Assembly: GCA_024207135.1 (NCBI GenBank)
Contig: CP042428.1
Coordinates: forward strand, 4,402,001-4,466,000
DNA: 64,000 nucleotides
Source of the DNA: Arthrobacter sp. C2
GTDB lineage: Bacteria; Actinomycetota; Actinomycetes; Actinomycetales; Micrococcaceae
Direction of reading: 5' to 3'
The notes beneath the pieces are model-generated. The model was given only the letters and a program-made list of their open reading frames with translations, ran no database searches and was not told the DNA's origin. This document shows positions 1-64,000 of the stretch, one piece after another (within the stretch, counting starts at the first letter, position 1; each line of letters starts with the position of its first letter). The position numbers and the translations under genes were made by a program.

Positions 1-292
1 TCGCTGCCGTCATTGGACTGTCCCATCGCAGTTAGAGTGAACCGGTATACGCCGCTGAGGTCGCGAGTGAACGAGTACTCTCGCCAAGCGGAATGGCACG
101 CCATGCGGGACTTTCCTGAGCTTTCCACCGATCATCCCTCCAGATACCAAGCTTCCCTTTTTGTGGCCTGTGCGTCTTTGGTGAACTTTGCGGGATTACC
201 GCACTATTCGCTTTGCAGCGCCCCAGATGATGAAACAATTCAATGATCAACCAAAGTTCGCCGGAAGATGACGCGATCGATCAGGAGACTCC
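1..292. other. No supported gene
   Basis: This stretch holds only a 77-codon plus-strand frame (13..246). Its translation has no recognisable domain and no clear ribosome binding site. The last 15 bases carry the Shine-Dalgarno sequence CAGGAG for the YceI-like gene that follows. I see no convincing terminator or RNA gene. Confidence 0.4.
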
Positions 293-1042
293 ATGGCCGA
301 CCAGCCCGCATCGCCCCATCCCAAGAACAACGCCCGGAAGAAAAGACCGAGGTGGATCATCGCCATTGCGGTCGCGGTGATCATCGCTGGTGTATTCATT
401 GGCAGCCGCATCTACGCCGCCAACGTCTCCGCCCAGGCCGATGCCGTTCCGACTTTGTCTGCGATGCCAAGCAGCGCGGCGTCCAATGGTGCGGGGGACG
501 CGAGCGCGGCATCAACATCTGCCGACCGTGACGGGACTTGGACCGTAGGTTCCGGATCCTTCGCCGGGTACAGGCTCAACGAGGTACTCAACGGTGCAGA
601 CGTGACCGTCACGGGACGCACCGAAGACGTCGGCGGCTCATTGACCGTCGAAGACGATCGGCTCACGGCCGCGGATCTCGTCCTCAAGGTGGAAACCATC
701 ACCACGGACTCAGGCCGGCGCGATCAGTACTTCCGCACCTCGGCGATCGATACGTCGCGATTCCCCGAGGCGAGATTCACGCTGACCGAGCCCGTCGACG
801 TGTCCGCAACGCTCGAGGGGGAGACCCGGACAATCCCCATCACCGGTGATTTGACGCTCAACGGCCAGACCGTGTCCGTCGAGGCCAACGTACAGAGTGC
901 TTTCAGCGACGGAGCTGCGAAACTGGTTGGCCAGATACCCACGACCTGGGCGGAATTCGGCGTCGAAGCGCCGAACTTGGGCTTTGTTGCCGTGGAGGAT
1001 TCCGGATTCATCGAGTTCTCGCTGGAAGTCACCCAGGGCTAG
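293..1042 (+). CDS. YceI family protein, membrane-anchored
   Basis: The 249-residue product has a basic N-terminus followed by one hydrophobic segment (about residues 21-43), then a low-complexity Ala/Ser linker. From about residue 82 onward it is a YceI-like lipocalin-fold domain, starting at WTVGSGSFAGYRLNE and containing the family hallmarks SRFPEARFTLTEPV and ITGDLTLNG. YceI proteins bind isoprenoid-type lipids in a beta-barrel. Here the domain should sit outside the membrane on an uncleaved anchor. The ATG at 293 follows CAGGAGACTCC, a good ribosome binding site. The ligand cannot be told from sequence. It is transcribed alone; the next gene is convergent. Confidence 0.88.
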   Translation: MADQPASPHPKNNARKKRPRWIIAIAVAVIIAGVFIGSRIYAANVSAQADAVPTLSAMPSSAASNGAGDASAASTSADRDGTWTVGSGSFAGYRLNEVLNGADVTVTGRTEDVGGSLTVEDDRLTAADLVLKVETITTDSGRRDQYFRTSAIDTSRFPEARFTLTEPVDVSATLEGETRTIPITGDLTLNGQTVSVEANVQSAFSDGAAKLVGQIPTTWAEFGVEAPNLGFVAVEDSGFIEFSLEVTQG

Positions 1043-1094
1043 GAATCGCATCGTGCCGGGAGGGAACCGGCCACGATGGCCTTGGCAAGGATGG

Positions 1095-2084
1095 TCATCG
1101 AGGCTTCGCCAGGATTTCCCTTTCCGGCGATTGAGACGTCATCCCTGGCCGTTTCCGATCCGCGAATACGCGGCGGTAACTGGAAGGCGTGGTGTTGAAT
1201 TCACGGGTGAAATGCAGCCTGAAGTTGGCCGAGGTTCCCAAGCCGGTCCGGGCGGCAATTGCCCCCACGGTCAGGTTGGTTGTTTCGAGCAGGCGGCATG
1301 CCTCCGTAAGCCGCTGGCTTGTCAGCCAGCGCATGGGTGTCATGCCGGCCACTGCCAGGAATTTTCGCGCAAAACTGCTCGACCCCCAGCCTGCGTGGGT
1401 TGCCATGTCGTGAACGCTCAACGGCTCGGCCAGGTGGTGAAGGGCCCAGCCGCACGTTTCGGCGAAATGGGTCAAGGGCGGGGCGACCGGGCGTTCGATG
1501 AACTGTGCCTGCCCTCCCTCGCGATGGGGTGCAACGACCATCCGCCGGGCGATGCGGTTGGCTGCCTCGGTGCCGTGGTCCGTCCTGACCAGGTGCAGGC
1601 ACAGGTCGATTCCGGCCGCGACGCCGGCGCTGGTGCTGACACCGCCCTCGTCGATGTACAGCACGCCGGCGTCGACGCAAACTTCCGGATGGAGGGTTTG
1701 CAGGTGTTCCGCGTTCCTCCAATGAGTGGTGGCGCGCTTTCCGTCCAGCAGCCCGGCGGCCGCCAGCGCAAACGCCCCCGTGCAGACGGATACCAATCGG
1801 GTTCCCTTCGCCGCGGCGCCGCGAAGGGCGCTGGAGACCTCGGGAGGCGGGTCGGTGAGCGGGCTGAATCCTGGCACCACGATGGTGTCGGCTGACAGAA
1901 GGGCTTCGAGACCTTCGGCCGCGTGGATGGCGTAGCCCGTCGTGGTCTTGACCAATCCGGGTTCTGGGGCGCACACCGCGAACGAGTACAGCTGGCGCTC
2001 ATCCTCGTGGCCGAATACCTGCGCCGGGATGGCCAGGTCAAAAGCGACGACATCCGGCAGGGCCAGTGCAACGACACGGTGCAT
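1095..2084 (-). CDS. GlxA family transcriptional regulator (DJ-1/PfpI + AraC HTH)
   Basis: The 329-residue product has an N-terminal DJ-1/PfpI-like domain (about 1-175) with the nucleophile-elbow-like stretch LVSVCTGAFALAAAGLLDG. A C-terminal AraC/XylS double helix-turn-helix follows (about 215-320; MATHAGWGSSSFARKF and IAARTGLGTSANFRLHF). This is the architecture of GlxA/FtrA-type regulators, in which the amidotransferase-like domain senses a ligand and is not usually an enzyme. Targets are unknown. It faces the YceI gene convergently and is divergent from the alpha/beta hydrolase at 2199, which is a plausible target. No strong Shine-Dalgarno is visible before 2084. Confidence 0.9.
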   Translation of the reverse strand: MHRVVALALPDVVAFDLAIPAQVFGHEDERQLYSFAVCAPEPGLVKTTTGYAIHAAEGLEALLSADTIVVPGFSPLTDPPPEVSSALRGAAAKGTRLVSVCTGAFALAAAGLLDGKRATTHWRNAEHLQTLHPEVCVDAGVLYIDEGGVSTSAGVAAGIDLCLHLVRTDHGTEAANRIARRMVVAPHREGGQAQFIERPVAPPLTHFAETCGWALHHLAEPLSVHDMATHAGWGSSSFARKFLAVAGMTPMRWLTSQRLTEACRLLETTNLTVGAIAARTGLGTSANFRLHFTREFNTTPSSYRRVFADRKRPGMTSQSPEREILAKPR

Positions 2085-2198
2085 ATGGCCACTGTACGCC
2101 GGGCCGTCGAGACGGGAGCCTTGATAGCTGCAGGATCCTTTTCATACTGGTCATTTTTGCCGCTCCCGCCAGCTGCCCAGGCTGGGGAGACTTGAATC

Positions 2199-3677
2199 AT
2201 GATCAACCTAGGAACTTCAGCCACTTCCGCACAGTCGGATTTACCGCCTGCAAAACCACGCCTGCCCTTGGCCGCCCGGAACTCGACACGAGGGGGCAAC
2301 GGCCGCAGCAGCACTCCCTTTTCCCCCGAACAACCGGTAGGCGGACACCAGCCGACTGCCATCCCCGAGAGCCGCCGATCCGAGGACGAAGACCGTCTTC
2401 CGCGTACTGGCCCAATGCGCAGGGGACCTATCGCTTGGATCGTGGCCGGATCCTTGATCGCAGGCGTCCTCGCCGCCGTGCTGCTGGCCACCGCCTCGAT
2501 CATTCCGGCCACCGAAAGCAGCATGGTCGGCGCAGTGCTGTCGGGGCTTGCCCTGGGCTGGGCGATGTTGGCTGTGCTTTCGTTAAAATTCACGGACCAG
2601 CCGCAGAAGTGGGCGGTGGTCCCGGCTTCGATCATGGGCCTGGGCGGTCTGCTTTTGCTGGTGTTCGGATCCCCGATGCGCGAAGCGCTTGCCTGGGCAT
2701 GGCCACCGGCCGTGCTGTCCGCGGCGGTGTGGATTTTCCTCCAAGCCCGTCGGCAGCTACGCAGCCGAATCGGGCGTATGATGCTCTACCCGGTGATCGC
2801 ACTGCTGGCCCTGGCCTCGTTGGGCAGTGGCTATGAAACGGTGCGCGCAGTGGTTGATGCAGGGGCTTCGCCGGTCCAGGGACAGTTGGTCGACGTGGGC
2901 GGACACCGCTTGTACTTGAACTGCACCGGCTCGGGCAGTCCAACCGTCGTGCTTGAACCGGGCGCCGGCCTCATGTCATCGGATCTCGCATTGGTCGCAC
3001 CGCATGTAGCCGCTGCGACGCGGGTGTGCGTCTACGACCGGGCCGGGAAGGGATGGAGCGAACCGGCGGCCACCCCGCAGGATGGTGCGCAGGTCGCGAC
3101 CGACCTCCACACCCTGCTGCAGCGGGGGAACGTTCCGGGACCGTACGTGCTGGCCGGGCATTCGTTCGGCGGCCTGTATGCACTGACTTTCGCGGCCCGC
3201 TACCCGCACGAAACGGCGGGACTGGTGCTGGTGGACTCGACCGCACCGGCCTCGAAACAGGAATCGGTGCAGGCTACCCGCCCCGGCTCCGAGACCACCA
3301 TGAACCGTCTCTCCGCGCTGGTGGCGGGCGCTTCCAGACTCGGCCTCGGCCGATTGTCCGACGGGGCAACCGCGAGCCAGGCACGAAGCACGATCGACGA
3401 ATACATCCGCGCGGGATCCTCGGCGCAGCAGGCCGCAGCCCTGACGGACTTCGCCGACAAGCCGCTGGTCGTGCTGACGGCAGGCACAGGCAGTGCGACC
3501 ACTTGGGCCGCTTCGCAGGAAGCCCTTGCCTCGCTGTCGACCAACAGCCGGCACCGTGTCATCGACGGGGCCACCCATACGTCGCTGCTCTCGGACCGGG
3601 AGGACGCGGCCACGACCGCCCGCGGGATCCTCGACGTCGTCTCCGCAGTGCGGACCGCAAGCCGCTTGATCCCGTAG
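2199..3677 (+). CDS. Membrane-anchored alpha/beta hydrolase
   Basis: The 492-residue product starts with about 70 hydrophilic, probably disordered residues. Five or so hydrophobic segments follow (about 78-215), and then an alpha/beta-hydrolase domain from about residue 230 (GQLVDVGGHRLYLNCTGSGS). The serine nucleophile elbow reads AGHSFGGLYAL. A late Asp (LVVLTAG region) and a His (DGATHTSLLSD) can complete the triad. The domain is expected on one face of the membrane. The substrate is not evident. The ATG at 2199 follows GGGGAGACTTGAATC; an internal ATG at MRRGPIAWIVAG, just before the first membrane segment, is an alternative start. Divergent GlxA-type regulator upstream. Confidence 0.85.
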   Translation: MINLGTSATSAQSDLPPAKPRLPLAARNSTRGGNGRSSTPFSPEQPVGGHQPTAIPESRRSEDEDRLPRTGPMRRGPIAWIVAGSLIAGVLAAVLLATASIIPATESSMVGAVLSGLALGWAMLAVLSLKFTDQPQKWAVVPASIMGLGGLLLLVFGSPMREALAWAWPPAVLSAAVWIFLQARRQLRSRIGRMMLYPVIALLALASLGSGYETVRAVVDAGASPVQGQLVDVGGHRLYLNCTGSGSPTVVLEPGAGLMSSDLALVAPHVAAATRVCVYDRAGKGWSEPAATPQDGAQVATDLHTLLQRGNVPGPYVLAGHSFGGLYALTFAARYPHETAGLVLVDSTAPASKQESVQATRPGSETTMNRLSALVAGASRLGLGRLSDGATASQARSTIDEYIRAGSSAQQAAALTDFADKPLVVLTAGTGSATTWAASQEALASLSTNSRHRVIDGATHTSLLSDREDAATTARGILDVVSAVRTASRLIP

Positions 3678-3883
3678 GACGAAGGAGCCCAGCGGCTCGC
3701 CGAAGGGTCGCGGGCGTGGTCCCGGGATTTCTCCCAAACCGGCAATCCGTGGTAGCTCTCGGCTTTTAACCGTGACGATAGACATATCGACACATGGCTC
3801 CGCACCAAGCACGACAACGAAAACTGACGGACCGCCGGCGGTACCGTTGACATCGGAATGCCCGATCTGGCGGGAGACAGCAA

Positions 3884-3917
3884 CTGGCGGCCACCCCAAC
3901 GATGGGGCGGCCGCCAG
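3884..3917 (-). terminator. Hairpin terminator of the decayed DJ-1 copy
   Basis: A 14-bp inverted repeat (CTGGCGGCCACCCC / GGGGCGGCCGCCAG, one G-U pair) with a 6-base loop. The same kind of hairpin stands directly after the two other copies of this gene (19730..19762 and 40075..40100), which is why I assign it to the minus-strand remnant beside it. Confidence 0.6.
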
Positions 3918-3935
3918 AATCGGTGAGCTGTTGGA

Positions 3936-4075
3936 GTCAGTGTTCGGTGTGTGTCGGCGGCCTTTTCCGCAACGTTCTCGGCGCGCAGGGCCTCGACCTC
4001 GTCAAGCTCGAGTGCCTTCTCCTGGTGCATGACTCCGGCCGGGAACTTCTCCATCGCCTTGGCCGTGTGGGCAAG
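3936..4075 (-). pseudogene. Remnant of the 3' end of a DJ-1/PfpI family gene
   Basis: Read on the minus strand, the segment encodes MEKFPAGVMHQEKALELDE followed by EALRAENVAEKAADTH. This aligns with the C-terminal charged tail (MEKLLAEVIHQEKVEEHDE, ALRAEKDAEKAAKKAAEAH) of the intact gene at 40123..40902. Only about 45 codons survive. The N-terminal catalytic part is absent, and the sequence before it (4080-4130) no longer matches. It is the most decayed of three copies in the window and keeps its downstream hairpin. Confidence 0.75.
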
Positions 4076-4133
4076 AACGAACGGCCTCCTGTCTGGAACG
4101 GCCCTCAGCACGATGGTTGGCCGGAATGCTCGT

Positions 4134-5246
4134 CTATTCGTCACCGTCGTTGATTGCCAGGCGCTTATAGAGGCCGCGCCCATTTTGGTAGGGCCATATT
4201 CCGTCATGATGCATCCGACCCACAATGATGCCCGGGCAAACACCTATGGCAGCGGCAAACTCTCTAACTTCTTGAAGCGAACGAAGACTGCCGAGGCGTT
4301 TGGCCATTCCCGGCTTGATCAAATAATCGGAAGCAAAGCCATCGGCTTCGGCCTCCAATATCGATCCGCCGTCGCCGTCCTGATTCTGAATGAAAAGTTC
4401 GTTGTGAGGATGATGTAAGACATGGCCGAACTCGTGGAACAGCGTAAACCAAAATTTCCCGTCATCAGCTCCTCGCGTGGTCAGGGTGATGACTGGATGG
4501 CCGCCAATCCACTGGGTCGCCCCATAAGCGCGGATGCCTTTGACTTCGCTCTTGTAGATGAGACGGATCCCAACGTCCCCCAGCATCTGCGGAATGAGTG
4601 AACCGTACTCTTCGGGAGATTTAAGTGACAGTGCGCGAATTTCAGGTAGCAACTCGAGGAATGCTTCTCTGTTGTAACGGCTCTCCAACTCGTCTAGGCT
4701 GGCGAGCTCGAGCTCAATGAGCCTAAGCCATACCTGCACGGCAGCGGGGTCCACAGGGTGTGCAGCGTCTTGGCGAAATGCGGCTAGTGGCTGGGCTCGC
4801 GACTTTAAGCCTTCTAAAGAACCAACTGCGAAGAATCCCATGAGCTGCATGAGTAGAATCCCTGGCCGACGCATAGTCTCCGTGATGATGCCCATCTGTC
4901 GGAGTTCCTTGACCGGAAATAGTGCTGCTACGTCCTTCTCGGCCGCGAGTTCGGCTTCAAGACCAAGACGCGCGATATCAGCGCGATACGTTGCTTCGTA
5001 ACTGAGCCAGATCCTTGCCGGAACGCCAGTGACAAGCTCCAATTTCATGGCGACAGTCTCAGTGAGGCGCGCGCCAGCTATCAACTTACTTACATGCTTT
5101 GGCGATACATTTAGTCGGCGTGCCAGCTCGGCCTGCGACATATTGTTTTCTTCGAGCCATTCCTCGATGAATTCACCGGTTGGGACGGCATAGTCGGAAT
5201 CGGCCGATACATAGTCAGTCACCTTGCCCTCCTCGTTGTTATCCAT
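4134..5246 (-). CDS. HigA-type antitoxin with ImmA/IrrE metallopeptidase domain
   Basis: The 370-residue product begins with a HigA-like XRE helix-turn-helix (about 25-85; MSQAELARRLNVSPKHVSKL, then LELVTGVPARIWLSYEATY). It ends in an ImmA/IrrE (DUF955) domain with the zinc-protease motif HEFGHVLHH and a downstream EAEADGFASDYL glutamate. Such fused antitoxins bind operator DNA and may cleave a partner protein. I chose the ATG at 5246 (MDNNEE) over the longer frame from 5279 because it overlaps the stop of the upstream toxin frame by 8 bases (ATGGATAA), the usual coupling in higBA operons. The toxin frame is shifted, so this may now be an orphan. Confidence 0.88.
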   Translation of the reverse strand: MDNNEEGKVTDYVSADSDYAVPTGEFIEEWLEENNMSQAELARRLNVSPKHVSKLIAGARLTETVAMKLELVTGVPARIWLSYEATYRADIARLGLEAELAAEKDVAALFPVKELRQMGIITETMRRPGILLMQLMGFFAVGSLEGLKSRAQPLAAFRQDAAHPVDPAAVQVWLRLIELELASLDELESRYNREAFLELLPEIRALSLKSPEEYGSLIPQMLGDVGIRLIYKSEVKGIRAYGATQWIGGHPVITLTTRGADDGKFWFTLFHEFGHVLHHPHNELFIQNQDGDGGSILEAEADGFASDYLIKPGMAKRLGSLRSLQEVREFAAAIGVCPGIIVGRMHHDGIWPYQNGRGLYKRLAINDGDE

Positions 5247-5543
5247 CGTGGTAATCCTCGATACTTTCAAGCCGAGCAATCAGTCCGTTCGGGCTGCTGC
5301 TGTCAAAGGTCACTATTAACCGCCAACCTCCCTGGAGGCTGGCTGCGAACTCGCCCTTACGGTCTCCTTTGAGGGGATGCCAGTTTCCGGGTCCCTGAAA
5401 GAGGTCATCGATGGCTATGGCGGACTCGACCTGCTTTATTCGTCGCTGAGATATTTGACGCAGACATCGCCAAGCACTTTGGTTGCTTCTCGATTATTTG
5501 TGCATAGTTTCGCTACTTCGGGCGTCTGATAGAGCAACTTCAA
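5239..5543 (-). pseudogene. HigB/RelE-family toxin, frameshifted
   Basis: A TTG start at 5543, preceded by GAGGGATTATC, opens MKLLYQTPEVAKLCTNNREA... and continues to VKYLS, then hits a stop (SDE*). In the frame one base back, the sequence continues as QRRIKQVESA... DLFQGPGNWHPLKGDRKGEF... GGWRLIVTFDSS, ending IEDYHDG* at 5239. Joined, the two parts make about 103 residues. The core WHPLKGDRKGEFA...GWRLIV is typical of HigB/RelE ribosome-dependent mRNA interferases. The junction is near 5450. No slippery heptamer is obvious, so I read it as a one-base mutation (or a sequencing error). The HigA-ImmA gene follows with an 8-base overlap. Confidence 0.75.
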
Positions 5544-5555
5544 GATAATCCCTCG

Positions 5556-5570
5556 TTACCTATCAGGTAA
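5556..5570. promoter_or_regulatory. Palindromic operator of the higBA locus
   Basis: TTACCTATCAGGTAA is a perfect 6-bp inverted repeat with a 3-base spacer, 13 bases upstream of the toxin TTG start. HigA antitoxins bind such short palindromes to repress their own operon. The position just upstream of the ribosome binding site fits autoregulation. Confidence 0.6.
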
Positions 5571-5597
5571 TAGCATGGCACAATTTTCTGGTTCACA

Positions 5598-6893
5598 CTA
5601 TACCCTGAGGCCTCGCTGAAGCGTGATGAGGCTGACATGGGATGCTTGGACACCGGTACCCCATTGGCAATTTTGCCCTTCCATAACTTCATCCGGATTC
5701 GTCAGCGAGTGCTTGCGGACGTTGAAGTAATGGTTGGTCAGGTCGAGCACCAGACAGAAGGCGAACCTTGGCCACGTCTCACAGATGCGGTTTTCGCACC
5801 GTCCCCGGGCGCGGTGCCGGGCATCAAGGAACGCGACGTTCCAGCGCGGGGCGTTGGTCAGGAACGCGGTCACCCGGTGCCCGTCGACGTCGAAGATGGA
5901 GGCCTGGGCCCCGGGATGCAAGGGTTCGGCCCGGAGATACAGACGGGTTCCTGCCGGGTAGCCATGCAGCTTGATGACCTTCGTTGCATCGATGACCCAC
6001 GCGTCGCGGCGTTCGTACCCGTCCTGCTCAATGACCCGCTCCCAGAGGTCCTTGTCATTGATCCAGTGGACGAAGCGCTCGTTGGGAACCGGCAGGGTGT
6101 AGGAGGTGGAGAACTGCAGTCCCAGGGAGTGCAGGTGGTTCAGGAACTCGCGAGACGCCCCGGCGCTGTCGGTGCGCACCAGGATCCTGTCGGCATGCAG
6201 TTTCCCGTGCTCGTCGCGCATCGAGTCGGGCAGCTGGGCCAGGGCCTTGTCGAGCACACGGATGTGGTCCTTGGCGCTGTTGGCACCCTGGTTGCCGGCC
6301 CGCAGTTCCGCGGCCAGGACCTCTCCGGTGCCGTTTCCCCTGCCGTAGTCGAGGCTGGCAACGAACGGGGAATGCCCGAAACCGCGCTTGTAATGGCCGG
6401 TGGCCAATTCCTTCTCGGAATGCGCGTCCACGAGGGTGGCGTCAAGGTCGATGATCAGCGGGTCCAGCCTGGTGGCCAGGGTGGCGGGGTTCCGTGGGCC
6501 GGCGGCCTCCCAGATCCTGGAGCGCAGGGCCTTGGCGACCGCGGCGAAGCCCAAGGTGAAGGCCTCGGGCTCCTCGGTGGCTCGTTCCACGAAGCGGGAG
6601 ACCGTCGCGTTGGAGGCGACGGGGCCGAACAGGTCCGGGCTGTCGCGCAGGGTGTCGAGGTCCGAGACGTGTTCGCCGCCGTCGGGGAGCATCACCGCCA
6701 GGGAGCCGAGGACCCGTCCCGGGCGGTGGGTGGCCGTCTCGGGAACGAACCCGGCCAGTTGCTCTTCGCACAGGGCGCCGAAGCCGGTCGCGTCCAGGAA
6801 GGAGGTGAGCACGTTCAGGCCGGCGTGGGAAACCAGCGACTGGCCGGTCGGGGCTGCCGGGAGGGACGGGAAAACACGGGTATCGTTAAGCAT
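5598..6893 (-). CDS. IS1380 family transposase, 3' truncated, chimeric tail
   Basis: A 431-codon frame. Residues 1 to about 370 are an IS1380-type DDE transposase. Visible are the first Asp in LIIDLDATLVDAHSEKE, the second in VRTDSAGASREF, and the Glu in RGRCENRI. After CENRI the family normally continues with a conserved C-terminal helix region. Here the frame passes directly into 61 codons derived from an APC permease. The catalytic residues are present but the natural C-terminus is lost, so activity is doubtful. Confidence 0.85.
   Translation of the reverse strand: MLNDTRVFPSLPAAPTGQSLVSHAGLNVLTSFLDATGFGALCEEQLAGFVPETATHRPGRVLGSLAVMLPDGGEHVSDLDTLRDSPDLFGPVASNATVSRFVERATEEPEAFTLGFAAVAKALRSRIWEAAGPRNPATLATRLDPLIIDLDATLVDAHSEKELATGHYKRGFGHSPFVASLDYGRGNGTGEVLAAELRAGNQGANSAKDHIRVLDKALAQLPDSMRDEHGKLHADRILVRTDSAGASREFLNHLHSLGLQFSTSYTLPVPNERFVHWINDKDLWERVIEQDGYERRDAWVIDATKVIKLHGYPAGTRLYLRAEPLHPGAQASIFDVDGHRVTAFLTNAPRWNVAFLDARHRARGRCENRICETWPRFAFCLVLDLTNHYFNVRKHSLTNPDEVMEGQNCQWGTGVQASHVSLITLQRGLRV
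5640..5783 (-). pseudogene. C-terminal remnant of an APC amino-acid permease
   Basis: On the minus strand this reads TWPRFAFCLVLDLTNHYFNV, then RKHSLTNPDEVM. This parallels TWLRFVVWLVIGLTIYFTYG and RKHSLMNPDSPR at the end of the permease copy at 61754..63187, and the DNA is also alignable. Nothing upstream of the last membrane helix remains. It is fused in frame to the truncated IS1380 transposase, so the mobile element end or a later deletion lies inside the old permease gene. Confidence 0.7.
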
Positions 6894-6977
6894 CGAAAAG
6901 GTGAGCCCTGTTCTGGTGGATAAAAAGGTGTGGTACCTCTATTTTCCCAGATCAGCTCACCTTTTCGACGTTATAGG
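5784..6977 (-). mobile_element. IS1380 family insertion sequence, one end missing
   Basis: The element is marked by the transposase and by the right-hand terminal sequence reading inward CCTATAACGTCGAAAAGGTG (ending at 6977). The matching left terminal repeat is not found; transposase homology stops at about 5784, where the permease remnant begins. The left part of the element has therefore been deleted. On the right it borders a SelO fragment, so both flanks are broken genes. Confidence 0.75.
6893..6968. repeat. Inverted repeat across the IS1380 promoter region
   Basis: TCGAAAAGGTGAGC (6893-6906) is repeated inverted as GCTCACCTTTTCGA (6955-6968), a perfect 14-bp match separated by 48 bases, between the IS terminus and the transposase start. 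The outer arm coincides with the IS terminal repeat. A transcript entering from outside would fold here and could mask the transposase start. Confidence 0.65.
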
Positions 6978-7032
6978 CACTTAATGACGCCCCGCTTCAT
7001 GAAAAGGCCGGGCTAGGCGGGGTGACGGCCGG

Positions 7033-7215
7033 GCGCTCCTGCTCGGCGAGATTGCCGATGCCGAGGGCCGTCTTCGGGACATCCAGCTCAAGGGCTCGGG
7101 GCGAACGCCGTTTGCCCGCGGCGGCGACGGATTTGCCACGGTCGGTCCGATGCTCCGTCAATACCTGGTCAGCGAGGCGATGCACGCCCTGGGCATTCCC
7201 ACCATGCGCTCCCTG
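7033..7215 (+). pseudogene. Internal fragment of SelO/YdiU family protein-AMPylase gene
   Basis: The plus frame reads [40 protein letters not shown] and [20 protein letters not shown]. This is the conserved core of SelO (YdiU) pseudokinases, compare the family pattern LKGSGxTPFSRxGDGRA...ESxxSEAMHxLGIPTTR. About 60 codons survive. The upstream part is cut off next to the IS1380 end, and downstream the frame loses similarity at about 7215. No start or stop belongs to it. Confidence 0.75.
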
Positions 7216-7342
7216 CAGTGCCGCACCCGTTTCCCCCGTCGCTGCCCGACTCGCCCGCATATACTCGGAACATGCCAAATATGCGCCTTGACCGAGCCTT
7301 CCACGACCAGTCGTCCGCCCTCGAGCAGCACCGGGGCGCTCT

Positions 7343-8365
7343 GTGAGCGGCGGCCTCGTCGCCCTGCTGGACGATGTCGCGGCCCTGGCCCGCATCGCGG
7401 CCGCCTCGGTGGACGACGTCGCCGCCGGAGCCGCGAAGGCGGGAGCCAAGGCCGCCGGGGTGGTCATCGACGATGCCGCCGTCACCCCGCAGTACGTTTC
7501 CGGTGCCGACCCCTCCCGTGAACTGCCCATGATCAAGAAGATCTTTTGGGGTTCACTGCGCAACAAGCTGCTGGTCATCCTGCCGGCGCTGTTGCTGGTC
7601 AGCGCATTCCTCCCGGGGATCATTCCGTTCATCCTCATGGCCGGTGGCACCTACCTCTGCTACGAGGGCGCCGAAAAGGTGTGGCACAAGCTCCGCGGAC
7701 ACCATGAGGCGGAAAAGTCCCCGGCGGTCGACCGCGGCCCGTTGGCGGAGGCCAAGGTCATCAAGGGCGCCATCACGACCGACTTCATCCTCTCCTGCGA
7801 GATCATGGTGATCTCCATGAACGAGGTGGCCACCGAGTCACTGCTCTCGCGGGCCATCATCCTTATCGTCGTGGCGCTCGCCATCACGGTGCTCGTGTAC
7901 GGGGCCGTGGGGCTGATTGTGAAGATGGACGACATCGGCCTGCACCTGGCCACCAAGGACTCCGCGGGCGCAAAGCGCTTCGGCGAGGCGCTTGTCAAGG
8001 GCATGCCCGCCGTGCTGGCCGCAATCACCTTTGTCGGGACGATCGCCATGTTGTGGGTGGGTGGCCACATCATGCTGCAGGGTGCCTACGACCTCGGGTG
8101 GCATGCACCCTACGACCTGGTCCATGTCCTGGAGAAGCCTTTCGCTTCGATCCCCGCGGTGGGCGGCTTCCTGGCCTGGCTCGTGAACACCCTGTGCTCG
8201 GCCATCCTCGGAATCATCTGGGGCAGCGTCGTCATGGCCATTGTGCACCCGCTGCTCAAGGCGCTGCCGTTCGGCAAGGCGAAGGGCGGACACGAGGAAG
8301 GCGACCTCAGGGCGGAAATCGCCGGGTACCGGCCCGGGAAGGCCAACGTCGATCCCGCCCCGTGA
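7343..8365 (+). CDS. DUF808 family membrane protein
   Basis: The 340-residue product starts at a GTG with the family's typical opening [26 protein letters not shown]. It has several hydrophobic segments (about 68-100, 165-195, 220-245, 270-305), matching the DUF808 (E. coli YedI-like) inner-membrane family. The function of the family is not established. The GTG is chosen because the characteristic N-terminus begins exactly there. It follows the SelO remnant and is followed by an empty 200-base stretch. Confidence 0.88.
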
Positions 8366-8569
8366 CCGGGGTGCCAAGGATGGTCTGCAGGCCGCACAGG
8401 GGACGCATTCCTGTGTCCTGCGCCGCAGGGGATCACATCGGGGGAGTTGCGCTGCCTGTCGGTGTGGCCTTCGATGGCGGATTTCCCTGCCTGTAGGGAT
8501 CTAGATGCTTCCCACCTGCGGCGTCCGTAGGACGACAGGTGCTTGGTCCCGTCGGCAACTGTTCTTTCC

Positions 8570-9337
8570 CTAGAACAGCGGCCAGGGCACCGCCGGCATC
8601 CCACCGCTCGGAGCCGGAAACCGCCGGGCCAAGCTCAACCGCGTGCAACGTGCGCCGAGCGCGGAGATTTCCTCGGCGGTGAGCAAGGGCGCCAGGTCGC
8701 GTCCAAGCTGGCCGTCCAGTCCTTGGATGATACGGTCCACTCCGTCGAGTTCCCCGGCGCTCAGGGAGGCTCCACTCCAACCCCACAGCACCGTCCGCAG
8801 CTTGTGGTCACTGTGAAAAGTGAGCCCATGGTCCACGCCGTATCGGTGTCCGTCCCCCATGGCAAGAACGTGGTTGCCTTTGCGGTCGGCATTGTTGATG
8901 ACCACGTCGAAGACGGCCATGCGCCTGAGCGCCTGCGAGTCTTCATGGACGAGGGCGACCCTCCGCCCCTCCTCGTCCCGGCCCTCAAGGACATGTTTCC
9001 AGCCACTGTTCGGCACGTCGTCCGCAACCACCAGGTCCACGGCATTCTGGGCGGGATCTTGCTCCTGCCAGAGCTGCACCATTCCTTCACCCAGCGGGCC
9101 GTCGCGCAGCCAGGTGTGCGGCACGACGTTCCAGCCCAGGGCCTGCGAGACCAGGTAGGCTGCCAGCTCCCGGTGGGCCAGGGCGCCGTGGGGAAAATCC
9201 CACAGCGGCTGTTCACCTGCCATTGGCTTGTAGACGACCACCGCGTCGCCGATGCTGCCCAGGAAGGTGGCATTTGAAGCCGTGGTGATGCGGCCGGTGA
9301 GCGTCAGCTCGGCGGTTGTCAGGTCGGGTGCCGGCAT
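8570..9337 (-). CDS. SCO1664 family protein (kinase-like fold)
   Basis: The 255-residue product matches the actinobacterial SCO1664 family. It shows a glycine-rich start (ATFLGSIGDAVVVYKPMAGE), WDFPHGALAHRELAAYLVSQ, and the catalytic-type segment FDVVINNADRKGNHVL with YGVDHGLTFH, resembling the PI3/PI4-kinase-like fold. The biochemical role is unknown. The ATG at 9337 overlaps the stop of the DUF3090 gene (ATGA), so the two are translationally coupled, and I prefer it over an in-frame ATG at 9400. It is the last gene of a three-gene minus-strand operon. Confidence 0.88.
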   Translation of the reverse strand: MPAPDLTTAELTLTGRITTASNATFLGSIGDAVVVYKPMAGEQPLWDFPHGALAHRELAAYLVSQALGWNVVPHTWLRDGPLGEGMVQLWQEQDPAQNAVDLVVADDVPNSGWKHVLEGRDEEGRRVALVHEDSQALRRMAVFDVVINNADRKGNHVLAMGDGHRYGVDHGLTFHSDHKLRTVLWGWSGASLSAGELDGVDRIIQGLDGQLGRDLAPLLTAEEISALGARCTRLSLARRFPAPSGGMPAVPWPLF

Positions 9338-9897
9338 CAGTTCTCGGGAAGTGTGCAGGTGTGTCCGTCGGCGTCCATGGGGTAGCCGCAGAGCAGGCAC
9401 ATCGGACGCCCGGCAGCCACGATCTCGCGGGTGCGCTTGGCGAATGCCCGGGCGGAGCCCACCGGCATGCTCACCAGCAGCATTTCGTCCGCGTCGGGGT
9501 CAATTCCCTCGGGCGATTCGACGTCTTCGTCATCGTTGTCATCGACATCGGTGATCGGGTAGGCCTTGATGACGACCTGGGCCGTCGTGGGGTCCCAACC
9601 CAGGCCCATGGCCCCGGTGCGAAACTGTTCCTGGACGGCCTCGAGCTGGTCGTTGTCGACCAGTTCAATGGGAGTGCTCCCGGGAACGCTGAAGGGGTTG
9701 CCCTCGAGGGCCATCAGCTGGTCGAGGATTTCATCGACCTTCTCGGCAAGCAGGGCCGCCTGCTGCTTCTCAAAGGCGATACTGACGATCTGCCGCCCCG
9801 CCCGCACCTGCAGGTAGAACGTGCGCGACCCCGGCAGGCCCATGGTGCCGACAATGACCCGATCAGGCCAGATGAATTCGTGAACACGTGTAGGCAT
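9337..9897 (-). CDS. DUF3090 family protein
   Basis: The 186-residue product begins MPTRVHEFIWPDRVIVGTMG and ends with a CLLCGYPMDADGHTC pair of CxxC-like cysteine clusters that could hold zinc. This is the actinobacterial DUF3090 family. In many actinobacteria it sits between an MSMEG_4193-type phosphomutase and a SCO1664 protein, often near the mycothiol ligase gene mshC, and that order of the three genes is kept here. Its function is not known. It overlaps the next gene by ATGA and follows the phosphomutase by 9 bases. Confidence 0.9.
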   Translation of the reverse strand: MPTRVHEFIWPDRVIVGTMGLPGSRTFYLQVRAGRQIVSIAFEKQQAALLAEKVDEILDQLMALEGNPFSVPGSTPIELVDNDQLEAVQEQFRTGAMGLGWDPTTAQVVIKAYPITDVDDNDDEDVESPEGIDPDADEMLLVSMPVGSARAFAKRTREIVAAGRPMCLLCGYPMDADGHTCTLPEN

Positions 9898-9906
9898 GTA
9901 ACCATC

Positions 9907-10614
9907 TTAGGCTCCGGAGGTTCGTGGCGCCTCCTGCCCTGCCCCGCCGCCCACCGGTGCGTCGCCGAGTGGGGTGCTGTTCGCCAGCCACGAAAGATCC
10001 CCGGCGTCGGTGTTGGTCGCGTGGACGGTCGGCCGGGTGGCGCCATAGCGCACGATGGACACGGAGGCGGGGCCCACATTGATGCGCTGGAACAGGTCGA
10101 GGTGCATGCCAAGTGCGTCGGCGAGGATGGCCTTGATGAGGTCCCCGTGGGTCACCGCAGCCCATACTGCCCCTGGCCCGTGCTCCGCTTCGAAGGCTGC
10201 ATCGTGGCGTCGAATCGCTGCCACCGACCGGGCCTGCATTGCGGCCAATGATTCACCGCCGGGAAAGGTGACGGCCGAGGGTTGCGACTGCACCACGGAC
10301 CATAGCTTCTCGGTCGCGAGATCTTCGAGCGTGCGGCCCTGCCACTGGCCGTAATCGCACTCGATGAGATCCGGTTCGATCGGCGCGTACGGGATGCCGG
10401 CCTGGCGTTCGAGGAGGAACCGGGCGGTCTCCCGGCAACGCTCCAGGGGGCTGGACACCACCGCGACCAGGGGCACGGCCGCGAGCCGGTCTCCGGCCCG
10501 AGCTGCCTGGTCGATCCCGATTTGGTCCAGACTGATGCCCGCTGCCCTACCGGCCAGCAGCCCAGCGGCATTGGCATTGGTGCGGCCGTGCCGCACGAGA
10601 ATAACTGTCGCCAT
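9907..10614 (-). CDS. MSMEG_4193-type histidine phosphatase / phosphomutase
   Basis: The 235-residue product belongs to the histidine phosphatase superfamily. It has the phosphohistidine motif LVRHGRTNANAAG near the N-terminus, the SSPLERCRETA arginine, IECDYGQWQG, and the second catalytic histidine in AAVTHGDLIKAILAD. The start at 10614 (MATVILVRHG) places the RHG motif at the usual position; the longer frame to 10704 only adds residues without similarity. It is the first gene of the phosphomutase-DUF3090-SCO1664 operon. mshC, a frequent neighbour elsewhere, is not within view. The substrate is unknown. Confidence 0.88.
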   Translation of the reverse strand: MATVILVRHGRTNANAAGLLAGRAAGISLDQIGIDQAARAGDRLAAVPLVAVVSSPLERCRETARFLLERQAGIPYAPIEPDLIECDYGQWQGRTLEDLATEKLWSVVQSQPSAVTFPGGESLAAMQARSVAAIRRHDAAFEAEHGPGAVWAAVTHGDLIKAILADALGMHLDLFQRINVGPASVSIVRYGATRPTVHATNTDAGDLSWLANSTPLGDAPVGGGAGQEAPRTSGA

Positions 10615-10907
10615 CCATCCAGCATAGCCATCCGCTCGACGGCCTTGTCCATCCGGGACATGAGAACCAGTCGAGAGCGGTCCGTTGTCATCTAAGTTGA
10701 ACAACGAAAAGCCCGAAATCTAGGGTTTTGATTCAACTGTAATGACACGATTTTGGCCACTTTGGTCACTTCAATTGAATCAAATCTTAAAATCTTGCCT
10801 GCCCTCGCGCTCAAACCGCAAATTGCGATCTTTGGAATCCGACTGTCCCGTCATGACGAACGCTGAGCGGGTCAGCGGAACCGGAATCCCGCCCCTCAAC
10901 GGCAGAA

Positions 10908-11615
10908 TCAGCCATCCAGGGCTTGTGCGGCACCGGCCTTCAGGAGCCCCATATCCGTATCGGTGGCCACCCAGTCGTAGCCGAGTGCTTCGAAGGCGCT
11001 GGCCCTGACTGACGAGCCGGCGAAAGCGCCTACTTCAATATGGTGGTCATGGCACGCTTTTGCTATGTATCCAAGGGGGGAGTCCTTGGCGGCGAGCAAC
11101 GAATCCACGTCCGTTCCAAGGCTCATTGCCAAGTCGACTGGGCCCACGAATATGGAGTCGATGCCCGAGGTACCAACGATTGCGTCCAGGTTTTCCAGTC
11201 CTTCGGCGGATTCAATCATCGCCGACAGGTGAATTCGAGAGTTCGCTTCTTGGGGGTTAATCACGGGCGCCCCGAACAGCGCACTCATCGGTCCCCAGCT
11301 TCTCCCGCCCTGTGGAGCGTACCTTGCCGCGTGGGCTACCTCTTGGGCTTCTTCGGCCGTATTGATCATGGGGACCATGATGTGGGTGGCACCTGCATCG
11401 AGAGCAAACCCGATATCTGCGTAGCTTCCGCTTCGAAGCCGCACGGCGATGTTGCCACTTGGCGCGGCAGCAAGAGCGGAAATTATTTGGGGTTCACTCC
11501 ACAGGCCATGCTGCATGTCCAACCCGTGCCAACCGAAACCCATCTTTGAGGTTGTTGCCAGAATTGCCGGTGAGTCAAGAAAATGCCACAGTCCACGGCC
11601 TGAATACCTTGCCAA
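10908..11615 (-). CDS. HpcH/HpaI family aldolase
   Basis: The 235-residue product is a class II, metal-dependent 2-oxo-acid aldolase of the HpcH/HpaI/citrate-lyase family. AVRLRSG carries the catalytic arginine, HLSAMIESAEGLENLD the metal-binding glutamate, and IFVGPVDLAMSLG the metal-binding aspartate. Such enzymes cleave 4-hydroxy-2-oxo acids to pyruvate and an aldehyde. The start is a TTG at 11615 preceded by AGGAGGACAAC, the best ribosome binding site available. The protein is slightly shorter at the N-terminus than typical members. It stands alone next to mobile-element debris, so its pathway is unclear. Confidence 0.82.
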   Translation of the reverse strand: MARYSGRGLWHFLDSPAILATTSKMGFGWHGLDMQHGLWSEPQIISALAAAPSGNIAVRLRSGSYADIGFALDAGATHIMVPMINTAEEAQEVAHAARYAPQGGRSWGPMSALFGAPVINPQEANSRIHLSAMIESAEGLENLDAIVGTSGIDSIFVGPVDLAMSLGTDVDSLLAAKDSPLGYIAKACHDHHIEVGAFAGSSVRASAFEALGYDWVATDTDMGLLKAGAAQALDG

Positions 11616-11888
11616 GTTGTCCTCCTAGAATACTGCCCATCGAACAGCGGACAGTCCATGGAAAATTTACATCTTTTCCGTGGGCAAGACGATTCAGCAG
11701 GGGTTGCGCGCTTCATCCTTTCGGCATTCATGTCGGGCATCTTCAAGGATCCTGCATTGGGTTGAAATTCAAAGACGTATCGCAGGGCCCCGTCCCTTAA
11801 GCCGGTCCTCAAACGGACAAACCAATCGTTGACCAGTGTCTTTGTGACCGCAAGATTTCTGGCGTCCCGTAAATGACAATGGGGCGAG

Positions 11889-12048
11889 AATGCATCACCA
11901 GTAACAAAGATGCGTCAACTGTGGTGACAAGAATCAGCGCAATGCTTCACCTGTAGCGACAAAAATAGGCAGGATGCGTCAACTGAAATGCCATCTGACG
12001 GCCTAATGCGTCAATTTAGTTGAGAATGCTTCAACTTAGATGACAAAG
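11889..12048. repeat. Multiple terminal repeats of an IS21-type element (one end only)
   Basis: Six imperfect copies of a 20-24 base unit lie in tandem at about 11889, 11909, 11940, 11972, 12005 and 12025. The consensus is close to ATGCGTCAACTGTGATGACA. Arrays of this kind, read outward and ending in TGTCATC, are the terminal multiple-repeat sequences of IS21 family elements. No istA/istB genes or opposite end are present, so this is a scar. It directly abuts the broken YhcG-type gene. The flanking 11616..11888 holds the aldolase leader and no other gene. Confidence 0.6.
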
Positions 12049-12059
12049 GACAAGAGCGG

Positions 12060-12624
12060 TTCAACGCGCCTTGCCGCCGGCAGACGGGTTCCGCGCAGCC
12101 TGACCATTTGTTGCACCAGCTTCGATTCCGGTGCCGCCAGATGCCGAGCGAAGTTGGGCGGTGCGGCTCCGGCTCGTTCCAGCGACTTGTTCATTGGCAC
12201 GTTGCTGGACCACCGGTGTTCCGCGGCTGCTCCGGCGTGCCATTCCCGGGAATCCAGCGGGAGGTTCTTGTCCAGCAGGACCTGGATGTGGCGCCCCGGC
12301 AAATGTCCCACAGCCTGTGGGGAATTTGGCCGCCGGGCGGTCCACGCGGCTGCGAACGTGCGCAGGCAATGCAGGTTCGGTGCGCGACAGGCCGGTCATT
12401 TCGAGGAATTCCCGGCGCAGCTCCGCCGCCAGCCGGGAGATGACCGTGCTTTGCAGGCCATCGCGTTTCTGTTCGTTCAGGATCCGGGTCCGGTATTCCA
12501 GTACAAGTCAATGAGGGCGCTGTTCAGGACCAGTGGGGCCCGTACCCGGGCCGCGGACATGGTCCTTCACATCGGAGAGGAATGGGGTGTAGGTGTCGGG
12601 AAAGACGGGATCGTTTGTTGGCAT
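12060..12624 (-). pseudogene. YhcG/DUF1016-type PDDEXK nuclease, N-terminal part with frameshifts
   Basis: From an ATG at 12624 the minus strand reads MPTNDPVFPDTYTPFLSDVK, DHVRG, then across frames LVLNSALIDLYWNTG, DGLQSTVISRLAAELRREFL, EMTGLSR, QAVGHLPGRHIQVLLDKN, REWHAGAAAEHRWSSNVPMN, and finally NFARHLAAPESKLVQQM. This follows the DUF1016 N-terminal domain step by step (family pattern FLxxLKxxIRxAQxRAxxxVNxELxxLYWxIG ... LPWGHNxxLLxK ... WSRNVL). At least three frame changes occur. The PDDEXK C-terminal half is missing where the IS21-type repeats begin. Intact relatives are often found near restriction-modification loci. Confidence 0.7.
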
Positions 12625-12894
12625 GGGTACCCGCCTATTGCCGCTCCGGAACCCGGTGGGTGCAGCCCGGGGCCTGCTGTGGAAGACCCCGTTGTTCTTC
12701 GGTGAGCCAACCGGCATCGGCCCGACCCCGATGGTGCGCTTGGAACTCGCAGCGGTGCCCACGCGGGGTGGGCCCGCCATGCAGGCGAACTACGACCGTG
12801 CCCGCGGTCGGTATGCCTGATGGCGATGCCAGGGCCGAACCACCAACCATTTTCACACGCGCCCACGTGGGGCGCTCGCGTTTTTCTCCCTGCC

Positions 12895-13557
12895 CTATGG
12901 GGCAGCGTCGGTGGGAGCGGCTCGATGGTCGATCTCAGCCGTGAGGCTGTCTATGCGCTCCAGGGCGGCATTGAGGTCCGTGACCGTGGCCCAGAGATCC
13001 GGGTGTTGCTCGCGGATCTCTTCCATGGTGCTGCCATGGGAGGTGAGCGCGGCGAGGTCGAAACTGACGTTGGTGCGCGCCCCAGCGACCGTCGCCCTGA
13101 GGGAGCCGAACGCGACCACGACATCGGCGATGAGTGCCCGATTGCCGTGAACCGCGAGCCATGCCAATGCGTCGATGGCCTCGATGGCCCGCTGGCCCAA
13201 CACTGCCGACGACTTCGCGGCATCCACGGAAGCTCGGGTCACGGCCTCATCACGCTCGGCTCCCGGTTCCAACCGGAACGCGGCACCGAAGGCCAAGGAA
13301 GCGGATGCGTCTTGGTCGGCCAGCCGCAGGGCCTCCTCGCGGAGTGCCTGGGCACGCTCCCGCACGCGGGAGAGTTCCGCCCGCAGGTCTTCCTCGGGTT
13401 CCGTGTAGCCGGCAACCATCGACGCCAGGGACGCGGCGACTGCCAGCATCAGCCCCGTCCCGGCCCCGCCGCCCGGTGAACCCGTCGATTGCGCCAGCGC
13501 GCGGGTCCAGTCCTCAACCGTCGAGTTCTGGGTGGTCACCGAGTCCGTTTCATCCAT
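12895..13557 (-). CDS. Cyclodeaminase/cyclohydrolase family protein
   Basis: The 220-residue, all-alpha product matches the formiminotetrahydrofolate cyclodeaminase (FTCD_C) family. Near the N-terminus it has the hallmark STGSPGGGAGTGLMLAVAAS, which forms the folate-binding loop. The rest is helical with EEDLRAELSRVRERAQALRE and GQRAIEAIDALAWLAVHGNR. It is a stand-alone single domain, as in several bacterial folate-related enzymes (FchA-like methenyl-THF cyclohydrolases). No histidine-degradation or one-carbon genes adjoin it, so the reaction is inferred from family only. Confidence 0.82.
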   Translation of the reverse strand: MDETDSVTTQNSTVEDWTRALAQSTGSPGGGAGTGLMLAVAASLASMVAGYTEPEEDLRAELSRVRERAQALREEALRLADQDASASLAFGAAFRLEPGAERDEAVTRASVDAAKSSAVLGQRAIEAIDALAWLAVHGNRALIADVVVAFGSLRATVAGARTNVSFDLAALTSHGSTMEEIREQHPDLWATVTDLNAALERIDSLTAEIDHRAAPTDAAP

Positions 13558-13900
13558 GGCACCCAGTGTGCCGCAAAGCGGTCGACTTTGTGCAGGGGAA
13601 GTTGAACCGGACAGCCACGTGGTTGCCGGCCATCGGCAGGCCCTCCATCATTCCGGGCGCCCCGAAGGCATCGCGTCCGTCTGTTTGCCCCGGATTCATC
13701 GCGTGGAAGCCCGTGCAATCGTCCGCCGGGACGGCCCGGCGCCCCGGCGGACGATGGCACGGGCGAGGCGACCGGCGGCACGCATGCAAAACTGTTGCCA
13801 CCGGGCTTTCGATCAAATAGTTTGGATGTTCCCAGCGCTGGCCCGCATGCGGGCCAGCTGCCGGGATTGTTCCCGTTTCGTCTACCGAAGGAGGACCCCG
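13558..13900. other. csbD upstream region with a perfect 20-bp palindrome
   Basis: No gene is seen here. The palindrome CTGGCCCGCATGCGGGCCAG (13838-13857) lies 44 bases before the csbD start and could be an operator or an mRNA hairpin. The Shine-Dalgarno sequence AAGGAGGA sits just before 13901. Confidence 0.55.
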
Positions 13901-14086
13901 ATGGGTCTCGACGACAAGATTGGCAACAAAGCGCAGGAAGCCGCCGGCAAGGTCAAGGAAGGCGTCGGAGACGCCACCGACAACGAAAAGCTGCAGGCGG
14001 AAGGCGCCAAGGACCAAGCAGCAGCCAAGGCCAAGCAGGCCGGGGAACACCTCAAGGATGCTGCCAAGGATGTAACCGGCCACTAG
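13901..14086 (+). CDS. CsbD family stress protein
   Basis: The 61-residue, highly charged product MGLDDKIGNKAQEAAGKVKE... is a typical CsbD-like protein (amphipathic, rich in Lys, Ala, Glu and Asp, ending AAKDVTGH). Members are induced by general stress in many bacteria, but their molecular role is not settled. The start has a very strong ribosome binding site, AAGGAGGACCCCG. The upstream palindrome and the downstream hairpin make it look like an independently regulated, highly expressed monocistronic unit. A longer plus-strand frame through this gene from 13532 has no homology before residue 1 of CsbD. Confidence 0.92.
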   Translation: MGLDDKIGNKAQEAAGKVKEGVGDATDNEKLQAEGAKDQAAAKAKQAGEHLKDAAKDVTGH

Positions 14087-14107
14087 GGCCGCTGCGGCCA
14101 CTGGCGA

Positions 14108-14164
14108 AAATGCTCCCCGTTCCGGGTTCCGCGCTCATCGGGAACCTCTGGACGGGGAGCATTT
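14108..14164 (+). terminator. Stem-loop after csbD
   Basis: AAATGCTCCCCGT (14108-14120) pairs perfectly with ACGGGGAGCATTT (14152-14164), with a further inner pairing of GTTCC with GGAAC. The stem ends in T residues. It lies 22 bases after the csbD stop and is the probable end of that transcript. Confidence 0.65.
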
Positions 14165-14227
14165 ACGTTCCCGGGCTGGGCCGGAATGTACCTGTTACGC
14201 GGACGTGTCCGAGGGTATGGTGCTCGT

Positions 14228-15469
14228 ATGGACGACATTTACCAGGTCATCGTGGTTGGCGGCGGATTTGCCGGCATGGCCGCGGCCCGGGAGCTGGGCC
14301 GCAAGCGGATTTCAGTGCTCCTCGTCGACGCGAACAACTACCACCAGTTTCAGCCGCTGCTCTACCAGGTGGCGGCATCGCAAATAGGGGTCTCGGCAGT
14401 GGCCCGGCCGCTGCGTTCGGTATTCCGCCGCATCAGGGACGTGCGGGTGCTCACCGCCGAAGCCACGTCGATCGACGCTGCCGCCCACACCGTCACCACC
14501 GCGGACGGCACCCGGTACCAGGGACGGATCCTTGTCATTGCCGCCGGCGCCGTCCCGAACTTCTTCAACACCCCCGGAGCCCAGGAGCACGCCTACCCGC
14601 TGTACTCGCTCGACGATGCCGTACGCCTGAGCACCGCTCTCACCCGGACGCTGGAAACTGCCGAGCGGGAAGGTTCCGGCGCCACGGACGTCGTCATCGT
14701 CGGTGGAGGGCCGACGGGGGTGGAGACCGCAGGAGCGCTGGCCGAGAACATCAAGTACATCGTGCCGAAATATTTCTCGCCGGCCCTTGCCGACCGGTGC
14801 CGGGTCCATCTCGTGGACATGGTGCCCAACGTGCTCAACGCCTTTTCCCCGAAATCCCAGGCCTACGCCCGGGCCCGGCTTGGGAAGCTCGGGGTGCAGC
14901 TGCACATGGGCCAGAGCGTGGGCGAGGTCCGTCCCGACGGGGTGGCGCTGTCCGACGGAACCGACATCCCCGCGCGGATCACGGTGTGGGCCGGTGGCCT
15001 GCAGGCCGGGAAGATCATTGCCGAGTCGGGCCTGGCGCAGGGCAAGGGCGGGCGCATCGACGTCACCCCCGAGTTGCGGGCACCGGGCGTCGAGGGGATC
15101 TACGTGCTGGGGGACTCGGCCAACATCACCGATGACACCGGAGCCAAGCTGCCCCAGCTCGGATCCGTCGCCCAGCAATCGGGCAAGTGGGCGGCTCTCA
15201 ACATCCATGCCGACCTCACCGGCGGCACCCGCCAGCCGTTCAGGTACAGCGACAAGGGATACATGGCGATGGTGGGCCGCGGCGCGGCGGTGGCCGAGCT
15301 CGGGCGCAAGCGCATCCAGGTGCAGGGGCCGCCGGCCTTCGCCTCATGGCTGGTTGTGCACCTGGCGCTGCTCCCGGGCGTGCGCCAAAGGATCCGGGCA
15401 TTGTCGTCCTGGGCCGCCGGCTACCTGACGCACAGCCCGACGCAGGTGTTCGTGGCCAAGCCGGACTAG
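14228..15469 (+). CDS. Type II NADH dehydrogenase (NAD(P)/FAD-dependent oxidoreductase)
   Basis: The 413-residue product has an N-terminal FAD-binding Rossmann motif (YQVIVVGGGFAGMAAAREL), a second nucleotide-binding motif (VVIVGGGPTGVETAGALAEN), and the NDH-2 signatures NYHQFQPLLYQVA, WAGGLQA and GIYVLGDSANI. These single-subunit enzymes pass electrons from NADH to menaquinone at the membrane surface without pumping protons. The C-terminal segment FASWLVVHLALLPGVRQRIRA is the expected amphipathic membrane-binding region. The ATG at 14228 (MDDIYQ) places the FAD motif at residue 6 onward; upstream GAGGGT serves as ribosome binding site. A longer frame to 14186 is less likely. Confidence 0.9.
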   Translation: MDDIYQVIVVGGGFAGMAAARELGRKRISVLLVDANNYHQFQPLLYQVAASQIGVSAVARPLRSVFRRIRDVRVLTAEATSIDAAAHTVTTADGTRYQGRILVIAAGAVPNFFNTPGAQEHAYPLYSLDDAVRLSTALTRTLETAEREGSGATDVVIVGGGPTGVETAGALAENIKYIVPKYFSPALADRCRVHLVDMVPNVLNAFSPKSQAYARARLGKLGVQLHMGQSVGEVRPDGVALSDGTDIPARITVWAGGLQAGKIIAESGLAQGKGGRIDVTPELRAPGVEGIYVLGDSANITDDTGAKLPQLGSVAQQSGKWAALNIHADLTGGTRQPFRYSDKGYMAMVGRGAAVAELGRKRIQVQGPPAFASWLVVHLALLPGVRQRIRALSSWAAGYLTHSPTQVFVAKPD

Positions 15470-15577
15470 CGGCAGCGCCGGGGGAGCGGCATCGGACCGG
15501 TGCAAGCACCACCATTGCCTTGCCCGCCGCTGCGCGCGACGCTGGCCAAGGAAGAAAAGTCTGCTTCAGGAGTGCTC

Positions 15578-16669
15578 ATGCAGGCCCTGACTCTCATCCC
15601 GGGCGTGAAGGATTCATTGGCGCTGCGCAAGATCCCGGAGCCGGGCCCGGACCAAGGCTCCGTGCTGGTGGAAGCACTGGCCGTGGGGCTGTGCGGGACC
15701 GATGCGGAAATCACCGCGGGCAACTATGGCCAGCCGCCTCCGGGCCACAAACAGCTGGTGCTGGGACACGAGAACCTGGGCAGGGTCCTGGAAGCGCCTC
15801 CGGGATCCGGCGTGGCTCCCGGAGACCTGGTGGTGGGCATCGTGCGACGGCCGGACCCACACCCTTGCCCGGCTTGTGCCGCCGGTGAATGGGATATGTG
15901 CCTCAACGGCAAGTACACCGAGCATGGGATCAAGCAACTGGACGGCTTTGCCCGGGGACGCTGGCGGGGCGAGCCAAAGGACATGGTGAAGCTGGGGCCG
16001 GGGCTGGCGGTTGTCGGCGTGCTGCTGGAACTCACCACCATCGTGGCCAAGGCCTGGGAACAGATCATGCGCATCGGAGCGCGCGCTTTCTTCGACCCCC
16101 ACGTAGCGGTGGTCACCGGAGCCGGCCCGGTCGGCCTGCTCGCGGCATTGCTCGGGGTCCGCCGGGGGTTGGAGGTCCATGTCTTTGACATCGTTTCCGA
16201 TGGACCGAAACCGGGATTGGTTCGTGGCTTGGGTGCGACCTACCATAGCGGAACCCTGCCCGAGTCCGGGATCAGTGCCGAGATCCTGGTCGAATGCACG
16301 GGGATCACCGACGTGGTACTCGACGTCCTGGGCCGCCGGGCGCCCGATGCCATTACCTGCCTGACCGGGGTGTCGGGCACCGGGAAGGAAACGGAAGTGG
16401 AGGTCGGTGCCCTGAACCGGCAGGCAGTGCTGGGCAACGGGGTCACGTTCGGAAGCGTCAATGCCAACCGCCGGCACTTAGATGCCGCGGCTTGCGCGCT
16501 GGCCGCTGCCGACCCCGCCTGGCGGGGCCGGCTGTTTTCCCGCCGGGTGCAGCTGGAAAACTTTGCCGATGCCTTCAAGCGCCACCCGGACGACGTCAAG
16601 GTCGTGCTGGAGATCGGGTCGGGACGGGCCGCGGGCAAGGACCGGGCCGCGGGGCGGCAGGACCGCTAA
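15578..16669 (+). CDS. Glucose 1-dehydrogenase, zinc-dependent MDR family
   Basis: The 363-residue product is a medium-chain dehydrogenase. It has the catalytic zinc ligands in GLCGTDAEI and VLGHENLG, a structural-zinc-like cluster CPACAAGEWDMC, and the nucleotide fold VVTGAGPVGLLAALLGVRRG. GKYTEHGIKQLDGFA and FGSVNANRRHLDAA are typical of archaeal-type glucose dehydrogenases, which oxidise glucose to gluconolactone with NAD(P). The ATG at 15578 follows CAGGAGTGCTC; extra upstream codons to 15500 have no similarity. The gene's stop overlaps the end of the convergent antiporter gene by 4 bases. Confidence 0.85.
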   Translation: MQALTLIPGVKDSLALRKIPEPGPDQGSVLVEALAVGLCGTDAEITAGNYGQPPPGHKQLVLGHENLGRVLEAPPGSGVAPGDLVVGIVRRPDPHPCPACAAGEWDMCLNGKYTEHGIKQLDGFARGRWRGEPKDMVKLGPGLAVVGVLLELTTIVAKAWEQIMRIGARAFFDPHVAVVTGAGPVGLLAALLGVRRGLEVHVFDIVSDGPKPGLVRGLGATYHSGTLPESGISAEILVECTGITDVVLDVLGRRAPDAITCLTGVSGTGKETEVEVGALNRQAVLGNGVTFGSVNANRRHLDAAACALAAADPAWRGRLFSRRVQLENFADAFKRHPDDVKVVLEIGSGRAAGKDRAAGRQDR

Positions 16670-17973
16670 ACGGTTGGGGTGGGAGCCTGGCCCTCGTCCC
16701 CGAAGCGCTGGCGCAAGCGGCGGTTGCGAAGCCGGTCCAGCCGGTTCATGGCCGGGCCGGCGGAAACCCCGTGCACGAGAATGGAAAGCGCCACGACCAG
16801 CCCGATGAAGGCCCACAGCTCCTCGGCCTGGCCACCGAAGTCCCCTTCGGCCAGCGCATATCCGAGGTAGTACAGGGAGCCGATGCCGCGCACCCCGAAA
16901 AATGACAGCGCGATGCGGTCCCGGGGACCGGTCCCGCCCCCGGCAAGGCCGATGAGGCCCGCCGCCGGCCGGACCACCAAGAGGAAGGCCAATGCCACCA
17001 GCACTTCCCTCCAACCGATTCCGTGCAGCAGCCCGCGCGCGATGGCGCCCCCGAGCAGCACCAGGACGATGACCGTCAGCAGCCGTTCCAGCTGATCGAC
17101 GTAGTTGTGCAACACCCGGTGGTAACCGTGGGTGTGCTCCACGGCCCGGATGGTGACCGCACAGATGAAGACGGCAATGAAACCGTAGCCTTCAACCATC
17201 CCGGTCACCCCGTAGGCCAGGAAGACGGCAGCCAGCGCCACGAACCCTTCGGAATGCTCGGCCAGCCGGATGCTTCCATGCTTGGCCGAGAAGAAGATCC
17301 GCGCCAGCAGTTTCCCGGTCCCGAAGCCCAGCATCACCCCGATCCCGATCCGCCACAGCACGTCCACGGCAAACCACTGCGGAAACCATTGCGCCGGCGA
17401 CGCACCGAGGACGCTGAGGGAAATGGCCAGATACACGAAGGGGAATGCCAGCCCGTCATTCAGCCCTGCCTCGGAGGTGAGCCCGAAACGAACCTCGTCT
17501 TCCCGCTCGGCGCCGGCCTCGTCGTCCGCCGGTTCCCCGACCTGCACCTCGGACGCCAGGACCGGATCGGTGGGGGCAATAACAGCGGCAACCAAGACGG
17601 CGGCGGCCAGCCCGAGTCCCAGGCCCCACAGCCCCAAAAGGGCCAGACCCACCATGGACAGCGGCATCACCACACCGAGCATCCGCCAGGTCGTGGCCCA
17701 CCGCTTCCACCCCGGCGGACGATCGATGGCCAGGCCCGCGCCCATCAGCGAGACGATGACGCAGACCTCGGCCAGATGGGTGGTGAAGTCCGCGTACCTG
17801 ACCGGATCGGGGTCCGGCAGGTCCACCAGCAGGGTGAAGGCGGCCATCCCCGCGCCCAGGAAGACCAGCGGCATGGACACCGGGACGTTGCGCAACAGTC
17901 GCGGCAGCACCGCCGCGGCGAACACGGCCACGCCTGCGGCGGCAAAGACAATGCTGGGAGCTTCAAACACCAC
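16666..17973 (-). CDS. Cation:proton antiporter (NhaP/CPA1 type)
   Basis: The 435-residue integral membrane protein has about 12 hydrophobic segments. The conserved CPA1 features include APTDPVLASEVQVG, the ion-binding segment SEAGLNDGLAFPFVYLA, and SFFGVRGIGSLYYLGYAL. The family exchanges Na+ or K+ for H+ and helps control internal pH. It starts at 17973 and converges on the glucose dehydrogenase gene with a 4-base overlap. No partner subunit is nearby. Confidence 0.9.
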   Translation of the reverse strand: MVFEAPSIVFAAAGVAVFAAAVLPRLLRNVPVSMPLVFLGAGMAAFTLLVDLPDPDPVRYADFTTHLAEVCVIVSLMGAGLAIDRPPGWKRWATTWRMLGVVMPLSMVGLALLGLWGLGLGLAAAVLVAAVIAPTDPVLASEVQVGEPADDEAGAEREDEVRFGLTSEAGLNDGLAFPFVYLAISLSVLGASPAQWFPQWFAVDVLWRIGIGVMLGFGTGKLLARIFFSAKHGSIRLAEHSEGFVALAAVFLAYGVTGMVEGYGFIAVFICAVTIRAVEHTHGYHRVLHNYVDQLERLLTVIVLVLLGGAIARGLLHGIGWREVLVALAFLLVVRPAAGLIGLAGGGTGPRDRIALSFFGVRGIGSLYYLGYALAEGDFGGQAEELWAFIGLVVALSILVHGVSAGPAMNRLDRLRNRRLRQRFGDEGQAPTPTV

Positions 17974-18407
17974 GGGCCCTTCGCCTTGGCCACATCCTCG
18001 GGGCAGTTACTGGAACAAGTATCATTCAATCCCAGCCGCAAACGGTAGGGCCGCCCGGGATTTTCCGAGGGGAACACCGTGTCACGCTCAGGGGCGACAC
18101 TGGACCCGGTACGCGAAGGATCACCTGGACAGGGAGTATCCGTCTGGAGCCGTGTTTCCGCCCCACGAAGCGGGCAGCGACATGGGCAGGGATCGAGGAA
18201 GTCCCTGCGGATGGAACACCGATCAGGACGTGCGCCCCGGGAGCCCCGCCCCTTGGTGTGCCGGAGGGCATGGGTGCCCGGGGAGGAGGCCGGTCCGATC
18301 TCGGCAAGAGGCGCGCAGTGAACGCCACGGGCATGAATCGGGACGGGATGGTTACCGGGTGGTAATGTCCCTATATTCAATGGCGCAGCAACGGACAAGG
18401 AACCCTC
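17974..18407. other. No gene seen
   Basis: A 434-base divergent intergenic region between the antiporter and the NylB-like hydrolase. The short frames in it (for example 18079..18321 on plus) have no recognisable protein and no good start signals. It presumably holds promoters for both flanking genes. Confidence 0.45.
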
Positions 18408-19646
18408 ATGGACGACACACACCTGGACCACATTCCCGCAGGAGTGGACATGACCAGCTGGAAGCTTCCCGAGAACCTGCGCTGGTCCTTCCAACACATG
18501 GCCGACTTCCTGCCCACCGCGGTGATATCACGGGGTGAAGGGCCGGCGGCGCAGCTTCCGGCCGCCCACCGTGACCTGGATTCGGTGATGTTGGCCCCGG
18601 TCGTCGCCGGGGAAACGCCGGTGAGCGTGGGTTCGGTCATGGGCACGACCGAAACCGACGGGTGGATGTTCATGCATCGCGGCACGGTGCTGACCGAACA
18701 GTACTTCGGGGAGATGACGGCCGGCACCCCGCACCTGCTGATGTCCATGAGCAAGTCGTTGGTCGGCACGGTGGCGGGGGCCCTGTGCGATGCCGGGGTG
18801 CTCGATGACGGCGCGCAATTGACCGATTACCTGCCGGAGCTCGCCGAGACGGGCTATGCCGGGGCCACGGTGCGCCAGTTGCTCGACATGCGCTCGGGCA
18901 TAGATTTCTCCGAGAACTATCTGGACCCGAGCTCGGGGGTGCGGATGATGGAGCAGGCCATCGGATGGTCTTCCCTAAGTGCTCCCGGGCCCACGGGCGT
19001 GTACCCGTTCCTGCGTACCTTGGTGCGCAAGACCGCCCACGGCGGGGTATTCGAGTACCGCTCCTGCGAGACCGACATGCTCGGCTGGATCTGCGAGGCT
19101 GCGTCCGAGAAGCCCATGGCCACGTTGATGACCGAGTTGGTATGGGGCAAGCTGGGCGCCGAATCGGATGCCACCATGGGCATCGACCAGTTCGGCACAG
19201 GGATATTTGATGGCGGGATCAACGCCACGATGCGCGACATGGCCCGTTTCGGGTCCCTCTTCCTGAACGAGGGTCTCTCGCCGAACGGCGAACGGGTGCT
19301 CTCCACCGAATGGATCGCCCGGACGCTGGCCGGGGCACCGGACTCCCGCGATGCCTTTGCCGACAGCCCCGTGGACAACCTGATGCCCGGCGGGATGTAC
19401 CGGAACCAGATGTGGTTCCCGTACCCCGGCGACGATGTTGTGCTGTGCCTGGGCATCCACGGGCAGATGGTCTACATCAACCGTCCCGCCGAAGTCGTGG
19501 CGGTGAAAATGTCCAGCTGGCCGATGCCGCAGGACCCCGCCAGGCTCTTCCCCACACTGCGCGCCTTCGACGCCATCGCCGCGGCCCTCTTGGTGGAGGC
19601 CAACAGTGCATCACCGGCGGCGGTGGAACCCGCCGCAGCCGGCTGA
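18408..19646 (+). CDS. NylB-like serine hydrolase (beta-lactamase fold)
   Basis: The 412-residue product belongs to the class C beta-lactamase/esterase family. It has the SxxK motif in LLMSMSKSLVG, the second-box tyrosine in GGVFEYRSCETDMLGWICE, and the late CLGIHGQMVYI segment. The spacing and the YRSCETD motif resemble 6-aminohexanoate-oligomer hydrolase (NylB) of Arthrobacter, which cleaves linear amides. No signal peptide is visible, so it should be cytoplasmic. It lies beside a group of other amide-hydrolysing genes, which supports amidase or esterase action on a small molecule. Actual nylon-oligomer activity is not implied. Confidence 0.82.
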   Translation: MDDTHLDHIPAGVDMTSWKLPENLRWSFQHMADFLPTAVISRGEGPAAQLPAAHRDLDSVMLAPVVAGETPVSVGSVMGTTETDGWMFMHRGTVLTEQYFGEMTAGTPHLLMSMSKSLVGTVAGALCDAGVLDDGAQLTDYLPELAETGYAGATVRQLLDMRSGIDFSENYLDPSSGVRMMEQAIGWSSLSAPGPTGVYPFLRTLVRKTAHGGVFEYRSCETDMLGWICEAASEKPMATLMTELVWGKLGAESDATMGIDQFGTGIFDGGINATMRDMARFGSLFLNEGLSPNGERVLSTEWIARTLAGAPDSRDAFADSPVDNLMPGGMYRNQMWFPYPGDDVVLCLGIHGQMVYINRPAEVVAVKMSSWPMPQDPARLFPTLRAFDAIAAALLVEANSASPAAVEPAAAG

Positions 19647-19729
19647 CAAAACCTGACGCGGCTGGAAGCATCGGCAATCCTTGCCGCCGCACTCAGCCCG
19701 GCGACGTACTGGCATGTTCGAAACGAAGG

Positions 19730-19762
19730 CCGGTGGCCGCCCCTCGCAGGGGCGGCCACCGG
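19730..19762 (-). terminator. Hairpin shared by convergent ends
   Basis: A perfect 15-bp inverted repeat (CCGGTGGCCGCCCCT / AGGGGCGGCCACCGG) with a 3-base loop. It lies between the NylB-like gene and the truncated DJ-1 copy. Its equivalents follow the other DJ-1 copies. Confidence 0.6.
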
Positions 19763-19764
19763 TT

Positions 19765-20155
19765 TCAGCGAGCTGCCGTCGTTAGTGCTCGTGGTGTTCG
19801 TCGGCAGCCTTCTTGGCGGCCTTTTCGGCGTCCTTGCTCGGCGCGCAGCGCGTCGGCCTCGTCGTGTTCCTCGGCCTTCTCCTGGTGGATGACCTCAGCC
19901 AGGAGCTTCTCCATTTCCTTGGCCACGCGGGCCGCGGAAGCCGGGTTCTGGCCGGCCACCAGTCGTTCGTCCACCACGACGTTCTCCGTGAAGTTCTCCG
20001 CCGGCACGTGGGTGGCGCCCTGCTCCTCGAGCCGGTCCGCCAGGAGGAACGGGACGACCTTCTCCTTACCCACGGCAACTTCCTCCTCGTTGGTGAAGGC
20101 AGCAACCCTCCGGCCCTCGACGAGTCGGAACCCGTTGTCCAGTTCCACGTTCACC
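19765..20155 (-). pseudogene. 5'-truncated, frameshifted DJ-1/PfpI copy
   Basis: The minus strand encodes the C-terminal half of the 40123..40902 gene (VNVELDNGFRLVEGRRVAAF... TENVVVDERLVAGQNPASAA... MEKLLAEVIHQEKAEEHDE), nearly identical at the DNA level. It starts abruptly near 20155, where similarity ends, so the catalytic cysteine region (GAVCHGPAG) is absent. Near the end a one-base change turns ALRAE-KDAEKAAKKA into EQGRRKGRQEG. The native tail (KDAEKAAKKAADEHHEH) continues in the neighbouring frame. It cannot make a working protein. Confidence 0.85.
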
Positions 20156-20553
20156 CGTTGGCACGGCGGCGTATTGGTAGGTTTCAACTCGATGAAAGTT
20201 GCCGTGACGGAGCCCGGTTGGAAGAGGGCGGACCTCGACCCTGCGAGAAAATGTCATGGCGAGTCTGCATTCTCAGCCACCCTGTTTGTTGCCTGTGAAT
20301 TCATGCATGACGTCGCATGATTGGCACACTATTCGGGATGTGAGCGAAGGATATATATTGGCTCGGCCATTTTGAGTAACCGTCGTGGTTTTGACGCACA
20401 TCATCACGCCGCTACCCGCTTTGGAATCTCGACGTGAACCGGGGGATACGTCATTTGACCCATGACACAAGGCAATGTGCCCGGCAGACTGTATCTTCAC
20501 GCAACTACCATGGCATTCCCATTCCCAGCGGGATGCCACACGAGTGAGGATAC
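20156..20553. other. Upstream region of the deacetylase/C45 operon
   Basis: No gene is seen. It contains the operator-like site 20444..20463 and, just before 20554, the leader of the deacetylase gene. The left border is the breakpoint of the truncated DJ-1 copy. Confidence 0.5.
20444..20463. promoter_or_regulatory. Putative operator, site A
   Basis: GATACGTCATTTGACCCATG is an imperfect palindrome of the form NATACGTCA-N2-TGACNCATG, 91 bases before the deacetylase start. It matches the sites at 29507, 29577 and 33195, all next to the regulators and transport operons of this region. Confidence 0.55.
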
Positions 20554-21477
20554 ATGATGGTTTTGTGGCCGCAGGACAAGGATTTCGGCGCAAGCATTAC
20601 CTTTGATTTTGACGCCGAAGAGGTTTGGATCGGAGAGAACCCCGCGAATGCCAACCGTCCCGGAGTGCTTTCGCAGGGAGCCTATGGTCCGCGTGTGGGA
20701 GTGCCGTTGATCCTGGATCTGTTGGCTAAGCACGACGTGAAGGCAACCTTTTTCATTTGCGGCAAGGATGCCCTGCGCCATCCCGAGTCCGTTAGGGCGA
20801 TCTTGGCCAGGGGCCACGAAGTCGCTCACCACGGGCACTCACACACGAACCCCACTAAGCTCAGTCCCGCGGCAGAGCGCGCGGAATTGTACGACGGGCT
20901 GGCCGTGTTGCGGGACTTAGGTGCCGAGGTGACGGGATATCGGTCCCCCTCATGGGATTTCACGGACCAGACCCTTGATCTGCTTCAGGAAGCGAACTTC
21001 ACATACAGTTCCAACATGCTCAACGACATCCGCCCTTACCGCTACGAGAGCCACGATATCGTAGAGGTCCCCGTGTCGTGGATACTGGACGATGCCCCGC
21101 ATTTTTGGTTCGCCAATGACACCTGGGAAAAGACCATTCGCTCCACCCGCGAGGTACTCGAGGTGTGGCAGCCAGAGATTGAGGGCATTGCGGCACTGGG
21201 CGGACACGTCATGCTGACTTTCCACCCGATGATTTCCGGGCGCCCCTCGCGCCTGGCCATGCTCGAAAAGATCATCGTGGGACTAAAGGGGGCCGGCGCG
21301 TGGATTGGCACGGTACGGCAGACCGCCGAGCTGCTGGATGAAGACTCTCCGACCGGGACACTGTCCGCGGCCGAGGCCCCGACTTCGTTGCCCGCCCATT
21401 TGCTCCAGGCACCGGTGGACGAACCACATTTGGGCATCGCGGAGGTCGCTCTGGCAGGACGGAGCGGCCAGGCATGA
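20554..21477 (+). CDS. Polysaccharide deacetylase family (NodB-fold) amidohydrolase
   Basis: The 307-residue product has the NodB-homology motifs: SITFDFDAEE (catalytic and metal-binding Asp), EVAHHGHSHTNP (metal-binding His pair), TGYRSPSWDF, and the late GGHVMLTFHP. It has no signal peptide, so it is probably cytoplasmic and acts on a small N-acyl or cyclic amide, as PuuE-type allantoinases and imidases of this fold do, rather than on cell wall. The ATG at 20554 may alternate with the next codon (MM). Its stop overlaps the next gene's start (ATGA), so the two proteins are made together. Confidence 0.85.
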   Translation: MMVLWPQDKDFGASITFDFDAEEVWIGENPANANRPGVLSQGAYGPRVGVPLILDLLAKHDVKATFFICGKDALRHPESVRAILARGHEVAHHGHSHTNPTKLSPAAERAELYDGLAVLRDLGAEVTGYRSPSWDFTDQTLDLLQEANFTYSSNMLNDIRPYRYESHDIVEVPVSWILDDAPHFWFANDTWEKTIRSTREVLEVWQPEIEGIAALGGHVMLTFHPMISGRPSRLAMLEKIIVGLKGAGAWIGTVRQTAELLDEDSPTGTLSAAEAPTSLPAHLLQAPVDEPHLGIAEVALAGRSGQA

Positions 21478-22631
21478 AAACTGCAGGCTACCCGCGTATC
21501 CGGGTCAGTGGCGGCCCGTTTGAGCGCGGCGAGCAATACGGTTCCCTGGCCCGCCCGCAGGTGCACCATGCCCGCAACGGCTACGAGCGCTCCTTCGCCA
21601 GCAAGGGCGTGCCCTGGGCAGAAGCCGTCATCCATGCCCAGGGGTACGCTGAATCCATCCAGCGTTTCTTTCCGGATATCTGGGAAGAAATGCGCGGAAT
21701 CGCCATGGGCGCGAACCTGCCGTTCGAAGACATACTGGCGATGAATTGCCGCACCGAGATCCTCTGGCGAGCATTGGTCTCCTCGCACCAGATGGCGACG
21801 GGTCGGGCCGCCTCGTTGCGCGGCGTCGGGGAGTGCTCCTCCTTTGCGATCGCCCCGACGCACACGGCACTGGGCCACACTCTGATGGGCCAGAACTGGG
21901 ATTGGCTTGTGCATGGGTTCGATTCGGTTATCCTTCTGGAGGTTGAACGCGAGGATGGACCGAACTACGTCACCATCGTGGAAGCCGGGTTGCTGGCCAA
22001 GACGGTGATGAACGAGCACGGCATCGGCCTGGCAGTAAACACGCTTGTGACGAGCACTGACGGATCAACACCGGGTGTCCCGTTCCACGTGTTGCTGCGG
22101 GCGCTTGCAGATTGCGAACGAGTCTTTGATGCGGTGGAATTGCTGGCCTCCCATCCTAGGGCTTCCTCCGGAAACTACGTGCTGGGAGCCGCGGACGGGG
22201 CAATTCTGAATATTGAGACGGGGCCGGGGGACGCACGTAACATCAACATCCAGATTGCCAAACATGGCAAGACCTTCCACACCAACCACTTTTTGTATTC
22301 AGTGCAGGGCGGTTTCGACCTGGCTCCCGTGGCCATGTCGGATTCCTATGTGCGCCTGTCCCGGTTGCGCGAGTTGGTCGGCATCAAGGCACAGGCTGTC
22401 ACCGTCGCTGCCCTGGACCAGGCCCTGCGCGATCACACGGACGCCCCGGGTTCGATTTGCTGCCATCCCGATGGCCGATCGGATCCTGCGGCGCAGTGGT
22501 CGACGGTCATGTCTGTCGTCATGGATCTGGAAAACCGGGTGCTGCATCTGGCAGAAGGCAACCCCTGCCTGGCGCCTAGAAATGCTGTCGATTATGCCGA
22601 GTTTTTACAGCCAAACCTTGTGAAGGCATAA
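21474..22631 (+). CDS. C45 family peptidase / acyl-CoA:6-APA acyltransferase-like Ntn hydrolase
   Basis: The 385-residue product matches the C45 (penicillin acyltransferase-like) Ntn-hydrolase family. The expected nucleophile is the cysteine in GVGECSSFAIAPT, followed by GHTLMGQNWDW and later HTNHFLYS and SIICCHPDG-like segments (GSICCHPDG). Family members cut or transfer acyl groups on amides. In an active enzyme the chain would self-cleave just before that Cys. It is coupled by ATGA to the deacetylase-fold gene, suggesting consecutive steps on one substrate. Confidence 0.85.
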   Translation: MKTAGYPRIRVSGGPFERGEQYGSLARPQVHHARNGYERSFASKGVPWAEAVIHAQGYAESIQRFFPDIWEEMRGIAMGANLPFEDILAMNCRTEILWRALVSSHQMATGRAASLRGVGECSSFAIAPTHTALGHTLMGQNWDWLVHGFDSVILLEVEREDGPNYVTIVEAGLLAKTVMNEHGIGLAVNTLVTSTDGSTPGVPFHVLLRALADCERVFDAVELLASHPRASSGNYVLGAADGAILNIETGPGDARNINIQIAKHGKTFHTNHFLYSVQGGFDLAPVAMSDSYVRLSRLRELVGIKAQAVTVAALDQALRDHTDAPGSICCHPDGRSDPAAQWSTVMSVVMDLENRVLHLAEGNPCLAPRNAVDYAEFLQPNLVKA

Positions 22632-22914
22632 TCGTTCGCCTTCCCGTATCGCGTTTCCACTCACGCCCGCGGGAGTCGCAGATCCTTCAGGTTTAGTCTC
22701 CGTCGGGGGTGTCTAGACCGGCCAAGGTGCTGAACATTGAGGCAGTGGTGGTCCCTTTTGACTGGGTGCGTGCACGCTGTGAGCCTCGTTTCCCGTCTTC
22801 GGTGCCGCGATAACTTCGCAGGCCGCAGAAAACGACAGTGTTCTCCGAACCCTCACTCTCCAGGAACTCCACCACGGAGTGGGGATCCTGGGGAACCGGC
22901 CATGCAGCTTCAGG

Positions 22915-24654
22915 CTAGCGGTCAACGGCACCGTGCATTCCCGGAAACTGCAACCGGCTCATGGAACCAAACGGCGCTGGGCTGAGCACCACCGGTCCAT
23001 CCGGTTGGATTTGGCAGGTCAAAAGCGGCATCCCGATCGTAGGGTCGATGGTCCCGTCTGGGTAGCTGAGTGGCGACTGGCCGTCCTCTCCCAGATAGTA
23101 GGTTCCGTTGAGCCCGCGATAGAGGATCTCGCGCAGGGCCGCGCTCACTCCAGCACTATCGGTCCCTCCATTTTGGCGCCACGCGGTGGCCAATAGCTGG
23201 ACTTGGTCGTAGGCCGAGCTGGATTGCGCGGGCCCGGGTTCGACCCCGTAGCGGACCGCGTAGTTGCGCTGGAACGTGCGTGCGATGGCGGAATCGGTTC
23301 GGTTGGTCACCGAGCTCCACACCACACCGTTGGCAAGGTCCCCCAGCTGCTCCACAAACCGGGGGCTCGAGGCGGCATAGACATAGTGGACCAGTCCGGT
23401 GAAATTCGCTGCATGCAGCTGCCGCTGCAATTCCGCGATCTCGTCGGTGATGAAATGCGCCACGAGGATGACCTCGGCGCGGGACTCCACCAAACGCCGG
23501 GCCACTTCTTCCCAATCCGACTGCCGGAAGGGTGCGCTTTCGCGGCTGACAATGCTCCAGCCCACTGAAGCGACAGCGGGCTCGAAGCCGTTTCCACCGA
23601 TGTGTGCACTCGGCGTATCCATCTCTACCAGCGCCATCCGGCGTTCCTTGGGGTGATAGTTCCGCAATGTCCCGAGATCGCGCAGGAACCGCACAAACGC
23701 CATCGCGTAGTACTTTTCCGACGGGCATGTCTGGAACACCATTCCGTAACGTCGGGGATTGCTCCGGACCAGGTCCACGTGGCGCTCGAAAGTGTCAACG
23801 TGGAGAAAAGGCCTGCCGTAGTTGGCGGCCATCTCCAGCAGGAAGGGATTTTCGGCGCTCGAGTAGTGCGTGGTAATGGCATCGACTCCGGCATCGATGA
23901 GCCGCTGCATGGCGGCCCGGACAGCGTCGGGGTCATACAGGTCCGCGTCGGCAACAAGGTGTTCAAGGGAACGGCCTGCCACTCCTCCGTTGGCATTGAT
24001 CTCCTCGACGGCCAGCGCCGCTCCTCGAACCAGCTCCTCGCCCTCGTCGTTGGCCTGGCCGGTCAGGGACGCGAGCGTTCCGATCAAGATCGGTCGCGGA
24101 CCGTCGACCGTCTTTGAACCTGAAGGTATTCGCTGGGTCACGTCATCGACCATGCCGGCGAATCGTTCGACGCTCACGACGGAGATGTGCGCCACCCCGT
24201 CGATGCCTCCCGGCACCGGCAACGCAAGCAGGTGGCTGTCCACGACGAGCGAGGCCAGCCCTGCCCTGCTCACCTGGCCGAGCTTGTGCAGCAGCCGTTC
24301 CACCTGGGTGGACACGGTCCGACGGCTGGTTCCGAGCCGGTCCCCGATCTCCGGGTTGGACAGCCCGAGCGACAACAACGTCAGGACTTCGATTTCGCGC
24401 CGGGTGATGCCCTGTGGCAGTTCGGCCGGAACGGCGCGGATCAGCGCCCGTTCGTACTGCTCACCGCGCCGGCGGGTCCGTTCAACCACAACCGACAGCC
24501 ACGGTTCGGCGGCACGGTACAGGAACTGAACACGGTGGCGGTTCAGGAGGAGGAACCCGCGGGCGTAAGCCACCAGGTCTGGCGGCGGCGGACCACCGTG
24601 GACGGATTCGATCCGTCCACGGTGGTCGGTGAGGAACTCGAGTATTTGGGTCAT
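22915..24654 (-). CDS. LuxR-HTH fused to AmiC-like substrate-binding domain, regulator 1
   Basis: The 579-residue product has three parts. Residues 1-75 form a small domain of unknown type (LTDHRGRIESVHG, YARGFLLLNRHRVQFLYRA). Residues 81-140 are a LuxR-type HTH (ITRREIEVLTLLSLGLSNPE, IGDRLGTSRRTVSTQVERLL). Residues 188-579 are a type-1 periplasmic-binding fold of the UrtA/FmdD/AmiC kind (LIGTLASLTGQANDEGEELV, LAVEEINANGGVAG, TCPSEKYYAMAFVRFL, LNGTYYLGEDGQSPLSYPDG). There is no signal peptide, so the binding domain should sense a ligand in the cytoplasm. It is the last gene of the five-gene transporter operon (ATGA overlap with the deacetylase-like gene). A 592-residue paralog lies at 31387..33165. 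Confidence 0.85.
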   Translation of the reverse strand: MTQILEFLTDHRGRIESVHGGPPPPDLVAYARGFLLLNRHRVQFLYRAAEPWLSVVVERTRRRGEQYERALIRAVPAELPQGITRREIEVLTLLSLGLSNPEIGDRLGTSRRTVSTQVERLLHKLGQVSRAGLASLVVDSHLLALPVPGGIDGVAHISVVSVERFAGMVDDVTQRIPSGSKTVDGPRPILIGTLASLTGQANDEGEELVRGAALAVEEINANGGVAGRSLEHLVADADLYDPDAVRAAMQRLIDAGVDAITTHYSSAENPFLLEMAANYGRPFLHVDTFERHVDLVRSNPRRYGMVFQTCPSEKYYAMAFVRFLRDLGTLRNYHPKERRMALVEMDTPSAHIGGNGFEPAVASVGWSIVSRESAPFRQSDWEEVARRLVESRAEVILVAHFITDEIAELQRQLHAANFTGLVHYVYAASSPRFVEQLGDLANGVVWSSVTNRTDSAIARTFQRNYAVRYGVEPGPAQSSSAYDQVQLLATAWRQNGGTDSAGVSAALREILYRGLNGTYYLGEDGQSPLSYPDGTIDPTIGMPLLTCQIQPDGPVVLSPAPFGSMSRLQFPGMHGAVDR

Positions 24655-25760
24655 CGGCGGTGGTCTGGCACGTTTTTCACGAGCTCACCGGCCATGTCGA
24701 CGGCTTCCTTCTGCCAAGGTTCCAACTGAAGCTGCGGATAGTCGGCAAAGAATGCCATGTAGGGGTCTTCGACCCCCGATTCCAAGCCCGTCAATTCCTC
24801 AAGGACCGCCATGCCACAGAACGGGACATAGTGCGCCGAGTAGCCTCCCTCGTGGATGAACGCTATGCGACCGGCACAAAGTTCGGAAGCAGCGTCGATC
24901 ATCCGCCGGGACATGGCCCTGAACCCGTCACTGGTGACCACCATGCGGCCAAGCGGATCCGTGGCCGAGGCGTCGAAGCCGCTGCCGACGATGATGAGTT
25001 CGGGCTGGAAACGTTCCAAAGCCGGACCCACGACGCGCTCCAGGGCATCGAGGTAACCGCCGTCTCCCGTTCCCGCCGGCAGCGGGATGTTGATGGCGGT
25101 TCCCTCGGCGTCCGCACCGCCGTTCTCGCCGTGCATTCCGGAGTCCGTCGGGTAGAGCCTGTCTTGGTGCAGGGAAATCGTGAGGACGGCCGGGTCGTTC
25201 CAAAACACACTCTGTGTCCCGTTTCCGTGGTGCACGTCCCAGTCGACGATCGCGACCCGCGTGAGCCCGAATTCGTCCAGGGCGACCCGCGCGGCGATCG
25301 AGGTGTTGGCAAAGAGGCAGAAACCGCGGCCGCGGTCGGCTTCCGCATGGTGCCCGGCGGGGCGCACCAACGCGTAGGCGTTGTCCACCTCGCCGCGCAG
25401 CACGGCCCGAACCGCGCCTACGGCGGCACCTGCCGATAGCTTCGCGATCGACAGGCCCTGCGGGCCGAATTCCGCGCTCTCCCCGGCGTCTCCGCCGGTC
25501 TCGTTCATGTCCTCGAGACGTTGCAGGTACCCGGGGGTGTGCACCGCCAGGATCTCCTTGTCCGTCGCAGGGGCCGCATCCAACGCGACCATTTTCTTGT
25601 CGAACGCGCTGACCTGCACCAACGCCGCAAAGCGTCCCTTGGAGTCGGGCGAGTCGAAGGCCGTGTGGGGCTGGATGAAGCCCCCGGGCCGGAAGAAACC
25701 CGATCCATTGCCGGTGTTGTGCCAGTTGAAGGCCTCGTGCCAGATCCATCCGGTGCTCAT
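24651..25760 (-). CDS. Class II histone-deacetylase-like amidohydrolase
   Basis: The 369-residue product has the arginase/deacetylase fold. Its signatures are VRPAGHHAEADRGRGFCLFA, the zinc-binding VDWDVHHGNGTQSVFW, LHQDRLYPTDSG, and the late IHEGGYSAHYVPFCG. Bacterial members include acetylpolyamine and N-acetyl-amine amidohydrolases, removing an acyl group from an amine. The start at 25760 (MSTGWIWHE) follows GAAGGGCACGCAATC; the longer frame to 25919 has no similarity. It lies between the ABC permease gene and regulator 1 in one operon, so its substrate is probably what the transporter imports. Confidence 0.88.
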   Translation of the reverse strand: MSTGWIWHEAFNWHNTGNGSGFFRPGGFIQPHTAFDSPDSKGRFAALVQVSAFDKKMVALDAAPATDKEILAVHTPGYLQRLEDMNETGGDAGESAEFGPQGLSIAKLSAGAAVGAVRAVLRGEVDNAYALVRPAGHHAEADRGRGFCLFANTSIAARVALDEFGLTRVAIVDWDVHHGNGTQSVFWNDPAVLTISLHQDRLYPTDSGMHGENGGADAEGTAINIPLPAGTGDGGYLDALERVVGPALERFQPELIIVGSGFDASATDPLGRMVVTSDGFRAMSRRMIDAASELCAGRIAFIHEGGYSAHYVPFCGMAVLEELTGLESGVEDPYMAFFADYPQLQLEPWQKEAVDMAGELVKNVPDHRR

Positions 25761-25830
25761 GATTGCGTGCCCTTCTTTGCGTGAATTCTTGTGTTTCGGG
25801 GCTATGCGGCCCTCGAGGTATTTGAGACGG

Positions 25831-26907
25831 CTAGTGTTTGCCGGCACCCAGACGTTGGGGCTCCCCGGCCAGGGGCGTGCTGGGATCCCCGGGATCACCA
25901 CCTGCCTCGATGCTTGCATCGAGGACCGCCTTGCCGCGGGTTGCCCAGGATTGCTTGACGATCTTTTGGATCGATTCGTCGAGCGCCACGGCCACCACCA
26001 AGGTCAGGCCCACGATGATCGTCTGGAGGAACGGGGAGGCCTGCAGGAAGACCAAGCCGTTGCGCATGACGCCGAAGAAGAGCAGGCCGGCCAAGACACC
26101 GCCGACGCGGCCGACGCCGCCGGCAAACGCCACGCCGCCAAGCAGGGCAACCGTCAGGGCATTCATTTCCAGGTTCAAGCCCACGGCGGGGCTCACCGAC
26201 TGGACCTTGGCGCCCAGCATGATTCCCGCCAGGGCGGAGGCGAGGCCTGTGGCCGCGAACAACCCGAACCGGACGCGGCGCACGTTGACGCCCATCAGAC
26301 GCGCGGCGCGTTCGCTGCCTCCGATGGCGTATGTCTCGCGACCCACCCGGTGCCTGTTCAGCACGTACCAAACGGCGGCAACAACCAGTATCAGCAGCAG
26401 CATCCGGACCGGGAAGGGACCAACGGTGGCGGTGCCGAAGCCTTGGAATGTCTCGGGCAATTCCCGTCTGGTCACGGTGCGTCCGCCCGTCACCATCATC
26501 GCGTAACCACCCCAGACGCTCAGGAAGCCCAAGGTCACCACGATGGGATTCAAGCCGAGATAGGCGACGAGGAAACCGTTAAGGGCGCCGGCCGCAATTC
26601 CAAAGGCCAGACCCACTGCGATGCCCAAGACCGTCGATCCGGTGGCGCTCATGACAAGCGCCGAGTTAACCGCGGCGGCCGAGGCGATGGACCCGACCGA
26701 CAGGTCGACCGAACCGGAAATCATCAGCAGTGCCAAGGGAAGCGCCACGATGCCGAGCTCGGCGACCTGCAGCACCACATTCAGTGCATTGCTGGTGCTC
26801 ATGAAGCGCGGGTTGAGGATCGTGAAGAACACGATCAGGAGAACGAGTGCAAAGAAGATCCCGTTCTTGGCCAGAAAGCTCTTGAGATTGACTGAGGGTA
26901 GCTTCAC
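25831..26907 (-). CDS. ABC transporter permease, ribose/RbsC type
   Basis: The 358-residue product has 8-10 hydrophobic segments and the BPD_transp_2 signatures of sugar-type permeases (LALLMISGSVDLSVGSIASA, GLNPIVVTLGFLSVWGGYAM, NALTVALLGGVAFAGGVGRVGG). It would form the homodimeric channel of the importer encoded with the two genes upstream. Its ATG overlaps the stop of the ATPase gene (ATGA). The last 30 residues are polar and cytoplasmic. Despite the ribose-type label, the operon context suggests a non-sugar substrate. Confidence 0.9.
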   Translation of the reverse strand: MKLPSVNLKSFLAKNGIFFALVLLIVFFTILNPRFMSTSNALNVVLQVAELGIVALPLALLMISGSVDLSVGSIASAAAVNSALVMSATGSTVLGIAVGLAFGIAAGALNGFLVAYLGLNPIVVTLGFLSVWGGYAMMVTGGRTVTRRELPETFQGFGTATVGPFPVRMLLLILVVAAVWYVLNRHRVGRETYAIGGSERAARLMGVNVRRVRFGLFAATGLASALAGIMLGAKVQSVSPAVGLNLEMNALTVALLGGVAFAGGVGRVGGVLAGLLFFGVMRNGLVFLQASPFLQTIIVGLTLVVAVALDESIQKIVKQSWATRGKAVLDASIEAGGDPGDPSTPLAGEPQRLGAGKH

Positions 26908-28412
26908 CGGGAGACCCCTTCCATGGGTCGTACTGCATCTGATAACTGGAGCAACGTGGAAACAAGGTCTCCGCTGAATTCGGGGCCGCGCGGGACTTCA
27001 CTGCGTGAGCCTCCGTACATGACGTAGGAACGGTCGCAGAGCTGGGCGATCTCGTCCGATTCCGCGGAAGCGACCAGCACCGCCACACCTTGGGTTGCGA
27101 GCCCGCGCACGGCGGTGGCGATGTCCTGCTTGGCCCCGACGTCGACGCCTTGGGTCGGCTGGGCCAGCAGCAGGACACGCGGTTGGCGCGGAAACATCCA
27201 GCGCGACAGCAGGTGTTTTTGCCGGTTTCCGCCGCTGAACTCGTCAATTGGCGCGTCGGCTCCGGGGCCCAGGATATTGAGCTGTTTCCGGGCTTCCGCG
27301 TAGGTGCCCTTCCCTACCGCAGGACCCACCCACCATCCGCGGCCGGGCAGTTGCCGGAGCCACGGGAGGAACACCGTGTCCAACGCCGAGGCGCCGGATA
27401 CCAGTCCGTCGTTTTCACGGTCCGCGGGCACCAAGTGGATACCCCAGCGCACCGCGGCTTCCGGCGAGGCGATGTCGACGTCCTCGCCATTCCAGCTAAA
27501 GCGCCCATGGCCGTCCAGACCGAAGAGCCCGGCCAGGAAGCTGAATTGTTCGCCCGCCGCCATCCCGAAAAGGCCGACCACTTCGCCGGCGGCGACGCTG
27601 ATCCCGTTTGAATCGAGGCACCCTGCACCCACTTGTACCCGGGCCGGAACGAACTCCTCGTCGGCCATTCCCGGGGCCAGGGCTTGGGCCAGCGTCCGGC
27701 CCGTGAACGAATCTGTGGCCCCGTCTACCACCAGCTGCCCGGACCTGAGCACCAAAATGCGCTCGCATACGTCCAGGATGTCTGGCAGCCGGTGGGAGAC
27801 GTAGATGACCGTCACCCCGCGCTTGGCCAACTGCCTGATCAAGGCATGCAATGATTCGGTTTCGGCACGGCCCAATGCGGCGGTTGGTTCATCGAGCAGC
27901 AGCATTTTCATGTCGCCGGTCAGGAACCCGCGCGCCAAGTCGACGAGCTGGCGCTCACCCAACGAGAGTGCATCGACCATGAGATCCAGGTCGAGGTCGG
28001 ATCCGACCTCGGTCAGGGCACACCGGGCACGCTCGCGTTGTCCGGTGCTGCGCCGAAGACCCTGTCCCAGGAACATGTTGTCCAGGATGCTTAGGTTCGG
28101 GGCCAATGCTGGCTCCTGGTGGATCACCGTGATGCCCAGCTTCGAGGCTTCCTGCGGCGTCAACTTCCCGGGTGCAGGCGCACCGTCGACGATGAACTCC
28201 CCGCTCGATGCGGCATAGACCCCGGAGAGTACGTTGAACAACGTGGACTTGCCGGCACCGTTGTGGCCCAGCAGGCCGACGATTTCACCGGCCGCCACCG
28301 AGAGCGAGACCCCGTCCAGCGCCCGGGTGGCGCCGAATTCCACGGAAAGGTTGTCCAACTGCAGTCGCAAATCGTCTTCACCCGACTCCGGCCGGGACTG
28401 TGTGGCATGCAT
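26904..28412 (-). CDS. ABC transporter ATP-binding protein, RbsA type
   Basis: The 502-residue product carries two ATPase domains. The first has Walker A GLLGHNGAGKSTLF, signature ALSLGERQLVDLARG and Walker B MLLLDEPTAALGRAE. The second (from about residue 250) has lost a normal Walker A (GLFGMAAGEQFSFLAGLFGL) but keeps a signature EFSGGNRQKHLLSRW and LLAQPTQGVDVGA. This asymmetry is common in RbsA-type proteins, where only one site hydrolyses ATP. It is the second gene of the operon, 6 bases after the binding-protein gene. Confidence 0.9.
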   Translation of the reverse strand: MHATQSRPESGEDDLRLQLDNLSVEFGATRALDGVSLSVAAGEIVGLLGHNGAGKSTLFNVLSGVYAASSGEFIVDGAPAPGKLTPQEASKLGITVIHQEPALAPNLSILDNMFLGQGLRRSTGQRERARCALTEVGSDLDLDLMVDALSLGERQLVDLARGFLTGDMKMLLLDEPTAALGRAETESLHALIRQLAKRGVTVIYVSHRLPDILDVCERILVLRSGQLVVDGATDSFTGRTLAQALAPGMADEEFVPARVQVGAGCLDSNGISVAAGEVVGLFGMAAGEQFSFLAGLFGLDGHGRFSWNGEDVDIASPEAAVRWGIHLVPADRENDGLVSGASALDTVFLPWLRQLPGRGWWVGPAVGKGTYAEARKQLNILGPGADAPIDEFSGGNRQKHLLSRWMFPRQPRVLLLAQPTQGVDVGAKQDIATAVRGLATQGVAVLVASAESDEIAQLCDRSYVMYGGSRSEVPRGPEFSGDLVSTLLQLSDAVRPMEGVSR

Positions 28413-28418
28413 CCTGGG

Positions 28419-29411
28419 TCAGCTTCCGCTCTTGCGGTCGCTGTGGAAAGAGGCGGCGTTTTCCGGGGTTACCCGGGTGGAAGAAATCTCGATGTTGCCC
28501 TTCAGAGTTCCCTCGGCCGCGTCGATGAGCAGCTGCGCGTTCTTCTCGGCGAGTTCCTTGGCCGGCAGGATGAACCCGAGGCGCCAGATGCTGTCCTTTT
28601 CCTGGATCAGATCCAGGGATTCGTCCGTGGCATCTAGGGCACCAAGTAGGTAGTCGGGGTCCTTGGGGTCCACGCCGTGGGCCAAGAGAGCCCGGTAGGA
28701 ACCGATCAGTTGATCGGAGCCGGTTGAAAGCCAGACCTTGGTGTTGGGATCCGCCGACAGCTGGTTCTTGGTGTTTTCCAGTCCGTCCTCGATGGTCAGT
28801 GACGGCATGTCCGAGATCTTGACCTTCGCCCCCGCCTTCTTCAGGCCGTCCTTGATGCCGTTGGAACGGTCAATGCCCAGGTCGGTCTCGTAGTAGCTGA
28901 AAAGGCCGACGGGGACTTCGGCGGCACCGTACTTCTTCACGATCCACTTGCCTGCCTCCTCGCCAAGGGTCAGGCCGTCGTTGTAGTTGTCGATGACCAA
29001 TGCGGCCTTGATGCCGTCCCATTGGGTGGCATACCCGACGACGGGAATGTTCGCGGCCGTCGCCTCGGCGGTGACGGGAACCATGGAGTCCGATTGCACG
29101 GGGTAGCCCATGATGGCCTTGATGTCGCCGCGCTGGATCCATGACTGCCAGCTGGAAACCTGGTTCTGGATGTTCCACTGTGGATCGTCACTGACCAGTT
29201 CGTAGCCCGCCGCTGACACGATTGGCTTCATGTATTCGAGTTCATCGACCCAGATCTGGATGTCCAACCCTGCGAAACTCATCGCAACCGCGCCCTTGTC
29301 GGGAGCGCCGGACGAATCCCCTTCGGCCGGGGCGCCGGAGGCGCATCCGGCAAGGACGAGTGCCGCCACGGCACCGAGCGACGCGAGTCGTGCAAACCTA
29401 CGAGATTTCAT
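28419..29411 (-). CDS. ABC transporter substrate-binding lipoprotein
   Basis: The 330-residue product has a lipoprotein signal peptide (MKSRRFARLASLGAVAALVL, then AGCAS with the lipidated Cys at about 23) and a Peripla_BP_4-like sugar-binding-protein fold (AAGYELVSDDPQWN, TAANIPVVGYATQWDG, DYLLGALDATDE). It binds the substrate outside the membrane for the permease and ATPase that follow. The start has a strong ribosome binding site, TTGGAGGAACA. It is the first gene of the minus-strand operon; two operator-like palindromes lie upstream at 29507 and 29577. Confidence 0.9.
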   Translation of the reverse strand: MKSRRFARLASLGAVAALVLAGCASGAPAEGDSSGAPDKGAVAMSFAGLDIQIWVDELEYMKPIVSAAGYELVSDDPQWNIQNQVSSWQSWIQRGDIKAIMGYPVQSDSMVPVTAEATAANIPVVGYATQWDGIKAALVIDNYNDGLTLGEEAGKWIVKKYGAAEVPVGLFSYYETDLGIDRSNGIKDGLKKAGAKVKISDMPSLTIEDGLENTKNQLSADPNTKVWLSTGSDQLIGSYRALLAHGVDPKDPDYLLGALDATDESLDLIQEKDSIWRLGFILPAKELAEKNAQLLIDAAEGTLKGNIEISSTRVTPENAASFHSDRKSGS

Positions 29412-29506
29412 TGTTCCTCCAATGGCTGCGACGGATACCCGGCGGCTTCCCCGGCTGGTGTCCGTGTCTTCTGAGAAGCCATCTCACCAGAGCAGAACAT
29501 ACAGCA

Positions 29507-29526
29507 CATGCGTCATCTGACGTATG
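29507..29526. promoter_or_regulatory. Putative operator, site B
   Basis: CATGCGTCATCTGACGTATG is a nearly perfect 20-bp palindrome (9-bp arms, one mismatch, 2-base centre), 96 bases upstream of the substrate-binding-protein start in the divergent promoter region. It is the cleanest of four similar sites. Confidence 0.65.
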
Positions 29527-29576
29527 AACGATTAAGCCCGGATTTCGAACCCGTTTGGAAATATGGCTTCCCTTCC

Positions 29577-29596
29577 CGTACGTCATTCGACGCATG
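29577..29596. promoter_or_regulatory. Putative operator, site C
   Basis: CGTACGTCATTCGACGCATG has the same layout as site B, 70 bases to its right (about seven helical turns), on the side of the SDR genes. Two sites in one divergent region suit a regulator that contacts both promoters or forms a loop. Confidence 0.6.
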
Positions 29597-29654
29597 CAAC
29601 TTGCCGCAGGGAGTTCAAGGATGGGAACACGCGAATATCGGGAGGTAAAAGCCA

Positions 29655-29738
29655 ATGAGCCATGGGGCCGGGCGCCAAGGCAGCCACAGCATGATCGACC
29701 GCGGCAGGAATGCCACACCGGACCGGGTCCGGGCATGA
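29655..29738 (+). CDS. Possible 27-residue upstream ORF
   Basis: MSHGAGRQGSHSMIDRGRNA ends with a TGA overlapping the ATG of the SDR gene (ATGA at 29735). It is preceded by a strong ribosome binding site, GGGAGGTAAAAGCCA, whereas the SDR start itself has none. It could serve translational coupling. The peptide has no known relatives that I recognise, and the frame may be accidental. Confidence 0.3.
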   Translation: MSHGAGRQGSHSMIDRGRNATPDRVRA

Positions 29739-30514
29739 CCGGGTCCTTCCAGCGGGCCCCGATGCGGACCTTGGTGACCGGCGCGGCGCGCGGCCTCGGC
29801 AGGGACATCGCCCTGAAGCTCGCGGACCAAGGGCATCTGGTCTTGGCATGCGACGCGTCCGCCGCGGTCTCCGAGCTCGGGGGCGAACGCGGCGGCAGGA
29901 TCCGCACGATGCAGCTGGATCTCACGGAGTCCGACGCCGACCGTATGTTGGTTGGCGGTGCCATCGAGCTCCTTGGCGGTCTGGACGCGCTGGTCAACAA
30001 TGCCGGCGTCGGCGGCCCCGGAACCCTTCTGGAGCACACCACCGACGCAGACCTTGAACAGGTGCTTGCGGTCAACCTGCTCTCACCGGCACGGCTGTGC
30101 CGTGCCGCCCTGCCCATCCTGCGCCGCGGCGGGCGCGGCCGCATCGTCAACGTGGGATCGCTGTTCGCGAACCACCCCCAATCGCACGGAGTGGCCTACT
30201 CGATGTCCAAAGGCGCACTCGCCGCCCTCACCCGTAGCCTCGCCGTGGAGGAGGGACCGTACGGGACCACCGTCAACACGGTTTCCCCGGGCTACATGCT
30301 CACCGGCATGCACCGCGAGGAAGCCGCGCTCCAGGCGGCCCTCCGGGGCGTGGGCGTCGCGGAAGAGCTGGAGCGCATCAGCTCCGCCATACCGATGCGT
30401 CGGCACGGGACGGGGGAGGACGTGGCGGCCACCGTGGCATGGTTGCTCAGCGAACCCGCTGGCTACGTCAGCGGGCAGGATATCCCGGTCAACGGCGCCG
30501 CGGCGTTCGGCTAG
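29735..30514 (+). CDS. SDR family oxidoreductase 1
   Basis: The 259-residue product is a classical short-chain dehydrogenase. It has the cofactor motif TLVTGAARGLGRDIALKLA, NNAG in LDALVNNAGVGG, the catalytic Ser in IVNVGSLFA, and the YxxxK of VAYSMSKGALAALTRSL. The C-terminal GYVSGQDIPVNGAAAF is the usual end. The start is uncertain: ATG 29735 overlaps the short upstream frame; ATG 29762 (MRTLVTG) is the alternative. It is transcribed divergently from the ABC operon and followed by a second SDR gene, suggesting oxidation of an alcohol formed from the imported compound. Confidence 0.85.
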   Translation: MTGSFQRAPMRTLVTGAARGLGRDIALKLADQGHLVLACDASAAVSELGGERGGRIRTMQLDLTESDADRMLVGGAIELLGGLDALVNNAGVGGPGTLLEHTTDADLEQVLAVNLLSPARLCRAALPILRRGGRGRIVNVGSLFANHPQSHGVAYSMSKGALAALTRSLAVEEGPYGTTVNTVSPGYMLTGMHREEAALQAALRGVGVAEELERISSAIPMRRHGTGEDVAATVAWLLSEPAGYVSGQDIPVNGAAAFG

Positions 30515-30567
30515 GCCGAGTGGCCAACGCCGACTTTAGTTTCAATCCCAGGAAAGAAAGCAGCACA

Positions 30568-30657
30568 ATGTACAACACGGCATTTCCGAGGCCCGCCGCA
30601 GCACGGCGGCCATACACGAGGGCAACAGCGCGCTCAACCGGGGCCCTCCGTGGCTGA
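30568..30657 (+). CDS. Possible 29-residue upstream ORF
   Basis: MYNTAFPRPAAARRPYTRAT and nine more codons begin after AGGAAAGAAAGCAGCACA and end with a TGA that overlaps the first codons of the second SDR gene (GTG at 30650). As with the first SDR, the short frame carries the good ribosome binding site and the dehydrogenase start does not. It could be a coupling ORF; no homology is known to me. Confidence 0.3.
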   Translation: MYNTAFPRPAAARRPYTRATARSTGALRG

Positions 30658-31390
30658 GTATTTCCCGGTGCTGGCCGTCACCGGTGCCACCTCGGGGATC
30701 GGCGCAGCCACTGCCCGGCTGGCCACGGCCGCCAATTACCGGGTCGCCATGCTGGACCTAGCCGCGCCCGCGGACGAGGCCCTGCTGCGGCATGAAAACA
30801 CCATCTTCGCCAAGTGCGACGTGACCTCCCGCGAGTCGCTGCAGTCGGCGCTGGCCCTGATTGAGGAGACGTGGGGGCAGGGCCCGGATGCGGTGGTCCA
30901 CTGCGCAGGCGTCTACCAAACAAGCGCCACCGAGGACCTGGACCTCGACCTGTTTGCGCGGGTGCAAAACATCAACACGACCGGGACCTTCCTGACCGCC
31001 GGGATCCTGGGCCGGTCTATGCTCGAGCGCGGCGCGGGCAGCATGGTGCTGTTGAGTTCGATCGCCTTCGCCCTGGGAGACGAGGCCGAACCCGGCGCCG
31101 CCTATGCCGCCAGCAAGGGGGCCGTCGTGTCGATGGGCCGGCAGCTTGCCGCGGAGTGGGGCCCGCGCGGGGTCCGCACCAACGTCGTGGCCCCCGGCGT
31201 CATCGACACCCCCATGACCACCATCGTCGACAACGAACGGGCCTACGGGGACCTTCTGGCAACTCACCCGCTGCGCCGGCTCGGTACTGCCGAGGAGGTC
31301 GCACGGGTGTGCCTGTTCCTGGTCGGCCCGGGGTCCAGCTACGTCAACGGCGCGGTCATCCCCGTGGATGGTGGCCAGTGCATCGTCTAG
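30650..31390 (+). CDS. SDR family oxidoreductase 2
   Basis: The 246-residue product has the SDR cofactor motif AVTGATSGIGAATARLA, HCAG in DAVVHCAGVYQT (replacing NNAG), the catalytic Ser in MVLLSSIAFAL, and the YxxxK of AAYAASKGAVVSMGRQL, ending YVNGAVIPVDGGQCIV. It starts at GTG 30650. The stop overlaps the end of the convergent regulator 2 gene by 4 bases. It follows SDR 1 by 135 bases and is probably co-transcribed with it. Confidence 0.87.
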   Translation: MAEYFPVLAVTGATSGIGAATARLATAANYRVAMLDLAAPADEALLRHENTIFAKCDVTSRESLQSALALIEETWGQGPDAVVHCAGVYQTSATEDLDLDLFARVQNINTTGTFLTAGILGRSMLERGAGSMVLLSSIAFALGDEAEPGAAYAASKGAVVSMGRQLAAEWGPRGVRTNVVAPGVIDTPMTTIVDNERAYGDLLATHPLRRLGTAEEVARVCLFLVGPGSSYVNGAVIPVDGGQCIV

Positions 31391-33165
31391 TCGGCATCTA
31401 AGCGGGGCTGTGGCTCCTGGTCCTGGTGGCCGGGCAGCTGGAGCCTGGCCATCGATCCGAAGAGCGGCGGGCTGAGCACCACCGATTTTCCGCCCTGGAT
31501 CTGCGAGGTGACCAGGACCTGGCCGATGGTCGGGTCCGAGGTTCCGTCCGGGTAGCTCAGCGGCGATTGCCCGCCCCCGCCGAAGTAGTAGATCCCGTTG
31601 AGCCCGTGGTACACGTCCTCGCGCAGCACCTTGCAGGTCCCGCGCGGGACCGTGCTGCCGTTGCGTGCCCAGCTCCAGGCCAGCAGCTGGATCTGGTCGT
31701 ACGCCGAGCTCGCCTGGGACGGGCCGGGCTCCGCCCGGTAGCGCATCACGTAGTTGCGGTGGAACCGAGTCGCCGAGTCCGAATCCATGCGGCTGGTCAC
31801 CGAACTCCAGATCGCGCCGTCGGCCAGCGGCCCGAGCACGTCCCGGAAGCGCGGGATCGAAGCCCCGTAGACGTAGTGAACCAGCCCGCGGAACCCGCCC
31901 TCGACCAGCAGCCGGTGCAAGGTGGCGATTTCATCCGGGACGTAGTGGGCCACCAGGACGACGTCCGGGGCCGCCTCGCAAATCCTGCGTGCGATCTTTA
32001 TCCAGTCGGTGCTCCGGACCGGCGCCGCATACCTGGCCAAGACGCCCCAGCCGATAGCGGCGAGTTCTTGATCGAACCCCTCCCCGGCGATCCGGGTGCT
32101 GGCTGAGTCCGTTTCCACGATTGCGATCCGCCGGTTGGCCGGCTCGTAGCGGCGCGACGCCTCGAGTTCTCCCAGGAAGCGCAGGAAGGCAAGGGCGTAG
32201 TATTTTTCCGAAGGGCAGGTTTGGTAAACCATCCAAAAGCGGTCCGGGCGCGCCTCGACCAGATCCACGTGCTGTTGGAATGTGTCCAGATGCAGGAAGG
32301 GGCGGCCGTAGTCGGCCGCCGTCTCCAACAGGAAAGGGTTTTCCGCGCTGATGTAGTTCGTGGTGATCGCATCGACCTGCGCCCCCACCAGCTGGGCCAT
32401 GGCCGCCTCGACGGTTGATGGGTCGAAGAGGTCGGCACCCGCGACGAAGTGTTCCAGGCGGCGGCCGGCCACGCCCCCGTTGGCGTTGATTTCCTCGATG
32501 GCCAGAGCCGCACCGCGCACCATCTCCTCCCCGTCGTCGGCCGCGATGCCCGAAAGTGCGGCCAGCGTGCCGATGACGATGGGATGCCGGCTGGCCAGCG
32601 TGGTTTCCGGGTCGGCGGAGGCGCCCCTGCCAGAACGAAGGGCGGCGGCGAATTGCTCCAGCCCGACCGCCGCGATCGGCGCCACCCCCTCGACACCGCC
32701 GGGTACCGGGAGCGCCAGCAGACTGGCGTCTACCGCGATCGCCGCCAGCCCGCCGCGGCCGCGCTGTTCAAGCTTGTGCAGCAGCCGCTCGATCTGCGTA
32801 GTCACAGTCCGCGGGCTGGTACCCAGCCGGCCGGCGATTTCCGCATTCGGTAGCCCGAGCGCAACGAGCGTCAGCACATCGATTTCCCGCGGGGTGACTC
32901 CCCGGGGCAACATCAGGGGGTTTGCGTTGACCAGGGCATGGTCGTGTTGCTCGCCGCGCGTGCGTTGGCGCTCCATGCGGATCGCGAGCAGGAGTCCCTC
33001 GGCGCGATAGACAAACTGGATCTCCGAGCGGTTGGTGAGCAGGAACCCCCTCGCATACAACGCCAGCAGTGCCGGAGGTTCCAGCCCGCGAAGCAGCGTG
33101 GTGCGGCCGCGGTGATCGGTGGTGAACTCGGCATGGGAAGCACGCGGCAATCGGATTCCAGTCAC
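31387..33165 (-). CDS. LuxR-HTH fused to AmiC-like substrate-binding domain, regulator 2
   Basis: Paralog of the 22915..24654 regulator with the same three parts: an N-terminal module (TTDHRGRTTLLRG, YARGFLLTNRSEIQFVYRA), a LuxR-type HTH (VTPREIDVLTLVALGLPNAE, IAGRLGTSPRTVTTQIERLL), and a C-terminal binding-protein fold (VIGTLAALSGIAADDGEEMV, LAIEEINANGGVAG, TCPSEKYYALAFLRFL, LNGIYYFGGGGQSPLSYPDG). It has no signal peptide. I start it at GTG 33165 (VTGIRLP), which aligns with the start of regulator 1. An ATG at 33213 (MRIYAYED) or 33261 is possible, but 33213 would lie inside the operator-like site. Its 592 residues should form a ligand-gated DNA-binding protein. Confidence 0.83.
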   Translation of the reverse strand: MTGIRLPRASHAEFTTDHRGRTTLLRGLEPPALLALYARGFLLTNRSEIQFVYRAEGLLLAIRMERQRTRGEQHDHALVNANPLMLPRGVTPREIDVLTLVALGLPNAEIAGRLGTSPRTVTTQIERLLHKLEQRGRGGLAAIAVDASLLALPVPGGVEGVAPIAAVGLEQFAAALRSGRGASADPETTLASRHPIVIGTLAALSGIAADDGEEMVRGAALAIEEINANGGVAGRRLEHFVAGADLFDPSTVEAAMAQLVGAQVDAITTNYISAENPFLLETAADYGRPFLHLDTFQQHVDLVEARPDRFWMVYQTCPSEKYYALAFLRFLGELEASRRYEPANRRIAIVETDSASTRIAGEGFDQELAAIGWGVLARYAAPVRSTDWIKIARRICEAAPDVVLVAHYVPDEIATLHRLLVEGGFRGLVHYVYGASIPRFRDVLGPLADGAIWSSVTSRMDSDSATRFHRNYVMRYRAEPGPSQASSAYDQIQLLAWSWARNGSTVPRGTCKVLREDVYHGLNGIYYFGGGGQSPLSYPDGTSDPTIGQVLVTSQIQGGKSVVLSPPLFGSMARLQLPGHQDQEPQPRLDAD

Positions 33166-33194
33166 AGCGAGAACACTAACAGATTGAAAATCTT

Positions 33195-33214
33195 CATACG
33201 CATAAATACGCATG
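33195..33214. promoter_or_regulatory. Putative operator, site D
   Basis: CATACGCATAAATACGCATG resembles sites A-C in its outer arms (CATACG...CGCATG) with the same 20-base length. It lies 30 bases before the regulator 2 GTG and 74 bases before the permease operon start, so it could serve autoregulation and control of the divergent operon. Confidence 0.5.
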
Positions 33215-33287
33215 ACAGATTCCCGCGGCTGCCCCCACACTGGATGAGCCATATGAGTCACATCACAAGTCGCACCTTGGAGTGGAA

Positions 33288-34634
33288 ATGAGCACTGTCT
33301 CTCAAACGACGAAGAGCCCCCGCCTCAAGCGGGTGCTCGGGCTGCCCGCCACCGTCCTGTTCGGCCTGGCCTACATGCTGCCGCTGACGGTCTTCACGAC
33401 CTACGGCATCGTCAACCAAATCACCGAGGGGCACATCGTCACCTCGTACCTGGTGACCCTGGTTGCCATGCTGTTCACCGCCGCCAGCTACGCACGCATG
33501 GTCAAGGCCTTCCCGATGGCGGGATCCGCTTACACGTACACCCGAAAGACCCTGGGCGGGAACGTCGGATTCCTTGGCGGCTGGGCCCTGTTGCTGGACT
33601 ACCTGCTCATGCCGATGATCACGTACCTGGTGATCGGCATCTACATGCAGGCCAGCTTCCCCGCTGTCCCGCAGCCAGTGTGGATCGTGCTGTCGCTGGT
33701 CATCGTGACGGCCCTGAATGTCGCCGGCATCAAGATGGTGTCCAAGGCCAGCAGCGTCCTGCTCGTCTTCCAGACCGTTTTCCTCTTGGTGTTTGCGGCG
33801 ATGGGCATCCGTGCCGCCACGAACAACCCAATGCCCTCCATCGTGGACATGATGATCGGCCAGGGCCCGGGAACCACCGCCATCTTCGCGGGCTCCGCCA
33901 TTCTCTGCCTCTCGTTCCTCGGATTTGACGCGGTGTCCTCGCTGGCCGAAGAGACCATCGACCCCAAGAAAGTCATTCCCAAGGCAATCATCCTGGTCAC
34001 CCTGCTCGGCGGCGTGCTGTTCGTCATCATCTCGGTGATCGCCAACCTCGCGTTCCCCGATTGGAGCGCCTACACCAGCGTTGACTCCGCGGCGCTGGAC
34101 GTCACCCATGCCGCAGGCGGCGCATTCCTCGAAGCGTTCTTCACCGCCGCCTACATCGCCGGATGCTTCGGGGCGGTGCTGGCCTCCCAGACCACCGTCT
34201 CTCGCATCCTCTACTCGATGGGCCGCGACGGCGTCCTGCCGCGCCGGGTCTTCGGGCACTTGCACCCGAAGTTCCGGACCCCTGTCTACTCGACCCTGGC
34301 CGTCGGCGCCATCGGCCTGCTCGCCCTGGTCATCGACCTCACCCTGGCCTCCTCGCTGATCAGCTTTGGAGCGCTCTCCGCCTTCACGCTCGTGAACATC
34401 GCCGTCATCAAGCACTACTACATCGACCAGAAGCGCCGCTCGGGGCTGGACGCGGTCCGGTACCTTGCGGCCCCGGCCATCGGCGTCATCCTTTGCCTCT
34501 GGCTGTGGTCCAGCCTCTCCATGAGCGCCTTCGTTGTCGGGTTCACCTGGCTGGCGATCGGAATGGTGTATCTGGCGGTGCTCACCCGCGGATTCCGCAA
34601 GGCGCCGCCCGAACTCCCCGTCGCCGACGACTAG
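33288..34634 (+). CDS. APC family amino-acid/amine permease
   Basis: The 448-residue product has about 12 hydrophobic segments and APC-superfamily signatures (TVLFGLAYMLPLTVFTTYG, KAFPMAGSAYTYTRKTLGG, LSFLGFDAVSSLAEETIDPK, SRILYSMGRDGVLPRRVFG). It imports an amino acid or amine by ion or substrate exchange. The ATG at 33288 follows TTGGAGTGGAA. It heads an operon with HyuA-, HyuB- and FAD-oxidoreductase-type genes, which suggests the substrate is an amino-acid-like compound or its lactam. It is divergent from regulator 2. It differs in sequence from the damaged permease copies elsewhere in the window. Confidence 0.9.
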   Translation: MSTVSQTTKSPRLKRVLGLPATVLFGLAYMLPLTVFTTYGIVNQITEGHIVTSYLVTLVAMLFTAASYARMVKAFPMAGSAYTYTRKTLGGNVGFLGGWALLLDYLLMPMITYLVIGIYMQASFPAVPQPVWIVLSLVIVTALNVAGIKMVSKASSVLLVFQTVFLLVFAAMGIRAATNNPMPSIVDMMIGQGPGTTAIFAGSAILCLSFLGFDAVSSLAEETIDPKKVIPKAIILVTLLGGVLFVIISVIANLAFPDWSAYTSVDSAALDVTHAAGGAFLEAFFTAAYIAGCFGAVLASQTTVSRILYSMGRDGVLPRRVFGHLHPKFRTPVYSTLAVGAIGLLALVIDLTLASSLISFGALSAFTLVNIAVIKHYYIDQKRRSGLDAVRYLAAPAIGVILCLWLWSSLSMSAFVVGFTWLAIGMVYLAVLTRGFRKAPPELPVADD

Positions 34635-34690
34635 CCGCCATGCAACCCCCATCAGCCGCACCCCGCTCCACGCACAACCAAAGGAACACC

Positions 34691-36742
34691 ATGACTTCGC
34701 TCGCCCAATGGATCGTCAGCATCGACGCCGGCGGAACATTCACGGACGCCATTGCCCATGCCAACGACGGCCGAACGCTGGTCACCAAGACGGCCTCAAC
34801 CCCGGATGACCCGTCCCGCGGACTGACCAACGCCGTTGCCGAACTCGCCGCCCAGGGCATGGACCTGAACGAGGTCAAACTGGTCTGCCACGGCACCACC
34901 GTGGCCACCAACGCCACACTGACCGGAAACCTGGCACGCATCGCACTGATCACCACTCGCGGTTTTCGGGATGTCATGGCGTACCGCCAGGGCAGCCGCC
35001 CGCAGGTCTACAGCCTGAAACCGGAACGCCCCAACGAACTGGTCGAACGGCACGCGCGCTTCGAAGTCAACGAACGCATCGCAAGCAATGGCTCGGTGGT
35101 GACCGCCCTGCAGCAGGAGGACATCGACGCCGTGCTGGAGAAGATCGCGGCCCTGGAACCCGAAGCCATCGCCGTCAGCCTCCTCTTTAGCTACCTAAAC
35201 CCGGTCCACGAGGACATGCTGCTGGCGGCCCTCGAAAAGCGCTTCCCGGACACCCCTATCACCATCTCGAGCCAGGTGGCCCGCGAGTTCCGCGAATACC
35301 CGCGCACCGCCACCACGGTCATCAATGCGGCTCTTCGTCCCGTGGTCGGGGCCTACCTCGAGCGGGCCGCCGGATCACTGGCCGCCGGCGGGGTCCTGGC
35401 ACCGTTCCAGGTCATGCAGTCCAACGGCGGCTGCGTCCCGGCCGGGCGCGCCGCCGGCCAGGCGCACCGCCTGATCCTGTCCGGACCCGCCGGGGGAGTC
35501 TCCGGTCTGTTGCGCGGCGCCGCCGAGCACGGGTTGCCCAACGTCATCAGTCTCGACATGGGCGGAACAAGCGTCGATGTGTGCCTGGTGCGGGGTTCGC
35601 TGGCCCCGTACACGAGCATGCAGGTAGTCCAGGACCACACGCTGATCGCCCCGACGGTGGACATCCACACCATCGGCGCCGGCGGTGGATCGATCGCCTG
35701 GGTGGACCGCACCAAGCGCCTGCGCGTGGGTCCGCAGTCGGCCAAGGCCGTCCCGGGGCCGGCAAGCTACGGCCGCGGCGGCACCGAGGCAACGCTGACC
35801 GACGCGCACGTGGTGCTGGGAACGCTGGGGTCCGGCGCGCTGGCCGGGGACCTGCGACTCGACTACGCCGCGGCCGAAAAGGCCGTGCGGGAGATCGGCG
35901 AGCAGCTGGGCATGGGTGTCATCGAGGCCGCGGAGGCCATCCTGGCGATCGCCATGGCCCACATGGTTCGGGCCGTCCGCAAGGTCAGCGTCGAGCGCGG
36001 CCTGGATCCGCGCGAATTCTCGCTCTTCCCCTTCGGCGGGGCAGGACCGCTGCACGCCGGCCTGCTGCTGCGCCACCTGGGGCTGTCCAGCGTCGTGGTT
36101 CCCCACCAGCCGGGGCTCTATTCCGCCGACGGCCTGTTGGCAGCGGGCCTGCGTATCGACGACTCGCAGACCGTGCTGCGCCCCTTCGGTGCGGACGCCC
36201 TCCCGCCCGTTTCCCGGTGGCTTGTCGAACGCCGGGACGAGCTGGTCCGGCAGGTCATCGAGGACGGCGCGGCCGCCGGCAGCGTGCGGACCTCGGTCAC
36301 CGTCGACTGCCGCTACCTGGGACAGGGCTACGAGCTCAGCGTGCCGCTTGACGGCGCTTCGGTGGAGGACCTGGAGCTGATCGCCGAGCGGTTCCACCCG
36401 CTGCACCGCGAGCTCTACGGGCACAGCTCGGAGCGCGAAACTGTGGAAATCGTCACGGTGCGCCTGGCCGTCACCGGAGGCTTCGACCGCGTGGCGCAGC
36501 CGGCCCGAGCCGCCGGCACCACGGGACCCGCGGATGCCGCCATCGTCGGCCGTCGCACCGTCCACCTGCCCGGCACCGGTGAAACCACCACCGCCATCTA
36601 CGACCGCACCAAACTCCAGCCGGGCAACACGCTGGCCGGACCAGCCATCGTCCAGCAGATGGACGCGACCACCGTCCTGCTGGGCGGGCAGACTGGCCGC
36701 GTCACGGCCAACGGAGACATCATCATCACGGAGGACAACTAG
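34691..36742 (+). CDS. hyuA: Hydantoinase/oxoprolinase subunit A
   Basis: The 683-residue product is a HyuA-type ATPase subunit. It has the N-terminal sugar-kinase-like motif SIDAGGTFTDAIAHANDG, CHGTTVATNATL, the second phosphate motif ISLDMGGTSVDVCLV, and GAGGGSIAWVD, with SLFPFGGAGPLHA near residue 450. With HyuB such proteins open the ring of hydantoins, 5-oxoproline or related lactams using ATP. The start at 34691 (MTSLAQW) follows AAGGAACACC; the frame is open much further upstream but overlaps the permease gene without similarity. HyuB begins 2 bases after the stop. Confidence 0.9.
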   Translation: MTSLAQWIVSIDAGGTFTDAIAHANDGRTLVTKTASTPDDPSRGLTNAVAELAAQGMDLNEVKLVCHGTTVATNATLTGNLARIALITTRGFRDVMAYRQGSRPQVYSLKPERPNELVERHARFEVNERIASNGSVVTALQQEDIDAVLEKIAALEPEAIAVSLLFSYLNPVHEDMLLAALEKRFPDTPITISSQVAREFREYPRTATTVINAALRPVVGAYLERAAGSLAAGGVLAPFQVMQSNGGCVPAGRAAGQAHRLILSGPAGGVSGLLRGAAEHGLPNVISLDMGGTSVDVCLVRGSLAPYTSMQVVQDHTLIAPTVDIHTIGAGGGSIAWVDRTKRLRVGPQSAKAVPGPASYGRGGTEATLTDAHVVLGTLGSGALAGDLRLDYAAAEKAVREIGEQLGMGVIEAAEAILAIAMAHMVRAVRKVSVERGLDPREFSLFPFGGAGPLHAGLLLRHLGLSSVVVPHQPGLYSADGLLAAGLRIDDSQTVLRPFGADALPPVSRWLVERRDELVRQVIEDGAAAGSVRTSVTVDCRYLGQGYELSVPLDGASVEDLELIAERFHPLHRELYGHSSERETVEIVTVRLAVTGGFDRVAQPARAAGTTGPADAAIVGRRTVHLPGTGETTTAIYDRTKLQPGNTLAGPAIVQQMDATTVLLGGQTGRVTANGDIIITEDN

Positions 36743-36744
36743 CC

Positions 36745-38421
36745 ATGACCACACTGACCGAGCACACCGCCACCGCCCTCGAACCGGAGGTGGACACCGT
36801 GACCTTCGAGGTGCTTTCCTCCGCGCTGACCTCCATCGCCGAGGAAATGGGCGTCGTCCTCAAGCGCTCCAGCTACAGCCCGATCATCCGCGACATGGAC
36901 GACTTCTCCTGTGCCCTGTTCACCGCCGACGGCGACCTGGTCGCCCAGGCCGATTACATCCCCGCACAGCTTGGCGCCATGTCCCTGGTGGTCAAGGCCA
37001 TCATCGAGCGCTGGGACGGACACATCAGCGACGGCGACGCCTTCATCTGCAACCACCCGTTCCTCGGCGCCATGCACCTTCCGGACGTCAACGTGGTGAC
37101 CCCGATCTACGTTGAGGGGATCCTTTCGGGATGGAGCGGCACAGCCGCCCACCACATCGACGTCGGCGGCGTGAACCCGGGCAGCGAGGGCCCCGAACTG
37201 GAAGACATCTTCGCCGAGGGCCTGATCCTGCCGCCGGTCCGCTTGTCCATCGCAGGGGTCGAGAACCCCGACGTCATCTCGATCATCACCGACAACATCC
37301 GCGACCCGCTGAGCACCGTCAGCGACCTGCGCGCCCAGCGCGCCGCCTGTGTGCTGGGATACCAGCGACTGAACGAACTTGCCGGGCAGTACGGCCTGGA
37401 CGTGGTCGGCTCCGTGATGCGCCGAAACCTCGACGTGGTCGAGCTCGCGGTCCGCAACGCCCTGCTGGATCTGCCCGACGGCGAGGGCGAGGCCGAGGGC
37501 TTCCTCGACGACGACGGCCTCGACGGCCCGCCCACCCGTATCCATGCCAAGGTCAGCAAGGTCGGCGACACCCTTCACCTCGACCTCTCCGGCTCCAGCG
37601 CCCAGGTCCGTGGCGCCATGAACGTGCCCTGGGCCAGCGCCCGCGCCGGCATCGTCTATGCGGTGCGGGCCGTGGTCGCCCCCGACCTGGGGTCCAACGA
37701 CGGACTGCTGCGCGCCGTGGAAATCAACGCCCCGCTGGGCTCGGTGCTCAACCCGATGGCCCCGGCGGCCGTGTCGATCCGCCACAATACCTGCCAGCGC
37801 TTTGCCGACACGTTGATCCGTGCGCTGACCGACATGTGGCCCGAGGCCGCCGTGGGCAGCAGCACCGTCAGCTTCTTCTGCATGAACGTGGGCAGCACCT
37901 CCCCGGTCACCGGACGTCCGGCCGTCATGGCCGACGTGGTGGGCGGCGGCACCGGCGCCACCGGCGAGGGCGACGGACTCGATGGGGTGGACACCTACAT
38001 GTCCAACGTGGGCGTGATGCCGGCCGAGGTCGTGGAAACGAACTACCGCATCCGGATCCTGCGCAACGAATTCGTTCCCGGCTCCCAGGGAACCGGCAGG
38101 TTCAACGGCGGCCTGGGGCTGCGCCGGGAATACGAGATCCTTGAGCACCCGCAGCGGGCCACCTTTTACGCGGAACAAACCAAGGCGGGATTTGCCCCGG
38201 AGGGCGCCTCCGGGGGAAGCTCCGGCCAGCCGACCAAAATCACGCTCATCTCCCCGGACGGCACCGAAACCATGGTGAAAACCAAGACCTCCACCACGCT
38301 GCAGCCCGGCACCATCGTGCGCGTCGAGACCGCAGGCGGCGGCGGCTTCGGGCCGGCAGCGGAGCGCAGCGAGTCGGCGCGCGAGTCGGACGAGCGCAAT
38401 GGATTGGTGGTCTTCCCATGA
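36745..38421 (+). CDS. hyuB: Hydantoinase/oxoprolinase subunit B
   Basis: The 558-residue product has the HyuB family features: VTFEVLSSALTSIAEEMGVV, LKRSSYSPIIRDMDDFSCAL, NHPFLGAMHLPDVNVVTPIY, SGWSGTAAHHIDVGG, and the late GSQGTGRFNGGLGLRREYE. It acts with the preceding HyuA as one ATP-dependent ring-opening amidohydrolase in the cytoplasm. Which lactam or hydantoin is used cannot be told. The stop overlaps the start of the oxidoreductase gene (ATGA). Confidence 0.9.
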   Translation: MTTLTEHTATALEPEVDTVTFEVLSSALTSIAEEMGVVLKRSSYSPIIRDMDDFSCALFTADGDLVAQADYIPAQLGAMSLVVKAIIERWDGHISDGDAFICNHPFLGAMHLPDVNVVTPIYVEGILSGWSGTAAHHIDVGGVNPGSEGPELEDIFAEGLILPPVRLSIAGVENPDVISIITDNIRDPLSTVSDLRAQRAACVLGYQRLNELAGQYGLDVVGSVMRRNLDVVELAVRNALLDLPDGEGEAEGFLDDDGLDGPPTRIHAKVSKVGDTLHLDLSGSSAQVRGAMNVPWASARAGIVYAVRAVVAPDLGSNDGLLRAVEINAPLGSVLNPMAPAAVSIRHNTCQRFADTLIRALTDMWPEAAVGSSTVSFFCMNVGSTSPVTGRPAVMADVVGGGTGATGEGDGLDGVDTYMSNVGVMPAEVVETNYRIRILRNEFVPGSQGTGRFNGGLGLRREYEILEHPQRATFYAEQTKAGFAPEGASGGSSGQPTKITLISPDGTETMVKTKTSTTLQPGTIVRVETAGGGGFGPAAERSESARESDERNGLVVFP

Positions 38422-39830
38422 CCGGCACGAACATGACCGGCAGCGCGGTCGAGGACGCGCTGGCCGGCGCCGTGAACTCCGCGGTGTGGTTCGACGGATT
38501 CGAACGCAAACCCGCCGACGTCCTCGTCGGCAGCCACGAATGCGACCTGCTCATCGTCGGGGCCGGCTTCGGGGGGCTCTGGGCGGCTATGCGTGCCCGG
38601 GCACGCCACCCGGACTGGTCGATCACCGTCGTGGATGCACAGGAAATCGGCCGCGCGGCCTCCGGACGCAACGGAGGGTTCGTGTCCTACAGCGTGACCC
38701 ACGGCCTGGCCAACGCCCTGGCACGATGGCCCAAGGAAGCCAGCCATCTCGAACGCCTGGGTTTGGAGAACCTGCAGGGGTTCGCCGACGACCTCCGGAC
38801 CGCCTGCATCGACGGGGGCTTCCGCGCGGCGGGCAAGCTCCAGGTTGCCACGGCACCGCACCAACTGGAGGAACTCGCTGCGTCGGTGTCCAAGGCCAAG
38901 GAATATGGTCGGCCGCTGGAATTGCTCGATGCGGAACAAACCCGGGCCCGCATCGATTCGCCGACGTTCATCGGCGGTGTATTGGATCCGGTGGGTACCT
39001 GCCTGGTGGAGCCGTACAAGTTGGCGATGGAGATGCGCGACGCGCTGGCCCGGCAGGGGGTGGTGTTCTTCGAACACACGCCGGCGCAGAAACTAGAGGC
39101 CGACGGAGCGGGGATGCGCGTGCGCACCCCGGCCGGGAACATCGTGGCAGGCAAGGTCGTGCTGGCCACCAGCGCGTTCCCCGCGCTGCTGCTCCGCAAC
39201 AGGATGACCACGGTGCCGGTCTACGACTACGCCCTGGCCACCGAGCCGCTGACCGACGGGCAATTCGAGTCGATCGGCTGGCGCTCGCGTGAGGGGTTGA
39301 CCGACTCCGCGAACCAGTTCCACTATTCGCGGGTGACCGAGGACGGGAGGATCCTCTGGGGCGGCTACGACGCGATCTACCACTACGGCCGGCGCATCTC
39401 CACCGAGTTGGAGAACCGCCCCGGGACTTTCCGGAAACTCGCGGAGCAGTTCTTCGAGACCTTCCCGCAGCTCGAGGTGTCTTTCAGCCATGCCTGGGGC
39501 GGAGTCATCGATACCTCGACCCGGTTCAGCGCGGAGTACGGAACCGCTTTCGGGAAGCGCGTCGCCTATGTCCTGGGGCATACGGGGCTTGGCATGGGGG
39601 CGAGCCGTTTTGCCGCCGACACCATGTTGGACCTGCTTGATGGCCTGGATACGGAGCGGACCAGGCTTGACATGGTGAGGCGTCGGGCGGTCCCGTTTCC
39701 GCCCGAACCGGTGTGCGCGGCGGGGATCAACCTTACCCGGTACGAGCTTGCCCGTTCGGACCGGAACGAGGGTCGGCGTGGGCTCTGGCTCAAGGCCATG
39801 GACGCGTTGGGGCTGGGATTCGATTCCTGA
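38418..39830 (+). CDS. FAD-dependent amine oxidoreductase (DAO/PuuB-like)
   Basis: The 470-residue product has a DAO-type FAD fold (CDLLIVGAGFGGLWAAMRA, then GRAASGRNGGFVSYSVTHGL) and the C-terminal FAD contact ...AYVLGHTGLGMGASRFAAD. The motif AASGRNGG is typical of PuuB/OrdL-type oxidases acting on secondary amines such as gamma-glutamyl-putrescine. It is coupled by ATGA to hyuB and is the last gene of the permease operon, so it probably oxidises the amine released after ring opening or before it. A leading segment of about 30 residues precedes the FAD motif. Confidence 0.87.
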   Translation: MTGTNMTGSAVEDALAGAVNSAVWFDGFERKPADVLVGSHECDLLIVGAGFGGLWAAMRARARHPDWSITVVDAQEIGRAASGRNGGFVSYSVTHGLANALARWPKEASHLERLGLENLQGFADDLRTACIDGGFRAAGKLQVATAPHQLEELAASVSKAKEYGRPLELLDAEQTRARIDSPTFIGGVLDPVGTCLVEPYKLAMEMRDALARQGVVFFEHTPAQKLEADGAGMRVRTPAGNIVAGKVVLATSAFPALLLRNRMTTVPVYDYALATEPLTDGQFESIGWRSREGLTDSANQFHYSRVTEDGRILWGGYDAIYHYGRRISTELENRPGTFRKLAEQFFETFPQLEVSFSHAWGGVIDTSTRFSAEYGTAFGKRVAYVLGHTGLGMGASRFAADTMLDLLDGLDTERTRLDMVRRRAVPFPPEPVCAAGINLTRYELARSDRNEGRRGLWLKAMDALGLGFDS

Positions 39831-40074
39831 CCTCCCGGATTTCCCATCGGCCGGAGGCTTCCCCGGGAGCTGCTGCCTGCGCGGGTCAGGAAGTCCGTGC
39901 GCTGGATCGGTTCGTGCCGCAGGACAGCGAAGCCCCGCCCGTGATGCTGGACGACCAATGGGCGGTCCAATGACGGAACTTTGATTGGGAATCATGGGCT
40001 TGGGGCGTAGGCGCGGTATCGACGGCTAACGCACTCGGAGCGGCGACGCTCGGTGATGTTCGAAACGACGACCC

Positions 40075-40100
40075 GCGGCCGCCCCTCTTGGGGCGGTCGC
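40075..40100 (-). terminator. Hairpin after the intact DJ-1 gene
   Basis: GCGGCCGCCCC / GGGGCGGTCGC (11-bp arms, one G-U pair, TCTT loop), 22 bases beyond the stop of the minus-strand gene at 40123. It is equivalent to the hairpins at 3884 and 19730. The rest of 39831..40122 shows no gene. Confidence 0.6.
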
Positions 40101-40122
40101 AAGTCTCAGTGCTCCAGCGGCA

Positions 40123-40902
40123 TCAGTGCTCGGTGTGCGCCTCGGCCGCCTTCTTGGCAGCCTTTTCGGCGTCCTTCTCGGCGCGAAGTGCCGCGGCCTC
40201 GTCGTGTTCCTCGACCTTCTCCTGGTGGATGACCTCGGCCAGTAGCTTCTCCATTTCCTTGGCCACGCGGGCCGCGGACGCGGGGTTCTGGCCGGTCACC
40301 AGTCGTTCGTCCACCACGACGTTCTCCGTGAAGTTCTCCGCCGGCACGTGGGTGGCGCCCTGCTCCTCGAGCCGGTCCGCCAGGAGGAACGGGACGACCT
40401 TCTCCTTACCCACGGCAACTTCCTCCTCGTTGGTGAAGGCAGCAACCCTCCGGCCCTCGACGAGTCGGAACCCGTTGTCCAGTTCCACGTTCACCAGGCC
40501 TGCAGGTCCGTGGCAGACCGCGCCGACCACGCCGCCCTTGTCGTAGACGCTGGCCACCAGGTTCTGCAGGCCTTCGCTTTCGGGGAAGTCCCACATGGCG
40601 CCGTGGCCTCCCACGAGGTACACGGCGTCGTATTGTTCGGGGTCAACCACGGCGACGCGGGCGGTGTTGTAGAGGCCGGCGCGCGTGGTTTCGTCTTCGG
40701 TGAAGGCGACCTGGATGGGATCTTCAGGATCCACTGTGTCGCGCGGGGGCTGGCCTCCCTGGATGGAGGCGAAGTCGACGAAATGCCCGGAATCCTTGAA
40801 GACCTTCCAGGGGTGTGCGGCCTCGGCCACGTTGTAGCCGGTCTTCTCTCCCGTATCGGCGATCTCGGAAACGCTGGTCAGAACCATGAGGATTTTCTTC
40901 AT
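40123..40902 (-). CDS. DJ-1/PfpI family protein (type 1 glutamine amidotransferase-like)
   Basis: The 259-residue product is an Hsp31-type DJ-1 family member. It has the N-terminal KKILMVLTSVSEI, a VYLVGGHGAMWDFPES oxyanion region, and the nucleophile elbow GGVVGAVCHGPAGLVNV with the reactive Cys, followed by TENFTENVVVDERLVTGQNPAS-type segments. Relatives act as glyoxalase III, deglycase-like or chaperone proteins under stress. A charged tail of about 35 residues (Lys/Glu/Ala/His-rich) extends beyond the domain. The ATG at 40902 follows AAAGGAGCACTAC. An IS982 element lies only 28 bases upstream of the start, so the native promoter may be displaced. Confidence 0.9.
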   Translation of the reverse strand: MKKILMVLTSVSEIADTGEKTGYNVAEAAHPWKVFKDSGHFVDFASIQGGQPPRDTVDPEDPIQVAFTEDETTRAGLYNTARVAVVDPEQYDAVYLVGGHGAMWDFPESEGLQNLVASVYDKGGVVGAVCHGPAGLVNVELDNGFRLVEGRRVAAFTNEEEVAVGKEKVVPFLLADRLEEQGATHVPAENFTENVVVDERLVTGQNPASAARVAKEMEKLLAEVIHQEKVEEHDEAAALRAEKDAEKAAKKAAEAHTEH

Positions 40903-40954
40903 GTAGTGCTCCTTTCGTCCACTTCCCACCCTAGATGATTAAGTCCTAATGAAG

Positions 40955-41861
40955 TCAGTGGTCGTAGGCGGTCAGGGAGCGCTTTCGGGGTGCGTTGGTC
41001 TTCCAGTTGTGCCAGATCCCGGCCGCGAGGGCCAGAAGCTTTGAGGCGACGCGGGCGTAAAGTCCGCCGAGGGTCCGGGCGCCGTGGTGCTCGAGCCCGA
41101 GCTGGCCCTTGAGGCTGTCGAAGACGGACTCGATCCACTGGCGGATGCCCCCGAACTTCCCGAAGCGGGGTTTTTCGTCCTTGCGGTCCGGCCGCACCAG
41201 GTTGGCACCGAGGTCCTCGGCGATGAACCGCTCGAAGTCCCTGCCGGCGAAGCCCTTGTCGGCGAGGATGACCTGCCCGTCGCGGACCAGGTGGTGGTCG
41301 TGGCGCAGCAGGGCCTCGGTGACCTCGCGTTCCCCGAGTTTCGGGTTGGCCAGTCCCCAGATCACCGGCATGCCTTCCGGGGTGCTGATCAGGTACAGGC
41401 GGAAGCCCCAGAAGTAGCGCGAGTGCGAGGCGCAGTATCCGTAGCCGGCGTGCTCGGCCAGGTCGGAGCGCTTGACGGTTTCGCGGCTGGTGCCGCACGG
41501 GACCGGGGTCGAATCGAGCAGGCGGAGGATCTCGTGCCAGGATTCGGTGTCCCCGGGCCAGGGCGGTGATCACCGCACTGATCAGTGTTCCGGCGGCGCG
41601 CACGCGCTTGTTGTATCCCGATTGCTGCGGGATCCCGGGGAATAGCCCGCTCAGGTGGGTGCGCGCATAGCGGACCCATCGCGATTCGGAGGAATGCCCG
41701 TGCAAGAGGTGTTGGGCCACGACCAGGCACAGCAGCTCGGCGTCGCTAAGCGCGGCCTTGCGGCCGGGTTTGCTCGAGCGGTCGTATCCCAAATCCGGCA
41801 GGACACGATCGGTCAGTAGGACGTAGAGTGTGGTCAGGAGGGTGTTGAGTTTTGGGTTCAC
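40955..41861 (-). pseudogene. IS982 family transposase with one frameshift
   Basis: The first frame encodes MNPKLNTLLTTLYVLLTDRV ... SRWVRYARTHLSGLFPGIPQQ ... ISAVITALA. At about 41565, within the run GGCCCGGGGAC, it must shift one base to continue as PGDTESWHEILRLLDSTPVP, CGTSRETVKRSDLAEHAGYG, ... ILADKGFAGRDFERF ... RQWIESVFDSLKGQLGLEHH, ending TAYDH. The DDE residues are visible in LDSTP, ADKG and ESVF. Without the shift the protein would be complete (about 300 residues). The G/C run makes a sequencing error possible. Confidence 0.8.
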
Positions 41862-41892
41862 ATACGAGGCTTAACACTCTCCGCCAGCGATT

Positions 41893-41926
41893 AAAAGACC
41901 CCAGTTCATATGAACTGGGGTCTTTT
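41893..41926. terminator. 34-bp perfect palindrome inside IS982
   Basis: The arms AAAAGACCCCAGTTCAT and ATGAACTGGGGTCTTTT meet without a spacer and give T-runs on both strands. It lies between the IS right end and the transposase start, where it would act as a bidirectional terminator and stop outside transcription from entering the transposase gene. Confidence 0.7.
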
Positions 41927-42217
41927 TGTCCTTGGGACCGATTAGGACTTATTCATCTAGGCGAGCACCCGAGACCTGCCTACCCCCATGTGCGGTCTAC
42001 CATCCTGAATTTCGCAGTTGCGAACGGTGAGCACCAACGGCGTTCAATGGTCGGGTTCCTAGCTCCAGGATGTCGCGTTGGGCCATCGGCTTGGGGACGG
42101 GCCCCGACAGAGCCGCCCCCAAGAGAAGCCCTGTCATGCGGAATAGCGACCAACCTTCATGAAGGAAATGGCCGCACTTTGCTGTTTCGTGACACTTCAG
42201 GTTTCCCAGCGCCCACA

Positions 42218-42257
42218 GAAGGACCCTGACGCGTTGACGCACGCGTCAGGGTCCTTC
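42218..42257. terminator. 16-bp stem-loop
   Basis: GAAGGACCCTGACGCG (42218-42233) pairs perfectly with CGCGTCAGGGTCCTTC (42242-42257), with an 8-base loop. It touches the stop codon of the small minus-strand frame 42257..42403 and is the only reason to take that frame seriously. It may instead be a stray terminator of a lost gene. The surrounding 41961..42217 and 42404..42814 show no recognisable gene. Confidence 0.55.
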
Positions 42258-42403
42258 TAAATGAGGTACGAGCGTGCCTTGGATCCCAAACCGATGGGCC
42301 GGCCGGTGATGTTCGTGTCCAGCAACGGGGGATGCCCGCTTGCCATGGTGATTCCGTTGAGAAGGGATCCCGAGTCCTGGAAGGTGTTGCGGATCTTTGA
42401 CAT
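42257..42403 (-). CDS. Possible 48-residue protein of unknown function
   Basis: The frame begins MSKIRNTFQDSGSLLNGITM and ends with KARSYLI, stopping exactly at the edge of a strong stem-loop. No convincing ribosome binding site precedes the ATG, and I recognise no family. It could be the end of a lost longer gene. Confidence 0.25.
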   Translation of the reverse strand: MSKIRNTFQDSGSLLNGITMASGHPPLLDTNITGRPIGLGSKARSYLI

Positions 42404-42814
42404 ATGAAGCCGGTGCCTCACCCACAGGCGTTGGGAACGTGGCGAACCACGGGTGGCGATTCTAGCCGGTTGGCCAACGCGGACGGGAGCAGCCGCACCG
42501 GTGCAGACCCGGGCTGACAGTCTCCTTGATCACGTTTACGCTGGCGTCCCGGGAGAGCGCCGGGCCCAAATCATCCAGTTGGAACTGGAGCCGCCGGTGC
42601 AGCTCGACGATGTTGGCTTCTGCCCGGGGTCCTAGTCACCCCAAAGAGGGCCGGTGGGACCTCCTGGTGCGGGTGCGGGGATCGAGGACGCATTGGGGCT
42701 TCCGACCGCCGGCGGCACCCACGTGTTTGTCAGGCGCATGGATTGATAACGGAATTGTAACTTTTACTTGAACCTCGTAGGGTTTTACATCTGGTTGCAC
42801 TCGCGCAACCCAGT

Positions 42815-42996
42815 CCCGATCCGGATCGCACAACCCTACCGGCGGATCGCGGAACAAGAATTCCCGGTAGGGGCGGAGGACCCATTCAACCGTTCCTGGT
42901 CTTGGACCATGGATCTCGGGGTGAAGCTGAGTCCGCCTGGCGGGCTCGGCCGAGTTGATCTCATGACTCGAATCCGACAGCTAACTTCGCAGGCGA
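42815..42996 (+). promoter_or_regulatory. c-di-AMP riboswitch (ydaO-yuaA type)
   Basis: The leader of the M23 peptidase gene carries the conserved blocks of the ydaO class in order: GGATCGCA, CGGCGGATCGCGGAACAAGA, CCGGTAGGGGCGGAGGACCC, CTCGGGGTGAAGCTGAGTCC, and near the 3' end CTCGAATCCGACAGCTAACT followed by TCGCAGGCGACA. Actinobacteria commonly place this cyclic di-AMP sensor before cell-wall hydrolase genes (M23, NlpC/P60, Rpf), where ligand binding lowers expression. A promoter probably lies in 42740-42790 (TTGAAC...TAGGGT). The exact 5' border is uncertain. Confidence 0.85.
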
Positions 42997-43014
42997 CACA
43001 TGAGAGGTAATCAT

Positions 43015-44052
43015 TTGACCCAGCAGCAAAATTCCGGGCGCCGCCGCGCGTCCAGCCCTGTTGATGCTTCGCCTGCCGACGGTTCCCTGGAGCAGATCGT
43101 GGACACCGCGATGAATGGCGAAAGCACTTCCCGGCGCCCCGGCCGACGCGCATCAAGCGCGGTCCCGGACTCCCTCGAGAATCCTGAAACCCGGAACTAC
43201 GGTGGCCGCCGCTTTGTGGCCAGCCCGCGCTACTCCGCCTCCCCGGACGCGGCATCCATCGCCGCCACCGAAATTCCTGCCGCGCCTGTTGCACGGCCGG
43301 TCTCGCTGGCGACGCCCGCCGAAGGCGACAAGCTGGACCACGTCCTGAAGTCCGCACCCCGGACCCGGCGCCCTCGACTTGGATTTGCGCACAAGCTCGC
43401 CGCGGTAGCCGCCGTGACCGGCCTGGCCTTCGCTGCCGCCCCCGCGCAGGAAGGCGAAGAAGTCGTAGCTGCTCCCCAGCGCGTCTCCCAAACGTCTGTC
43501 GCAGATGTCAAGGCCCCGGCCCACGACAAGCTCACGGTCGAACGCGCCTCGGTGACCAGCAAGTACGTCAAGGTCGTCAAGCCGGCACCCGTCACCACCG
43601 CTGCCGCCGGCAAGGTCGCCACGAAAGCCAAACCGACGCCCGCCACCACCGCCGACACCGGAAAAGTCACCAAGCTCTCCCAGCCGGTGGACAGCATCCG
43701 CCTGACCTCCCGCTTCGGTTTCCGCAAGAACCCGACGGGTCCCGGCTACATGAACCACAATGGCCTGGATTACGCGGTGCCCACGGGAACCCCGATCAAG
43801 GCCGCCGCAGCCGGGACCGTCGTCCAGGCCGAGTGGGCCGGCCACTCCGGTTTCCGTGTGAAGATCGACCACGGCAACGGGTTGGAGACCAGCTACAACC
43901 ACAACTCGGCATTGAAGGTGTCCGTGGGCCAGAAGGTCCAGCGCGGCGAGACCGTCTCCCTTGCGGGCAGCACGGGCAATTCCACCGGGCCGCACTTGCA
44001 CCTCGAGGTCATCGTCAACGGCGAGTGGGTCAACCCCGAGGGCTGGCTCTAA
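43015..44052 (+). CDS. M23 family peptidoglycan metallopeptidase
   Basis: The product (about 345 residues) has a polar, Ser/Pro/Ala-rich N-terminal part, one hydrophobic segment (LAAVAAVTGLAFAAAPAQE, about residue 130), and an Ala/Pro/Lys-rich linker. A C-terminal LytM/M23 domain follows, with zinc ligands in MNHNGLDYAVPTGTPI and TGPHLHLEVIVNGEW. It should cut peptidoglycan cross-bridges outside the membrane. I prefer TTG at 43015, preceded by GAGAGGTAATCA; ATG at 43000 has a weaker site but would fit too. Control by the c-di-AMP riboswitch just upstream links it to cell-wall stress and turgor signalling. Confidence 0.88.
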   Translation: MTQQQNSGRRRASSPVDASPADGSLEQIVDTAMNGESTSRRPGRRASSAVPDSLENPETRNYGGRRFVASPRYSASPDAASIAATEIPAAPVARPVSLATPAEGDKLDHVLKSAPRTRRPRLGFAHKLAAVAAVTGLAFAAAPAQEGEEVVAAPQRVSQTSVADVKAPAHDKLTVERASVTSKYVKVVKPAPVTTAAAGKVATKAKPTPATTADTGKVTKLSQPVDSIRLTSRFGFRKNPTGPGYMNHNGLDYAVPTGTPIKAAAAGTVVQAEWAGHSGFRVKIDHGNGLETSYNHNSALKVSVGQKVQRGETVSLAGSTGNSTGPHLHLEVIVNGEWVNPEGWL

Positions 44053-44552
44053 CGGCAATTGTCGCCGTTCCGTGACCGGAACGCGGCATTTGCCCGACCT
44101 TGGTATGCCGCGGTCCCTGCATCGGTTGACTCATAGGTTTCCGAGTGTGGCAGCACCACGCACTCGTCGTGCCGGGGGCTGTCCGGGTTCATGAGCGAGT
44201 GCTTGCGTCCGCAGATGAAGTAGATGGCCAGGTCGACCAGCAGCCAGATGACGAACCTCAGCCAGGTTTCCCAGTGCAGCTCCAGCATCAGGAACCCTGA
44301 GGCCAGCATGCCGAATGCCGGGACCACCGGCATGAAGGGCAGCCGGAAGGTGCGCGGGGTGTCGGGCTTCTTGTAGCGGAAGATGATCACCGAAAGGCAG
44401 ACCACCACGAAGGCGGCAAGAATACTGATGTTGGTCAGGTCCGCGACGGCCTTGATCGGGAAGACTCCCGCCAGCAACGCGGAAGGGATGCCGGTAATCC
44501 AAGTCAGACGCTGCGGGGTTCCGTGGTTGTCGTTCTTGCAGAACCGATTCAT
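44049..44552 (-). pseudogene. C-terminal third of an APC permease
   Basis: The minus frame reads GTPQRLTWITGIPSALLAGV, FPIKAVADLTNISILAAFVV, ... PRTFRLPFMPVVPAFGMLAS, ... GRKHSLMNPDSPRHDECVVL, PHSE. It is about 90% identical in DNA to the same segment of the copy at 61754..63187. The first eight or so helices are missing. An ATG-led frame exists, but the product would be a few helices only. It is convergent with the M23 gene (4-base overlap). Confidence 0.8.
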
Positions 44553-44851
44553 CTTGTTCAGATAAGCGGGCCACTTTCGTGAATTCGACGGTATGTTGCC
44601 GCAGTCAGCACCTAGTTCGCAAGACGATGCGCGATGGCCGAGGGCGCGTTTTACTCAAGTCTGGACACATGCTCTACTCAGGCAGGGCAGGCTTCCAAAC
44701 ACTATTTTGTGGAAAAACCGTCGTTCAACGGCGTGTTAAGAGTTCGTTCGAACGAACGCCACCGCACGTGGATCCATGACGGGAATGAAGGCTGAGGCCT
44801 CGCTCGATGCGGAAGCAAGTAGGATTGATGACGTAATCGATCCCTGTGAGC

Positions 44852-45763
44852 TCACCGTGCCTGCATACCTGAATCGGACGGCGCATTCCTGATTGAATCG
44901 ATGAACGCCTGCGCGCAAGAGGTTTGGCGCCGGCCGGGGAGCTGAACGATCGATATTTTGCGTTGCACTGTAGGGCGGAGTGGAATGTGTGCCAGTCCAG
45001 CGAAAGAAATCATTGGAAGGACCAGTTCGGGCACGGCCGTGATACCCAGGCCGGCGGCAACCAGCCCTGCCACGGCACCCACGTTTTGAGCCTGTACCAC
45101 TGGTCCGAGCTCGATCTCAGCGTCCTCCAAAGCCCGTCGAACGGGTGCTTCGATACTGCTGTCGGTTCCGAAGGCAATAAAGGGTTCACCTGACAAATTG
45201 GACCACTCCAGATGGTCCTTGTCGGCGAGGCGGTGCGTGCGGGGGACGGCGCAGTAGAACGAATCGAGGCCAATCCGTTCCTGCTGCAATCCTGACAACG
45301 GGCCTGATGTGGCGACTATTGCGAGGTCCACTTCGCCTGTTCTCACTGCTATGAGGGCGGTTTCCAACAAACCGTCCCATATGTACAAGCCCACTTCGGG
45401 GTGGGTTTCTCGGAAAGCAACGACGTGAGGCGGCAGAAACGTCGCGGCGATCGAGGGCTGGCAGGCCACCGTCACTGAACCGCGGTCGCCAGTCAGGAAG
45501 CCCTCGATGTCATGGAGGCCGTCGTCGAATGCGGCCAGCATTCTACGTGCGTACGTGCTTACCTCGCGCCCGTCCCCAGTGACCTCAACGTTCCGGGTCG
45601 TACGCGTGAACAACCTGACTTTCAGCCGACGCTCGGCCTCAGCGATCGTTCGACTCAATGAAGATTGCCCTATGTTGAGCGCTTCAGCAGCAGCAGTGAA
45701 ACTGAGGCAGTCGGCGACGGCGACGATGCAGCGAAGATGCGAAACTCCCAAATTAATGCTCAT
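44852..45763 (-). CDS. LysR family transcriptional regulator
   Basis: The 303-residue product has an N-terminal winged HTH (RCIVAVADCLSFTAAAEALN, IGQSSLSRTIAEAERRLKVR, LFTRT) and a LysR substrate-binding domain (about 90-295). The start at 45763 (MSINLG) puts the HTH at the family's usual position; the frame is open to 45844. It is transcribed divergently from the CitMHS-AtuA operon, the classical arrangement for a LysR activator and its target. The inducer is presumably the transported acid. Confidence 0.88.
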   Translation of the reverse strand: MSINLGVSHLRCIVAVADCLSFTAAAEALNIGQSSLSRTIAEAERRLKVRLFTRTTRNVEVTGDGREVSTYARRMLAAFDDGLHDIEGFLTGDRGSVTVACQPSIAATFLPPHVVAFRETHPEVGLYIWDGLLETALIAVRTGEVDLAIVATSGPLSGLQQERIGLDSFYCAVPRTHRLADKDHLEWSNLSGEPFIAFGTDSSIEAPVRRALEDAEIELGPVVQAQNVGAVAGLVAAGLGITAVPELVLPMISFAGLAHIPLRPTVQRKISIVQLPGRRQTSCAQAFIDSIRNAPSDSGMQAR

Positions 45764-45846
45764 AGTGCATAAGGCTATCTGTAACTGATGTTGGACGGCG
45801 GAAAGTGGTTCGAGACACACTGAAGCAAATAGAAAGGAATCCACTG

Positions 45847-47289
45847 ATGCTTTCCATCCTTGGTTTTGCCACCATTGCCGTCATTCTGGTGCTTCTGCTG
45901 ACGCAGCGCACCTCTGCCGTCGTCGCTCTTGCGGGAGTTCCAATCGTTGCTGCATTCGTCGCGGGAAACTCAGCAACCCAAGTCGGGGTCCTCATTAAGG
46001 ACGGGCTAGGCGGCGTTGTTGGAGTCGCGGCAATGTTTGTTTTCGCCATTATCTTCTTCGGAGTTCTCCGCGACGCGGGACTTTTTGACCCGGTAGTCAA
46101 CCGCATCGTGAAGTTTGCAGGCCATGCTCCAGTCACCGTGACGGTTGCAACTACGGCGCTGGCGATGGTCGCGCATCTCGATGGCGCCGGTGCCGTAACC
46201 TTCCTGATCGCGGTACCGGCTATGTTGCCGGTCTATGACCGTCTTGGAATGAGCCGTTTGGTACTAACGACGTGTGTGGGTCTCGGGGCCGGCGTCATGA
46301 ATATCGTGCCCTGGGGTGGGCCCACGGCGCGAGCGGCCACCACTATCGGCGTTGACGCAAATGAGATTTGGATCCCCTTGATTCCGGCACAGATCGGGGG
46401 GATGATCCTTGCCTTGGCCGTCGCCTACTTACTCGGACGCAGGGAAGCGCGTCGCCTTCAACGGCTTGCCGCCGGTGATGTCTCAGCTGAGGTGGAAGAG
46501 TCGACAGCGCGCGTTCGGATCAGCGAGGGAGTGGCGCAGGCAGGGAGCGGCAGGAAGTTGGCCGCTGGTAACGGAGGCTCAGACCGTCGCGGGACCGTTG
46601 TCATGCATCTTGAAACATCCGGCGATCTTGAGATTGATCCAGTCGGGCAAGGGCTCCGACGCCCGAAACTGCTGTGGGTCAATGCGATAGTCATGGTCGC
46701 GACCATGGTTGCCCTCATCTCAGCTATTGCCCCGCCCGAAATGTGTTTCATGATCGCCGCCATCGTTGCGCTGCTCATCAACTATCCGGGGCTGAAGGCC
46801 CAGACTGCACGCTTCGACGCCCATGCGAAGGGCGCGATGCTGATGGCAAGTACCTTGTTGGCAGCCGGTGTACTGCTTGGAGTGCTCAAAGGAAGCGGAA
46901 TGATCGACGCAATGGCGAATAGTGCCGCCGACGTCATTCCTTCGCAAGTCATGCCAGTGCTTCCCTTGATCGTGGGCGTACTGGGGGTACCAATGAGCCT
47001 GATCTTCGGCCCGGATGCATACTACTTCGGGGTGTTGCCCGTCTTGGTGGGTGTTGGAGAGCAGTTTGGTGTCAGCGCGATGCACTTGGCGCAGGCATCA
47101 GTGATTGGACAAGAAACCGTGGGATTCCCGATCAGCCCTCTGACCGGAGCGTTCTACCTCCTTGTTGGGCTTGCAAACGTCGACATTGGCCGCCACATTC
47201 GCCACTTGATCGGATGGGCATGGCTGGTCAGCATTGGAATGTTCGCCATTGCCGTGGCCACCGGTGTCATCCCGTTGGTGGCGTCATGA
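45847..47289 (+). CDS. CitMHS family metal-citrate/H+ symporter
   Basis: The 480-residue membrane protein has about 12 hydrophobic segments and CitMHS features (VVALAGVPIVAAFVAGNS, LAMVAHLDGAGAVTFLIAVP, GVMNIVPWGGPTARAATTIG, SLIFGPDAYYFGVLPVL). Relatives import citrate with Mg2+ or Ca2+, or other carboxylates. A large cytoplasmic loop lies at about 195-275. The ATG at 45847 follows AAAGGAATCCACTG and is preferred to the GTG at 45805. The stop overlaps the AtuA start (ATGA), so here the symporter probably feeds the AtuA-type enzyme rather than citrate metabolism. Confidence 0.88.
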   Translation: MLSILGFATIAVILVLLLTQRTSAVVALAGVPIVAAFVAGNSATQVGVLIKDGLGGVVGVAAMFVFAIIFFGVLRDAGLFDPVVNRIVKFAGHAPVTVTVATTALAMVAHLDGAGAVTFLIAVPAMLPVYDRLGMSRLVLTTCVGLGAGVMNIVPWGGPTARAATTIGVDANEIWIPLIPAQIGGMILALAVAYLLGRREARRLQRLAAGDVSAEVEESTARVRISEGVAQAGSGRKLAAGNGGSDRRGTVVMHLETSGDLEIDPVGQGLRRPKLLWVNAIVMVATMVALISAIAPPEMCFMIAAIVALLINYPGLKAQTARFDAHAKGAMLMASTLLAAGVLLGVLKGSGMIDAMANSAADVIPSQVMPVLPLIVGVLGVPMSLIFGPDAYYFGVLPVLVGVGEQFGVSAMHLAQASVIGQETVGFPISPLTGAFYLLVGLANVDIGRHIRHLIGWAWLVSIGMFAIAVATGVIPLVAS

Positions 47290-48641
47290 GCGGCCAGACA
47301 CGGAGCATTAGGTTGGGCGCAGGGGCCGGCTTTGCGGGAGACAGGATCGACCCTGCTCAGAAGTTGGCCGAACACGGCCTCTTAGACTACTTGATTTTCG
47401 AATGCCTGGGAGAGCGAACCATCGCTGCAAGCCAAGCCCGTCGTCTGAAAAACCCCGAGTCAGGCTACGACCCGCTCTTGGAAGCTCGCATGCGCGCTGT
47501 GCTTCCGCACACCACTTCCTCGGGCACCACCATCGTGACCAACTCCGGAGCGGCCAACCCTCTGGCTGCCGCGGAACTTGTCGCTCGCATAGCTTCCAAG
47601 GTTGCTGGGCGAACGGTACGAGTCGCCGGTGTCACGGGTGACGATGTCCTCGATGCCGTACGTCGACACAACCCCGTCGTGTGGGAAACGGGAAAGCACC
47701 TGTCCGAACACGCCGATGAGCTGGTTTCAGCGAACGCCTATATTGGAGCTGACGCGGTCGTTCCTGCGCTTGAAGAGGATGCCGACGTCGTCATTACCGG
47801 ACGCCTTGCAGACCCATCGCTGTATTTGGCACCTCTGATACACGAATACGGCTGGGACTGGAACGATTACGGCATGCTTGGTGCAGGCACGGCGGTAGGG
47901 CATCTCCTCGAATGTGCCGGACAGCTCACCGGAGGATACTACGCTGACCCGGTTACCAAACCCGTGAATAATTTGGCACATCTCGGATTTCCGTTCGCTG
48001 ACGTTCGAAGCGACGGGTCGGCGGTGTTTGGCAAACTCGAGCGCTCCGGTGGCACCCTCACCGCCCGGACCTGTACCGAACAGCTGCTCTATGAAGTAGG
48101 GAATCCGCAAGCGTATCTGACGCCCGATGTCACGGCCGACTTCAGCGAGGTCTCCTTCGACGACCTTGGCCACGATCGGGTCGCGGTTTCCGGGGCAACC
48201 GGACGGACGCGTCCCCAGGATTTGAAGGTGACCCTTGGATTCCGCGGAGGATGGCTCGGAGAGGGACAAATGAGTTATGCAGGGCCACGTGCGTTTGACC
48301 GGGCGCAATTGGCGGGTGAAGTCGTGGCCGAACGCCTCAAGGACGTTCACGGCTTCCCCGAGGATTGCATCTCCGTGGAGTTTATCGGCGCAGGTGCCGC
48401 GTTCAGGGGATTAGACACCAATCCCTCTGCGCACGAAGTGCGGCTCCGAGTAACGGCACGGGTTGCCACGGAGGATGCCGCGGACATCGTTGGCTGGGAA
48501 GTTGAAAGCCTTTACACCAATGGGCCGGCCGGTGGCGGAGGGGCGCGGCGTTCCCGGTCCGAGGTGCTGGCCATCCGGTCCTGTCTCATTCCACGCCATC
48601 TCGTTTCCACCGAAGTTCACATTCTGGAGGCCCGGAAATGA
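47286..48641 (+). CDS. AtuA family protein (acyclic terpene utilisation, DUF1446)
   Basis: The 451-residue product matches the AtuA N-terminal domain: SIRLGAGAGFAGDRIDPAQK, LIFECLGERTIAASQ, NSGAANPLAAAELV, VVITGRLADPSLYLAPLIHE, GAGTAVGHLLECAGQLTGGY, and EVSFDDLGHDRVAVSGATG. In Pseudomonas AtuA belongs to the citronellol/geraniol pathway; many homologs accompany other branched acids, and the reaction is not established. It starts at ATG 47286, overlapping the symporter stop, and is followed with a 4-base overlap by its usual C-terminal domain as a separate small protein. Confidence 0.87.
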   Translation: MSGQTRSIRLGAGAGFAGDRIDPAQKLAEHGLLDYLIFECLGERTIAASQARRLKNPESGYDPLLEARMRAVLPHTTSSGTTIVTNSGAANPLAAAELVARIASKVAGRTVRVAGVTGDDVLDAVRRHNPVVWETGKHLSEHADELVSANAYIGADAVVPALEEDADVVITGRLADPSLYLAPLIHEYGWDWNDYGMLGAGTAVGHLLECAGQLTGGYYADPVTKPVNNLAHLGFPFADVRSDGSAVFGKLERSGGTLTARTCTEQLLYEVGNPQAYLTPDVTADFSEVSFDDLGHDRVAVSGATGRTRPQDLKVTLGFRGGWLGEGQMSYAGPRAFDRAQLAGEVVAERLKDVHGFPEDCISVEFIGAGAAFRGLDTNPSAHEVRLRVTARVATEDAADIVGWEVESLYTNGPAGGGGARRSRSEVLAIRSCLIPRHLVSTEVHILEARK

Positions 48642-48958
48642 CCGAACCCGTCCGATGCACGAGCGTGGATGACCTTGCCGATGTGCGAACTGGAGATAAA
48701 GGGGACACTCTGATTCTTTCGGTTTTCCCGCGTGACGCAGCCGCCCACGACTACCTGGTCAAGAACCTGACTGTGGAACGGGTTTCGTCGCACTTTGGTC
48801 AGCTCGTTACCGGACTCGTTCGCCGCACAGATTTGCCGAACTTGCCCGGAATTGTCTACGAACTACCGGGTGTGCTCGGCGGCGGCGTCACGGGTTCGCC
48901 AACTCTTGACGGGCATGGCAAAACACTAAGCTACCACCTGCTCAGCCTGCAAATATAG
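48638..48958 (+). CDS. AtuA-type C-terminal (ferredoxin-like fold) small protein
   Basis: The 106-residue product (VDDLADVRTGDKGDTLILSV ... GQLVTGLVRRTDLPNLPGIV ... LSYHLLSLQI) matches the C-terminal domain that is fused to AtuA in other bacteria. In this operon it is a free subunit, coupled to AtuA by an ATGA overlap. It most likely binds AtuA to complete the active protein. No gene follows in the operon. Confidence 0.85.
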   Translation: MTEPVRCTSVDDLADVRTGDKGDTLILSVFPRDAAAHDYLVKNLTVERVSSHFGQLVTGLVRRTDLPNLPGIVYELPGVLGGGVTGSPTLDGHGKTLSYHLLSLQI

Positions 48959-49326
48959 ACAGCATGACCTGGGTTCACAGGATACTAGGGCGGCGGCTTC
49001 CCTGAAGTGTCGTTCGGGTTCTGGCTTATTGTTCGTGCGGAAGTGCGCGATGTCTGTTGGTATACCGAGCAGAATCCGTGGTCTTGAAGGAGATCGTCTA
49101 AGCTTGAGCACCAACGGAGGCGGGGCGCCTCGAAGACTTGCTGCGTGGCACAGATCGTTAGAGGGGCAATCCCAGAGCGGAGTATAGGAAGTTTCGGTTT
49201 TGGGCGAAGTGGAGCCGTCGGTTCAGCCCATTAGTTGATTGAATGTGTATTCAAAGACCCGCGGTCGGAATAAGCAGGGTGTCTTGGCCACGAGTCGTCC
49301 GGTCCTCCTGCCCACGAAAGGCGGTG
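48959..49326. other. No gene seen
   Basis: A 368-base region between two convergent transcripts (AtuA-C on plus, EcsC-like on minus). Short frames only; no clear terminator hairpin. Confidence 0.45.
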
Positions 49327-50448
49327 TCAGGTCCGGGCAGACCTATCCCGAAGCTCGGCGATCATCGCCTTCTCCAGCGCATTGACGGGACCATCAACGG
49401 TGGCCACCCGGTTGGCTGCGTCCATGATGTCGTTCAGATCCCCGGCTACGGCCTCGAAGCGCAGCCAGACGTCGTCCGGATCGATATCCACGAGCTGAGC
49501 GAGTTGCTCATCGAACACTTGATGATGATCGCGGACAACCCTCACCAGGTGCCGGAACAGTAGGGCCTCGTCGTCGGAGATCTTGTTATCCGCCATGATG
49601 ACGAGCCAAGAGACCCACAGCATCAACTGTGGGTGTTGACACCGCTCGCTCAGCTTCTCGGCGAGTTCGATCACGCGCGCTTCGTTCCGGAACACGGCTT
49701 GAGCGTGGCGCCCTGCGAGTAACGTCGTATAGCGATTCAGCACCACCGCGATCGGAACGCCAACAAGCGGGATGCCGATCTTGATGACATTGCGCTGCAG
49801 CAGGAACTTGCCGACGAAGGGAAGCCCCTTTGCGGCGTTCAGGATCCCCTTTGAATAGAAGCGCTTGATCAGCGGCCGCATCATGGCCGGGACAGCCTTG
49901 ATCACGCCCCCACTCACAACTTCCCCGCTCTTGATGGTGAAGGCCACCCGGATCAGCTTCCACATGTCCTCGGGATCCGATACATCAAGCGGGATCCGAT
50001 AAAGGACCGCGACGTCGTAGGCCAGACGGAGCTGGAGTTGGGTAATGAACGCGACATCGACCATGATGGTTCCGACGGCGGCCGGCACCGTCGCCGGTGA
50101 AGCGCCGCCGAGGCTTCCCATAGTCGCGACAATTGCTGCCGTGTAGGCACCTGCTGAGAGCCCGCCTTCGAGTGCGGCGTATCGGCTGGCCATCTTAATA
50201 CGCTGATCGACAATGGCATCCGCAGGCACACCCGCGTATCGCTCCTCGAAGTACTGCCATGTGACTTTTTCCGTGTAGGAACCAAGTGCCTGGCCACAGA
50301 GCTTAGTGAACCATCCACCGGATTTGATGTCGTCTGGGCTCAGCCCGGTGATGAACTTCCGTATTTTGGCTCGTTCATCCTCGACGATCTTCTGGTCGGC
50401 TCCATCGGCGTCGTCGATGTCGACAGTGTCGAGCGGAGTTTCGGGCAT
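49327..50448 (-). CDS. EcsC-like protein with TerB-like C-terminal domain
   Basis: The 373-residue product has an acidic N-terminus, then an EcsC-family region (about 60-240). This includes hydrophobic, glycine-rich helices (LSAGAYTAAIVATMGSLGGA, VDVAFITQLQLRLAYDVAVL) and FVGKFLLQRNVIKIGIPLVG. The C-terminal 110 residues (LMLWVSWLVIMADNKISDDE ... RDHHQVFDEQLAQLVDIDPD) look like a TerB tellurite-resistance fold. Both domains are membrane- or stress-associated; the combined function is unknown. The ATG at 50448 (MPETPL) follows CTGGGAGGACCTGCC. It lies next to the restriction-type gene at 51645 and could be part of a stress or defence cluster. Confidence 0.7.
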   Translation of the reverse strand: MPETPLDTVDIDDADGADQKIVEDERAKIRKFITGLSPDDIKSGGWFTKLCGQALGSYTEKVTWQYFEERYAGVPADAIVDQRIKMASRYAALEGGLSAGAYTAAIVATMGSLGGASPATVPAAVGTIMVDVAFITQLQLRLAYDVAVLYRIPLDVSDPEDMWKLIRVAFTIKSGEVVSGGVIKAVPAMMRPLIKRFYSKGILNAAKGLPFVGKFLLQRNVIKIGIPLVGVPIAVVLNRYTTLLAGRHAQAVFRNEARVIELAEKLSERCQHPQLMLWVSWLVIMADNKISDDEALLFRHLVRVVRDHHQVFDEQLAQLVDIDPDDVWLRFEAVAGDLNDIMDAANRVATVDGPVNALEKAMIAELRDRSART

Positions 50449-50729
50449 GGCAGGTCCTCCCAGAAGGTTTCGGCGCCTGGCCAGGTCGCCCGATCTTGGA
50501 CAACCCGCCGACGATGTAACCGGGTGACCCAGGGTCCACCTTAGCCGTTGACGGATGCCCGGCAGATTCATGCGTTCCTCGATGGCAGAAGACGCTTACT
50601 CCGGGCGGTGGCGTTCTCCATAGGTAACGCACTGGTGCTGGCGGCCCCGCGAAAACTACGCGGTCAAGACACATGCCGGCTTCGGTGCCCTGCAACAGTG
50701 ACTTCCGCGGCATTCCGAGGACGGCTGGG

Positions 50730-51212
50730 ATGGCCTCGCTTGGAGCCGGAGTAAGCATTGACTCCAACGGCAAGGGGCAGGGGAAGCAATTGGATCTACT
50801 GGGCACCATTAGCCGCAACCAATTGCACGTCTATCCTTGGGGTATCGCCGCCGCATTCTTGCTCGTGGCCGGCATCTTGCGCTGGCGCAGCCTTCACTGG
50901 TCTGCGGTTGGTTCTGTCATGCTTTTCGCGGCACTCAACGCTGGTGCCGGGGTCTACGTCCTAAACCAGGTTGGTGATTCGCGATGGGCTGCCGGAGGTG
51001 AACCATCGCTGAGCGCTCTGTCGTTTGCCGAGACACCAATCGTGGGGGAGCATCTGGCGCCGCTCGATTCTGCTCTGCAAGCAGTGGTAGGCGGGATGAA
51101 CGATTTTCTGGCGTTCAAGCAAGCTCTTCCTGTTAGCACTCGAATTCTTTGCCTCGTCCGGCTCAGCCTTACTGGTGTGATGCCCCATAGCGTTTATCGC
51201 CGTGCGCATTAG
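50730..51212 (+). CDS. Hypothetical membrane protein, probably frameshifted at its end
   Basis: From ATG 50730 the product has two hydrophobic helices (YPWGIAAAFLLVAGILRW and SVMLFAALNAGAGVYVL) separated by a short basic loop, then a polar stretch to FLAFKQ. There the frame loses its membrane character. The adjacent frame continues with KLFLLALEFFASSGSALLV, a stop, then CPIAFIAVRISFFVARRRKT, which looks like the missing third helix and leads into the 51202 frame. I suspect one gene of about 220 codons broken by a frameshift near 51118 and a nonsense codon. No family recognised. Confidence 0.5.
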   Translation: MASLGAGVSIDSNGKGQGKQLDLLGTISRNQLHVYPWGIAAAFLLVAGILRWRSLHWSAVGSVMLFAALNAGAGVYVLNQVGDSRWAAGGEPSLSALSFAETPIVGEHLAPLDSALQAVVGGMNDFLAFKQALPVSTRILCLVRLSLTGVMPHSVYRRAH

Positions 51213-51393
51213 TTTCTTCGTAGCCAGGCGCCGTAAAACGGACTATGAAAAGTACCGTGCCACCGTTGACCTGCTCAAGGAAGAGCTTGAGCAGGTCAAG
51301 TTACGGATTGCTGCCGGCAACTTCGCTGTCCCTGCATTCCCAACAGAGGACGTCGTCATCGAGGCGTTGCCCGAGCTGAAACTCGGAGGATGA
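51202..51393 (+). CDS. Small hydrophilic ORF, likely tail of the preceding gene
   Basis: The 63-residue frame starts with GTG overlapping the stop of the previous frame (GTGCGCATTAG) and reads RISFFVARRRKTDYEKYRAT, VDLLKEELEQVKLRIAAGNF, a basic patch followed by a short coiled coil. It may be translated by coupling, or may be the original C-terminus of the 50730 protein. The DNA for DLLKEELEQV is a perfect 14-bp inverted repeat (51266-51299). Confidence 0.45.
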   Translation: MRISFFVARRRKTDYEKYRATVDLLKEELEQVKLRIAAGNFAVPAFPTEDVVIEALPELKLGG

Positions 51394-51644
51394 TTCAGGC
51401 GGGAACTGGAGATGAAGGACGATGTCTCGGCAGTCTCGCCGAGAAGCTCGCGAAGCGGACGTTCAAGGTGCGGACTGACCGCAGGCTTATATCCACCGCG
51501 CCTTGTCACGTACCACGGCTCGATTGCAGTAATTGGTTTGGAATGGATGGACTGCCCGCTGGGCGGGCTATGTCCGGTGTCGAGGCACACCGCGACCGTT
51601 CCCTGTAGTCTCGTTCCATTACTACCAAGTATCAGGAGGCGTGT

Positions 51645-54176
51645 GTGGTTCGCGCGGAGAACGGGACGCTTGCCGGTGTTCTGGAAGGTAAAAAGCAGTA
51701 CCAAGTTCCCCTCTACCAACGCGTGTACTCGTGGGGGAAGAAACAGCTCGAACAGATCTGGACGGATATCGTCGAGCTGGAGAGAACTCTCGCCGAAGAC
51801 TCGAAGGCCTCTCACTTCATCGGTTCCCTCGTGTTGGCGAGCAGTCCTGACTTCGGTGCCATCGGCGTCAACAAGTTCCTCGTTGTTGACGGCCAGCAAC
51901 GCCTGACTACGCTGACCCTCCTTTTGGCTGCGCTCCGCGACCACTTGATCGAGACCGGAGATTTCGATCGGGCAAGCGGTATTGACGCGCAGTATCTAGT
52001 CAACGTCTACGACAGCGGTAAGCCTCTTAAGGTGATGCCAACGCAGAAGGATCGGGCACCCTACCTGGCGGTGCTCAACCGTGCGCCGCAAGCCGGCGGT
52101 GAGGATGCGGTTGGCGGTGCCTACCGATTCTTCCGATCGAAAATCGCCGCAGCTGACGATCCGGACGATCCACATGACTTGGAGCTTCTCGAAGCGGCCA
52201 TCGTACGTGGTCTCGCGCTCGTCGTCGTCACGGTGGAGCCATCCGACAACGCGCACCGCATTTTCGAGTCACTCAACAACACCGGGCTTCAGCTAACGCA
52301 GAGTGACCTGCTCAAGAACTACTTGTTTATGCGCCTCGGGGACCGCGCAGAGACTGTCTACGAGAACATCTGGCTTCCGCTCGAGAGGAAGCTCGACTCC
52401 AAGAACCTTGAATTGTTGTTTTGGCTGGACCTCGCTCAGCGTGACGAACGGGCGAAGCAGTCAGATACCTACGTAGGACAGCAGAAGCGGCTTGACAAGC
52501 TCAAGACCATCGACGCGGTGGAGGCCGAGGTGATCCGCATAGCCGAGCTGGGTGACGTGCTCGCAACGATTCTCAATCCCGCTGGCGAGAAGCACGCCGA
52601 GATAAGCCGTCGCCTAACCAGGATCAAGGCTTGGGGTTCAACGACTGCTTATCCGGTAGTTATGCAGATCCTCGCTCGACGTGCAGCTGGCACTGTCACC
52701 GATAGTGACGTTGTGCGCGCGCTGACATATCTGGAGTCGTACTTCGTGCGCCGGGTCGTGATCGGGCGTGCCACCGCAAACCTGAACCGAACACTGCTCC
52801 AGGCCGTCGGTTCGATCAGCGATGCCGACCAGATAGACATCGCACTACGTGAATACTTGTCCCGCGGCCGCAAGTACTTCGCGACCGATGCACAAGTTCG
52901 TGAGGCTGCCCGGACTGTCGCCTTCTACTGGCAGGGCCGCGGAGCACAAAAAAAGCTCATACTGCAGTGGCTCGAAGAGGCCTACCGCCCCAAGGAAATT
53001 GTCGGCTTGGATCCAAAGCACCTGACAATCGAACACGTGTTGCCGCAGACAATGTCTGACTCCGTGCGGGACATGTTCGCCGCGGATTTGAGCGCTGACG
53101 CTGACATCAACTACGAACACGAGCGCATCGTACATACACTCGGAAATCTCACTTTGAGCGGGTACAACAGCGAGCTAAGCAACAAGCCGTTCGACGAGAA
53201 GCGCGAGATGCTGGCCATCAGCGGCCTGTCGATGAACCAATCAATCGCTGCGCACACGACATGGGGAGTCGGCGAGATCAACACTCGTAGCTCTGAATTG
53301 GCAGAAAAGATTATTGAGCTGTGGCCCGGCCCGGACGAGAACGTCGTGGCTGTGGGCGACGAACCGTCGGAGACTCGCATCCAAATTGCTACCATAGTTG
53401 CCGAAATCCCAGCAGGGCGCTGGACTACATACGGCGACGTAGCGATCGTGGCCGGCACCTGGGCACAGCCGTTGGCTGCGATAATCGCGAACTTCCCGAT
53501 GGCCAACGCCTGGCGGGTTCTGCAGAGCGGTGGGACGATTTCGCCCGGTTTCCGCTGGACCGAGCCGGACCGAGCGGACGATCCCCGGGCGGTGCTTGAA
53601 GAAGAAGGCCTCCAGTTCGATGCGGAAGGGCACGCGAATCCCGCGCAGTTCATGGGTGCCGAGGAACTTGCGGAAGCTGCGGGGCTCGACGTAGATGAGG
53701 AAGCGATCTCTGCACGACGAAAGAAGATCAAACTACCCTCCAAGGCAGGAAACAAGTTGTCCGTCAAGGATGCCCAGCTTGAATTCTTCGAGAGAGTTCG
53801 AGACTACGGCCTCGTCAACGCGAACAACATCGATACATGGCGCAAGCCCACCAGAAAACACTGGTACGACGTCAGCGTAGGGGATTCCCGCGGGCATGTC
53901 TCACTCTTGGTCAACTCTCAGAGGAAAATTGTCACGACCCTGTTCTGGATCACCCACGACAAGGATCTTTATGCAAAGTTGCTGGCACAGCGCGAGACCA
54001 TCGAAACCGACCTCGATTTTGCGCTGGAGTGGGACGACAAGCCGGACCGCAAGGCTTCCAAGCTCGTCATCAGCCGTCACGGCGACTTTCTTGACGAGGC
54101 TCAAGCGCAAGAACTCGTAGAGTGGCTTGTGACTACGGGCGACAAATTCGCACGGGTCCTCCCGAAATATTTGTAA
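51645..54176 (+). CDS. GmrSD-type restriction protein fused to ATL and DUF4268 domains
   Basis: The 843-residue product has four parts. Residues 8-240 are DUF262/GmrS (YQVPLYQRVYSWGKKQLEQI, FLVVDGQQRLTTLTLLLAAL, RIFESLNNTGLQLTQSDLLK). Residues 400-510 are DUF1524/GmrD with an HNH-type core (LTIEHVLPQTMSD ... HTLGNLTLSGYNSELSNKPF). Residues 575-665 resemble alkylguanine-transferase DNA-binding domains (AGRWTTYGDVAIVAG ... NAWRVLQSGGTISPGFRW) but have Ala in place of the PCHR cysteine, as in alkyltransferase-like (ATL) proteins. Residues 710-843 are DUF4268. GmrSD enzymes cut phage DNA with modified bases, using NTP. The ATL part could supply recognition of altered guanine. GTG 51645 follows AGGAGGCGTGT. 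Confidence 0.85.
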   Translation: MVRAENGTLAGVLEGKKQYQVPLYQRVYSWGKKQLEQIWTDIVELERTLAEDSKASHFIGSLVLASSPDFGAIGVNKFLVVDGQQRLTTLTLLLAALRDHLIETGDFDRASGIDAQYLVNVYDSGKPLKVMPTQKDRAPYLAVLNRAPQAGGEDAVGGAYRFFRSKIAAADDPDDPHDLELLEAAIVRGLALVVVTVEPSDNAHRIFESLNNTGLQLTQSDLLKNYLFMRLGDRAETVYENIWLPLERKLDSKNLELLFWLDLAQRDERAKQSDTYVGQQKRLDKLKTIDAVEAEVIRIAELGDVLATILNPAGEKHAEISRRLTRIKAWGSTTAYPVVMQILARRAAGTVTDSDVVRALTYLESYFVRRVVIGRATANLNRTLLQAVGSISDADQIDIALREYLSRGRKYFATDAQVREAARTVAFYWQGRGAQKKLILQWLEEAYRPKEIVGLDPKHLTIEHVLPQTMSDSVRDMFAADLSADADINYEHERIVHTLGNLTLSGYNSELSNKPFDEKREMLAISGLSMNQSIAAHTTWGVGEINTRSSELAEKIIELWPGPDENVVAVGDEPSETRIQIATIVAEIPAGRWTTYGDVAIVAGTWAQPLAAIIANFPMANAWRVLQSGGTISPGFRWTEPDRADDPRAVLEEEGLQFDAEGHANPAQFMGAEELAEAAGLDVDEEAISARRKKIKLPSKAGNKLSVKDAQLEFFERVRDYGLVNANNIDTWRKPTRKHWYDVSVGDSRGHVSLLVNSQRKIVTTLFWITHDKDLYAKLLAQRETIETDLDFALEWDDKPDRKASKLVISRHGDFLDEAQAQELVEWLVTTGDKFARVLPKYL

Positions 54177-54177
54177 A

Positions 54178-54480
54178 GGCCTGGCTCCCGCCACCACGAG
54201 GCAGATTCCGCTGGGCATGAACAGGTTGTAGTTCCCGGTGTTGATGTAAAAGATGCCCCGGGCGAGGCCGAACAGGAGCAACACGGTCCTGATCGCGACG
54301 GCCTTCGTCGGCGGAGGACGCGCCCCAGTCGGGCATGTTGAGGCCGAGCCCGGCGAGGAAGGCGGAGAAGTAGCCGGAGATGCCGATGGCCACGACGGCC
54401 ACGAAGGCGAGGTACTCCGGCGAAGGCTTCGCCGAGCAAACCCCGTCGGTGGCCCAATAACCGGCCCTGGTGGGTATCAC
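54178..54480 (-). pseudogene. Middle fragment of an APC permease, frameshifted
   Basis: The minus strand reads FVAVVAIGISGYFSAFLAGL, GLNMPDWGASSADEG, then in another frame GIFYINTGNYNLFMPSGICL, VVAGA. It parallels AIVAVVAIGISGYFSAFLAG, IGLNMPDWAASTADEG and IFYIDTGNYSPCMPSGFG of the 61754..63187 copy, with part of the segment between deleted. It begins 2 bases after the restriction gene. It encodes nothing functional. Confidence 0.75.
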
Positions 54481-54683
54481 TTAGCCGACCCTTGTGGCGA
54501 CCACCGGCGTCCCGATATGGGTGGCCCCGGGAGAGCGCTCCTGCCGGAACCATCCAAACCTGTGATGGTCAGCCGTGCCGGTAACCCGGGAAGGGACCGG
54601 CCGTTGCGGCCGATCCCTTCCCGTCCATCCACACCGTTCACGCGGCGGCGACTCCCGGCAGGGCGGACCTGCGGGGTGCCCGA

Positions 54684-57026
54684 TCAGGCGACGCAGCCCC
54701 CGAGCGCTATCTGCCCGTCGACGGCCCGGATCTGGTTCTGGACCGTGCCGAGCTGATCCTGCAGGCCGATGACGGTCTTCTTCTGCGCTGCAATGGCGTC
54801 CTTGTTTGCGCCCTTCTTGGCCTGAAGGGTGCTGAGCTCCGCCTGGGCGTTCGTCACCTGGACGTCGAGCTTGGTCAGCTGTGCCTGCAGGTCTTTCAAC
54901 TGGGTTTCGGTCGCGCTGATTTCTCCGTTGAGCCCGTTCAGCTGCGCCAAGAGCGGAGCCACCCTGGTCTGGAGGTCGAGAACTTCGGCTTCCTTCGTGG
55001 CGATCTGGCTGTTGAGCCCGGTGAGGTTCGCCACCAGCTGGTCCATGTCGCCATTGAGGGACGCGATCTCGCTATGCTTCTCGGCCACCGCGGCGTTGGC
55101 GTCGGGTACTGCCTTCGCGAGGGCCGGCAACTGCTCCTGCAGGTCCTGGAGCTCGCCGGCCTTCTTGTCGACGGCGGACTGCGCGGCAGCGCTGGCAGCA
55201 GTGGCACCGGCCAGATCGCCTTTCAGCCCGTCAAGGACAAGCTTCTGCGCGGCGATGGCCTCCTGGCTGGCGGCAAGGCCCTCGGTCAGCGTTGGCAGTG
55301 CTGCGTCGAGGTCCGCCAGGACCTGCTGCTGCGCGGTGAAGGCTGCCCCGGCGTCGGCCGAGGCTGCCTCAAGCGTGTGCAGCTCGCCCTGCAGTGCGGC
55401 GAGTTCGCCTTGCTTGGTGGTGACGGCACCGTTGGCTGCGGTGACGGCCGCCTGGAGGGCAGGGATCTGGTTCTTGAGCGCGGCGATCTCGGCTTGCTTC
55501 GTCGAGACGGCGTCATTGGCGGCGGTCAGGGATGCCTGGAGCGGCGCCGCCTGCTGCTGCAGGGCGCTGCTCTCCTGCTGCTTGGACTGGAGTTGGGAAT
55601 TGAGGGTGTTGACCGCGTTTTGGAGCGTGGTCAGGTCTCCCTGGTACCCGGCGATTGTGGCGTTTTTGCTGAGGATCTGGGCGTCTACTGCGGTCAGCTC
55701 TTCCTGCTTGGCCTTCCGCAGTGTCTGCAGGCGCGTCTTCTCGGGGCTGTTGCCCTTGATGTCCGAGATCTGCTTGGTGAGATCCGTGATCTCGGCTTCC
55801 AGCTTGGTCTTGCCGGCGGCCAACGCCGCGAGCTCTTGCTGCGCCGTCGCAAGCTGGGCCTGCTTGGCCGTGATGTCGGCGTTCTTCGCGGTGACCTGCT
55901 GCTGAAGTGCCGCGATTTCCACCGTCACTGTTGCGAGCTTGTCGCTGTTGGCCTTAACCGCCGCGGCAGCGCCGTCGGCAGCGGAGCGCAAGGTGTCGAG
56001 TTCCGCCTGCGCAGTGGCGATCGCCGTGTTCTTGGCCGCGAGTGTTTCGGCGGCGTCCAGCGCTGCCGTCTGCAGCGAGGTCAGTCCGTCCTTGGCTGCG
56101 GAGATCGCGGCGTTCTTGGCAACGACAGCGGCCGCGGCGTCGGCTGCACGTCGCTGAACGTCGGCCAGCGTCGATTTGGCGTCGCTGATCTTGGCCACCT
56201 GGGCGTCGACTTCCGCCTGGGCGGCGGTGCCTGCCCCCTCAAGGTCCTGCAGTTCGGCCTCGGCGTCGCTGACGGCCTGCTGTGCGCCGGTAACGGCGGC
56301 CGCGGCAGCTTCTGCCGTGTCGGACAGTTCCGTCAGCTCGCGCCCCGCCTGGGCGATCTCGGTGTTTTTCCCCGCAAGCGCTTCTGCTGCCGCGGTTGCG
56401 GCGGCCTCGAGTGCTGCTCGTTCGACCTCCGCGGCGCTGATCTGGGCTTTTTTCTCAACGATCCGGGCCTCGACGTCATCGGCGCTCCGCTGCAACTGCG
56501 CGGCGGCCTCCTTGGCCAGCACTTCCGCTTCCTGCAGCGGTGCCAGCTGGTTTTCGGTGCTCAGCTTTTGCGCCTGCAGCTCCTCGAGCGCGCCTTGCGC
56601 GGCGAGAACGGCGTCGTTGGTGGTGGCTTGCTCGGCCTGCACTGCTGCGAGGTTATCACCGGCAGTCTTGAGCTGCGCATCAAGTTCCAGGCCCTTTGCG
56701 TCCAGCGCCGCAATGGCTGAATCGGTTTCGGCGATCTGGGCCGTCAGGCTGTCGGCGTTGGCCTGCAACTGCGTGCGCTCGCCCTGGAGCCGGGTGATGA
56801 TGTCGGCATTCTTCTTGGAAGCCGCCTTGAGCAGGTTCTCTTGCACGGAACCGCGGTGGGCCAACTGGTTCACCACACCCGTGCAGATGCCGGCGGCCGT
56901 GCCGCTGGAGCCTGGGGCCGCTGTTGCTTGTGGAGCGAACAGCAGCATGCTGGTCAGGATGCCGGGCACGACGATGGCGGCGGCCAGACGGCGCGTGAAG
57001 GCAGAGTGATTCGACGGATTGAGCAT
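54684..57026 (-). CDS. Large secreted coiled-coil protein
   Basis: The 780-residue product has a signal peptide (MLNPSNHSAFTRRLAAAIVV, then hydrophobic residues to ATAAPG). Nearly 700 residues of Ala/Gln/Leu/Glu-rich heptads without proline breaks follow, forming a very long coiled coil. A short motif (KN/KQ-x-x-I/L-A, as in AGKNTEIAQA, VAKNAAISAA, VTAKNADITA, VSTKQAEIAA) recurs at least ten times and suggests growth by internal duplication. The mature protein has only two cysteines, one near each end (GICTGVV and GGCVA), which could form disulfide-linked assemblies. The ATG at 57026 follows GGGGGGACCA. No enzymatic domain is seen. A structural or surface role is inferred. Confidence 0.8.
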   Translation of the reverse strand: MLNPSNHSAFTRRLAAAIVVPGILTSMLLFAPQATAAPGSSGTAAGICTGVVNQLAHRGSVQENLLKAASKKNADIITRLQGERTQLQANADSLTAQIAETDSAIAALDAKGLELDAQLKTAGDNLAAVQAEQATTNDAVLAAQGALEELQAQKLSTENQLAPLQEAEVLAKEAAAQLQRSADDVEARIVEKKAQISAAEVERAALEAAATAAAEALAGKNTEIAQAGRELTELSDTAEAAAAAVTGAQQAVSDAEAELQDLEGAGTAAQAEVDAQVAKISDAKSTLADVQRRAADAAAAVVAKNAAISAAKDGLTSLQTAALDAAETLAAKNTAIATAQAELDTLRSAADGAAAAVKANSDKLATVTVEIAALQQQVTAKNADITAKQAQLATAQQELAALAAGKTKLEAEITDLTKQISDIKGNSPEKTRLQTLRKAKQEELTAVDAQILSKNATIAGYQGDLTTLQNAVNTLNSQLQSKQQESSALQQQAAPLQASLTAANDAVSTKQAEIAALKNQIPALQAAVTAANGAVTTKQGELAALQGELHTLEAASADAGAAFTAQQQVLADLDAALPTLTEGLAASQEAIAAQKLVLDGLKGDLAGATAASAAAQSAVDKKAGELQDLQEQLPALAKAVPDANAAVAEKHSEIASLNGDMDQLVANLTGLNSQIATKEAEVLDLQTRVAPLLAQLNGLNGEISATETQLKDLQAQLTKLDVQVTNAQAELSTLQAKKGANKDAIAAQKKTVIGLQDQLGTVQNQIRAVDGQIALGGCVA

Positions 57027-57323
57027 TGGTCCCCCCAAGGACAATGAAAATGCGGCCACGGTGGCCGAATCGATAGTGCACACTCTAGGCGGCCGAATCC
57101 GTGGTGTCGAGCCTTGGCGCGGACGAAAATCATCGGGCGAGTCGTCCTACCCGGTTCTTGGTTCCTGCTACCTGTTTTACCACCGGGTGCTTAGTTTTGG
57201 TGGAGGGACTATTTGTCTTGGACATGGAGTATTTCATCGTCCAGGCGCCGGACCCGCGACGGCTTGTCGTCCAGGCATCCAGGGGTGGAATCCGCTGTCG
57301 ATTTAATGGTCCACACTTAGCAG

Positions 57324-58493
57324 GTGCGTACCTTTGGTGTTGAAGAAGAATTCCTGATAGTGGACCCCGTCAACGGCGTCCCCTTGCCCCTGTCCGCGGA
57401 GGTGATGGGCCTCCACGGTGATAGCTCGCGGGCGACAGGAGCTTCTGCCCGGCAGATGCTCTCCGCAGAGCTGCACCAGGAACAACTCGAGGTCATCACG
57501 CACCCGCACGGCAGCCTGGCCGGTCTCGCCGAGGAGATCCTTGACGGGCGCGCCTATGCCGACGCGCTCGCCCGAAAGGCGGGCGCGCGGATCGTCGCCC
57601 TGGCCACCTCTCCGCTGGCGGTCTCGCCCCATCCCACCAGGAACGAACGCTACGACGCCCTGGTGGAAAAGTATGCCCTGACGGCGCGCGAGCAGCTGAC
57701 GTGCGGACTCCATGTCCACGTGTCCGTCGACTCGGACGAGGAGGGCGTAGCCGTGCTGGATCGCATCCGGTCCTGGCTGCCCTCGCTCATGGCGTTGAGC
57801 TCGAATTCACCGTTCTGGAACGGCCAGGACAGCGGCTACGCCAGTTTCCGCACGCAGGCCTGGAACCGGTGGTCCTCCGCCGGTCCGATGGAGGTCTTCG
57901 GGTCGGCGCGGGCCTACCACGCGCTGGTGGCGGTCATATCAGCGACCGGGGTGGTCATCAACCCGGACTTTGACGCCCGTCTCTCCGCCCGGCACCCCAC
58001 CGTGGAGATCAGGGTGTCCGATGTCTGCCTTGATCCCAGGGACACCGTCCTGATCGCAGCGCTGGTGCGGGCCTTGGTGGAGACCGCCGCCCGGGAGTGG
58101 AAAGCGGGAGTGGAACCGGACAGGGTTCCGGCCATCGTCCTGCGCCAAGGTGTCTGGATGGCCAGCCGGTGGGGTATCCGCGGCGAACTGCTCCACCCCG
58201 CAACCCACAGGCCGGACACCGCAGAACACGTCATTTCCGCCCTCCACGACCATGTGCGGGACGCCCTGGTCGAGTCCGGGGACGAGGCCTATGTCGAGGA
58301 AGGCCTTACAAGGGTCCTTGGCAACGGAACAGGCGCCGACCGGCAGCGGCAATCCTACGAACAAAACGGGCGACTGGCAGACGTCGTCACCGACGCCATC
58401 GGCTTGACCCACCGGGAACCGGTCGATCACCACTCCTCGGGGAATGGTTCACCGAGTTGGACATGGAGGCCGTTGGCCGAGGCCGTGGCTTAG
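57324..58493 (+). CDS. YbdK family carboxylate-amine ligase (glutamate-cysteine ligase type 2-like)
   Basis: The 389-residue product has the GCS2 family signatures FGVEEEFLIVDPVNGVPLPL, ELHQEQLEVITHPHGSLAGL, TCGLHVHVSVDSDEEGVAVL, SSNSPFWNGQDSGYASFRTQ, and a late ATHRPDTAEHVI segment. Members ligate an amino acid to a carboxylate with ATP, and some have weak gamma-glutamylcysteine synthetase activity. Actinobacteria often carry several copies, and the native substrates are mostly unknown. The GTG at 57324 places the VEEE motif at residue 6. The upstream 57027..57323 contains no gene. Confidence 0.9.
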   Translation: MRTFGVEEEFLIVDPVNGVPLPLSAEVMGLHGDSSRATGASARQMLSAELHQEQLEVITHPHGSLAGLAEEILDGRAYADALARKAGARIVALATSPLAVSPHPTRNERYDALVEKYALTAREQLTCGLHVHVSVDSDEEGVAVLDRIRSWLPSLMALSSNSPFWNGQDSGYASFRTQAWNRWSSAGPMEVFGSARAYHALVAVISATGVVINPDFDARLSARHPTVEIRVSDVCLDPRDTVLIAALVRALVETAAREWKAGVEPDRVPAIVLRQGVWMASRWGIRGELLHPATHRPDTAEHVISALHDHVRDALVESGDEAYVEEGLTRVLGNGTGADRQRQSYEQNGRLADVVTDAIGLTHREPVDHHSSGNGSPSWTWRPLAEAVA

Positions 58494-58723
58494 CCGCCAA
58501 AGGAATTTGACGGTCGCGCAAATCGAAGGTGAGACCCGATGAGCTGGTCATGAGGGTTTCGTTGCAGATGGTGAAAGCCGGAGTTCTCCGCGGTGACTTT
58601 CACATTCAACTCACAGTGAGGTATTGACCAGTAAGTTCCAGATTGAGATGTTTGGGGGGAAGGAGCGATAAGAACGTTTACCGGGTTTCCTGGATCGTAT
58701 GTTCTGAGGACGTGAATGCAGTC

Positions 58724-59803
58724 ATGAGTGGAATATTGATTCGTCAGGATGATGGAACGTGGCTTGAACCGTCTGATAATGGTTATGCCTTGGAATCTGA
58801 GCTGCAGGAGATCCTAGCCGCTCACCCGGAGCTCATTCCGGGGGTTAGTGCGGCCGCGAAAACGTGCCGTGAGTTCCCGTCTGATGCTGGTCCCGCTGAC
58901 ATTGTCGTTGTGGACTCGTTGGGAGAGCTAACGCTGGTCGAATGCAAGTTGGCCTCCAATCCCCAAATCAGGCGAGAAGTCGTCGGGCAAATGTTCGATT
59001 ATGCGGCTCACCTGTGGAAGATGGATGTCGATGACTTTGCCTCAAAATGGCGGACTCGCACTTCCCAGCCTCTGATCTTAGATGAAGAGTTCGGGGGAAT
59101 CTCGATGAGAGAGTCATTGGCACGGAATCTTGCGGACGGAAGGTTTCGCATCGTCCTCGCTATTGACATCATCAACCCTGCGATGAAGAGGATGATCGAG
59201 TATCTCAACTCTATCGCCGGCTCGGGGACCTCGGTAATCGCAGTTGAATATTCTCGACTAAGACAAGGTTCAATCGAGATACTTATTCCACATGTGTATG
59301 GGCAAGAGCTAGCCGAAGCCAAGTCCGCCCCGAACAGCAGGGACATGATTGACTGGGATGAAGACACATACCGCTCATGGCTGGAAGAACATGACAGCAG
59401 GAATCTTGAACGGTTCAATTTCTTTCTCACAGCCGCCCTTGCGGCAGGCTTATCGTATAGAGGTTCCACCGCGGTGCGCCCCGCGGGAAGCCTGCCTCTA
59501 TTCGACAAAAGAAACCACAGGTTAGGCACAGTGTCTTTCTTTTACTTCACGGGTCAGGGAACATCAGTGGAGTTCAACCTCGCTCGAATGTCAAAAATGT
59601 CTGACGAGGAATCCCCGGACGCTGTCTCGCGGGATTCGTTTCTCCGCCAGTTGAACGAAATCCCAGCGCTTCGGGAAGTAGCTTCAAACCTTAGATCCAG
59701 CAGATTTGCGAGCCGCAAGCCGAATGTACCGTTATCCACTCTCTCGCAAGACGCTATCCAGAAGACGGTTGACGCTCTGTGCTCACTTGCCAACTCTCGA
59801 TAG
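58724..59803 (+). CDS. PDDEXK-type nuclease-like protein
   Basis: The 359-residue product has an N-terminal domain with the restriction-nuclease-like signature GPADIVVVDSLGELTLVECK (D...ExK with E and K in VECK), followed by RREVVGQMFDYAAHLWKMDV. The C-terminal two thirds are not recognised. Such proteins include uncharacterised endonucleases and defence effectors. The start at 58724 (MSGILIRQDDG) is uncertain because the frame is open from 58643 and the best ribosome binding site (GAGGAC) lies 15 bases upstream. It is richer in A/T than its neighbours, which suggests horizontal transfer. Confidence 0.65.
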   Translation: MSGILIRQDDGTWLEPSDNGYALESELQEILAAHPELIPGVSAAAKTCREFPSDAGPADIVVVDSLGELTLVECKLASNPQIRREVVGQMFDYAAHLWKMDVDDFASKWRTRTSQPLILDEEFGGISMRESLARNLADGRFRIVLAIDIINPAMKRMIEYLNSIAGSGTSVIAVEYSRLRQGSIEILIPHVYGQELAEAKSAPNSRDMIDWDEDTYRSWLEEHDSRNLERFNFFLTAALAAGLSYRGSTAVRPAGSLPLFDKRNHRLGTVSFFYFTGQGTSVEFNLARMSKMSDEESPDAVSRDSFLRQLNEIPALREVASNLRSSRFASRKPNVPLSTLSQDAIQKTVDALCSLANSR

Positions 59804-60219
59804 GATGGCAGGCGCGGGCTGACGCTCTGGAGGGGAGAAGGCGTCCTGGCAGGTAGGCCTCGACGCCCGGGGTAATAATCCTTGCCAACCGCCGATTAGG
59901 ACGTCGTTCGGGCTGCTGCCCCAATCCGAACCTTTTGCCATGAACGCGTTGACCGGCGATCTGAGCTCGTGGACGAATGTGATTCCTAGACTAATCCCGC
60001 ACCATGGCGAATGCGAATCAACGAGTATTTTAAGCTTTCCATCTAATCGAGCTTCAAGCAACTAAGAAGTCAACTTGTTCGCAGGGATCAGGAAGTCGTC
60101 CAAAATCACCAATCGGCATATAGCAAGGGACTACATCTTCTACATGGCGATCGAGCCTATGATGCATCAACTCGATCTTGCCCAACAGGGAGTGCCGTTA
60201 TTGAAACTAAGGCTGTACA
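59804..60219. other. No gene supported
   Basis: A 416-base stretch of lower GC. A minus frame (59783..60061) and a plus frame (60075..60287) show no recognisable protein and overlap neighbouring features. It ends at the breakpoint of a permease fragment. Confidence 0.4.
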
Positions 60220-60798
60220 ACGCTCGTCAGGCAGACCACAAACCTCAGCCAGGTTTCCCAGTGCAGCTGCAGCATCAGGAACCCTGAGGCCAGCATGCCG
60301 AATGCGGGGACCACCGGCATGAAGGGCAGCCGGAAGGTCCGCGGGGCCTCGGGCCTCTTATAGCGGAAGATGATCACGGACAGGCAGACCACCACGAAGG
60401 CGGCCAGGATGCCGATGTTGGTCAGGTCCGCGACGGCCTTGATGGGGAAGACTCCCGCCAGCAACGCGGAGGCGATGCCGGCGATCCAGGTGACCCTTTG
60501 GGGTGTTCCGTGGCGGTCGGTCTTGGAGAACCAGCCCGGAAGCAGTCCGTCGCGGCTCATGGAGAACCAGACCCGGGTCACGCCCAGCAGGAAGGTGAGC
60601 ATCACGGTGAGGATGGACAGGACCGCGAACACGGAAATGATCGTGGCGATCACCGAAAGCCCCACGCCGTTGAAGGCGGAGGCGAATCCGGCGGTGGGGT
60701 CGATGTCCCGGTAGTTCTGCATGCCGGTCAGCACCAGGGTCGCGGCGACGTAGAGGAGCATGGCGATGACCAGCGCGAAGAAGATGGCGTTACCGCGA
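60220..60798 (-). pseudogene. APC permease fragment (helices about 6-11)
   Basis: The minus strand encodes ALVIAMLLYVAATLVLTGMQ, NYRDIDPTAGFASAFNGVGL ... HWETWLRFVVCL. It is almost identical to the matching part of the 61754..63187 copy (about 62430 down to 61870). Both ends are cut. At the 3' end it runs into unrelated codons (TSVVQP*); at the 5' end it starts within the helix reading AIFFALVIAM. An ATG-led frame (to 60761) exists but would give a non-functional part. Confidence 0.82.
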
Positions 60799-61213
60799 GG
60801 TGGGGTGGGAAGGACGCCGGAGGCAAAACCATGCTTCGAGGGATACGAAGCAACTGTGCGCCGATTGGTGTTTCTGCATGCATCTCGAATGTTGATTGAG
60901 ATTCCCTAGTTCCTTACACAGAATGCCGGGGAATTTGTTTGCGCTCAACATGTTTAGGCGCAGTGGCTTCCGCAGACGGCATCGCATCCTTTCCGGTGTG
61001 ACGCTAGCCAACAAACGTACGTTTCACTGGGTGGGCCTCAATGCACCATTACCCGTTTCCTGCCAGAACCCGGGAGTGCCATATGCTGGCCTGTCGATGA
61101 TGGGGGCTCTCACACTGGATTACAAGCGCATTGGTCGGGGTGCTTTGCTGGCCAACCCTTTCGAATAGGCCGTGTCCATGTCAATACGCGTGCCAATCGA
61201 CTATTGATTTCAC
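60799..61213. other. No gene supported
   Basis: A 415-base lower-GC stretch between two permease copies. Only short frames without recognisable products. It probably includes the promoter of the 61214 gene. Confidence 0.4.
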
Positions 61214-61693
61214 ATGAGCCCGGACAGATGCTGGACGCATGCGGTGAGGCTACTAGACATCGAGCTGACCGCTTCATACCAATGGGGGTGGACTATCTTA
61301 AACATAGATCAGGAGTCATTCAAGGGCCTTGAAGATCTGAAGAACAAACTGCAACCGAAAACGTTGAGCCAACCGCCGGCTGAGCGCCAAAATTCGGTAG
61401 CAGATGATTACAGCCCATATTATGACGAGCAGCTAAGGCAATATAATTCTCTCCTGTCGGAGATACGTAGCCTTAAGGCAAGAATTCGTCACGGTGGCGA
61501 CGAAGGCCAGCTCTATCGGCTGTATCTCCAACGGGCAGATCTCCAGCATCATGTCAATGCCTTCAACGCTAACTACAGGTATTCACGTCCTGAAAGAGTT
61601 CAAAAACTGAACGAGATGATGCGCAAACTACCTGCACCTCAGTTTCCCACGTCGGGGAGCGTCCACTCTTACCCTGCAGGATTTCATAACTAG
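61214..61693 (+). CDS. Hypothetical protein, coiled-coil prone
   Basis: The 159-residue product is hydrophilic with a helical centre (DEQLRQYNSLLSEIRSLKAR, YLQRADLQHHVNAFNANYR) and a Pro/Ser-rich end. I recognise no family. Its DNA is clearly richer in A/T than the chromosome around it, and it lies between two direct copies of the same permease segment, so it is probably acquired cargo. The ATG at 61214 lacks a strong ribosome binding site; the true start may differ. Confidence 0.5.
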   Translation: MSPDRCWTHAVRLLDIELTASYQWGWTILNIDQESFKGLEDLKNKLQPKTLSQPPAERQNSVADDYSPYYDEQLRQYNSLLSEIRSLKARIRHGGDEGQLYRLYLQRADLQHHVNAFNANYRYSRPERVQKLNEMMRKLPAPQFPTSGSVHSYPAGFHN

Positions 61694-61753
61694 AGGACGC
61701 ATCGAAGCCACAGATCCTTCGTTTACCGAAGACTTAGTTCACCAGGCCAAGGA

Positions 61754-63187
61754 TCAAGATTCCGAGTGCGGCAGCACCACGCGCTCGTCGTGCCGGGGGC
61801 TGTCCGGGTTCATGAGCGAGTGCTTGCGTCCGTAGGTGAAGTAGATGGTCAGGCCGATCACCAGCCAGACGACGAAGCGGAGCCAGGTTTCCCAGTGCAG
61901 CTGCAGCATCAGGAACCCGGAGGCCAACATGCCGAAGGCGGGGACCACGGGCATGAAGGGGAGCCGGAAGGTCCGCGGGGCTTCGGGCCTCTTGTAGCGG
62001 AAGATGATCACCGACAGGCAGACCACCACGAAAGCGGCCAGGATGCCGATGTTGGTCAGGTCGGCGACGGCCTTGATCGGGAAGACTCCCGCCAGCAGTG
62101 CGGAGGCGATGCCGGCGATCCAGGTGACCCTTTGGGGAGTTCCGTGGCGGTCGGTCTTGGAGAACCAGCCCGGGAGCAGCCCGTCGCGGCTCATGGAGAA
62201 CCAGACGCGGGTGACACCCAGCAGGAAGGTGAGCATCACGGTGAGGATGGACAGGACCGCGAACACGGAGATGATCGTGGCAATGACTCCGAGCCCCACG
62301 CCGTTGAACGCGGAGGCGAAGCCGGCGGTCGGGTCGATGTCCCAGTAGTTCTGCATTCCGGTCAGCACCAGGGTGGCGGCCACGTAGAGCAGCATGGCGA
62401 TGACCAAGGAGAAGATGATGGCCTTGGGCATGTGCTTCTTGTCGTCGGTGGATTCCTCTGCCGCGGTGCTCATGGCGTCGTAGCCGAAGACCGCGAAGAA
62501 CACGGTCGCGGCTCCGGCCATCACGGGGCCGAATCCGGAAGGCATGCACGGGCTGTAGTTCCCGGTGTCGATGTAGAAGATGTCCAGTCCGATGATGAAC
62601 AAGATCAACACGACCTTGATCGCGACGGCCACCAGTTCGAAGCGTCCGAAGGCCTTGAAGCCGCGGGAGAGGATCCAGGTGACCAGGACGCAGACGGCGA
62701 TGGCGGGGAAGTTGACGATGCCGCCGCGTCCCTCATCGGCGGTGGAGGCTGCCCAGTCGGGCATGTTGAGGCCGATGCCTGCGAGGAAGGCGGAGAAGTA
62801 GCCGGAGATGCCGATGGCCACCACGGCCACGATGGCAATGTATTCCAGGATCAGGTCCCAGCCGATGAACCAGCCGATGATTTCCCCGAGGGCCACATAT
62901 CCGTAGGTGTAGGCGGAGCCGGCGCGGGGGATCATGCCGGCGAACTCCGCTTAGGACAGGGCCGCGGCCGCGGATGCCAGCCCGGCGATCAGGAAGGAGA
63001 TCAGGACGGCGGGCCCGACGCCGGGTTCGGTGCCGCTGCCGTGGGCCACCAGGCCTGCCAGGGAGAAGATGCCGACGCCGATGATGCCGCCGACACCGAT
63101 TGCGGTCAGTTGCCAGCGTCCGAGGGACTTGTGCAATCCGCTGTGCTTGTTCTCTTCCTCGATCTCGCCGATGGGCTTTCACCGCAT
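61754..63187 (-). pseudogene. APC amino-acid permease with two nonsense codons
   Basis: From ATG 63187 (preceded by GCAGGAGTCCATC) the frame reads M-R-stop(TGA)-KPIGEIEEENKHSGLHKSLG, then RWQLTAIGVGGIIGVGIFSL ... SAAAALS-stop(TAA)-AEFAGMIPRAGSAYTYGYVA, and continues without break to SPRHDERVVLPHSES. The intact family has tyrosine at the second stop (SYAEFA), so one base change (TAC to TAA, near 62952) inactivates it. The stop at codon 3 could be avoided by initiating at the in-frame TTG at 63136. About 477 codons, 12 helices. It is the longest of five related copies. Confidence 0.85.
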
Positions 63188-63723
63188 GATGGACTCCTGC
63201 GTTGACGTGTCCAGCATTTCGGCCGCCCGTGACGCAAACGGTCTTGTCAACCCAGTATGCGAGCGTGCCCGCTATTTTTGAAGATCCACATTGCAGGCGG
63301 ACCGGCCGGTATGGGCGCATCGATACTGTCGACCCCGATCCACAGGGTGCAGTGCAGCCCTCGCTAACGCCTTCGTTGGTGGGCCGCCGTCGATGACTGT
63401 GACCGAAGGGGAGCCGTTTCCCGGCAACCACACATCGGCCCACAACGTGGCGCAAACGGACACAACGTGGAGCGGGGAGGGATCCCGCCACTACCAGCCG
63501 TCCGATCAGAACTCGAGCATCATCGGTAAGGTCACCGCGCGTAGCCTCGGTAGGCGGGAGCACCGGTAAGTGCTCCTCGGCTGTCGTCGCTTCAGCAGGG
63601 TTGACAGGAAAGGAAGGAATCACGATGCCGATATTGTCGATTTCATATGTGCTGTTATCGGCGATTGGAGGGGAATATTTCGTTCGCTGATGCCCATTTC
63701 ACTCCAGATCCAACGTGAGTTTT
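63188..63723. other. No gene seen
   Basis: A 536-base region between the permease leader and the small minus-strand gene. Frames on either strand are short and lack recognisable products. It should contain the permease promoter. Confidence 0.45.
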
Positions 63724-63921
63724 CTACGGATTTTTCACGATGTCGATGCGGTGGTCCCCGTGTTGCCAACCGTCTTTCGGATTCATCGCGAACCCTTCCA
63801 CGTAGACGGTTCCGTCTCCGACGCGGCTGGCCTCGAAGACAAATTGCATGGCTCGCGCCAGTGCTCGGGCATCGGTGACATTCTCGTCGCTAAACTCAAT
63901 GGCAATTTTTCTCTGCGGCAT
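63724..63921 (-). CDS. Small hypothetical protein
   Basis: The 65-residue frame MPQRKIAIEFSDENVTDARA ... GTVYVEGFAMNPKDGWQHGD, ending DIVKNP, has a balanced composition and alternating beta/alpha character that look like a real protein. I recognise no family, and no strong ribosome binding site precedes the ATG at 63921. The remaining bases to the window end are uninformative. Confidence 0.45.
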   Translation of the reverse strand: MPQRKIAIEFSDENVTDARALARAMQFVFEASRVGDGTVYVEGFAMNPKDGWQHGDHRIDIVKNP

Positions 63922-64000
63922 GGACCAAACTTATCTGGTGGTCTGCAGATCGCGGGCGATGGCACGGAATTGTGGCGTAGCATCGATCCGTCGTCGTACC

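Follow-up and report, generated by a model that had tools for sequence, protein, structure and literature searches.

Two predicted one-component regulators that join a DmfR-type LuxR core to a binding-protein domain, found among amide-catabolism genes of Arthrobacter sp. C2

Described systems and the present locus

Binding proteins of the leucine/amide type normally catch nutrients outside the cell, and they are also widely employed as sensors. In Pseudomonas aeruginosa, the cytoplasmic type-1 binding protein AmiC, which binds short amides, governs the amide hydrolysis genes, and does so as a protein of its own by way of an antiterminator. Regulators of the LacI/GalR type carry an HTH and a type-1 binding-protein fold in one chain. 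A further point of comparison is DmfR of the Paracoccus aminophilus plasmid pAMI2, which PMC4543880 describes as a LuxR-family activator of the dimethylformamidase genes when DMF is present, and as governing an amide hydrolase operon. On the DMFA1 plasmid of Aminobacter niigataensis, a binding protein, a hybrid histidine kinase and a LuxR response regulator lie beside dimethylformamidase.

How does the present locus compare? The window, by which we mean the whole stretch of 64,000 nucleotides analysed, encodes two proteins, P0001 and P0002, for which computation shows the domain order, the homology of each part, and the recurrence and placement of a palindrome. In both a LuxR-type HTH is joined to a type-1 binding-protein domain, a direct fusion of which we found no description in our open-access searches; passages of PMC10308929 and PMC11381386 describe none. 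Most likely the fused regulator is a one-component switch that responds to amides and governs their catabolism. Unlike the stand-alone AmiC, its sensor is part of the same chain as the HTH, and the ANTAR family was not found among the scanned window neighbours of the two genes. The fused regulators would work similarly to LacI/GalR proteins, but their HTH is of the LuxR kind, a further module precedes it at the N-terminus, and the sensor belongs to Peripla_BP_6 (amino-acid/amide) and not to the sugar type; no LacI-type model is among their Pfam matches at E 0.01. With DmfR they share a homologous module plus LuxR HTH, though DmfR, of 344 aa, has a long N-terminal region, a C-terminal HTH and no binding-protein domain; GerE is its single domain match, which rules out DmfR itself as such a fusion. 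The DMFA1 plasmid resembles our case in its sensor (31% identical), in a binding protein without an evident signal peptide, in LuxR output and in the amide hydrolase. There, however, three separate proteins carry the parts, and a phosphorelay is predicted.

Architecture of P0001 and P0002

The original prediction had placed on the minus strand two open reading frames, each beginning with a small module that is followed by a LuxR HTH and a complete type-1 binding domain; both frames are present, and Pfam bears out the HTH and the binding domain (Table 1). All four matches lie over the curated cut-offs. For GerE these are E 3.1e-11 (43.2 bits) in P0001 and E 7.6e-11 (41.9 bits) in P0002, against a cut-off of 23.5 bits; for Peripla_BP_6 they are E 1.8e-40 over residues 188-526 of P0001, which is nearly full-length (profile positions 1-328 of 343), and E 4.3e-28 in P0002. 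The two proteins align without gaps over 567 residues at 59% identity. The start of P0002 is uncertain, as its frame is open up to a GTG at 33261 while the alignment of relatives begins at about 33165.

Table 1. Features of the locus, with positions in the window
Feature	Position	Strand	Basis or remark
Predicted operator site 3, GATACGTCATTTGACCCATG, 2 mismatches	20445..20464	.	upstream of deacetylase/C45 genes
Polysaccharide-deacetylase-family hydrolase	20554..21477	+	commonest neighbour of fused regulator
C45 (AAT family) acyltransferase/hydrolase	21474..22631	+	
P0001, fused regulator, 579 aa	22915..24654	-	ORF and Pfam
P0001 type-1 binding-protein domain, residues 185-573	22936..24102	-	Pfam; 3h5l match; Foldseek
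P0001 LuxR-type HTH (GerE), residues 83-136	24247..24408	-	Pfam; predicted helices
P0001 N-terminal module, residues about 4-77	24424..24645	-	model; Foldseek; homology with DmfR module
Histone-deacetylase-like (HDAC-like) amidohydrolase	24651..25919	-	nearest solved HDAH; also propanil, dimethoate hydrolases
ABC transporter permease	25831..26907	-	
ABC transporter ATPase	26904..28412	-	
Sugar-type (Peripla_BP_4) ABC substrate-binding protein	28419..29411	-	first gene of run ending in P0001
Predicted operator site 1, CATGCGTCATCTGACGTATG, 1 mismatch	29507..29526	.	divergent promoter region
Predicted operator site 2, CGTACGTCATTCGACGCATG, 2 mismatches	29577..29596	.	70 bp from site 1
SDR oxidoreductase 1	29687..30514	+	start not settled; ORF open from 29555
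SDR oxidoreductase 2	30650..31390	+	
P0002, second fused regulator, 592 aa, GTG start	31387..33165	-	ORF and Pfam
P0002 binding-protein domain, residues 195-503	31657..32583	-	Pfam
P0002 LuxR-type HTH, residues 91-142	32740..32895	-	Pfam
Candidate variant operator, CATACGCATAAATACGCATG	33195..33214	.	between P0002 and APC transporter
APC-family amino-acid/amine permease	33282..34634	+	
Hydantoinase/oxoprolinase A	34691..36742	+	
Hydantoinase/oxoprolinase B	36745..38421	+	caprolactamase beta match below cut-off; N-methylhydantoinase in PDB
FAD-dependent (DAO family) oxidoreductase	38418..39830	+	

As had been claimed, the HTH lies in mid-chain and not at the C-terminus as is usual for LuxR proteins. 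Among the 16 fused proteins, as taken, it starts at residue 82-117 and is never C-terminal. The LuxR four-helix order is predicted in P0001 at residues 85-95, 100-107, 111-124 and 130-140, the fourth helix being short and poorly modelled (130-134, pLDDT <50) in a 180-residue model. The N-terminal module, of about 75 residues, has the order beta-beta-alpha-beta-beta-beta and looks like a minimal PAS domain; its Foldseek matches include the LuxR proteins VqmA and EL222. It is homologous to the penultimate module of DmfR (hhalign score 34.2, E 5.9e-5, against 11.3 for the reversed control and a maximum of 13.9 in 30 column shuffles), and the HTHs of the fused regulators are 36-47% identical to that of DmfR. 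Judged by these alignments, module and HTH form a DmfR-type core. Three DmfR-like relatives adjoin binding proteins related to the P0001/P0002 sensor.

The sensor had been thought specially AmiC/UrtA-like, and here the original prediction did not hold. The best sequence match of the P0001 sensor, at E 1.4e-43 over the whole domain, is 3h5l, a putative branched-chain amino acid ABC transporter protein of Silicibacter pomeroyi, which is also the top Foldseek hit; AmiC matches weakly, over residues 187-262 (E 2.8e-4), and ranks 14th with Foldseek. This nearest solved homologue differs in that it is annotated as a transporter component and that its matched chain lacks an HTH. Pfam and the 3h5l match do sustain the claim that a C-terminal binding-protein fold is joined to a LuxR HTH in one chain. 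That fold is supported more by sequence than by our own model, since the full-length model, built from 5 sequences, is poor (mean pLDDT 55.8). Neither of the two outcomes that would have told against the original prediction, a C-terminal region of another fold or an HTH segment lacking the four helices, was obtained.

Neighbouring genes and a predicted operator

Judged by position, P0001 closes the transporter/HDAC-like operon, and it overlaps the preceding gene by 4 bp (ATGA). Amide catabolism as the setting fits the neighbourhood of the family, as at least one C-N hydrolase gene lies near the regulator in all 14 intact fused loci (a raw count). The deacetylase-family protein, we suspect, may be a cyclic imidase.

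A 20-bp palindrome, CATnCGTCAwwTGACGnATG, occurs twice in the divergent promoter region (29507-29596), which had been singled out for DNA-binding assays and by its sequence is a credible operator, and once before the deacetylase/C45 operon. These three sites compare with a shuffle mean of 0.08 for the window, and they are the only ones with two or fewer mismatches in the 4.56 Mb genome. The candidate variant operator has the outer half-sites of the palindrome with a different centre. It is found also in P. quisquiliarum (L009), where the entire intergenic region looks conserved, and it would fall inside the P0002 frame if that began at 33261. Elsewhere the palindrome precedes the deacetylase gene in L009, L010, L027, L029 and L030, lies between the regulator and a binding-protein gene in three f15 genomes, and in G488 stands before hydantoinase A/B on a different contig. 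A DmfR-type core, a palindrome recurring in other families and an instance of the same fusion on an Agrobacterium plasmid go beyond the original prediction.

Does the palindrome keep company with the fused regulator? At one mismatch or fewer it was found in 4 of 5 fused-regulator genomes against 1 of 390 others in the family sample (395 genomes), and in 4 of 4 against 0 of 392 in the phylum sample (396 genomes), counts that are drawn from genomes related to one another and are partly circular, since the motif was first spotted by eye in regulator-carrying loci. In fused-regulator genomes found later, it is present in one of four (G1053). G837, G927 and G1048 have no copy within one mismatch genome-wide, nor within four mismatches in the 20 kb around the regulator gene; G143 has a single site, with 3 mismatches, within the 3' end of the regulator frame; and in L033, the intact locus from Agrobacterium, no core site lies within 4 mismatches. 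Scans for a sigma-70-like promoter near the palindrome sites found none.

A proposed amide switch, its alternatives and its family

We think it probable that both proteins act in the cytoplasm as one-component transcription factors, in which a DmfR-type core acting on the 20-bp palindrome is gated by an amide-binding C-terminal domain. The core, that is the small PAS-like module with the LuxR HTH, would bind the palindrome as a dimer; an amide-type compound would enter the cell, the fused binding protein would close on it, and closure would alter the action of the core on DNA. Through the paired sites at 29507-29596 P0001 would control the transporter/HDAC-like/P0001 genes and the SDR genes, and through the site at 20445-20464 the deacetylase/C45 genes. 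P0002, with its different recognition helix, may control the APC permease, hydantoinase and oxidoreductase genes through the variant site. Dimerisation, the pairing of protein with site, the amide ligand and the gating are what we infer here, and activation is preferred to repression because DmfR is an activator. P0001 and P0002 may, then, switch on amide-breakdown genes when such a compound is present. If so, the family would supply switches that respond to amides or lactams, have a predicted operator of 20 bp and are useful as biosensors, and the deacetylase-family, C45, HDAC-like and hydantoinase hydrolases would make up one candidate amide-degradation regulon, whose substrates could be sought jointly.

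Might the sensor recognize something other than an amide? Among its Foldseek matches are binding proteins for leucine, for GABA-type compounds and for aromatic acids, the locus has an APC amino-acid-type permease, and its HDAC-like and deacetylase-family genes could act on acyl-polyamines, so that the ligand may be imagined as a polyamine or as an amino acid, for example a branched-chain or aromatic one, and the amide genes as only part of a broader catabolic set. We hold this to be rather unlikely, as the free relatives of the sensor clade recur with amide or nitrile genes (those examined adjoin dimethylformamidase, amidase, aldoxime-dehydratase or HDAC-like genes), and divergent fusions adjoin genes for CN_hydrolase (G837, G927), FmdA_AmdA (G927) and a hydantoinase-B-like protein (G1048). 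A binding-protein domain that takes no ligand, and serves oligomerisation or partner docking while the PAS-like module or the level of expression exerts control, is less probable still. AmiC does work through a partner protein, and PAS modules act as sensors in VqmA and EL222, but the present module is shorter than a full PAS domain, and many invariant residues are kept in the sensor half among 12 sequences.

The amide switch we favour also supposes that the protein is cytoplasmic and that the palindrome is its own operator. A signal peptide, said to be absent, is indeed not apparent; there is no hydrophobic N-terminal stretch in either protein (highest Kyte-Doolittle mean over 19 residues ahead of the HTH 0.59 in P0001 and 0.89 in P0002), and the binding domain is internal. 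Hydrophobicity peaks between HTH and sensor, in a stretch that scores 1.52 in P0001 and 1.74 in P0002, the usual threshold for a membrane span being 1.6. As binding proteins of this family are usually extracellular, one might picture a ToxR-like tether holding the sensor outside the cell, and the stretch does exceed the threshold in 4 of the 16 members. It is below it in the other 12, however, has 3-7 prolines or glycines in all 16 (4-6 in those four), and its hydrophobicity is not conserved, so that we read the family as having no conserved membrane span and regard a tether as very improbable. As for the palindrome, a 2-mismatch site in G1007 adjoins a DmfR-like regulator without a binding-protein domain, and the palindrome is therefore not confined to fused regulators; in G824 an exact copy lies next to the deacetylase, while the search at E 1e-80 gave no fused regulator and the sole profile hit is a free binding protein. 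Together with the three later-found fused genomes that have no copy, these cases would suit a palindrome that serves a different regulator of these amide genes, such as a stand-alone LuxR protein of the DmfR type. We doubt this strongly, as the palindrome tracks the fused regulator across both genome samples, lies upstream of the regulator itself in f15 and on a Paenarthrobacter plasmid, and is present at one mismatch or fewer in 8 of the 9 genomes having a regulator with the recognition helix RTVST.

What steps gave rise to such a family? The 16 fused proteins come from 14 genomes or plasmids, 15 of them from Actinomycetota and one from an Agrobacterium plasmid. In the tree one branch, with support 100/98, parts the 16 fused sensor domains from 15 free binding proteins chosen from the loci at hand (G520, G579, G670 and most plasmid hits were left out), which is consistent with one fusion event. 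The row L045_b was dropped from this tree, since it lay on a branch of 6.3 changes per column and seems not to be homologous; the fused group needs two changes with it (one clade not rejected, p 0.31) and one without it. A recent copying of the neighbouring binding-protein gene was considered and rejected, since the f15 regulators do not group with their neighbours and the fused domains cluster together. More tentatively, we propose a new class of one-component regulators, which would have arisen once, when a transporter-type protein that binds amides was joined to a DmfR-type LuxR core. The class would reach over two or more phyla, in part by way of plasmids; its members would each respond to different amides, lactams or cyclic imides, and their DNA specificity could be read from two recognition-helix residues, ST against TT. 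Embleya plasmid matches to the N-terminal half (two of the 154 records examined) are by sequence ordinary response-regulator-type LuxR proteins, and one phage record matches the sensor half only.

Domain architecture and a DmfR-type core

P0001 and P0002, the two regulators of the window, are 59% identical over 567 residues, and each combines a small N-terminal module with the GerE HTH and Peripla_BP_6 domain that Pfam identifies. They are the only such fused proteins that a search found in this single-contig 4.56-Mb genome, in which the window lies at 4402001-4466000 and which shares its genus with sampled genome G190; the other ten matches are confined to residues 38-151, the HTH and little before it. 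P0001 starts in a four-base ATGA overlap with the end of an HDAC-like gene, and for that reason we take it as the final gene of the run 29411-22915. Elsewhere in the window, three ORFs are mutually repeated, with segments 98% and 85% identical, and are possibly a duplicated or mobile gene.

Coordinates in the window of the regulators, neighboring genes, predicted sites and repeated ORFs
Feature	Position	Strand	Basis
Fused regulator P0001	22915..24654	-	
Fused regulator P0002	31387..33165	-	
Deacetylase gene	20554..21477	+	
C45 gene	21474..22631	+	
APC permease gene	33282..34634	+	
Predicted operator site	29507-29526		palindrome match, <=3 mismatches
Predicted operator site	29577-29596		palindrome match, <=3 mismatches
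Predicted operator site	20445-20464		palindrome match, <=3 mismatches
Candidate variant palindrome	33195-33214		
Repeated ORF	44049-44552		
Repeated ORF	60207-60761		
Repeated ORF	61754-62935		

The solved chain nearest to the sensor half is 3h5l, a putative branched-chain amino acid ABC transporter protein (E 1.4e-43, residues 185-573); AmiC matches residues 187-262 only (E 2.8e-4). The Foldseek ranking, which comes from a weak full-length model (pLDDT 55.8), agrees, with 3h5l first and AmiC 14th. A model of residues 1-180 (pLDDT 70.9) predicts a beta-beta-alpha-beta-beta-beta module followed by the HTH; among PDB chains it is matched best by the PAS-LuxR proteins VqmA and EL222 (E 3.3e-5 to 1.8e-4), at low TM-scores of 0.30-0.40. 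A module profile of 16 fused proteins matches that of DmfR, the LuxR-family dimethylformamidase activator of Paracoccus aminophilus, and three DmfR-like proteins with E 5.9e-5, score 34.2 and probability 65%, against 11.3 for a reversed template and at most 13.9 for 30 column shuffles. In fused and DmfR-type proteins alike, the matched module directly precedes the HTH. DmfR differs in that its 344 residues end with the HTH and include no binding-protein domain, whereas the fused proteins carry Peripla_BP_6. When DMF is present, DmfR activates the dimethylformamidase genes, as PMC4543880 reports, citing Dziewit 2010.

How might such a protein work? The best reading, and probably the right one, is an amide-responsive, cytoplasmic one-component regulator that adds a C-terminal sensor to a DmfR-type core. 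The protein would be a cytoplasmic dimer whose C-terminal cup catches an amide, the putative ligand; capture would change the core, and the changed core would in turn affect how genes for amide uptake and hydrolysis are transcribed. The direction of control, by analogy with DmfR, would be activation. A hydropathy search of both proteins found no hydrophobic stretch at the N-terminus. The linker between HTH and sensor scores 1.52 in P0001 and a hydrophobic 1.74 in P0002, as might be expected if it tethered the regulator in the membrane; however, it exceeds 1.6 in just 4 of 16 family members and always contains prolines and glycines, and we consider a tether very improbable.

In each of three loci (L090 of genome G1007, at locus positions 7831-8959, and likewise L091 and L092), a homologue of DmfR (26-29% identity) is transcribed divergently from transporter genes, and the binding proteins of these transporters are related to the sensor of the fused regulators. 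Dimethylformamidase genes are present in L090 and in L092, there cut by the fetched end; the palindrome described below occurs in L090 alone, with 2 mismatches.

A palindrome as predicted operator

Read by eye, the intergenic regions of relatives share the palindrome CATnCGTCAwwTGACGnATG. The window has three predicted operator sites, a number reached in none of 100 shuffled windows (mean 0.08 sites). They are the sole sites in the genome at <=2 mismatches; a fourth, with 3, is far away. At <=2 mismatches, the window, L009 (P. quisquiliarum), L010, L027, L029 and L030 have a site upstream of the deacetylase gene, L031 has one at the called deacetylase start, and L034 has one between regulator and nitrilase/deacetylase pair. 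In the genomes of group f15 a perfect site separates the regulator from a binding-protein gene, and in L029 and L031 this site touches the start codon called for the regulator. Spacing between the two divergent-promoter sites is 70 bp in the window and in P. quisquiliarum, and 92-93 bp in L027 and L010. In total, 10 loci gave 15 sites at <=2 mismatches and none in 20 shuffles each; the same scan found no site in L028 or L033.

At <=1 mismatch, the family sample shows the pattern in 4 of 5 genomes with a fused regulator versus 1 of 390 others, and the phylum sample in 4 of 4 versus 0 of 392, the window's genome belonging to both; the reversed pattern had no match in either. The Fisher values, 2.5e-8 and 9.9e-10 respectively, overstate the evidence, because these loci are the source of the motif and their genomes are related to one another. 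In the seven fused-regulator genomes with the pattern, the 11 sites precede or fall between the genes named here. One, on a separate contig of G488 not inspected earlier, is directly upstream of a hydantoinase A/B gene pair that shares 55% and 63% identity with the window's pair. A stray 1-mismatch palindrome at about 8555-8574 of L062, from G200, a genome with no regulator match, is flanked, by eye, by the binding-protein gene of an ABC transporter and a gene resembling acyl-CoA dehydrogenase.

Four fused-regulator genomes were discovered once the motif was fixed. One of them, G1053, carries a site with 1 mismatch, placed between its deacetylase gene and its binding-protein gene. The other three, G837, G927 and G1048, have no palindrome (<=1 mismatch genome-wide, <=4 in 20 kb around the regulator), nor any deacetylase-family gene within the 20 kb taken. 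Among genomes with free binding proteins, G824, where that is the sole profile match, has an exact site between the binding-protein and deacetylase genes on a 3.8-kb contig. In G1007 a site with 2 mismatches separates the DmfR-like regulator from a binding-protein gene, after which come genes for a transporter and dimethylformamidase; the related genomes G998 and G1031 yielded no palindrome. From the outcomes in these held-out genomes, the palindrome tracks deacetylase-type amide genes more closely than the whole fused family.

In LuxR-type proteins, the two varying positions of the recognition helix touch bases. The helix is RTVST in P0001, L009a, L010, L027, L028, L029, L030, L031 and L085, and eight of these nine genomes have a site at <=1 mismatch, the exception being L028, with a 3-mismatch site only. 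P0002 and its L009 orthologue have RTVTT, and the candidate variant palindrome between P0002 and the APC permease gene keeps the outer half-sites with a different center. The Agrobacterium protein has RTVAK, and a similar variant palindrome precedes its nitrilase/deacetylase/regulator genes. No site is present in L086 and L087 (RTVAT) or in L088 (RTVSK). An exception to this pattern, which was noticed after the fact, is L034 (RTIGT), with an exact core site.

Neighboring genes

In 11 of the 14 fused loci, a gene of the deacetylase family is found no more than about 12 kb away, accompanied by a C45 gene in nine and by a CN_hydrolase gene replacing it in two. The loci without that deacetylase have a CN_hydrolase (Pfam) near an FmdA_AmdA gene (G927), a CN_hydrolase 96% identical (G837), or a hydantoinase-B-like gene 33% identical to that of the window (G1048), so that by raw count all 14 have at least one C-N hydrolase gene nearby. 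Three f15 genomes have the regulator transcribed divergently from the gene of a free Peripla_BP_6 protein, which in L030 and L031 is followed by ABC ATPase genes; from gene order we infer a branched-chain-type transporter. The Micrococcaceae G000, G190, G151 and G062 have a sugar-type transporter in its place. In the window, the paired hydantoinase genes with the DAO-type oxidoreductase and the APC permease resemble lactam or N-methylhydantoin degradation sets. A caprolactamase match scores 231 bits, far below the cut-off of 1000, and we therefore assign the hydantoinase set no substrate.

The free relatives of the sensor that were inspected accompany dimethylformamidase (Aminobacter DMFA1, Agrobacterium pAt, G1007), amidase (Shinella), phenylacetaldoxime dehydratase plus amidase (Aminobacter SS-2016) and a class II histone deacetylase (Roseovarius). 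On the plasmid of Aminobacter niigataensis DMFA1 (L036, 7439-11236), a response regulator, a hybrid histidine kinase and a binding protein with no evident signal peptide adjoin dimethylformamidase; this set is a split, two-component form of the fused regulator's sensing idea.

Distribution and origin of the fusion

Fused proteins occur in 5 of 395 genomes of the family sample, 4 of 396 of the phylum sample and 5 of 360 of the class sample, the last two counting the window's own; these are lower bounds, as the best three candidates were scored in most genomes. The sixth family match, G362, is a free binding protein; in the phylum sample three more, G520, G579 and G670, match in the sensor half only, and in the class sample four more, G824, G998, G1007 and G1031, align no earlier than residue 128. 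Plasmid-borne copies are present in Agrobacterium tumefaciens CP115909 and Paenarthrobacter sp. YJN-D. The total comes to at least 16 intact fused proteins, spread over 14 genomes or plasmids, all from Actinomycetota except the Agrobacterium one. Copies in three Paracoccus pantotrophus records, left out of this count, were matched in two or three pieces and look broken. On plasmid pPAN2 (L035, 12001-13400) the pieces are spread across a number of short hypothetical genes, and genes for succinate-semialdehyde dehydrogenase, a PucR-type regulator and hydantoinase A/B lie downstream; the two remaining records resemble it.

Did the fusion arise once? In the sensor-domain tree a single branch parts the 16 fused from the 15 free rows with support 100/98 (96/95 before four later members joined), and this fits one fusion event, provided that the root lies on the free side. 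Near the fused regulator of L088 (G1048), a second large ORF at 954-3038 has weak similarity (about 23%) to fused proteins and shares 34% identity with a free binding protein across 187 residues.
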